From: Lentimicrobiaceae bacterium
GTDB lineage: Bacteria > Bacteroidota > Bacteroidia > Bacteroidales > F082
DNA: 34,376 nt
Direction: 5' to 3'
Assembly (NCBI GenBank): GCA_015061335.1
Contig: SUWT01000023.1
Coordinates: 1 to 34,376 of the forward strand
The notes beneath the pieces are model-generated. The model saw only the letters and a program-made list of their open reading frames with translations, was not told the origin of the DNA and searched no databases. Every line of letters starts with the position of its first letter. The first letter of the stretch is position 1. This document shows, one piece after another, positions 1 through 34,376 of the stretch. The position numbers were made by a program, and so were the translations under genes.

Positions 1-1
1 C

Positions 2-103
2 TTAGGCGTATCAGTATTCGCTAAAACACCCATTCGAGAGTTGCTCGCAAAAGACCAACCAACAATCGAAAATCAAAATGTCAAAGAACTAAAATTATTT
101 TAA
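2..103 (+). CDS. C-terminal end of an unidentified protein (truncated by window edge)
   Basis: An open frame enters from the left edge and ends at TAA 101-103, giving 33 residues that begin LGVSVFAKTPIREL and end KELKLF. I do not recognise the family. It runs in the same direction as the large surface protein that follows, 137 bp away. An AT-rich stretch with its own promoter-like box separates the two, so they are probably separate transcripts. The call rests only on the open frame, ordinary-looking amino-acid composition and a stop directly before an AT-rich intergenic stretch. Confidence 0.5.
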   Translation, partial: LGVSVFAKTPIRELLAKDQPTIENQNVKELKLF

Positions 104-146
104 TAAAAATTTATTGCATCAGTAGTATAAGTGTATAAAAAAATAG

Positions 147-154
147 TAATTTTG
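147..154 (+). promoter_or_regulatory. Candidate -7 box for the beta-helix surface protein
   Basis: TAATTTTG matches the Bacteroidota -7 consensus TAnnTTTG exactly. It would place transcription start near 160 and leave a leader of about 80 nt, very A/T rich, before the ATG at 241. I see no clear -33 TTTG at the usual spacing, so this rests on the -7 element alone. The rest of 104-240 shows only A/T-rich sequence with loose GTTAAATA-like repeats. Confidence 0.4.
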
Positions 155-240
155 CAGTTCGAAATATTATAGGTGGAAAAGTTAAATAATTAAATAAAAG
201 TTAAATAAAGTTATTAAAAATCAATTAATTAAAAAATTAA

Positions 241-3200
241 ATGAAAAGTAAATTTCTATTAACGATGATGATTCTCTCATTATTTACAATAATGGGAGCA
301 GGGCATCTCTATGCCCAAGAACTTCCTAAAGCTGAGGTTCTCAGTTTAGGTATGACTGTAGTTGATGAGCATTATGTTATGCCTAATTGGAATAGTAATC
401 CAGTAACGGATGATCTCAACGTTCCAGTTGCTATGGAGTTTATTGCTTTAGATACCCCAGAACAAGCAGCTCAAAATCACTATGCAGGTTACACTACAGA
501 CTTCTTTATCACTTTCAGTGGTTTAAGTGGTGAATCAATTACAGCTGACGATGATTGTTACCTTATAGGTAATTATGGACCATTCGGATGGATAAAAATT
601 CCTGTTGGTGGATTGGTCTTAGGTAATAACGTAACATATCCAATATTAACACCATCTGGATTCAATTTTACTTATGTTGCTATTTGTGAATCAGTTGTTG
701 ATTTCAAATGCGGTATAGGTATTTCTGAAGCTATTCTTACTGCAAATCCAAACATGAAAGTTACTCTTGAACTTGGTCTTAGTGAATCTCCTGAGCAAGC
801 TCAAGCTGCTAATTTTATCCGTGTTGGTGATGCATATACTTATGATGTCAGAAATCTTAGAGGTCAAGTTGCTATGATTGGTAGCACTTCTTATAGTTCA
901 GTCCAAGATGCTATCGCAAATGCAGCTGATGGAGCAGAAGTTGATCTCATCTCAAGTGTAACAATCGACCAAGTTGTTAATGTTAATTCATCTGTTACTA
1001 TTGATCTTAATGGTAATGAGATAGTAGGTACAGGTGACAGAATGTTCCGTTTGAACAATAACAGTAAGTCAGGCGAACGTGAAGTTATCACTTATAGAGA
1101 TGGTACCATAAGAAACATTGAAGATAAAGGCCGTTGTATTGAGACAAGAACAGGCAACATAGAACTTGTTCTTGATAACATGGTTCTCGAAACGACATGT
1201 AAAGGTGCAACACAGCCATTGACAATTGGTGGTAGTGGTGATAACATTGTTGTCGATATTGACAATTCTACAATTACAAGTGGAGATCTTGGTTATGCCG
1301 TCATTATCTTCAATCCTGTTACAATGACGATTGACAATTCAAGCATAACAGGTTGGTCAGCTGTTTATTTCAAACAGCCAAGTAGTTCATTAGGTGCAGC
1401 AGGTTCTGTTTGTACAATTAACAACTCAACACTTAGAGGTGTGAATAAAGCATCTGAACATCCTTCTAATGCATTTGCTACAATAGCAATTCAAGACAAT
1501 GACATCGAAGTCAATGTAACTGGCAATTCAACAATAGTTTATGCTGATGAAACTAATAGCAATTCACAATGTGCTTTTGGTATTGGTGGTGAAAATATTA
1601 CAGAGCAACTTTCTAATGATCTTGTTATCAATGTTGCAAATGGTGTAACAATGGAAGGTCATATTCTTGGATTTAACGATGCTCAACAATTGCAAGATGG
1701 CGCGAATATAGTTTTCCCTGCAGAATACGCTGATGAACTCAGAGCAGCTGGCTATATTGTAGAGGTAGTTGGCAATCAGGTAAAAGTTACAGGTATAGCA
1801 GAAGGCGAAGCATATATAGGTACAACATATTATGAAACTCTCGAAGAAGCTATCGCAGCTGCTAATGCAGATGATGATGAAGATGAAGTTGTCTTGCTCA
1901 ATGATGTAACAATTGAATCTAAAATTGATGTTACAAAGAGTCTTGTACTTAATGGTAATAACAAGACTTTAACTTACACAGGCTCAGACCGTGCTATTGA
2001 TGTAAGAAAAGAAACTAATGGTGCAAACCTTACAGTTAAAAACCTTTCAGTTCAATTTGAAGGCAATTATAGAGAAAGAGGTATTAACTATAACACAACT
2101 GGAAAACTTACACTTGAAAATGTGACAGTCGGATCAGCTGATAAACATCCTACATACGCTGTTAATTTGCCAGGTTCATGCGACAATGCAACAATTGATG
2201 TTGATGGATGTGAATTTTATGGAAAAAATACATTTAATGTATGGGGCGAAAATTGTACAATTACTATAGATGGTACAAAAATTACTTCAGTTGATAATGC
2301 AAATAGTGAAAATTATGTAGCAGTTATCCTCAACAATGATGCAACAACATCAGCTGAAGGTACTGTAATTACAATCAATGGTGGTAGCATTGTTGTTGCT
2401 ACAGATGAGAATGGTAACCCATCTGCTGCTGTTAGAAATAATACTGAGACAGGTGTCATAAACATCAGCGAAAGTACAGAAATCATAGGAGGTACAACAG
2501 AATCATCAGTTGCTATTGTTTATTATAATGGTACTGACAATGTTTATAGCTGCTTAACACTTCAACGTGCTATTAACAAAGCCATAGAATCAAATGCAGC
2601 AGGTGTAAAGCTTATCAAAAACGTTACTTCAGATGAAATAATCACTATTGATGGTAATCTTAATTTAGACCTTAACAGCAAAACTGTTACAGGTACAGCT
2701 AATAGATTGTTCAGAATAACAAAAGCTTCTGCAATAGTTACAATTACGAATGGTACTATCGAAAATAATGTTGCTCAAGGCCGTTGTATTGAAACAAGAG
2801 CTGGTGGTATAAACCTTACACTTGAAAACTTAACTCTCAATACTACAGGTAATCAATCACAACCATTTACTGTAGGTGGAAATAGCGGCACAGACGGTAA
2901 TGTAATAGTTAATATGAAAGAAACTAATGTTAACGCCGGTATTAATAACAGTTATGCAATCACTACTTTCAATCCTGTTGTTATGACAATTGAAGATTCA
3001 TCTGTAGAGGGTTGGGCTGCTCTTAACATAAAAGGTGTTGATGGTTCTTTAGGATCAAAAGGTTCAACATTTAACATTAACAACTCTACATTAAGAGGTA
3101 TTAATAATGCAGCACCTGGTGCAACAAACAACTTCTCAACTATTATGATTGAAGATAGTAATATTACTTTAAATATTGATGGTAATAGTTCTATCGCATA

Positions 3201-6200
3201 TGCTGGATCAAATAGTTCAAATGTACAATTCATTTTTGGTATTGGAAATGAAATTGTAGAAAGTATTGTAGAAAATACTAAAATCAATGTAGGTGTTGGC
3301 GCAACATTAGATGGTATAATTTTAGGTATCCATGAAGATCAGAGCTTTAGTGTAGCAATAGAAGAAATGATAGTTCCTGCAGCATACGCTGACCAACTCA
3401 GAAGTGAAGGTTATGTTGTAAGTGAAGCTGTTGACGGTCTTATTCAAGTTACAGGTGTTGCTGTTGCTAAAATTGAAACAACAACATACGCAACCCTAGA
3501 AGATGCATTCAACGAAGCTCAATCAGGTGATGAAATTGTTGTTCTTACTGACATTATTCTTCCTGCAAAATCTGAAAACGGCGCTTTTGAAATTGCTGAA
3601 ACAGTAGGTAATGTTACTTTAAATCTTAATGGTTTCGACATCACTTCAAGTGAAAGAATTGGCTATACAGGTAGAACAAACTACGCTTTCGATAACTACG
3701 CTAACTTAACAATAAAAGGCGAAGGTACAATCACAGCAAGAGGTATCCAAAACTATGGTACATTAACAATAGAAGGTAATGATGTTACTATCATCTCAAA
3801 TGATGAATTGGTTGGTAATGGTGCTTGTATTTGGGGTTATCAAGGTAGTGCTACAATAATTAAAGGTGGTACATTCAGAGGTTTAGCGAAAGGCGCAGGT
3901 GCAATCAACACAGAAGGCTCATTAGAAATTACTGGTGGTACTTTCTCAGCAGATGGAAAACAAGATGAAGGCTATCATGTTTATACAATCCAATGCAAAG
4001 GTGATAACACTGTAAATACAATATCAGGTGCTACACTTTCATCTGGCAGACATGGTGTTATTGTCGTTCAAAATGGTGCTGAACTTACTATCAACAATGT
4101 AGAAGCCACACGTGAAGGTGTTCCAGGTCAATCTGGTCACGTACTCTATGTAGCTGACAATGGTATGTTAACAATTAATGGTGGTACTTTCGTTAATGAA
4201 GATGCTAGCGCAGGTTCAACAGTAATTTATACCGATGCTAATTCAAATACAGATGTAACTGATGGTACATTTACAAATCAAGGAGGCGCTAACGTTATTT
4301 CGGGTGCTGGTACAACAACACTCACAGGCGGTAATTATTCAAAAGACGTTACAAATTACTGCGCAACAGGTTATATCTCACAAGAAAATGAACAAGGCAG
4401 ATGGGATGTTATTGTTGACCCTACAATTCAAGGTGAAGCTATGATAGCAGGCGTAGGCTACGAAACCCTCGAAGCAGCTATCGCAGCTGCTAATCCAGGT
4501 GCAGAAATCGTTTTACTTAAAGATATTACTAGAAGTGTAATAGTTACACTGAATAAAGCAGCTATCCTTAATGGAAACAACAAGACTTTGACTTCAACAG
4601 CTGGTCGTGCTATTAATGTTGAAGTAGAAGGTAATGCTACAATTAAGAATCTTATCATCAATGTTTCTGGTGAAAGAGGTATTAACGTTATTCAAAAACC
4701 AGTTAACTTAACAATAGACAATGTTGTTGTAACAGCTAATAATTATGCTGTAAATCTTGCTACTTCAGCTTCTTCAGGAGAAAATGGACCTACAATCCAA
4801 ATCAATAACTCAGATTTAACAGGTCTCAATACAATTAACATCGCAGCTCCTTACACAACAATGAACATTGACGGTATTAAATTGACATGTAATGACCAAA
4901 ATGAAAATGAATCATATTCTGCTATAGCAATAAATGAGTACGGACCTCACTCTTATGTTTATGTTAAAAATTATGAATTATATATTGAAGGAGATTCTTC
5001 AATAGCTAGTGTGGGGGCAGAAGATAGTGATATAGTCTTTGACCCTGATCAAGAAATTCAATATTTTAATGCTGCAGTTTATGCATACGAAGGTGCTCCA
5101 TATTTTTATTCTTATACAACATTAAAAGCTGCTATAGAAAATGAGAATACGAAAGATGGTTCATATATTAGATTAGCTAGAACTTGTGAGGGAGAAGGCA
5201 TTGTTATCAATAAAGATGTAACTATTGACTTCTGCGGTAAAACATACACATTTGTAGAACCAGCCGTAGGTTCTAACGGGACACAAACTCAAGGTTTCCA
5301 AATTTTGAAAGACAACACAGTCGTTTTAAAGAACGGTACTTTGAATGTAGCAGAAGCAGCAGGTGAAGCTTTCGCAATGCTTATTCAAAACTACGCTGAC
5401 CTCACAATCACAGATATGACATTGGATGGTGATCATTTAGATCGTAACAACTATTCATACGTTCTTTCTGTCAACTGCGGTAACGTCCTTATCAATGGTT
5501 CTACAAGCATCTTAGCTAATGAAGTAGTAGGTGAAAATCATTTCGCATTCGATTCATACGATTATAGCGCTGGTGGATATACAGAACTTCCAGTTGTTAC
5601 AGTCAACACAACAGGTAAAATTAGAGGTATAGTTGAAGTAAGCGCAACTCTTAATTTAGAAGCTGTTGGTACAAATAATATTAGCCGTATTGACATATCA
5701 GGCGAAGGTCAGCTTTACCACAATGTAGAAGGTATCCAAGGTACTATCAAGAGAACATTTGAAAATAATGCTAATGACAATCCTGAAGACGACTGGTACA
5801 CCATCGCAGTACCATTTGCAGATCATGAAGTATCAGCTTTACAAACAACAACAGATTACGCTCTCTACCGTTACAATGAGAGTGCCGCATTATGGGAGAA
5901 TGTAAAAGTATCAGATAATAACTTCTTAACTTTAGACTTAGGTCGTGGTTATATCTATGCTAATGCAGCTACAACTGATTTTGAGTTCTCAGGTGAATTT
6001 AATGTTAAGCCTGTAACATACACACTTACTCTACAATCTCAAGTTGAGGATCTGAAAGGTTTCCACCTTATCGGTAACCCATTCGCTCATGATATTACAA
6101 TGAGTCATCTTACTGGTAAAACTTTAGCTGATGGTTTCTATGTGCTTTCTAACGATGGTGCTTGGAGTGCAAAATCATCTTTAGATAAGATTGCTGCTGG

Positions 6201-6894
6201 TCAAGGTGCTCTTATCAAGACTACTGAAGAAGGTGCTCTCACTATAGTAAAGAATGTAAGTTCAAAATCAAGAGAAGTCAACAACGGTCAGCTTATGATA
6301 AATGTTGCTAACTCAAGATATAATGATGTAGCTTACGTTTCATTCAACAAAGGTATAGGTCTTAACAAGATCGCTCACCGCAATGCTGAAATTCCTATGG
6401 TTTATGTTCCTGTAAACGGTGAGAACTATGCTGTTGCAACAATGAGCAATGAAGTCACAGAAATCCCTGTGTCATTCGAAGCAAAGACAATGGGAGAATA
6501 CACAATCAGCGTTGAGGCTCAAGACTGTGAGTTTGCTCAGATGTACCTCATCGACAAGATGACGGGTTACAGCACAAACCTCCTCCTTGAAGATTATACA
6601 TTCATGGCAAAATCTGGCGATAATGCAGAACGCTTTGTAATCAGATTAGTCAACAGCTTTGATCATAGCTTTGGAGCAGAGAACTTCATTATCTTCAACG
6701 ACGAAGAAATGATGATCAACGACATCCAAGGTGAAGGTGTCATCAGAATAGTTGACGTATTAGGTCGTCCTGTAGCAGAATACAATGTATTCGGCTCAGC
6801 AAATATCTCAACCACATCATTCAGAAGTGGAGCCTATATGATTCAAGTGATAGATGAAAGTGGTGTTAAAGTACAAAAAATTATAATTGACTAA
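241..6894 (+). CDS. Giant secreted beta-helix repeat protein with T9SS type A sorting domain
   Basis: A 2217-residue protein starting at ATG 241. A signal peptide ends near residue 25 (HLYA then QE). Residues about 26-210 form an N-terminal domain I cannot name. Residues about 212-1850 hold six beta-helix-like modules. Each opens with a Y-x-T/S-L-E/Q-x-A-I-type segment followed by valine/isoleucine-rich turns and LNGN-type motifs, as in right-handed parallel beta-helices. From W1852 comes a conserved Bacteroidales pre-tail region (WYTIAVPF, GRGYIYAN, GFHLIGNPF). The last 70 or so residues look like a T9SS type A sorting domain (IRIVDVLGRPV, then SGAYMIQV and KIIID). Known biology predicts export by Sec and T9SS, removal of the tail by PorU and surface anchoring or release. 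The role could be adhesion or glycan binding. I see no catalytic motif, so an enzymatic role is not supported. Confidence 0.85.
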   Translation: MKSKFLLTMMILSLFTIMGAGHLYAQELPKAEVLSLGMTVVDEHYVMPNWNSNPVTDDLNVPVAMEFIALDTPEQAAQNHYAGYTTDFFITFSGLSGESITADDDCYLIGNYGPFGWIKIPVGGLVLGNNVTYPILTPSGFNFTYVAICESVVDFKCGIGISEAILTANPNMKVTLELGLSESPEQAQAANFIRVGDAYTYDVRNLRGQVAMIGSTSYSSVQDAIANAADGAEVDLISSVTIDQVVNVNSSVTIDLNGNEIVGTGDRMFRLNNNSKSGEREVITYRDGTIRNIEDKGRCIETRTGNIELVLDNMVLETTCKGATQPLTIGGSGDNIVVDIDNSTITSGDLGYAVIIFNPVTMTIDNSSITGWSAVYFKQPSSSLGAAGSVCTINNSTLRGVNKASEHPSNAFATIAIQDNDIEVNVTGNSTIVYADETNSNSQCAFGIGGENITEQLSNDLVINVANGVTMEGHILGFNDAQQLQDGANIVFPAEYADELRAAGYIVEVVGNQVKVTGIAEGEAYIGTTYYETLEEAIAAANADDDEDEVVLLNDVTIESKIDVTKSLVLNGNNKTLTYTGSDRAIDVRKETNGANLTVKNLSVQFEGNYRERGINYNTTGKLTLENVTVGSADKHPTYAVNLPGSCDNATIDVDGCEFYGKNTFNVWGENCTITIDGTKITSVDNANSENYVAVILNNDATTSAEGTVITINGGSIVVATDENGNPSAAVRNNTETGVINISESTEIIGGTTESSVAIVYYNGTDNVYSCLTLQRAINKAIESNAAGVKLIKNVTSDEIITIDGNLNLDLNSKTVTGTANRLFRITKASAIVTITNGTIENNVAQGRCIETRAGGINLTLENLTLNTTGNQSQPFTVGGNSGTDGNVIVNMKETNVNAGINNSYAITTFNPVVMTIEDSSVEGWAALNIKGVDGSLGSKGSTFNINNSTLRGINNAAPGATNNFSTIMIEDSNITLNIDGNSSIAYAGSNSSNVQFIFGIGNEIVESIVENTKINVGVGATLDGIILGIHEDQSFSVAIEEMIVPAAYADQLRSEGYVVSEAVDGLIQVTGVAVAKIETTTYATLEDAFNEAQSGDEIVVLTDIILPAKSENGAFEIAETVGNVTLNLNGFDITSSERIGYTGRTNYAFDNYANLTIKGEGTITARGIQNYGTLTIEGNDVTIISNDELVGNGACIWGYQGSATIIKGGTFRGLAKGAGAINTEGSLEITGGTFSADGKQDEGYHVYTIQCKGDNTVNTISGATLSSGRHGVIVVQNGAELTINNVEATREGVPGQSGHVLYVADNGMLTINGGTFVNEDASAGSTVIYTDANSNTDVTDGTFTNQGGANVISGAGTTTLTGGNYSKDVTNYCATGYISQENEQGRWDVIVDPTIQGEAMIAGVGYETLEAAIAAANPGAEIVLLKDITRSVIVTLNKAAILNGNNKTLTSTAGRAINVEVEGNATIKNLIINVSGERGINVIQKPVNLTIDNVVVTANNYAVNLATSASSGENGPTIQINNSDLTGLNTINIAAPYTTMNIDGIKLTCNDQNENESYSAIAINEYGPHSYVYVKNYELYIEGDSSIASVGAEDSDIVFDPDQEIQYFNAAVYAYEGAPYFYSYTTLKAAIENENTKDGSYIRLARTCEGEGIVINKDVTIDFCGKTYTFVEPAVGSNGTQTQGFQILKDNTVVLKNGTLNVAEAAGEAFAMLIQNYADLTITDMTLDGDHLDRNNYSYVLSVNCGNVLINGSTSILANEVVGENHFAFDSYDYSAGGYTELPVVTVNTTGKIRGIVEVSATLNLEAVGTNNISRIDISGEGQLYHNVEGIQGTIKRTFENNANDNPEDDWYTIAVPFADHEVSALQTTTDYALYRYNESAALWENVKVSDNNFLTLDLGRGYIYANAATTDFEFSGEFNVKPVTYTLTLQSQVEDLKGFHLIGNPFAHDITMSHLTGKTLADGFYVLSNDGAWSAKSSLDKIAAGQGALIKTTEEGALTIVKNVSSKSREVNNGQLMINVANSRYNDVAYVSFNKGIGLNKIAHRNAEIPMVYVPVNGENYAVATMSNEVTEIPVSFEAKTMGEYTISVEAQDCEFAQMYLIDKMTGYSTNLLLEDYTFMAKSGDNAERFVIRLVNSFDHSFGAENFIIFNDEEMMINDIQGEGVIRIVDVLGRPVAEYNVFGSANISTTSFRSGAYMIQVIDESGVKVQKIIID
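874..5790 (+). repeat. Six internal beta-helix modules in an A-B-A-C-B-D order
   Basis: Module starts, by residue: A1 212, B1 524, A2 758, C 1075, B2 1401, D about 1609. A1 and A2 share GRCIETR, FNPV-MTI, INNSTLRG and AYAD-LR at matching places over about 300 residues. B1 and B2 share NGNNKTLT, then RAI-V and ERGIN. C and D share only the opening segment. This suggests duplication of blocks in the coding sequence, followed by strong divergence. Boundaries are read by eye and are approximate. Confidence 0.7.
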
Positions 6895-6900
6895 TCTAGC

Positions 6901-6963
6901 AATGAGCTATGAGCTGTGAGTTTAGAGCAAAGCTCAAGACTCAAGGCTCAAGGCTCAAAGCCC
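6901..6963 (+). repeat. Degenerate heptad array that folds into a long hairpin
   Basis: Nine 7-bp units run in register, starting 7 bp after the stop of the surface-protein gene. The first four carry GAGC or GAGT and the later ones carry GCTC or ACTC. The two halves mirror each other around the AAA at 6929-6931. Positions 6903-6928 pair with 6932-6957: 20 Watson-Crick pairs, 3 G-U wobbles and 3 mismatches (6924/6936, 6916/6944, 6909/6951). GAGT at 6918-6921 faces ACTC at 6939-6942. No T-run follows, so it does not look like an intrinsic terminator. It lies in the leader of the 87-residue protein gene if the two genes are co-transcribed. Confidence 0.75.
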
Positions 6964-6982
6964 AAAATAAGGAAAATTAAAA

Positions 6983-7246
6983 ATGAAAAAATTCATAATA
7001 GCAATATCAATAATAACAGCATTAGGTTTGAATGTTAAAGCACAAGAATATCAGTGCTATTCAGGATCATCTGACGGTTTCTTCTCATCAGGAGGTATTA
7101 CCCCAAGTTATCGTACAGAAACAGTAACTCCTGGTTTACCTTTATTTGAATCAATGGATAATCAATCTGCTCCAGTTGGCAGTGGTTTGTTGATTCTCGC
7201 CGGTTTAGGTGCAGCCTACGCGATGCGAAAGAGAAAGAATGACTGA
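6983..7246 (+). CDS. Small exported protein with a PEP-CTERM-like C-terminal tripartite tail
   Basis: An 87-residue protein with a signal peptide of about 20 residues (to VKA, then QE), a serine/glycine-rich middle, and a tail made of the motif APVGSG, a hydrophobic stretch LLILAGLGAAYA and the basic end MRKRKND. This order (short motif, one membrane segment, basic cluster) is that of PEP-CTERM/PID-CTERM type sorting signals, which are processed by exosortases or archaeosortase-like enzymes. No such enzyme is seen here. An AAGGA at 6969-6973 sits 9 nt before the ATG, an unusually good ribosome site for this phylum. The gene follows the surface-protein gene by 88 bp and ends just before a terminator, so the two may form one transcript. 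The function is unknown. A simple single-pass membrane protein is the alternative. Confidence 0.75.
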   Translation: MKKFIIAISIITALGLNVKAQEYQCYSGSSDGFFSSGGITPSYRTETVTPGLPLFESMDNQSAPVGSGLLILAGLGAAYAMRKRKND

Positions 7247-7250
7247 TTTT

Positions 7251-7279
7251 AAAAAAAACGCCTTCGGGCGTTTTTTTTT
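7251..7279. terminator. Bidirectional intrinsic terminator
   Basis: Eight A residues, then CGCC, loop TTCG, GGCG and nine T residues. The hairpin with its A/T flanks works on both strands. It ends the + strand pair to the left and the - strand cluster to the right. The stop codon of the helicase gene (7278-7280) overlaps the last T residues. Confidence 0.92.
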
Positions 7280-8741
7280 ATACGAACCATTCGTTCTTAA
7301 AGTTTACCAGATAGATTTTTTTGCTGGCTCGTGTCAATGCGGTGTAAAGCCATCGCATGTCGCTTAGTTCTGGATTTTTCTCTTCAGCTAGATATGGAGC
7401 TTCAACGAAAACATTGCTCCATTGTCCTCCCTGGGTTTTATGACAGCTCAAGGCATATCCGTATTTCACCTGCAACGCATTGAAATACGGATTGTTTTTC
7501 ATTAGTTTTCTTCTGTCAGATGCTCGTGGTATATCAAGATAGTCTTCTTCAACGGCTTTGTATAATTTCTTTGATTCTTCTTCTGTAAGGGCAGGGGAGT
7601 CGCTATGTAAGGTTTCCATCAGTATCTTGACGGAGAGTGTCGGCATCTCCTCATAATCCAGCATCTGTATATCCACATCAGCGAAATGGAAGCCATACAT
7701 CTCTTCCATCTTGTTGATACGTAGCACCTCAACCATATCGCCGTTAGCAATGAAACGGTTTTTAAGAATCTGAGAATTTCTAGGATCTGATGATGGCTCA
7801 CCGCTGATTTCTGACAGCTGATCGTTCCAGAAATAATTATTTTTCACCACCATGAGTTTCTCGCCGGCAGAGAGTTCGCCTTCGTCCTGCAGCACTCTGC
7901 TTCTTATTGCCTGATTGAACATATTGGCTCTTTTGTTGGAACGGCATACGATGACAGCTTCGTTGCAGCTTCTCTTGTCGCCAAAGCTTTGCCATAACAA
8001 TTCTTCGAAAGTCATGGGGTCGATCTTCTCTATATCACTGAAGTTATTGATGTCCAATAGAGGAAGCTTATAGCTGATGGCTGCTGGCTGGCAGCTGTCA
8101 GCCGACATTATATTACGTAGATTTGTGGCATTATGTAATATTCCTGAGTTCAAGGCTTGTCGCATCACTTCTTTCATCTCGTAGGTGGCGATAGTTAGAC
8201 TGAAGCTATTACGAAGTATGTCGAAGTCCATGGCGGGGCTTATTTCTAAGCCTACTGGCGGCAGCTGTGCCGAATCTCCTATCAGCAGCAGTTTGCAGCA
8301 GCTGCCGCTGAAGACGTATTCTATCAGGTCGTCTAGGATATTCCCTGAGACCATGGAACATTCATCGACGATATATACTGTGTTCTTTGATTCGTTTCTG
8401 GCTTTTGTCATGCGTAGTTCTCCGTCGGCGACGACTTGAAAACGATATAGCTTGCGATGTAATGTCAGTGCTGTGGCGGCAGTATATTTGCTCATTATCT
8501 TGGCAGCTCTTCCCGTAGGGGCTAGTAACTGATAATTCATTCCTATCTGAGGAATGGTTTTCACCAAAGTAGAAACAAGACTTGTCTTTCCTGTTCCTGC
8601 ATATCCTTTTAGAAGATATACAGGTCTCTCTTTCTGTGTCAGAAGAAAAGCCGATAAATGATATAATACCGTCGATTGATCTTTGGTGGGAGTAAAGCCA
8701 AAATTATTCGATAATAATCTGTATAAATCGCTTCTATCCAT
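7278..8741 (-). CDS. RecD-like superfamily 1 DNA helicase (AAA family ATPase)
   Basis: With ATG at 8741 the protein has 487 residues. Walker A GYAGTGKT is at residues 46-53, a Walker B-type VDECSM follows, then motif III GDSAQLPPVG. Near the end come the UvrD/RecD C-terminal motifs: SCHKTQGGQW, and RWLYTALTRAS about 35 residues later. These match the single-chain RecD-like helicases common in Bacteroidota; the family couples ATP hydrolysis to 5'-3' unwinding in repair. The open frame extends 26 codons upstream to 8819, but that part lies inside tamL. Starting at 8741 leaves an 11-bp gap after the tamL stop and begins at a natural N-terminus (MDRSDLYRLL). It is the last gene of the cluster. 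Its exact repair role cannot be read from sequence. Confidence 0.88.
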   Translation of the reverse strand: MDRSDLYRLLSNNFGFTPTKDQSTVLYHLSAFLLTQKERPVYLLKGYAGTGKTSLVSTLVKTIPQIGMNYQLLAPTGRAAKIMSKYTAATALTLHRKLYRFQVVADGELRMTKARNESKNTVYIVDECSMVSGNILDDLIEYVFSGSCCKLLLIGDSAQLPPVGLEISPAMDFDILRNSFSLTIATYEMKEVMRQALNSGILHNATNLRNIMSADSCQPAAISYKLPLLDINNFSDIEKIDPMTFEELLWQSFGDKRSCNEAVIVCRSNKRANMFNQAIRSRVLQDEGELSAGEKLMVVKNNYFWNDQLSEISGEPSSDPRNSQILKNRFIANGDMVEVLRINKMEEMYGFHFADVDIQMLDYEEMPTLSVKILMETLHSDSPALTEEESKKLYKAVEEDYLDIPRASDRRKLMKNNPYFNALQVKYGYALSCHKTQGGQWSNVFVEAPYLAEEKNPELSDMRWLYTALTRASKKIYLVNFKNEWFV

Positions 8742-8752
8742 AATAAGATACG

Positions 8753-11065
8753 TTAAAATGGATAACCTATACCGAAGTTGAGGATGAAGTCGTTGAATTG
8801 TAACTTTCCTATTCTCCATCGTTCTCCTTCAGGATATTCCGGATTGACGATAGGCAGGGCGGCATCGACACGAATGAGTAAAAACGAAATGTCTAATCGT
8901 ATTCCTAAACCTGCATCAGCGGCAAGTTGCTTGTAGAATGTGTTGAAATTAAATTTGCCTCCGGCAAAACTCTCATTGTCTCTCATTGTCCAGATATTAC
9001 CTATATCGGTAAAGATGGCTCCTTTAAAGATGCTATATATAGGGAAACGATACTCGAGATTGAACTCTAACTGTATGTCTCCTATGCGTTCAATGTTCAG
9101 ATTGTCAGGGTTATTGAATGTTCCCGGTCCTAAATCTCTGAACTGCCATCCTCTCATGCCATTGCTGCCTCCCGCATAGAAACTCTTTTCAAAAGGCATG
9201 TCATTGGAATTTCCAAAAGGAACACCGACACCTAACATGAAACGTGTGGCTATCTGATTCTCACCTTTCACATATTTGAAATACCTGAAGTCAAAAGCAA
9301 AACGGAGATATTGTGCATACCTGATGCCAAAAATCTCATGATAATTATCGACAGTCTTTATCAAAGAGGTGTTGTTGAATAATGAGATTAAATTACCGCT
9401 TGATTGGATGTTGGCTTTGAAGTAAAAGAAGTCTTTTAAAAATCTAATGTTCTGATTGTTAAATATATAAGTATAATCCAAGCCGAAGATGAGGTGACTG
9501 GTATATTGGTCTTTTATCCTTTGATTTGTCTCACTCTCCAAGATCTTTTCAAAGTCATCGGTAGGATCAACCTTGACGCTGTTGAGGGTTATAGGAGTGA
9601 AAATATGCTGTACCTTGTTATTTTTCATCCAGTTATAACCGTATGTCAATAATGTTATGTGACGGGTGTAGATATATCGTATCTGTGTGTTGTAACCCAT
9701 TGTCAATGTGGTTCTTGGCTGATATTCTTTGGCGAATGACGTAAGTGGTATGGGACTTAAGAATTTTGGGAAGAAAATGCTGCCTTCTATACCGAATTCC
9801 TTAGTGTTGAAAAGACTGGTATTGCCTTCTGTGTCGAAGACCGACTGCATCTGAGCTCCTGCTCTGACACTGATATTGAATATCTCAGATCCTCTGAAGA
9901 TATTCTTATTACGGTATGTAAGACTGCCTAAAATACCAAAATCGCCATTGGAGTTAGTGCCTTCAAACTGAATGCTGTAAAAATTAAGCTTAGATCTGTT
10001 CAAAACGATGTTACAATCTAATAGATTTATGCTATCATTTTTATTTTCAACAGGTTTGAAGTCTATTTTGTTGTAGTTGTATATCTTGAGATTGTTTAAG
10101 GCTTTGTATGTGTTGCTTACACTGCTAAGACTATATAAATCACCTTTGTGAAACTGGATGATGTTTTCAAAAGTACCGAAACGTATTTTTGGATCATTGC
10201 TGTAAATAAAGCTTATTTTCTCCTCTTTCTGTCGTTTGTTTAGTCTGTATATATATTCAACAGTGTCAATATTGCTGGCGTTTAGATTATTTCCGGTTGG
10301 ATATATGTATATATTATTGATGAGGTATTGTTTATGAGCATCGCTTTCTTGTGTGATCTTATCGGTGATATCGTTGATTCTGATGCTGACATCAGCCTTG
10401 TAATTCGCGAAATTTGTATCTACATCCATGAAGATGTAGTCTTTCGTGAAATAATAATAACCCTTGTTTTTGAGATATTCAGTGATAATATCTCTTTCAT
10501 CGTCGAATTTAAATGCATTATATATTGTTCCGACTCTAATAGGTAATGTGGGTTCTATTTCTTTGACATATCTGGCTATAGTACTGTCCTTTATGTCATA
10601 TTTGACATTCTCAATGACATAAGGTCTGGAGGGATGTATCTCGTATAAGACCTTGCCGATTTTGTCTTTCTTTTTGACTCTTACGGATATTCCGCTGTTG
10701 AAATAACCTATGTCGTCGAGATAGTTTCTTATCTCCTTGACGGAGTTGTCCTTGGCATCTTCGCTATAATAGACAGGCTCGTTGCCGATGGTTTTATTGA
10801 TCCACTTGCCAAAGCTGCCTTCTTTGTCATCGGTAAGATAATAAACCCACAACAAAGGCATAGTGCCGAAAAATGACGATACCGGTTTCTGTGTTATATA
10901 TGAAGATACGTCGGAAGACGTAAACTCAACATCTTTCGCACTTATCTGCACCTTGTTTTTCTTCAATAGTACTTTGTCGTTTGGGATGTACTTATTTAAA
11001 GAACAGGAAGTGAAGAAAACAAGTATGAGACAAAAAACAATTATATTTCTAATCTTTCTCGCCAC
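8753..11065 (-). CDS. tamL: TamL-type BamA/TamA family outer-membrane lipoprotein
   Basis: 770 residues. A lipoprotein signal ends in LVFFTSC with Cys21 as the lipidation site, followed by SLNKYIPNDKVLLKKNKV, the start typical of Bacteroidota TamL. POTRA-like segments fill about residues 30-330. The C-terminal half is a 16-strand-type barrel: loop-6 motif MRGW at about 637-640 (R-G pair conserved across Omp85 proteins) and a final aromatic beta-signal ending GIGYPF. TamL is thought to insert or assemble outer-membrane proteins together with TamB; no tamB is seen here. The gene lies 55 bp downstream of folC and has its own promoter-like box in that gap. The helicase gene follows closely. Assignment to the family is firm. 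TamL rather than another Omp85 lipoprotein is inferred from the N-terminus. Confidence 0.87.
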   Translation of the reverse strand: MARKIRNIIVFCLILVFFTSCSLNKYIPNDKVLLKKNKVQISAKDVEFTSSDVSSYITQKPVSSFFGTMPLLWVYYLTDDKEGSFGKWINKTIGNEPVYYSEDAKDNSVKEIRNYLDDIGYFNSGISVRVKKKDKIGKVLYEIHPSRPYVIENVKYDIKDSTIARYVKEIEPTLPIRVGTIYNAFKFDDERDIITEYLKNKGYYYFTKDYIFMDVDTNFANYKADVSIRINDITDKITQESDAHKQYLINNIYIYPTGNNLNASNIDTVEYIYRLNKRQKEEKISFIYSNDPKIRFGTFENIIQFHKGDLYSLSSVSNTYKALNNLKIYNYNKIDFKPVENKNDSINLLDCNIVLNRSKLNFYSIQFEGTNSNGDFGILGSLTYRNKNIFRGSEIFNISVRAGAQMQSVFDTEGNTSLFNTKEFGIEGSIFFPKFLSPIPLTSFAKEYQPRTTLTMGYNTQIRYIYTRHITLLTYGYNWMKNNKVQHIFTPITLNSVKVDPTDDFEKILESETNQRIKDQYTSHLIFGLDYTYIFNNQNIRFLKDFFYFKANIQSSGNLISLFNNTSLIKTVDNYHEIFGIRYAQYLRFAFDFRYFKYVKGENQIATRFMLGVGVPFGNSNDMPFEKSFYAGGSNGMRGWQFRDLGPGTFNNPDNLNIERIGDIQLEFNLEYRFPIYSIFKGAIFTDIGNIWTMRDNESFAGGKFNFNTFYKQLAADAGLGIRLDISFLLIRVDAALPIVNPEYPEGERWRIGKLQFNDFILNFGIGYPF

Positions 11066-11072
11066 ATTATAA

Positions 11073-11098
11073 ATTTTCTTTGCAAATGTACAGAAAAT
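11073..11098 (-). promoter_or_regulatory. Candidate tamL promoter: -7 box inside a 7-bp inverted repeat
   Basis: Reading the - strand, TACATTTG (11083-11090) fits the TAnnTTTG -7 consensus and would start transcription about 10 nt before the tamL ATG. It is flanked by a perfect inverted repeat, ATTTTCT at 11073-11079 and AGAAAAT at 11092-11098. This would let tamL and the helicase be transcribed separately from folC. The -33 match is weak. Confidence 0.45.
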
Positions 11099-11120
11099 AA
11101 TGTGATAAAGGTACTATATT

Positions 11121-12407
11121 CTAAACTATTTCTGCGACGGTGAAATTACTTCCGCCAACGAATACCAGATCATCATTTTTAGCATTGTTGCGGGCTGCAT
11201 CAAAAGCATCAGCGACCGACTTATATCTGTTGCCTTTTAAACCGGCGGCAATTGCTTTTTCTGTTAAAATATCAACGTCTAAGCCACGAGGAATGTTCGC
11301 TTTACAGAAATAATACTCTGCGTCTTCAGGTAATAATTGAAGAATACCGTCAATGTCCTTGTCGTTGACAACACTTAGAACGAAATGTAGTTTGTCGTAT
11401 CTGGTATTGGCTAATTGTTTCTTTATTTCATTGATTCCTGCGATATTGTGACCAGTGTCGGCAATGACGAGAGGATGTTTTGACAAGACTTGCCATCTTC
11501 CCATTAAACCGGTATTTTTCACTACTTTATATAAACCATTGATAATGTTTTCCTCACTGATATTAAATGTGTTTCTTAAGATGTCGATAGAGCATAAGAT
11601 GGTAGCTAGATTTTTCTTCTGATATTCGCCTAATAATGGGAATTTAATGTCCTTAAGGTACAAGATATTATTCTTGTATATATCAAATTGCTGATAATCA
11701 ATAGAATATAAATTTTCCTTTTTACAATCCATTATTTGATCAGCGAAATAAATGGGACTGTTGTTTTCATTAGCTTTTTCTATGAAGACGTTCTTGCATT
11801 CATTTTGAGTTTCGCCTATCACGACGGCGGTATTTCTTTTGATGATACCGGCTTTCTCAGCTGCTATTTTCTCTTCGTTGTCGCCAAGGAATTTGACATG
11901 GTCTAATGAGATATTGGTTATGACACTTAACTCCGGATTAATGACGTTGGTAGAGTCGAGACGTCCGCCCATGCCGACTTCAATAATGGCAATATCGACA
12001 TTTTCTCTATTGAAATAATCGAAAGCCATAGCGACAGTCATCTCAAAGAATGACAATTCCAACTCTTCCAGCTTTTTCTTATGGGTATTGATAAAAGAAA
12101 CCACATCATTTTCAGGGATCATTTCGCCGTTGATACGAATGCGTTCTCTGAAATCGCGTAGGTGAGGAGAGGTGTAGAGACCGGTTTTGTAACCTGCTTC
12201 CTGAAATATAGATGCTATTGTATGCGACACGCTGCCTTTGCCGTTGGTGCCGGCAATATGTATGGTCTTAAAATTCTTGTATGGATTATTCAGATAATTA
12301 AGGATGTCGATGGTGTTGTTAAGATCTGCTTTATATGCTGCAGCACCAATACGTTGATACATTGGTAATTTATTAAACATCCAGTTTAAGGTGTCGTTGT
12401 AGTTCAT
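11121..12407 (-). CDS. folC: Bifunctional folylpolyglutamate synthase / dihydrofolate synthase
   Basis: 428 residues, normal for FolC. It carries the Mur-ligase-type P-loop GTNGKGSV at residues 53-60, then YTSPHLRDFRERI, IIEVGMGGRLDSTN and the ADTGHN segment of the C-terminal domain. FolC adds glutamate to dihydropteroate and to folates in the cytoplasm, using ATP. The GKGS loop, SPHL and the GMGGRLD motif separate it from the related MurF encoded upstream. It lies 13 bp after the tonB-like gene on the same strand, so the two are probably co-transcribed. No unusual features. Confidence 0.95.
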   Translation of the reverse strand: MNYNDTLNWMFNKLPMYQRIGAAAYKADLNNTIDILNYLNNPYKNFKTIHIAGTNGKGSVSHTIASIFQEAGYKTGLYTSPHLRDFRERIRINGEMIPENDVVSFINTHKKKLEELELSFFEMTVAMAFDYFNRENVDIAIIEVGMGGRLDSTNVINPELSVITNISLDHVKFLGDNEEKIAAEKAGIIKRNTAVVIGETQNECKNVFIEKANENNSPIYFADQIMDCKKENLYSIDYQQFDIYKNNILYLKDIKFPLLGEYQKKNLATILCSIDILRNTFNISEENIINGLYKVVKNTGLMGRWQVLSKHPLVIADTGHNIAGINEIKKQLANTRYDKLHFVLSVVNDKDIDGILQLLPEDAEYYFCKANIPRGLDVDILTEKAIAAGLKGNRYKSVADAFDAARNNAKNDDLVFVGGSNFTVAEIV

Positions 12408-12420
12408 AATATATTGATTT

Positions 12421-13203
12421 TTATTGTCTTATGATAAAAGTATAAGTTATTGTGCCTCTTTGTAGGTCAGCGGCGTCTTTATCTTCCACGAACACTGAGT
12501 TTAATGCGGCTTGTCGTGCTGACTCTTTCATGCTGCTGTCGGTGACAGTAGTTCCTTTTCCGAATTCAGCTCTTTTCACTATGCCGTTCTTATCGACCCA
12601 GATGTCAATAACGACCTTGCCTTCTTCTTTGAAGTTTCTGCTTGGAGAAGGAATGCTCTTGGCTCCTCTGCCTCCCAAGTCGTATGAGGGACCGCCACCG
12701 CTGCCGCCTTGTCCATCATATCGGTCAATATCTTTTAATCCGTCAGGTTTACCTTGTTCTCCTTCTCCTTCTTTGTCGCCTTCAGAAGTCATGCTGTTGT
12801 CGTTTTTTCTTACTTGAAAGATAGCTCTTTGATTAACAACGGGTTTTTCTTCAACGACCTCCTCAACGACCTCCTCAATATCATCAGGCTCCTCTGTCTT
12901 TTCCTCGATTTCTTCTTTTTTCTCTTCTATAGAAGGTGCTTCCTCATCTGCACTTATGATGTCTTCTTTTTCTTCAACGACTTCTTCCTGTTTTACGATC
13001 TTCTCCTCCTGTATGTTTGTCGTAGTTGAAGCCTGTTGGTTCATTGCGGCGGCATACATTCCCAAATTAACCTCAACACCAGCTTCTCCAGGCAAGGGGA
13101 GAGGCGTCCTGAAACATAATGTCAGAAGCAAAATCATTGCTATGAGATGGAATACAATGCTTACCGCAATTCCAAAGATTCTATTTTTATTGTTGTTCGT
13201 CAT
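12421..13203 (-). CDS. TonB-like energy transducer with an acidic linker
   Basis: 260 residues. One N-terminal membrane segment lies at about residues 9-31 (SIVFHLIAMILLLTL). Residues about 60-125 are glutamate-rich, followed by a glycine-rich stretch (GQGGSGGGPSYDLGGRG). Residues about 185-260 fit the TonB C-terminal domain (GKVVIDIWVDKNGIVKRAEF and a final TITYTFIIRQ). The ATG overlaps the exbD stop (ATGA, 13200-13203), so the two are translationally linked. With ExbB and ExbD it should form a proton-driven complex that passes energy to outer-membrane proteins. Classical TonB has a Pro-Lys-rich linker, whereas this one is strongly negative. A Tol-like role is an alternative. A 12-bp direct repeat at 12852-12875 encodes part of the EEVV run. 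Confidence 0.85.
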   Translation of the reverse strand: MTNNNKNRIFGIAVSIVFHLIAMILLLTLCFRTPLPLPGEAGVEVNLGMYAAAMNQQASTTTNIQEEKIVKQEEVVEEKEDIISADEEAPSIEEKKEEIEEKTEEPDDIEEVVEEVVEEKPVVNQRAIFQVRKNDNSMTSEGDKEGEGEQGKPDGLKDIDRYDGQGGSGGGPSYDLGGRGAKSIPSPSRNFKEEGKVVIDIWVDKNGIVKRAEFGKGTTVTDSSMKESARQAALNSVFVEDKDAADLQRGTITYTFIIRQ

Positions 13204-13613
13204 TTCTTATTGGATGTCGCTAACAAAACCTTATGCTTGTTATCAGTATCTTTATTAATTTCGTTTACTGCATCGATGATGTTCACAATATATTGAACCG
13301 CAACACTTTTATCAGAACGAATAACGACGGTGCCTTCGACAGTGTTTGCTAAAGCATCTTGAATTTCTCTCTGTAAGTCAGTCTCTTTTACAGGAGTCTC
13401 TTCCAGAAAATATTGATTCTTGTCGTTAACATATACTGTGATGGTTTGCTTGGAGATGGTTTTACTATTACTTGACGGAAGTAATAATTTTATTGCGTTT
13501 GGAGCAACCAATGTCGATGTTAACATGAAAAATATTAACAAAAGAAACACCAGATCCGACATTGAAGATGAATTGAAGTCAATCTTTCTTTTATTTCTTG
13601 ATTTTATTGCCAT
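13200..13613 (-). CDS. exbD: ExbD/TolR family biopolymer transport protein
   Basis: 137 residues from ATG 13613. A basic N-terminus (MAIKSRNKRKIDFN) is followed by one membrane segment with the key aspartate D20 (SDLVFLLLIFFMLTS), then a periplasmic domain ending near residue 137. This is the size and form of ExbD/TolR. The frame stays open to 13664, but those 17 extra codons give a poor N-terminus (MIIDENKTFVCCPK) and the conserved basic start is at 13613. It works with ExbB to form the proton channel that energises the TonB-like protein. The stop overlaps the tonB start by 4 bp. exbB lies 124 bp upstream, across a heptad array. Confidence 0.92.
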   Translation of the reverse strand: MAIKSRNKRKIDFNSSSMSDLVFLLLIFFMLTSTLVAPNAIKLLLPSSNSKTISKQTITVYVNDKNQYFLEETPVKETDLQREIQDALANTVEGTVVIRSDKSVAVQYIVNIIDAVNEINKDTDNKHKVLLATSNKK

Positions 13614-13654
13614 TGATTTTGTTTTTGGACAACAGACAAAAGTTTTATTTTCGT

Positions 13655-13738
13655 CAATTATCAATTGTTAATTAATTATCAATTATTAATTGTTAATTAT
13701 TCATTATTCATTATTCATTATTCATTATTCATTGTCAT
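13655..13738. repeat. A/T-rich heptad array between exbB and exbD
   Basis: Twelve 7-bp units keep exact register: two CAATTNT-type units, several TTATNAA/TTGTTAA variants, then five identical TTATTCA copies at 13697-13731 and a final TTGTCAT touching the exbB stop codon. It fills most of the 124-bp gap inside an otherwise tight gene row. I see no coding potential. The identical block is the kind of tract that changes copy number by slippage. Confidence 0.85.
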
Positions 13739-14424
13739 TAAGCTGGTTCATTCAAGACATCCATGAACTCAATGCTTTTACTTTCGAGCAGATTAACTAC
13801 TTTGTCGATTTTAGCCACTACGATATTGTAGAATATGTATGCGAGAATTCCCACGAACAAGCCGCCTACTGTCGTTACCATAGCTTCGTAGATACCTGCA
13901 GAGAGCAATTCAATATCAATGTTATTGCCAGCCATTGACATGTCGTAGAAGGCTCTGATCATACCTGTTACTGTGCCGAGGAATCCTAACATTGGTGATG
14001 CGCCGGAAATCATGCCCAATAATGCTACGCCTTTCTCTAGTTTGCTGACTTCAAGATTACCGACATTTTCTATGGCGGTTTGTATGTCGTTTAACGGTTT
14101 TCCGATACGTGAGATGCCTTTTTCAATCATTCTTGAAATAGGAGTGTTTGTTTGTTTACATAATTGTTTGGCATCATCTAACTTACCTTCAATCATATAG
14201 TTACGTATTAGATTCATGAAGTTGTCGTCTTTTTTTGATGCCTGGTTGATACTGATGATTCTTTCGCTGAAGATATAAACTGCTATGATAGAGAAAATGG
14301 CAAGCACTATCATAATCCAGCCACCTTCTTTGGCTAATTCCCATAATGATAATCTGATTTCCTCAGCTTCCTGAGAGTTGACGATTGTTTCTGTTGCGTT
14401 AAGAAGAATGCTTAAAATTTTCAT
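13738..14424 (-). CDS. exbB: MotA/TolQ/ExbB family proton channel protein
   Basis: 228 residues with three membrane segments: about 34-56 (GGWIMIVLAIFSIIAVYIF), about 128-155 (a glycine-rich LLGMISGASPMLGFLGTVTG) and about 178-204 (MVTTVGGLFVGILAYIFYN). The GFLGTVTGMI and TTVGGL motifs are diagnostic of ExbB/TolQ. It forms the pentameric channel around ExbD in the inner membrane and uses the proton gradient to drive the TonB-like partner. It lies 25 bp after anmK and is followed by the heptad array, then exbD. TolQ is the alternative name; the tonB-like third gene favours ExbB. Confidence 0.93.
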   Translation of the reverse strand: MKILSILLNATETIVNSQEAEEIRLSLWELAKEGGWIMIVLAIFSIIAVYIFSERIISINQASKKDDNFMNLIRNYMIEGKLDDAKQLCKQTNTPISRMIEKGISRIGKPLNDIQTAIENVGNLEVSKLEKGVALLGMISGASPMLGFLGTVTGMIRAFYDMSMAGNNIDIELLSAGIYEAMVTTVGGLFVGILAYIFYNIVVAKIDKVVNLLESKSIEFMDVLNEPA

Positions 14425-14449
14425 GATTATTTGTTATTTCTTTATTTAA

Positions 14450-15532
14450 CTATTTATTTGTAAAAATATTGTCATTGGGCATACATATTTTGCCGCTTGA
14501 GCTGTCGGAGGAGGCGCCTGTTACAGATGATAATATGTTTGTTTTCCCTTCCATTTTCAATACGCCCAGGAATGCGAAGATGAGGGCTTCCTTGTAATCG
14601 ATGATCATGGTGTCGGGGATGATGATGTCATGTTTGCTCATTTTCTTTATTTTTTCTATGAGGAAGATGTTTTTTGCGCCGCCGCCTGTGACGAGCATCT
14701 TGCTACGGTCTAATGTGTCTGTAGCGGCAACAATCTGTTGGGCGATATGTTCTGTCGCTGTTGCCAAAATGTCATTGATAGGGATGGGGTAGCTGTCGAT
14801 GATTTTTCTCTGAATATTTTCGAAGAACTCTCTTCCTAGAGATTTAGGAGCTTTTTGGCTGTAGAAATCATTTGAGTTCAGGAGGTTCAGCAACTCTTGA
14901 TTTACGAGCCCTTTTTGTGCAAAACTGCCGTTTTTATCGTAATCGTATCCTAATTTTCCGGCAAGATAATTCAACATCTGATTTGCAATGCAAATATCGT
15001 ATGCGATGCGTTTGTCGTCAATATTATATGAGACATTGGCAATGCCTCCTATGTTTAAACAGATGGGATAATCAGCAAAAAGATACTTGTCGCCAATAGG
15101 TACCAAAGGCGCACCTTGACCTCCTTTCCTAACATCCTCGCTGCGAAAATCACAGATGGTCATGACAGCTGTTGCATCGGCGATCTCCTGCCCGTCACCG
15201 ATCTGTAAAGTGAATCTTTCTTCCGGACGATGAAAAATTGTGTGACCATGAGAGGCGATAAGTCTTGGCGACAACTCATATTTGTAAATGAATTTTTTCG
15301 TGATATTGCCTAGGTATCTCCCATACTCCTTGCTGAGCTTCTCTAGCTCGTGAACGTCTTTGTTATAAGCCTCAGATAGTTGTTTTCTCCAATAATCGGT
15401 ATATGGAACTGTACCGGCTTCAATAATCTGAAAAAACCATTTCTTGTTGTCGTGACTGAAATTTATATATGCAATGTCAAGACCGTCTAATGAGCTTCCC
15501 GACATCAAACCTATTACTTTGAAATCTTTCAT
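14450..15532 (-). CDS. anmK: Anhydro-N-acetylmuramic acid kinase
   Basis: 360 residues, typical for AnmK. It opens with the family signature VIGLMSGSSLDGLD. Further family segments are SHGHTIFHRP, LQIGDGQEIA, VMTICDFRS, GGQGAPLVPIGD, NIGGIANVSY and LVTGGGAKN. The enzyme phosphorylates and opens 1,6-anhydro-MurNAc released from old peptidoglycan to give MurNAc-6-phosphate, so wall sugar is reused. It lies 3 bp after murF, which makes a wall synthesis and recycling pair in one transcript. Confidence 0.95.
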   Translation of the reverse strand: MKDFKVIGLMSGSSLDGLDIAYINFSHDNKKWFFQIIEAGTVPYTDYWRKQLSEAYNKDVHELEKLSKEYGRYLGNITKKFIYKYELSPRLIASHGHTIFHRPEERFTLQIGDGQEIADATAVMTICDFRSEDVRKGGQGAPLVPIGDKYLFADYPICLNIGGIANVSYNIDDKRIAYDICIANQMLNYLAGKLGYDYDKNGSFAQKGLVNQELLNLLNSNDFYSQKAPKSLGREFFENIQRKIIDSYPIPINDILATATEHIAQQIVAATDTLDRSKMLVTGGGAKNIFLIEKIKKMSKHDIIIPDTMIIDYKEALIFAFLGVLKMEGKTNILSSVTGASSDSSSGKICMPNDNIFTNK

Positions 15533-15535
15533 ATA

Positions 15536-16819
15536 TTACAAATAATCAATTAGTCGCTCCAAATGAATGAAATGCGAACCCTTAACCAATATCTTTCTCC
15601 CTGAAAGATTGTTATATCTCAAATGATCAATAAGACTTTCGACATTATTGAATGTGTTGAAATTCAATTCTTTACATATCTTACTAAAAGTCTCGCCAAT
15701 AAGAATTACATCCTTGAAATTTAAGTCATTGATGAGATGAATAATTTCCTGATGCTCCTTCTCGCTATCCTCGCCAAGTTCTCCCATGTCGCCTAAGATC
15801 AATAAGGAATTGTCGGTACTGATGTTTCTGAAATTGTTTATGGCATGTTTCATGCTGACAGGATTGGCGTTATAAGCATCCATCACTATTTCGTTCTTAT
15901 CAGTTTTAATAAATTGGGAACGGTTGTTTTTTGGGGTATAATTTTCTATTGCTTTGATAATTATTTGTTTATCTATGTTGAAGAAAGAGCCTACAGATAT
16001 GGCGGCGAGTACATTTTCAAAATTGTAGTCACCAACTAATCGTGTTTTAATAGTAGAATCGTCCCATTTTATTGTAAGATAAGGATTTGCAGAGACTATT
16101 TCAGCTTTAATGTCGGCGTTAGGGTTTTTGCCGTATGTGTAAGAATCGGCATCAGCCGCCAGGTTTCTTAGTAATTCATTATCGATATTCAGGAAGATCT
16201 TGCCTTTATGTTCTTTTAAATAATCGTAGATTTCCTTTTTAGTTTTTATAACGCCATCAAAGCTGCCGAAGCCTTGCAGATGGGCTTTTCCAATATTTGT
16301 GATGATGCCATAATCTGGTTTTGCTATTTTGCATAGAAAATCGATCTCGTAAGGATGGTTCGCACCCATCTCTACGACTGCCAATTCGGTGCTGTCGTTT
16401 ATTTGTAACAATGTCAAGGGTACTCCAAGATGATTGTTGAAATTACCTTGTGTGAAGACAGTATTGTATTTCTGTGACAATACTGCAGCTACTAATTCTT
16501 TTGTTGTCGTCTTTCCATTTGTGCCGGTGATGCCGATGAGAGGAATGTTATGTTTCTCTCTGTGAAGAGTAGCCAGTTGTTGCAATGCTTCCAGACTATC
16601 GTTGACGATGAATAATCTTTCATGTTGAGGGAGATCTTTTCTGTCGGCGATGACGCAGGCTGCAATATTGTCACGAGCGACCTGATATGCGAAGTCGTTT
16701 CCATCAAATTTTTCACCTTTTAGTGCGACAAACACACATCCTTTTTCAATCTTGCGGCTATCTGTGGAAATGAGACAAGTCTGTGAGAAATGCTGATATA
16801 TTTTTTCTATCATTTTCAT
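15536..16819 (-). CDS. murF: UDP-MurNAc-tripeptide:D-Ala-D-Ala ligase
   Basis: 427 residues. It has the N-terminal uridine-binding region (STDSRKIEKGCVFVALKGEKFDG), P-loop GITGTNGKTTTKE at about 96-108, VVEMGANHPYEI, MurF-type DAYNANP in the central domain, and LILGDMGELGE near the C-terminal domain. It adds D-Ala-D-Ala to the peptidoglycan precursor in the cytoplasm. The ATG at 16819 lies just after the T-run of the gldJ terminator; a second ATG two codons later (16813) is also possible. anmK follows after 3 bp. No promoter-like box is visible in the 55-bp gap upstream, so expression may depend on readthrough or on a promoter inside gldJ. Confidence 0.95.
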   Translation of the reverse strand: MKMIEKIYQHFSQTCLISTDSRKIEKGCVFVALKGEKFDGNDFAYQVARDNIAACVIADRKDLPQHERLFIVNDSLEALQQLATLHREKHNIPLIGITGTNGKTTTKELVAAVLSQKYNTVFTQGNFNNHLGVPLTLLQINDSTELAVVEMGANHPYEIDFLCKIAKPDYGIITNIGKAHLQGFGSFDGVIKTKKEIYDYLKEHKGKIFLNIDNELLRNLAADADSYTYGKNPNADIKAEIVSANPYLTIKWDDSTIKTRLVGDYNFENVLAAISVGSFFNIDKQIIIKAIENYTPKNNRSQFIKTDKNEIVMDAYNANPVSMKHAINNFRNISTDNSLLILGDMGELGEDSEKEHQEIIHLINDLNFKDVILIGETFSKICKELNFNTFNNVESLIDHLRYNNLSGRKILVKGSHFIHLERLIDYL

Positions 16820-16825
16820 GATTTT

Positions 16826-16856
16826 AAAAAAAAAGCCGTCGTGTTATGACGGCTTT
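16826..16856 (-). terminator. Intrinsic terminator of the gldJ-like gene, at the murF start
   Basis: On the - strand, AAAGCCGTC (16848-16856) pairs with GACGGCTTT (16832-16840) around a 7-nt loop, followed by T residues to 16826. The T-run ends 6 nt before the murF ATG, so the terminator occupies the whole murF leader. Confidence 0.88.
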
Positions 16857-16874
16857 ATCGTGTGTTATAATTAT

Positions 16875-18311
16875 TTACCTAACTAAAGAACTGCCGATTT
16901 TATTCATTGCGCATCTGAAACCAATAGTGGCGTTGCATTCATCTTCATTCAAGAATCTACGGACAGAAGGACTTAAATAATAAGCTCCGTCAGCCCAAGA
17001 GCCTCCTTTATATACGCGAGATTTGTCGGATATTAATGTTGTTTCACCGTAAGCGTACATCTGTAATGTATATGCGTCATCGCTTTCTTCTTGGTTTGTC
17101 CAATCTGTTTGTATTGTTGACATATAGTCACCATCGTTAGCATTTAGGCTGTAATATTTTTTTGCGTCTTCGTATGCTGCCAATTGTTCTTCTGTCATGC
17201 CAAGGGTGTCAACACTTTTTTGAGTAATGATATTACCACGGTAAGGGTTGTGGTCGTGGAAGTCTTCGTATGAAAGAGGACGATATACGTCGAGAACCCA
17301 TTCGGCCACGTTACCTGCCATATTGTACAGACCATAGTCGTTTGGCCAATATGATGCTACCGGAGCAGGGAATGCGGCGCCATCGTTTAAGTCGCCGGCG
17401 ACACCCATATAGTCACCGCTGCCTCTCTTGAAGTTGGCGATGAAACTGCCATAGTAGTTTTTGTCATTTGTACGCAAACCATCGGTGTTCCAAGGATATA
17501 CCCTACGCTCAACGATACGTTCATCAGAGGTGTTGCCGATGAGACCTAAAGCGGCATATTCCCATTCTGCTTCCGTTGGGAGTCTGTATTTTGGAAGAAG
17601 AATGCCATCTTCTAATCTGACATTGCGTATGCCATCACCATTAGGATCTAAATCCTCAAAACCATTGTTGATAATACCAGTGTATTGACCAGCTAAATAT
17701 GCGTCAGTACTGAAGTTAGAGTCTTTATTTTGATAAGGGTCGTATGAAATGACACCTGCATCAACCAATAATTTCTCGTTAACTCTATCTGAACGCCATA
17801 AGGCATAATCGCTGGCTTGTAACCATGTTACACCTACAACAGGATAATCTCTATAGGCAGGGTGACGGAAATAAATTTCAACCATAGGTTCATTATAAGA
17901 CAAAGAACTGCGCCATACAGAAGTGTCTGGGACAGCCTTCTTGACCATCTCCGGATAATCTGAACCATAAACTCTGTTTAACCAGTAGATGTATTCCATA
18001 TAATCTAAGTTGCTGACCTCTGTCTGATCCATATAGAATGATGAAACTGTAACTTGTCTGGGAACATTATTCCATTCTTGATATACATCCTCAATAGTCG
18101 CTCCCATAGTAAATGTACCTCCTTCAATGGCAATGAGTCCAGGTCCGGTGACAGGCTCAGGAGAATCTGTTACGTAAAAACCTCCGTTTTCCGGATCATT
18201 GTAATTCCATCCCGTTGTTCTCGAAACATCTTTACCTCTGAAACAGGATACTAATAAACTTACACATAAAACTGCAAGTAACGACTTAATAACGAATCTT
18301 TTAAGCATCAT
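16875..18311 (-). CDS. gldJ: GldJ-like lipoprotein of the gliding/T9SS apparatus (FGE-sulfatase fold)
   Basis: 478 residues. The lipoprotein signal ends in SLLVSC with Cys23 as the lipid anchor, followed by TGWNYNDPENGGF, which resembles the start of mature GldJ. The rest is a formylglycine-generating-enzyme-like (SUMF1) domain: IEGGTFTMG, LPTEAEWEYAA, NMAGNVAEWV, KGGSWADG and IGFRCAMN. In Flavobacterium, GldJ is an outer-membrane lipoprotein that stabilises GldK and is needed for secretion and gliding. The divergent porU-porV on the other strand agrees with a GldJ role, since these genes are neighbours in Flavobacterium too. GldK/PorK is the main alternative, but the porLMN genes that normally follow porK are absent. 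A second ATG is at 18308. Confidence 0.82.
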   Translation of the reverse strand: MMLKRFVIKSLLAVLCVSLLVSCFRGKDVSRTTGWNYNDPENGGFYVTDSPEPVTGPGLIAIEGGTFTMGATIEDVYQEWNNVPRQVTVSSFYMDQTEVSNLDYMEYIYWLNRVYGSDYPEMVKKAVPDTSVWRSSLSYNEPMVEIYFRHPAYRDYPVVGVTWLQASDYALWRSDRVNEKLLVDAGVISYDPYQNKDSNFSTDAYLAGQYTGIINNGFEDLDPNGDGIRNVRLEDGILLPKYRLPTEAEWEYAALGLIGNTSDERIVERRVYPWNTDGLRTNDKNYYGSFIANFKRGSGDYMGVAGDLNDGAAFPAPVASYWPNDYGLYNMAGNVAEWVLDVYRPLSYEDFHDHNPYRGNIITQKSVDTLGMTEEQLAAYEDAKKYYSLNANDGDYMSTIQTDWTNQEESDDAYTLQMYAYGETTLISDKSRVYKGGSWADGAYYLSPSVRRFLNEDECNATIGFRCAMNKIGSSLVR

Positions 18312-18432
18312 TTTAATGTTTTAAACTAAATAACTAAAACTGAAAAACAATGAAAATATTGTACAAAAAAATATTTTTTGTTCCCCAATTAAATCAAACT
18401 GCAATTTTACGGACTTTTTTTGAATTATTGAC

Positions 18433-18440
18433 CAAAAATA
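18433..18440 (-). promoter_or_regulatory. Candidate -7 box for the gldJ-like gene
   Basis: Reading the - strand, TATTTTTG fits TAnnTTTG. It lies in the 213-bp divergent gap between the gldJ-like gene and porU and would give a leader of about 115 nt. The A/T richness of the gap makes a chance match plausible. Confidence 0.3.
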
Positions 18441-18480
18441 TATTTTTTTTTAAACCGACTTATTAACAATAAAAAATGCT

Positions 18481-18488
18481 TATCTTCG
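18481..18488 (+). promoter_or_regulatory. Candidate -7 box for the porU-porU-porV row
   Basis: TATCTTCG differs from TAnnTTTG by one base and would start transcription about 30 nt before the porU ATG at 18525. An interrupted inverted repeat flanks it (TAAAAAATGCT before, AGCTTTTTA after). Apart from this box and the divergent one on the other strand, the 18312-18524 gap holds only A/T-rich sequence. Confidence 0.4.
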
Positions 18489-18524
18489 TTAGCTTTTTAA
18501 TTAATAATAAACAGAATATATTTT

Positions 18525-21500
18525 ATGAAGAGTAAATATCTAAACTATTGTGTATTAAGATTATGTTTCTTTCTGGCTTTTGTGCTGATGTCATCCTATT
18601 CAGGCAAGGCTAATGCCGACTATGCAAATAATTCAATTCTTTCGTACGGAAATTGGTATAAAATGTCAATTTCTTCTACGGGTATATACAAGATAAGTTA
18701 TACTGAATTAGCGGAGATGGGAGTGCCTGTGTCTTCAATAAATCCTAAAGATATCAGGATATATCATAATGGAGGCGGTGTCCTGCCTGTCGTCAACAGA
18801 GAATTCCGTTATGACGATCTTGTTGAACTGCCTATTTATGTGCATGGCGAGAATGACGGCTCCTTCGATGAAAACGATTATGTGCTCTTCTACGCAAGAG
18901 GTCCTGTGACATGGACAGAGATGTCAGACTTATATAAACATAATTTCAACCCTTATTCCGATTATTCTTTCGCTTTCCTGACTACCGATTACGGTGAAGG
19001 GAAACGTATCTCATATGCGGATGAAATCGAGGATGAGGCATCAATGAAAGTGACGGAATTCCTGGATTATAGAATTATCGACAATGATGATGTTAACCTT
19101 AATAATATGGGAGCTACATGGTATTCGGATCCTTTTGATGTTGTGTCTTCAAGAGATTATTCTTTTAATTTCCCAAACGCCATTAAAAATAAAGAATCAA
19201 ATGTTATCGTCGATGTGGCATCACGTAATCAATCTAATGCGGCTTTTATAATAAAAGCGGATGGCGAGAAATTGTCACAGCTGAATTTTAAGAAGTTCGA
19301 CATGCAATATACTTATGCGCTGACAAAAAATACCGGTAATCTGAAGTTTAACCCCATCGGTGATAATGTCGTCATAAATCTATCATATACCAAATCAGAA
19401 TCATCGTCGATAGGCTGGCTTAATTATATTGCTGTCAACGTGTGGAGAGAATTGATATTCACTAATGCTGCCATGTCGTTCAGAAATCCTAACTGTAATG
19501 ACTCGGGTACGAATTACAGATATGAGATCAGAAATGCGTCCGGTTCGCTTCAAGTATGGGATGTCGCTAATCCGGTGGAGCCTGAGAAGATAAAGTTGCA
19601 TCTGAATTCCAATAAGGCTAGTTTCGTAACTAAAGGAGCCGAAAATAATGAATTTATAGCCTTCGATGGAAGTTCATTCAAAAAGGTGGGCTCTGCGACA
19701 AAGATAAGTAATCAGAATCTGCACTCAAAATATGATTTTGATTATCTTATCATAACACATCCTGATTTCATGTCTCAGGCAGAAAGGTTGAAAGAAATAC
19801 ATTCATATATCGATAATCTTGAGATCGAGATAGTTACACCTTCTGTCATATATAACGAGTTTTCCTGTGGAGCGACAGATATTACAGCAATACGCGATTA
19901 TATCAGAATGTTGTATAATAAATCTGGTCAACGTTTGAAGTATGTGCTCCTCTTTGGTGACGCTTCATACGATTTTAAGAATAAAAGTGGAAAAGTCTGC
20001 TTCGTGCCTACATACGAATCGGTGGCATCCTGCTCTGTATCCGATTGTCTGGCTACAGATGATTATTATGTTTGCCTTGATGATCACGAAGGTAATATGG
20101 AGAATGGAGGCTCTATTATCGATATAGCTTTGGGCAGAATCCCTGTATCAACACAAGAGGACGCAGATGCAATGATTGACAAGATAGAGACATATCTTTC
20201 TATGAATGAGGATAATATGGGACCATGGAGAAAACATATAACTTTCATCACCGACGATGATCAATCATATTATTCTACATGTGCGGAGAATCTTGTTGAT
20301 GACATACAGGAATTGGCTGGTGACGACTTTAGTTGTGATTTTGATAAAATATATCTTGACGCATATCCGCAAATCACGACATCTGGAGGTCAGCGTGCAC
20401 CTGAATGTAATGAGGCTATAAATAATAGAGTTGAAAGGGGCTCCTTGATAGTCAATTATATAGGACATGGAGGCGAAGTGGGCTGGTCAGCGGAAAGAAT
20501 GTTGACCAACGAAGATATCTTGTCATGGCGCAACTCTCCCAGACTTCATTTTATGATAACAGCTTCATGTGAATTTTCACGTTATGATGATCATACTAGG
20601 ACCTCAGCAGGTGAATTAGTATATCTGAATCATAACGGTGGAGCAATAGCAATGCTTACCGCAGGAAGAGTCACCAACTCCGGAGATAATAATCTAATGA
20701 TGAGAAAATTCTATGAACATTTCTTTGATAATGAAGATGGCGAATTCCTTTCAATGGGTGATTTGTACTTGTACTCTAAACAGGATGGTATCATTAACCA
20801 GAAAAGATACGTCTTCTTCGGTGATCCTGCTCTGAAATTTAACTACCCGGAGAATTTTATGGAGATTAATTCAATAAACAATCATCCGGCTAATGAGATT
20901 GACACCATCAGAGCCTTAGATGATGTTACAATAGAGGGTGTGGTGAAAGATATTAATGGTAATGTCATGACCGATTTTAACGGTACCGCATATATCAATG
21001 TTTATGATAAGGAGAATACATATACAACATATGGCGATGATACGGAACAATTCGATTTCAAACTGCGTAATAGCTTGATATATAGTGGTAAAGTGCCTGT
21101 CTATAATGGATATTTCAGTGCTGACTTCACTCTTCCAAAAGATATTAACTACAGTTATGGTAACGGTCTTATTAGTCTATACGCATATAGTCAGGAGACT
21201 GAAGCTCAAGGATCCTTCTCGAACTTCGTCGTAGGTGGAATGAATCCCGATGCTGATCCTGATTATGAGTCACCGGAACTGATGCTGTTTATTGATGATG
21301 ACAAATTTATTGATGGCTCTATAACAAACGAAAATCCAATCCTAATAGCTTACATCAAAGATGAAAATGGGATTAATACTTCAGGATCTGGCATAGGTCA
21401 TGATCTGACCGCTAAGTTATCAGGAGCAACAAATAAAACATATATCCTTAATCAATATTATGATAGCCCTCTGAATAAAGATGAATATGGTGTCTTGACA

Positions 21501-21920
21501 TACAGATTGTATAATCTAAATGAAGGTGAACATGAACTGGAATTTAAAGCATGGGACATATATAATAACTCTGTCTCATCAACAATACGTTTTAATGTTG
21601 TAAAAGGTAAAGTTATTCAATTGGAGAATCTTCATAATTATCCGAATCCTATGGATACTTATACTAACTTCGTGTTTGAACATAATCAGAATGATAATGA
21701 GATTAATGTTAGAATCAATATTTATAATATTGTAGGTCAGTTGGTTAAGACTATAAATGAGACTAGTTATGGTACCTCGATGAGAATTTCTCCAATAAAA
21801 TGGGACGGAAAATCAGATAATGGTGTATCTTTGCCTGCTGGAATTTACTTGTATAATGTTACGGTCACTAATTCTGTAAATGAAAAGGCTACAGAATACT
21901 CTAAATTGATAATCAAATAG
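18525..21920 (+). CDS. porU: T9SS sortase PorU, first copy
   Basis: 1131 residues, normal for PorU. A signal peptide ends near residue 30 (SGKANA). An N-terminal PorU domain (SYGNWYKMSISSTGIYKISY, then ENDGSFDENDYVLFYARGP) covers about residues 35-400. A peptidase C25 domain follows at about 410-790, with catalytic His648 (YIGHGGEVGW) and Cys682 (ITASCEFSRYDD). A beta-rich region ends in a C-terminal sorting-type domain (LHNYPNPMD, YNIVGQLVKTI, LPAGIYLYNV). PorU removes the T9SS tail from cargo at the cell surface and joins the protein to its anchor, in complex with PorV. The next gene, 4 bp downstream, is a full-length paralog, so which of the two is the true orthologue cannot be settled by eye. 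Confidence 0.92.
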   Translation: MKSKYLNYCVLRLCFFLAFVLMSSYSGKANADYANNSILSYGNWYKMSISSTGIYKISYTELAEMGVPVSSINPKDIRIYHNGGGVLPVVNREFRYDDLVELPIYVHGENDGSFDENDYVLFYARGPVTWTEMSDLYKHNFNPYSDYSFAFLTTDYGEGKRISYADEIEDEASMKVTEFLDYRIIDNDDVNLNNMGATWYSDPFDVVSSRDYSFNFPNAIKNKESNVIVDVASRNQSNAAFIIKADGEKLSQLNFKKFDMQYTYALTKNTGNLKFNPIGDNVVINLSYTKSESSSIGWLNYIAVNVWRELIFTNAAMSFRNPNCNDSGTNYRYEIRNASGSLQVWDVANPVEPEKIKLHLNSNKASFVTKGAENNEFIAFDGSSFKKVGSATKISNQNLHSKYDFDYLIITHPDFMSQAERLKEIHSYIDNLEIEIVTPSVIYNEFSCGATDITAIRDYIRMLYNKSGQRLKYVLLFGDASYDFKNKSGKVCFVPTYESVASCSVSDCLATDDYYVCLDDHEGNMENGGSIIDIALGRIPVSTQEDADAMIDKIETYLSMNEDNMGPWRKHITFITDDDQSYYSTCAENLVDDIQELAGDDFSCDFDKIYLDAYPQITTSGGQRAPECNEAINNRVERGSLIVNYIGHGGEVGWSAERMLTNEDILSWRNSPRLHFMITASCEFSRYDDHTRTSAGELVYLNHNGGAIAMLTAGRVTNSGDNNLMMRKFYEHFFDNEDGEFLSMGDLYLYSKQDGIINQKRYVFFGDPALKFNYPENFMEINSINNHPANEIDTIRALDDVTIEGVVKDINGNVMTDFNGTAYINVYDKENTYTTYGDDTEQFDFKLRNSLIYSGKVPVYNGYFSADFTLPKDINYSYGNGLISLYAYSQETEAQGSFSNFVVGGMNPDADPDYESPELMLFIDDDKFIDGSITNENPILIAYIKDENGINTSGSGIGHDLTAKLSGATNKTYILNQYYDSPLNKDEYGVLTYRLYNLNEGEHELEFKAWDIYNNSVSSTIRFNVVKGKVIQLENLHNYPNPMDTYTNFVFEHNQNDNEINVRINIYNIVGQLVKTINETSYGTSMRISPIKWDGKSDNGVSLPAGIYLYNVTVTNSVNEKATEYSKLIIK

Positions 21921-21924
21921 TTAA

Positions 21925-24900
21925 ATGAATTTTGTGAAATATATATACACTCTCAGAACACTATTCCTTTTGTTGCTTGTCGTAGTAACTTCTGTGACTT
22001 ATGCGCAAAATTATTCCTATGAATCTGTTTTGAAGGATGGAACATGGTTTAAGATAGGAGTGAAAGATGATGGAGTGTATAAAATTTCATATAATGACTT
22101 GATAAATCTGGGTGTTGACATTGATAATGTCAAACCAAAGAAGATCAGCCTGTTCGGTAATGAAAACGGTGTTCTCCCTGAGTCTAACTCCGCTCCCGCT
22201 TATGACGATTTGTCGGAGATGAGTATCATCGTCACTGGAGAAAATGATGACTCCTTTGATGAAAATGATGCCATATTATTTTATGCTCAAAGTCCTATAA
22301 AATGGGAATATACCGATAAAGGACGTTTCGTCCATAATACTAATTACTATTCTGACACCTCATTCTATTTTCTTACGTTAGATAACAAAAATGATGGAAA
22401 AAGGATTTCTGAGTCTTATTATATTGAAAATCATACTGATAAGTATATTGATGTTTTTCAAGATTACCAAACTCACGAGCTGGATCTAAATAATCGTTAT
22501 CGTCAGGGAAAATTGTGGTATGGCGAGACAATATCTCTGGCTACATCTCCGGAACATAGATTTACTTTTGTTTTCGATAATATTTTGCCAAATAGGGAGT
22601 CTCATGTCCGACTCAATATGGTAGGATCTTCATCGTCAGAAGTGTTTTATGCCAGAATAAAAGCTAATGATGAAATATTATTCGATAGTTTAAGAATAAG
22701 TAAATCAGGTTCTTATTACTTTGGTCATGAGATAGATAAAAACTCTATCTTCTTTAGTGATAACGATACTGTCAATATAGATGTAGCAGCGATTTCAACA
22801 AATTCAACATCATTAATAGGTGTCAATTTTATAGACGTAAATGTCTGGCGAGAATTGAAATACGAGAATAAACCTCTGCATTTCAATATCTTTAAATCGT
22901 TTCCTGATACTGATAGCCATGATATGCTCATTGGCAACGCAAATGAAAATCTGCACCTCTTTGATATTACAGATCCGCTAAATCCCGTTAGATGTAATTA
23001 TCTTATTGAAGATGGGATGATTAAATATCATGTTGTTCCTGATGTCAGAACATATTATATTTTGTTTGATGAATCTGATCATAAGGATGTAGAATTTATC
23101 AGACAGATAGAAAATCAGAACCTTCACTCTATCAGCTCGGCGGAGATGTTGATTATCACCCATCCTTTATTTAAGGAGGAAGCGGAGAGACTTAAAAAGC
23201 TTCATGAGGATTATGATGGATTATTAAGTGTTGTGGTGGAAGTTGATGAAATTTATAATGAGTTTTCAACAGGAGCTCCTGATGTTACAGCTATCAGAAA
23301 TTTTATCAGAATGGTTTATAGTAGAGATAACTCATTGAAATATGTTCTGTTATTTGGAAGAGGTACTAGCGATTATAAAAATGTTATGGGTGCTGATAAT
23401 AATTTTGTGCCTCCATACGAATCTATTGTGACATATAGCGAGATCAATAGTTATGTCTCAGATGATTATTTCGCTTTGATGGATCCTGCAGAAGGGGAAG
23501 AATGTAAGGGAACTGTTGACTTAGGTGTTGGTCGTATTCCTGTCTCATCAAAACAAGAGGCTTCAGATGTTGTGAATAAAATACATAAATATATTGAGTC
23601 TCAGTATAGAACACATGATATAGAATGGAGAGATAAGTTTCTCTTTGTGGCTGATGATGATATACCTGAGTATCCTAAAAACTGCGATCGTTTTGAAAAG
23701 ATTATCGATACATCCATGTTAACAGCCTCTGTCGATAAGATTTATACCGATTCATACGTCAGGACAAAAGTCGCTGATGGTTATTTATATCCTGAAGCGA
23801 CACAAGATCTCATCAATAAGATTGAGGAGGGGCGTCTCTTCATTACATATACAGGTCATGGAGGCGTAAAAGGCTTGACAAACGAAGGCCTTTTTAGAGA
23901 AGAGCATATCAAAAGTCTGAAAAATATTGATAATATGCCTTTCGTTCATACAGGTACATGTGAATTTAGTAAATTCGATGACCCTATGTATGTCTCCGCC
24001 GGTGAACAACTTTTTCTCAACCCTAATGGTGGAGCCATCGGCATGATAACGACAACTCGCCCTACACAGATAAGTCCTAATTACTCAGTAGGACTATACC
24101 TATATAAAGCTATGTTTAAGGACGGAAAGATTAGAGATATAACGTTCGGGGAGATGATCAGGATGGTAAAAGCTACAAGTAATAGTAACTCACCAAATTA
24201 TCTTTGTTATGTGATGTTTGGTGATCCTGCATTACGCCTGGCATATCCTGAGAAAGATATAAAAATCAATGAGATAATACCATCAGATAATGATTCTATA
24301 CATGTTTTGTCAGCGATGTCGCATTTTGTTGTGAGAGGTGAGATAATGAACGATAATCAAAGAGATGTGACATTTAATGGCATAATATATCCTAAGATGT
24401 TTGACAGCGAATCTGATTTCTCTACCTTAGATAATGATAATAATGGAAGCGTGTATAATTTCTCATTCTTCAAAAATGTCGTGTATGAAGGTAAAGCTGA
24501 GGTGAAAGATGGCACTTTTGAGTTTTCTGTCGTCATACCTAAATCTTTGACACATCAAGACAATAACGCTCGACTTTCTATGTACGCTGTTGATACTGTT
24601 GATTATTCTGTCGCATCTTCTCGTTATGATAATTTCGTTATAGAAGGTGTTGATGAGAATGTACATGTTGATGATGAAGGACCTGCAATAGAAATGCTTT
24701 GGACCTTTACAAATGATGATAGCGGAATATTGGATGTCCATTTTTATGATGAGCAGGGTATCATGCATTATGATAATTATATAGGAAGAGATATTTTGTT
24801 AATACATGAATATGAGAATAAGGAAAATACGATTATATTAAATGATTTATATGATCCTCAGCTGAATGATTATGCCAGAGGAAGTCTGAGTTTTGTTATT

Positions 24901-25308
24901 GAGTCGCTTGAGGCTGCTGATCATATTTTTACGGTGAGAGCTTGGGATACGCATGATAACTCATCGCAAAATAGTGTCGTTGTCAGTGTTGAAAAGCCAG
25001 AAACACAAGTCGTTTTGAAAGATGTGCTGAATAAACCAAATCCGTTCAAGGAAGAAACAAATATATATTTCGATTACACTAAGGATAGGGTGTTCTTCGA
25101 TCTTAGAGTTGATATTTATGATATGCTTGGTAAGAAGATCAATACATTGGAGTATTCAGGTTTGGATGATAAGACTGATTATATTCGTTGGGATGCATCT
25201 GATTTCTCAGGCAATGAGATTAATTCTGGAGTATATATTTTTAAGATATATCTGAAAGATTCGGAGGGTGATGAGTTTTATACGACTCAAAGAATGATAA
25301 AATTGTAA
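21925..25308 (+). CDS. porU: T9SS sortase PorU, second copy (tandem paralog)
   Basis: 1127 residues. A signal peptide ends at about residue 28 (VTYA then QN). Its layout matches the preceding gene throughout: DGTWFKIGVKDDGVYKISY, ENDDSFDENDAILFYAQSP, a VNVWREL segment, ITHPLFKEEAERLKKLH, and a C25 domain with His645 (YTGHGGVKGL) and Cys679 (HTGTCEFSKFDD). The His-Cys spacing is 34 in both copies. The tail (NKPNPFKEETNI, DMLGKKINTL, NSGVYIFKIY) is the same kind of domain. By eye the two share roughly a third of their residues, so the duplication is old and both copies look active. It lies 4 bp after the first copy and 68 bp before porV, probably in one transcript. A different cargo preference is possible but not shown. 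Confidence 0.9.
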   Translation: MNFVKYIYTLRTLFLLLLVVVTSVTYAQNYSYESVLKDGTWFKIGVKDDGVYKISYNDLINLGVDIDNVKPKKISLFGNENGVLPESNSAPAYDDLSEMSIIVTGENDDSFDENDAILFYAQSPIKWEYTDKGRFVHNTNYYSDTSFYFLTLDNKNDGKRISESYYIENHTDKYIDVFQDYQTHELDLNNRYRQGKLWYGETISLATSPEHRFTFVFDNILPNRESHVRLNMVGSSSSEVFYARIKANDEILFDSLRISKSGSYYFGHEIDKNSIFFSDNDTVNIDVAAISTNSTSLIGVNFIDVNVWRELKYENKPLHFNIFKSFPDTDSHDMLIGNANENLHLFDITDPLNPVRCNYLIEDGMIKYHVVPDVRTYYILFDESDHKDVEFIRQIENQNLHSISSAEMLIITHPLFKEEAERLKKLHEDYDGLLSVVVEVDEIYNEFSTGAPDVTAIRNFIRMVYSRDNSLKYVLLFGRGTSDYKNVMGADNNFVPPYESIVTYSEINSYVSDDYFALMDPAEGEECKGTVDLGVGRIPVSSKQEASDVVNKIHKYIESQYRTHDIEWRDKFLFVADDDIPEYPKNCDRFEKIIDTSMLTASVDKIYTDSYVRTKVADGYLYPEATQDLINKIEEGRLFITYTGHGGVKGLTNEGLFREEHIKSLKNIDNMPFVHTGTCEFSKFDDPMYVSAGEQLFLNPNGGAIGMITTTRPTQISPNYSVGLYLYKAMFKDGKIRDITFGEMIRMVKATSNSNSPNYLCYVMFGDPALRLAYPEKDIKINEIIPSDNDSIHVLSAMSHFVVRGEIMNDNQRDVTFNGIIYPKMFDSESDFSTLDNDNNGSVYNFSFFKNVVYEGKAEVKDGTFEFSVVIPKSLTHQDNNARLSMYAVDTVDYSVASSRYDNFVIEGVDENVHVDDEGPAIEMLWTFTNDDSGILDVHFYDEQGIMHYDNYIGRDILLIHEYENKENTIILNDLYDPQLNDYARGSLSFVIESLEAADHIFTVRAWDTHDNSSQNSVVVSVEKPETQVVLKDVLNKPNPFKEETNIYFDYTKDRVFFDLRVDIYDMLGKKINTLEYSGLDDKTDYIRWDASDFSGNEINSGVYIFKIYLKDSEGDEFYTTQRMIKL

Positions 25309-25376
25309 AAAAAAATTGAAATAGAATAAAATATTTGTATTTATCAAACGTTAGAAAGTTAATATTAATAAGAAGT

Positions 25377-26630
25377 ATGAAGAAAATTAGATTTACAATC
25401 TTGATGATTGTGTTGGTTCTCACTGGTTTGCGTCTTAATGCGCAATCTAATCCAGGAGATCAGGTTTTAGGACAAGATTTAGAGTATAATGTTATTTCTA
25501 CGGCTGTCCCGTTTATGATTATAGCTCCTGATGCAAGATCGTCTGCATTGGGTGATTGCGGTGTTTCTACATCTCCGGATGTTTATTCGATGCATTGGAA
25601 CCCTGCAAAATACGCTTTTATAGAAGAGGATTTTTCTGTTGGTCTTGCATATAGTCCATGGCTCAGAAATTTGGTTCCTGATATGAATATCGCATATCTG
25701 GGTATTTCAAAGCGAGTCAGTCCTAAATCAACGATAGCAGGAACATTGCGTTATTTTAGTTTAGGTGATATTATCTTTACAGAAGACGGTACGAATCAGG
25801 CTACATATTCTCCTAATGAATGGGCTGTTGACTTCACATATTCGAGGAAATTAGGTGATTATATCTCCGGTGCTGTTGCCGGTCGTTTTATCTATTCTAA
25901 CCTGACCCAAGGTGTTGTTGATTATTCAAAACCGGCTATTTCTGTGGCTGCCGACGTTTCTGTTTATTATACAAGAGAAGTTTATTGGTTTAACAATCTC
26001 GATGCTGTCTTCTCATGGGGTGTCGCAGTCACCAATATAGGTTCAAAGATGACTTATAATGATGCAAGTATGAAGAAAGACTTTATTCCTACCAATCTTC
26101 GCCTTGGTCCATCATTAAAGCTTGATATTGATGATTTTAACTCATTTACATTTACATTTGATGTAAATAAGCTCTTGGTTCCAACACCACCTATCTATGA
26201 AAGAAGTGACGATGGTTCTATTGTTATAGATGAGAATGGAGAACCTCTTATCGCAGAAGGTATGAGTAATGATGTAGGTCTTGTACAGGGTATGATACAG
26301 TCATTCTACGATGCTCCAGGAGGTTTCAGTGAAGAGATAAAAGAGTTCACCATTGGTTTAGGTACAGAATATTGGTACAATGAAACATTTACGGTGCGTG
26401 CTGGTTTCTTCCATGAAGCAAAGATGAAAGGAAATCGTCGTTATCTGACATTGGGTGCAGGTTTGCGTTACAATGTTTTCGGTCTTGATGTTTCATATTT
26501 AGTGCCGGTAAACAACACGGCTACATCAGGAACTAACCCTCTTGAAAACACACTTCGCTTTAGTCTTACATTCAACCTCGATAAATGGGGCGATTCTGAT
26601 ACAAAATTAGAGAAGACTCCTCAAAGATAA
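25377..26630 (+). CDS. porV: T9SS outer-membrane shuttle protein PorV (LptO)
   Basis: 417 residues from ATG 25377. A signal peptide ends near residue 22 (LRLNA then QS). The family start follows (VISTAVPFMIIAPDARSSALGD, then MHWNPAKYAF), and the rest is a FadL-like beta-barrel ending NTLRFSLTFNLDKWG. PorV accepts cargo from the translocon, binds its C-terminal signal and hands it to PorU. The upstream ATG at 25335 would add 14 residues (MYLSNVRKLILIRS) before a good signal peptide and is not favoured. Its stop is 1 bp from the stop of the convergent peptidase gene. Placement after two porU genes fits the PorU-PorV attachment complex. Confidence 0.94.
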   Translation: MKKIRFTILMIVLVLTGLRLNAQSNPGDQVLGQDLEYNVISTAVPFMIIAPDARSSALGDCGVSTSPDVYSMHWNPAKYAFIEEDFSVGLAYSPWLRNLVPDMNIAYLGISKRVSPKSTIAGTLRYFSLGDIIFTEDGTNQATYSPNEWAVDFTYSRKLGDYISGAVAGRFIYSNLTQGVVDYSKPAISVAADVSVYYTREVYWFNNLDAVFSWGVAVTNIGSKMTYNDASMKKDFIPTNLRLGPSLKLDIDDFNSFTFTFDVNKLLVPTPPIYERSDDGSIVIDENGEPLIAEGMSNDVGLVQGMIQSFYDAPGGFSEEIKEFTIGLGTEYWYNETFTVRAGFFHEAKMKGNRRYLTLGAGLRYNVFGLDVSYLVPVNNTATSGTNPLENTLRFSLTFNLDKWGDSDTKLEKTPQR

Positions 26631-26631
26631 T

Positions 26632-29016
26632 CTAAAGTTTCATGGTTTTTATAGTTTTGACTCTTCCATCGTCATAGATAATATGAAGATGGAGGAGTCT
26701 TTCTTTTATGTCTTCGCAGTCTATGATAATTTTTTCAGAAGGTAAGATACTATTGTTGTCGTATTGATATAGAATCTGACCCAAAGTATTATACATTACC
26801 ACGGTTTTAATGTTTCTGCTTTCAATGAATATTTTACTGCGGGTAGGATTAGGATATACCTTAAGTTCATCATTGTTTAAATAACTGACAACATCGATAT
26901 ATCCTTCATATCTGTAATGATCTTGTTTTGTGGCAACCACTTTTATCTTTTTACCTGCTATCTGTGGCTTGAAACTTATTATACTGTCTGATCCTAATGA
27001 AGTCGCGATTATTTTTCCATCGACAGAAAGTGCAAGTCTGGTGTCATTGTCTTTTTTTATCATGATATGACTGCATGCACTATTTATACTTTTAGGATGA
27101 CTGATTTCGATATGTTCTGGCATCTGAGTGTTAAGTTGCAGGTACGCATCGCCGAAGTAATGGAATAATTTATATGTAATATCTTTATAATCATTGAGAT
27201 ATGGCCAAGATGACTGTTTGAGGAAATATTTTCCATAGACATTAGCAAAAGAAGGGTATTTGAAAATAGTGTTGTTGTCTCCGAAAGAAGGCATGAACTC
27301 GTTCCAGAGATAGTCGTAATACCCCCACACATAAGTGTCGTTCACGAAGGAATAAGAGGTCTCAGAAGCGGCCACAACGGCAATGGCGCCGTTTTTAACT
27401 CGCAAGAAACGCTCGGCAAAGCAGTCGTTACCACTTCCCCAACCATAATTGAAATGTCCGGTTTGGCAGTTCGCCGACATAATAAAACAGAGGTCTTCGT
27501 TTTCTAAAGTGTTGATCTCAACGTTAGAAAGAAAAGGCTCTCCCCAGTTTTGATATCTTCCGTGATCTCTGTGTTGAACCATGAAACTTCCATTATTGAT
27601 GGCTTCTGTTAATTTATAAGAGTCTGAACACCAATTATTAAGATGCTTTAGGTCGGAAGGAATGTAATCTAAACCTTCAGGACCAAAATAATCAATGATC
27701 TTCTCAGTGTTTGCTGCCGTTGACCAAACGGAGTCGGGAATGCCTTCGTAAATCGCATTAATACGTTCCGGAGTCCTGCCTTTTTGTGCAAAAAAGCCAG
27801 CTATGACCTCAGAACATAATTGAAACCATCTTGACTCCTGAAATCCCATTGCAGTGATGGGTTTTGAATAATAATCTTGATTGTCGGAAGGTTCCCTCTC
27901 ATATCTAAAGATTTTTCTTGTCATCAGCTCGGCTTCTTCTTCATTGGCGACAGGAAGACGTGCAATATTGATCTCTGGTAGGTTATCGTTGTTGAAATCT
28001 ACTAGTTTATTGTCAGTAAGATATTTGAGATTTGTCTCAGGATGATCGTTGAGAAAAAATGATGAAATGCCTTTGGTATTATCCATGCTATAATCACCAA
28101 ATAATAGAATTGACGATGGTACTAAATCCCAATTCTGATAAATATTATGAAAGTAATCTTTTATAACAAGAGGTTTGTTTTCTTCTATTTTATTTATGTT
28201 TATGACCTTAGTGAGAATGCCCTGTTCGTTGCGAAAGATTGCCAAGCTGTCAGCCCATTTTTTAATATCTTGATTATCAGGAGTTATAATGAGGTACTCG
28301 CAACCTTCTTTATCATTTTCAATGATTTCTTTCAGATAATAGTCATAATTGAAGTCGCTGATTGTTTCAGGATTTAAAACAATGTCTTTCAATAGATTAT
28401 CCCATTCCTTGCTTCTTAATCGATTGTCATATAAATAGTTGGCATTATCATTGTATGAAATCTTTAATTCAATATCATAAGTGATCTTTAGAGATTTTCT
28501 TACAGGATTATATTGAAAGGGAGCGACATTAAGCAGTATAAAGTTAAAAGCCCTGATGTTGTAATTATCAGATATTTGGCAGATCTTATGAGGATAGAAA
28601 GCATCTTCATTATACACTTCTGCATAATTGTTGCTTATTATATTTTTATCATTATCGGCGGTTATTTTTTCTGCGGGTCTAATTTCAACATTCTCTATGA
28701 TTTTCTCTTTACTTGAGATTATTTCAACGGTAGGTCTTGAATTGTTTGGTATCAGAATAAAACAAGAGTTATTTGGCAAGTTAGGAGTTCCTGCTTCTGA
28801 TTGGAGCTGGATCCCCTCGAAAATAATCTCGTTATCTTTAATCTCAAAATCGGAGATATTATGTTTTATGTTAATGTAGTTTGTGTTTCTGGAGTTTATT
28901 GTAAAACCTTGAACGTTAGTGTTTTGTAGGATGAATTTTTGTGCGTTGGCATTCATGCTAATAAGACATAGCATTATCAGTGAGCTGATGAGAAGAATAT
29001 GTTTATCGTATTTCAT
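26632..29016 (-). CDS. Gingipain-type C25 cysteine peptidase with T9SS sorting domain
   Basis: 794 residues from ATG 29016. A signal peptide ends near residue 26 (NANA then QK). A propeptide-like region covers about residues 30-220. The C25 catalytic domain (from about 240, LIITPDNQDIKKWADSL) has His485 (VQHRDHGRYQNWGEPF) and Cys517 (SANCQTGHF), then CFAERFLRVKNGAIAV. A gingipain-like Ig segment is followed by a T9SS type A tail from about residue 720 (LKVYPNPTRSKIFI, YNTLGQILYQYD). The frame opens upstream at GTG 29025, but that codon lies in the likely -7 box, so the ATG is preferred. It should be a surface or secreted protease, exported by T9SS and processed by PorU. Substrate preference (Arg or Lys) cannot be read safely from this sequence. 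Confidence 0.9.
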   Translation of the reverse strand: MKYDKHILLISSLIMLCLISMNANAQKFILQNTNVQGFTINSRNTNYINIKHNISDFEIKDNEIIFEGIQLQSEAGTPNLPNNSCFILIPNNSRPTVEIISSKEKIIENVEIRPAEKITADNDKNIISNNYAEVYNEDAFYPHKICQISDNYNIRAFNFILLNVAPFQYNPVRKSLKITYDIELKISYNDNANYLYDNRLRSKEWDNLLKDIVLNPETISDFNYDYYLKEIIENDKEGCEYLIITPDNQDIKKWADSLAIFRNEQGILTKVININKIEENKPLVIKDYFHNIYQNWDLVPSSILLFGDYSMDNTKGISSFFLNDHPETNLKYLTDNKLVDFNNDNLPEINIARLPVANEEEAELMTRKIFRYEREPSDNQDYYSKPITAMGFQESRWFQLCSEVIAGFFAQKGRTPERINAIYEGIPDSVWSTAANTEKIIDYFGPEGLDYIPSDLKHLNNWCSDSYKLTEAINNGSFMVQHRDHGRYQNWGEPFLSNVEINTLENEDLCFIMSANCQTGHFNYGWGSGNDCFAERFLRVKNGAIAVVAASETSYSFVNDTYVWGYYDYLWNEFMPSFGDNNTIFKYPSFANVYGKYFLKQSSWPYLNDYKDITYKLFHYFGDAYLQLNTQMPEHIEISHPKSINSACSHIMIKKDNDTRLALSVDGKIIATSLGSDSIISFKPQIAGKKIKVVATKQDHYRYEGYIDVVSYLNNDELKVYPNPTRSKIFIESRNIKTVVMYNTLGQILYQYDNNSILPSEKIIIDCEDIKERLLHLHIIYDDGRVKTIKTMKL
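26659..26710 (+). terminator. Probable porV terminator inside the convergent peptidase gene
   Basis: On the + strand, GACTCTTCCATC (26659-26670) pairs with GATGGAGGAGTC (26688-26699) over 12 positions with a single G-U wobble and a 17-nt loop, followed by TTTCTTTTATG. The hairpin begins 28 bp after the porV stop and lies wholly within the last codons of the C25 peptidase gene on the other strand. On the - strand it precedes the stop and has no T-run, so it should act only on porV transcripts. Confidence 0.6.
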
Positions 29017-29024
29017 AATTGTCA

Positions 29025-29032
29025 CAAAGATA
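29025..29032 (-). promoter_or_regulatory. -7 box of the 794-residue peptidase gene
   Basis: Reading the - strand, TATCTTTG is a perfect TAnnTTTG match, ending 8 nt before the ATG at 29016. Transcription would start around 29018-29019, leaving almost no leader. I see no clear -33 element. Confidence 0.5.
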
Positions 29033-29074
29033 CATTAATAATATGTCATTGTGGTATTGAGCAAGATTTTTTTT

Positions 29075-29106
29075 AAAAAAAAGGATGGCAAGATTTTTTG
29101 CCATCC
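29075..29106 (-). terminator. Terminator of the 1621-residue peptidase gene
   Basis: On the - strand, GGATGGCAA and TTGCCATCC (29083-29091 and 29098-29106) pair perfectly over 9 bp with a 6-nt loop, followed by eight T residues (29075-29082). It lies 32 bp past the stop at 29138 and separates this gene from the downstream peptidase gene. Confidence 0.9.
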
Positions 29107-29137
29107 AGATTATTACTAAATATGTAATTTTATGAAA

Positions 29138-32100
29138 TTACTTGATTACAATATGTTTTTTCCATATATAATCGTTTGTTGAGATAGTCATTAGGTATGA
29201 GCCATTTGACAAATAATCAAGGTTGATTTGTGTATTGAGAGAGTTGTCTGATGAGCTAATTTCTTGGGTATATACAACTTCACCTAAGACGTTATAGATG
29301 ATTATTTTAGCTTTGTTATCATTAATGTTATTGATTTTAACGTTGATTGATTCGTCGGCAGGGTTAGGATAAACAGTTAACTCATTAGCTTTGTATTCGT
29401 TAACGCTGATCATACTGGAGAAGATATTAAGTGTTTCTGAGTATTCGCCGGCACATTCTGCAGTGACGCCTCTTACTTTAAGGCTGAGGTCGCCATTAAA
29501 ATCTTGATTCCAGACGATTTCGATTTCATTACCGTTACCGTTTATTGTACCTGCTTCTGCCGGCTCTAATAACCATTCGTATGATGTAAATGTTTCGTTA
29601 GCGTTTGTATAATAAACATTAGAAGGTGTTTCGTCTTTAGCGATTATAGTGCTGCCTATTGGTTTTTCTGGGATAGCTACATTGATAACATTAACATTGA
29701 ATGTGTTATTAAGAGATGTGTAACAACCATTTGCGTCGCTGACCTCTGTCAATGTATATGATGCGGATTCATTAGAAACCTCGAGGTAAAGGATATTATC
29801 TTCAAGGACTTGATATTCGTTATCATCGCCTTCTAGTTTTACGATAAAAGGAGCTAATCCGCTGAATTCAACAGGAATTTCAGCTATGCTGTTAGGGCAT
29901 GCGGAGTTTTCTGTTTGGATATTGATCAATGTCAGAGCTTCTCTTATTACGAGTTTAATATCTTTTGTCGCTAAAGAACAGCCGTCTGCCGTGATTGTCA
30001 ATGTAGCTTCTCCGTTAGCGATATCTTGGCTGCCAGGAGTATATGATGTTTCGGCTGCTGTTGCGTCAGCGAAAGTTCCATCACCATCAGTAGTCCATAA
30101 TATTGTTTCTGCATTTTCTACTACTGCCGATAATGCTGCAGGAGCGTTGCCACAGGCTGATATTTCATCTTCAGCTTCAATTGTTGTTTCGCCTAAGATT
30201 GATAAAGTGATGCTTTGTTCTATGTCGCTACAACCGAATACATTCAAAGTAAGAACGACTTCGCCGTTTTGAATATCTTGAGCACCAGGAGTATAGATGT
30301 TATTGACTTTATTAGGTTTGTTGAAAGTTCCGTCACCGTTAGAGCTCCATGATACAGATAAATAGTCTGTAACATCAGCATTTGTATGGTAGCTTTCATT
30401 AAAGCATACTACGTCATTTTCAGCCATTTGTATGCTTGGATCGCCCATAAATGTAACCAGAATATCGTCAGATATAGTTTCACCATTTTCATCGGTACCA
30501 GTGAGTGTAAGTGTTACTGAGCCGTTAGCGGCATCTTGTGTACCAGGAGTATAGACAGGATTTACGATAGAAGTACTGCTAAAGCTACCGTCGCCATCTG
30601 ATGACCATTCTATTGAACTGTGATTATTTGCATATCCATCGAGTTCAAATTCAACATCGGCACAAGCGTTGAAGTCGAGTCCGGCGCTGATAGCCATTCT
30701 CTTATCGGCAGGGAGAGTGATATAATCTATCCATGCGCAGTCGCTACCATTACTTTGAGATGAATCTTTAGTGTAGGCCCATTTGAAGGTATGTACGCCT
30801 TCGCTAACGGCATATTTTTGTTGAGACCAGTTGACACTACCTGACCAATTGCCCATCTGTTGGTTATCAATATAGAAAAACAGTTTGTCCCAACCGTTTT
30901 CGGAAGATACTTTTACGAAGAAAGAGATAGAGTCGTTGTTTCCAACTTCGTATTGAAGTGATATTTCTGATGATTGATTATTTCCTATAGAACTTGATTT
31001 GATGCAATAGTTACCATCATGGGCATCTTCGTTATAGATTTGCCAAGGAAAACTAGATGTATTATTCCAGTCAAATTGTGATAAATCGCCAGTTTCGAAG
31101 CTTTCGATGATGAGACCTACTTTAGAGTAGAAAGTTTTTGCAGCATTGTAATAACCTGATTCGCAATTCAATGTGTATTCTGACAAGAATCCTATAGGAG
31201 TTCCAGGGCTAACATAGATGTCGTAGCTTACAGTTGCTGATTCACCAGCTTCAAGAGATTCTATTGATGCGTCATCGCTTAATAATTGCATAAATGAGTT
31301 GTGAATTTCTAAAGAAGTGAATATTTCGTTAGCTTTACTATTACCTATGTTTTCTATTGTGAATGTAAGTGTTGCTTGTTCAGCAGGATCGAGGAATCCG
31401 TTGTTATTACCTTCAATCTCTGTTATTGTGAGATTGTCGATTTTGAATTTAGGTGCATAAGCTTTGATGTTGATATGACTTTGATAAGTTTCGCCATCGC
31501 TTTCAATATTAACAAAGAGATGGTTGTTAGTATTATTAGGAACGCTGTCAGATACATATATTTCGAAAGCGTCTTCGATGTTTACGGTTTCATCAGCATC
31601 TAAGCCATCGAATGTAATAGTTGGGCTTGTAACGGTAATATATTCAGATTCAGATACTAATGTTACAGTAGCGTTGCTAGAAGGATCTTGGCCAACATTT
31701 TTGAATGATAAGTCGAATGATGCTGTTTCGTTGAAGTCGAGTTGAGTATCATCATTACTCAATACGTATTCATCGAGGATCAAGTAAGGTCCATCGGCAG
31801 CTATAACTTCTACTTCTCTTTCATAACGCAGATAATTTTGTCCTGTAACAACAACATTAATGATTGTTGGAGGTACTTGAGCAGGTATTTCTATGCTTTG
31901 AGCGTTACCTGTAGCTTCGCATACTGCAATGATTTCTATTTCACCGTTATCAACTTCTTTAGTAAGGGCTATTGTGGTATTTTCTGGGGCTGTAATATTA
32001 AATGTTGTAAGTCCGGCAATTTGTACATCCTGATGAGTAACAATCATTTCTTGAGGTACTTCGCTGTATATGCGTAAGAAGGCATCACAGTGAGCGGTAA

Positions 32101-34003
32101 ACATCTGATATGTGATATCTTTATCGTAATAGTTGTAAGGCCAAGAACATTGATACAAGAAGTATTTGCCAGCGACATTACCGAATGCAGGGAACCAGTT
32201 ACCTTCGTAATCTGCAAAAGGACCGTAGTCGGGCATGAAGTCAGGGTCGAATTGGTCATAAACACCCCATACATAAGCGTCGTTGACGAAAGAGAAGGAT
32301 ACTTCTGTTGGGCATAGCATAGCTACTGCACCTGCGTTTTGTCCGTTATATGTGTGGCGCATGAATCTTTCTGCGAAGCAGTCGCTGCCGAGGTTGTATT
32401 TTCCTGTCAAACAGTTGATTGACATTATAAATGCTAACTTACCTGTATTGGTGAGTTGATCGACGTGGTTGTTTCTGAATGCAGGTTCGCCCCATCCTGT
32501 TTCGAGACCGTGGTCGCGGTGTTGTACTAAGAAAGTACCGCTATTGATAGCATCGACGATTTGTTGAGGAGAGCCATTATTCCAATCACCCATTTCACCA
32601 GGTGTAGCAGTAATATATCCAAGACCGTTAGGTCCAAAATAATCAACCACCAAAGATGTGTTATCAGCGCTTGACCAGATGTTTTCTGCATCAGGATTAC
32701 CATCATAAATCTGATTGATACGAACAGGTTCTTTTCCTATGCTGCGGAAGTAACCTCCTGCTACTTCAGAACATAATTGGAACCAGCGTTCTGTTTGCCA
32801 ACCTAAAGCAGTGACAGGATACTTGTAACTGTCGGAATCCATGTTTGGATTTTCTACTTCATATTCAATTTGTTTGCCAACGAAGATTGGTAGTTCTGTT
32901 TCATTTTGTGCAATTAGACGAGAGAATGTCATATCAGGAAGAAGATTTCCATCAGGGTCTGCATACTGGTTGTCAGTGATACAAGATCCTGAATATGAAT
33001 GAGGGATAACTTCTGCAGGAATACCCATTGTCATATCATTATTATGGTCGGCTAATAAACAAACAGCAACAGGTTTTATAGTCCAATTGTTGTATGCGTC
33101 ATGGAACCAAGCTTTAAGTTCAGTTGTACTTGTTACGCCCATTTCATCAAGACGGAATACCTTAGTCAAAATACCTTGTTTTGTTCTTAAGTCGGCAAGT
33201 TGTTTTGCGTATGGAGCCCAAGCATCGTTATTAGGTGTGATGATAAGATATTCGTATCCGTCAGAATCATCCTTGATCCATTGTTGGAAACGTGCCTCAT
33301 AGTCAATTTTAGGAAGGCTGTTGTAATTGATAATATTTTGAGCTAAGATAGGATCAAAATACGGTGAACGATAAGCGTCCTTGCCGAATTGTCCGTTGCC
33401 GCCTTTGTAATCGATAGCTAATTCAATATTGTGATATATTATAACTTCTTTTGTTACAGGATTGAACTGTACAGGATTAACATTTAAAACTACGATATCG
33501 ACTCCACGAATAGAAGTTTGTTCTCCAATGGAAACGAATTCTTTAGGATAAAATTCATTCTTTGAATATACTTTTTCATTTTTTATGTAATCCAACTGAG
33601 GTTCTGCGTCCTGAGGTTCAATGCCGCGAGAAGGAGCAATGTTAACATTCTCTATAAGCTCTTTTTCAAAACTAATTACGTTGACGTTAGCCTCTGCACC
33701 TACTGGAATAGCAATCATTGTGCTCAATGATGGAACATTAGGCATGCCTTTGTCGTTAGGAATAACAATGCCTTTTATGCCAACTTCATGCATTTCTTCT
33801 CCTTTGTAATCTAGAGATGATAAGTCTAGCTTACTGATGTTGAAATTAATGTTGATGCTGTTACTTTTTTGCTCAATGATTTGAAAACCATCATTTTGAT
33901 GATTAAAATTGAATGAGCGTACATCTTGTGCCTTAATGGCAGATGTTAGTCCTAATAATAGCATTGCTACTATAGGAATGATAGTGAAAAGTCTCTTTCT
34001 CAT
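29138..34003 (-). CDS. Large gingipain-type C25 peptidase with Ig-like/CARDB/adhesin extension and T9SS tail
   Basis: 1621 residues. A signal peptide ends near residue 25 (IKA then QD). A propeptide-like region runs to about 215. The C25 catalytic domain has His498 (VQHRDHGLETGWGEP) and Cys531 (SINCLTGKY), then SDCFAERFMR. An Ig segment at about 650-735 is followed by two CARDB-like domains (LDFNETASFDLSFKNVG; FLDPAEQATLTFTIENIG). Next come a jelly-roll, adhesin-like domain (about 955-1105), three Ig-like repeats (about 1110-1375), and a T9SS type A tail (LTVYPNPADESINV, YNVLGEVVYTQE, GSYLMTIS). The N-terminal half is clearly paralogous to the 794-residue neighbour. By analogy with gingipains it is a surface protease; the extension may bind host or matrix targets, which is inference. 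Confidence 0.9.
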   Translation of the reverse strand: MRKRLFTIIPIVAMLLLGLTSAIKAQDVRSFNFNHQNDGFQIIEQKSNSININFNISKLDLSSLDYKGEEMHEVGIKGIVIPNDKGMPNVPSLSTMIAIPVGAEANVNVISFEKELIENVNIAPSRGIEPQDAEPQLDYIKNEKVYSKNEFYPKEFVSIGEQTSIRGVDIVVLNVNPVQFNPVTKEVIIYHNIELAIDYKGGNGQFGKDAYRSPYFDPILAQNIINYNSLPKIDYEARFQQWIKDDSDGYEYLIITPNNDAWAPYAKQLADLRTKQGILTKVFRLDEMGVTSTTELKAWFHDAYNNWTIKPVAVCLLADHNNDMTMGIPAEVIPHSYSGSCITDNQYADPDGNLLPDMTFSRLIAQNETELPIFVGKQIEYEVENPNMDSDSYKYPVTALGWQTERWFQLCSEVAGGYFRSIGKEPVRINQIYDGNPDAENIWSSADNTSLVVDYFGPNGLGYITATPGEMGDWNNGSPQQIVDAINSGTFLVQHRDHGLETGWGEPAFRNNHVDQLTNTGKLAFIMSINCLTGKYNLGSDCFAERFMRHTYNGQNAGAVAMLCPTEVSFSFVNDAYVWGVYDQFDPDFMPDYGPFADYEGNWFPAFGNVAGKYFLYQCSWPYNYYDKDITYQMFTAHCDAFLRIYSEVPQEMIVTHQDVQIAGLTTFNITAPENTTIALTKEVDNGEIEIIAVCEATGNAQSIEIPAQVPPTIINVVVTGQNYLRYEREVEVIAADGPYLILDEYVLSNDDTQLDFNETASFDLSFKNVGQDPSSNATVTLVSESEYITVTSPTITFDGLDADETVNIEDAFEIYVSDSVPNNTNNHLFVNIESDGETYQSHINIKAYAPKFKIDNLTITEIEGNNNGFLDPAEQATLTFTIENIGNSKANEIFTSLEIHNSFMQLLSDDASIESLEAGESATVSYDIYVSPGTPIGFLSEYTLNCESGYYNAAKTFYSKVGLIIESFETGDLSQFDWNNTSSFPWQIYNEDAHDGNYCIKSSSIGNNQSSEISLQYEVGNNDSISFFVKVSSENGWDKLFFYIDNQQMGNWSGSVNWSQQKYAVSEGVHTFKWAYTKDSSQSNGSDCAWIDYITLPADKRMAISAGLDFNACADVEFELDGYANNHSSIEWSSDGDGSFSSTSIVNPVYTPGTQDAANGSVTLTLTGTDENGETISDDILVTFMGDPSIQMAENDVVCFNESYHTNADVTDYLSVSWSSNGDGTFNKPNKVNNIYTPGAQDIQNGEVVLTLNVFGCSDIEQSITLSILGETTIEAEDEISACGNAPAALSAVVENAETILWTTDGDGTFADATAAETSYTPGSQDIANGEATLTITADGCSLATKDIKLVIREALTLINIQTENSACPNSIAEIPVEFSGLAPFIVKLEGDDNEYQVLEDNILYLEVSNESASYTLTEVSDANGCYTSLNNTFNVNVINVAIPEKPIGSTIIAKDETPSNVYYTNANETFTSYEWLLEPAEAGTINGNGNEIEIVWNQDFNGDLSLKVRGVTAECAGEYSETLNIFSSMISVNEYKANELTVYPNPADESINVKINNINDNKAKIIIYNVLGEVVYTQEISSSDNSLNTQINLDYLSNGSYLMTISTNDYIWKKHIVIK
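29890..30680 (-). repeat. Three Ig-like protein repeats in the large peptidase
   Basis: Three units of about 84 residues each contain W-S/T-S/T-D/N-G-D-G-S/T-F, then about 11 residues later YTPG-T/A/S-QD, and N-G-x-V/A-T/V-LTL. The W residues fall near residues 1131, 1214 and 1298. This form is common in Bacteroidota surface proteins. It shows internal domain duplication, not a DNA-level repeat. Confidence 0.8.
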
Positions 34004-34036
34004 TTTAAAATTGAATTAAGTAAAATAAACTATTTT

Positions 34037-34086
34037 GTACATTTTTATTTTAAGCCCCAAAGATAATAATAAAAATGTACGTGAAA
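34037..34086 (-). promoter_or_regulatory. Promoter of the large peptidase gene, -7 box enclosed by a perfect 13-bp inverted repeat
   Basis: On the - strand, TATCTTTG (34058-34065) is a perfect -7 box, and TTTC (34083-34086), 17 nt upstream, can serve as a -33 element. The -7 box lies in the 18-nt spacer of a perfect inverted repeat: GTACATTTTTATT at 34037-34049 and AATAAAAATGTAC at 34068-34080. Start would be near 34051, giving a leader of about 48 nt. The repeat fits an operator for a dimeric regulator; no regulator is identified. Confidence 0.65.
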
Positions 34087-34135
34087 TAAAATTATATAAT
34101 AAAATTTAATAATAGCTAGTCTTATAAAAATAATG

Positions 34136-34375
34136 TTAAAAATCCAATGGCAGCAATAAACCTCTTGCGAGAGGTGAGATATGAGATTCGATCTCCGGAT
34201 TGCCCTTGTAATAAACATTGCCCATTTTGAAGATGTATGAGTATAAGTGTTCTGTACAATAAACGTAAATATCATTATCGCTGTTAGAATATACTTTCAT
34301 TGTAGAAGCCTGGAAGTGTTCTGCGCTGATGCCTCCGTAGGTCGTCCAGTTAAAATATGCATAGTCGGTATTACC
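34136..34375 (-). CDS. C-terminal end of a protein, possibly DUF2807 (head GIN) type
   Basis: An open frame enters from the right edge and ends at TAA (34136-34138), giving 79 residues: it starts GNTDYAYFNWTTYGG and ends with PLARGLLLPLDF. The pattern of short beta-strands (FQASTMKVYSNSDNDIYVYC, then MGNVYYKGNPEIE) resembles the end of DUF2807 putative adhesin domains, where GDVYYxGNPxV is frequent. I cannot see the start or any signal peptide. It lies 132 bp upstream of the large peptidase gene on the same strand, with that gene's promoter in between. The frame is sound; the family is a guess. Confidence 0.6.
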   Translation of the reverse strand, partial: GNTDYAYFNWTTYGGISAEHFQASTMKVYSNSDNDIYVYCTEHLYSYIFKMGNVYYKGNPEIESHISPLARGLLLPLDF

Positions 34376-34376
34376 T

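Follow-up and report, generated by a model that had tools for sequence, protein, structure and literature searches.

Tandem PorU sortase genes of Bacteroidales traced to an ancient duplication

The nearest relative of solved structure for the two proteins considered here is PorU of Porphyromonas gingivalis (6za2), which carries the same catalytic dyad and which both of them match in sequence over nearly the full length. Passages of PMC10202324 describe PorU on PorV as cleaving the cargo tail by a Cys/His dyad, after which the cargo is attached to A-LPS or released, and they report that dimerization inhibits PorU activity, an effect mediated by a hairpin between two PorU; the same passages leave to be unravelled how PorU picks effectors for release versus attachment. 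Section 6 of PMC11285876 shows that P. gingivalis PorU needs its final residues for its own export. A second, putative PorU-type sortase has been named by NCBI in some T9SS genomes, PorU2 (NF052324) with PorV2 (NF052325); our two copies lie far under the cut-off of its profile, and the second of them, PorUb, is a paralogue distinct from it. The C25 catalytic domain is shared by gingipain-type C25 cargo proteases, and two of them are encoded just downstream of the pair, but unlike the PorU copies they carry Propeptide_C25. P. gingivalis presumably has a single PorU, from which the locus described here differs by a second, divergent tandem paralogue. Several sortases per cell divide the substrates in Gram-positive bacteria, whose sortases are unrelated in fold and pathway and serve as an analogy only.

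PorU itself is known, but the open-access literature searched showed no ancient second paralogue maintained in tandem over many families and no description of a PorU paralogue pair. That literature included parts of PMC11285876, PMC8545088, PMC10202324, PMC7323717, PMC4936053 and PMC12618676, and most subscription papers lie outside it. PMC7323717 presents a PorU tree of 109 sequences; its main text contains neither "paralog" nor "duplicat".

Two PorU copies and their locus

The window, i.e., the whole 34,376-nucleotide stretch of DNA that was analysed, is an entire contig (C111) of a 2.58-Mb genome that is 92% complete. It holds murF, a gldJ-like gene, two porU genes, porV and two more C25 genes, and the features of interest are as follows:

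241-6894, + strand: 2217-aa protein with a type A sorting tail (TIGR04183, 28 bits)
16875..18311, - strand: gldJ-like lipoprotein gene, divergent from the porU pair and a conserved neighbour of it (TIGR03524, 425.6 bits, under the cut-off of 458.2)
18525..21920, + strand: porUa (copy a), PorU sortase of the a clade, 1131 aa, His648/Cys682 (NF033707, 1193.2 bits)
21925..25308, + strand: porUb (copy b), PorU sortase of the b clade, 1127 aa, His645/Cys679 (NF033707, 961 bits)
25335..26630, + strand: porV, outer-membrane shuttle (NF033710, 462 bits)
26632-29025, - strand: gingipain-type C25 protease with Propeptide_C25, its tail under the TIGR04183 cut-off
29138-34003, - strand: gingipain-type C25 protease with Propeptide_C25, its tail over the TIGR04183 cut-off

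The reading frames of porUa and porUb are 4 bp apart. For porV, the listed TTG start at 25335 is probably wrong; an ATG at 25377 is likelier and gives a signal-peptide-like N-terminus. The 2217-aa protein is likely a large T9SS cargo, and besides the tail models no NCBIfam or Pfam profile matched it at E 0.001.

Profile, predicted fold and dyad all identify both window copies as PorU. Their scores against the NCBI PorU profile, NF033707, exceed its cut-off of 420 bits, while against the PorU2 profile, with a cut-off of 450 bits, copy a reached 190.1 and copy b 224.2 bits, so that neither is PorU2; a profile search of the window's genome found no PorU2 over the cut-off. A gingipain-type C25 cargo protease was considered as the identity of either copy and ruled out, as neither matched Propeptide_C25 (PF08126), which is present in both downstream C25 genes. 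P. gingivalis PorU (6za2) was the sole solved relative found by sequence for either copy, with matches over residues 29-1130 of copy a (E 4.7e-123) and 33-1124 of copy b (E 2.9e-98). It was also the best Foldseek match of both AF2 models (mean pLDDT of 85.8 for copy a and 88.0 for copy b), at an overall rmsd of 18-20 A that leaves the relative placing of the domains unconfirmed. Full-length profile and sequence matches nevertheless follow the domain order of 6za2 through the C-terminal domain in both copies, which share with it a C25 domain, Ig-like domains and a C-terminal domain. The C-terminal tail is kept as well, copy a ending in KLIIK and copy b in RMIKL. The Cys/His dyad is found in both window copies and in 148 of the 149 rows of the PorU alignment, the exception (L142_s) showing a gap and an X, and in the trees both copies are nested among the PorU of the order and class.

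These results confirm, by profiles, 6za2 matches and dyad, what a preliminary description had proposed from the letters, namely two full-length PorU in tandem with intact dyads, and the identity of roughly one third that it had estimated was measured at 33%. The possibility that one copy belongs to another C25 family was also checked, and profiles, 6za2 matches and the mixture-model tree spoke against it for both.

The C25 genes of this genome deserve a separate remark. Beyond both PorU copies it has 14 further C25 matches, two of these in the window; clusters on two other contigs (C77 and C127, loci L257 and L258) showed Propeptide_C25 and a T9SS tail in all six proteins scanned, a secreted protease set that is large for 2.6 Mb. 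A C25 gene after porV was also seen at L128, L129, L147, L150, L155, L182 and L196.

Frequency and descent of the pair

Tandem PorU is a minority state in the order and not the rule. Counting two near-complete PorU over the cut-off with less than 1 kb between matches, we found the arrangement in 10 of 75 genomes in a first set made up of one genome per family in the order at >=90% completeness, or in 12 when G020 and G030 are added, in which a contig end truncates the second copy and which were counted apart. Another 80 genomes, G082-G159 together with two congeners (G201 and G286), gave 15 more, for an order total of 25/155, or 27 with the contig-cut pairs; the window's genome and one congener are included. 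This answers the objection, raised with the preliminary description, that tandem PorU might be the rule in the clade, as far as the order is concerned: loci with an a and a b copy were fetched partly because they were paired, and the frequency figures therefore cover the order and not the a/b clade. Two collections were kept out of the count, 80 genomes chosen in part after a first look at the matches and the named loci, which were fetched with a query alignment of nine b and three a copies. A sample of the class comprised 75 genomes, 72 of them outside the order, with two tandem pairs among these (G338 and G305). Within the window's genus, the pair occurs in G000 (the window's genome) and G201, and a single PorU over the cut-off in G101 and G286, both 99% complete. 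Scoring just two candidates per genome had suggested two PorU in most genomes; this was rejected, the second match being mostly a distant C25 protein below the cut-off.

The trees trace the pair to what appears to be one ancient tandem duplication, whose copies have stayed adjacent in at least 19 families. The large tree (FastTree, 342 rows, 328 of them different) was built from 149 and 115 rows taken from loci, 59 of the 120 listed relatives of copy b and 19 of the 120 listed relatives of copy a; it sets copy a among 101 rows that form a clade with support 99, and copy b in a clade of 142 for which support is only 83. In a mixture-model tree of 51 rows (LG+C20+PMSF), all 22 b rows form one clade (SH-aLRT 99.4), with the outgroup rows on the opposite side. 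The a rows there form one clade of 20 (97), save for the separate pair L107 and for L072_a and L130_a, which stand beside the 20-row clade at a poorly resolved fork, and in the window's wider group the branching order of the genomes is identical in the a and b subtrees. Altogether 73 loci have the upstream copy in the a clade and the downstream copy in the b clade; seven were drawn twice through two collections, which leaves 66 distinct loci. Coded genomes supply 36 of these a/b loci, from 19 family codes, and named MAGs supply others.

The position of copy b was reached gradually. An early tree of 149 PorU already set most upstream copies apart from most downstream ones and put the window's copy b elsewhere on a long branch, as simpler-model trees did. 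Under sparse sampling the free tree joined it to the a side with a support of 81, and a b clade (p 0.49), an outgroup position (0.52) and a duplication restricted to the genus (0.37; 0.157 in another run) were all left standing by AU tests. The long branch was broken by adding relatives of each copy and the named loci, and the placement of copy b rests on these added relatives, in quick trees made without bootstraps. Together with purifying selection and the 73 loci, the a and b clades support the earlier proposal of an old, maintained duplication.

Several pairs stand outside the 73 loci. One copy falls elsewhere in f4 (L061, L137 and L084), f51 (L135), L085, L157 and G012 (L145/L146), the copies of L108 are not sisters, and L058, L059, L060, L086, L087, L138 and L107 are separate duplications. 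Separate PorU duplications appear in f97, f31, f22/f109 and f164; at L060, L086, L087 and L138 (f22 and f109), the second PorU lies ~1.4 to 5.7 kb off and comes from a duplication distinct from a/b. The tandem of L107 (4344-15769, in G338, from another order) reads porV, porV, porU, porU, porV, the porV being porV-like genes. Two porV genes follow the pair of L157. At L085, L145/L146 and L157, one copy groups with the PorU of other orders and the other near the b clade, a pattern for which gene replacement or an older split are possible explanations.

Retention and loss of each copy

Both genes are under purifying selection. Four close pairs were measurable in both genes and gave dN/dS of 0.089-0.181 for a and 0.097-0.238 for b, values to be read with the caveat that two of the four have dS of 1.0-1.3, near saturation; two further pairs were saturated in at least one gene. 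The dyad is kept in 71/71 a and 71/71 b copies. The two genes share a strand in all 73 a/b loci, at a median gap of 18 bp, and their surroundings recur, with 57 of the 73 followed by porV within 2 kb and 62 preceded by a divergent gldJ; some of the missing neighbours reflect contig ends, and elsewhere porV is not adjacent. The b copy has evolved further, its path from the duplication being the longer one in 71 of 73 loci. No domain of b is as conserved as its counterpart in a; the gap is widest in the second Ig-like domain (entropy ratio 1.29), and C25 is the domain that b conserves best. Strict columns that separate a from b number only two, and no specificity switch is visible, since the window's copy b lacks the b-typical residues at both.

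Six loci retain gldJ, porU and porV in place with an a copy only (L128, L129, L169, L178, L182 and L192). They represent about four lineages, and the lineages without b include two members of the window's genus. The genomes of these six loci, for two of which completeness is given, contain no other PorU over the cut-off. The reverse state, an intact locus with b only, was not seen among the four single rows of the b clade that we checked: L171 begins close to a contig end, the partners of L144 and L146 are on another contig, and the a frame of L139 is broken. The asymmetry, about four lineages with b lost to none with a lost, is suggestive and covers too few lineages for a firm test.

Possible working of the pair

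It is likely that bacteria with the pair have two enzymes for surface attachment instead of the one that is usually described, and a division of cargo between two tail classes, each copy handling its own set of type A tails, would be one way to employ them. The preliminary description had raised such classes and the question whether two porV genes accompany the pair. Genomes with two PorU do have more first-look TIGR04183 candidates (median of 181 in 38 genomes, or 182 in 33 after dropping five unresolved pairs, vs 97 in 41 single-PorU genomes), but these candidates are unscored and most two-PorU genomes belong to one clade, so that the contrast is confounded by descent. Counts in four genomes of the window's genus do not fall where b is missing: the paired G000 and G201 have 93 and at least 150 tail matches, and the a-only G286 and G101 have 93 and 97. 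Sampled tails (35 of the 93 in G000 and 40 of the 93 in G286) formed one continuum with silhouettes <0.1 and no separate class, although they were the high-scoring ones, among which a deviant class could have been missed. Over the cut-off, the window's genome holds a single PorV and a single PorQ, besides one unassigned PorV/PorQ-family protein, and none of the 73 a/b loci has a second porV beside the pair. Neither two tail classes nor two porV genes with the pair thus found support, and we regard separate tail classes as decidedly unlikely. A single PorV, steady tail counts and the lack of a second tail class in the sample lead us to prefer a main and an accessory sortase that act on the same tails via the same PorV. 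We lean, by a little, towards this reading of the locus, i.e., two full PorU genes from one ancient tandem duplication that share one PorV.

Under the main-and-accessory reading, porUa and porUb would be co-transcribed, as the 4-bp gap and shared strand suggest. Each copy would rely on its own C-terminal domain for export and be retained by PorV, so that two kinds of unit form, PorV-PorUa and PorV-PorUb, and both copies may cleave ordinary type A tails through the Cys/His dyad. PorUa would perform the indispensable cleavage and anchoring; PorUb, we would guess, might take a subset of the cargo or lead to a different outcome, such as release or an acceptor other than the usual glycolipid.

Other roles for the second copy have to be weighed against this. 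Plain dosage, in which it merely adds sortase capacity, would fit the dyad and architecture kept in both copies, the separate duplications in f97, f31, f22/f109 and f164 and the absence of b from some lineages; yet 33% identity, matched descent over 66 distinct loci and purifying selection amount to a long time for simple redundancy, which makes it unlikely. That b is a decoy or scaffold devoid of useful peptidase activity is hardly credible with His and Cys in 71/71 b copies and C25 as its best conserved domain, even if b is less conserved than a throughout, particularly in its second Ig-like domain. Residues 826-858 of copy a form the stretch that we take to be the latency hairpin of P. gingivalis PorU, and the span of this putative hairpin between two marker columns is similar in a copies, b copies and single copies, at 28-31 residues in most. 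PorUa and PorUb could then keep each other latent by hairpin exchange until the attachment complex is reached, in keeping with the title of the 6za2 entry, a dimeric latent PorU, and with the hairpin-mediated inhibition between two PorU in the cited passages of PMC10202324. Such heterodimer regulation is very improbable in our estimate: a stands alone with the same neighbours in about four lineages, where it does not need b, and this speaks against an obligate heterodimer.

A broader version of the main-and-accessory reading is offered tentatively, as something we would sooner doubt than expect: in a large part of the Bacteroidales, PorUa and PorUb from one operon would share one pool of PorV and steer the same tails towards two fates, anchored vs released or passed to another acceptor, possibly with mutual latency by hairpin exchange. 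A paralogous sortase pair, with related species that lack one copy, offers a direct comparison for the choice between release and attachment.

The single PorU model NF033707 spans two old paralogues, and T9SS trees and presence tables can consequently mix them. We also noticed a further PorU-like protein with a frame of ~880-1025 aa, which matches the profile from position 1 to ~850-910 and stops short of PorU's last part; it occurs at G013:C100, G090:C115, G130:C48, G158:C20, G172:C10, G192:C30 and G210:C170:49814-52543.
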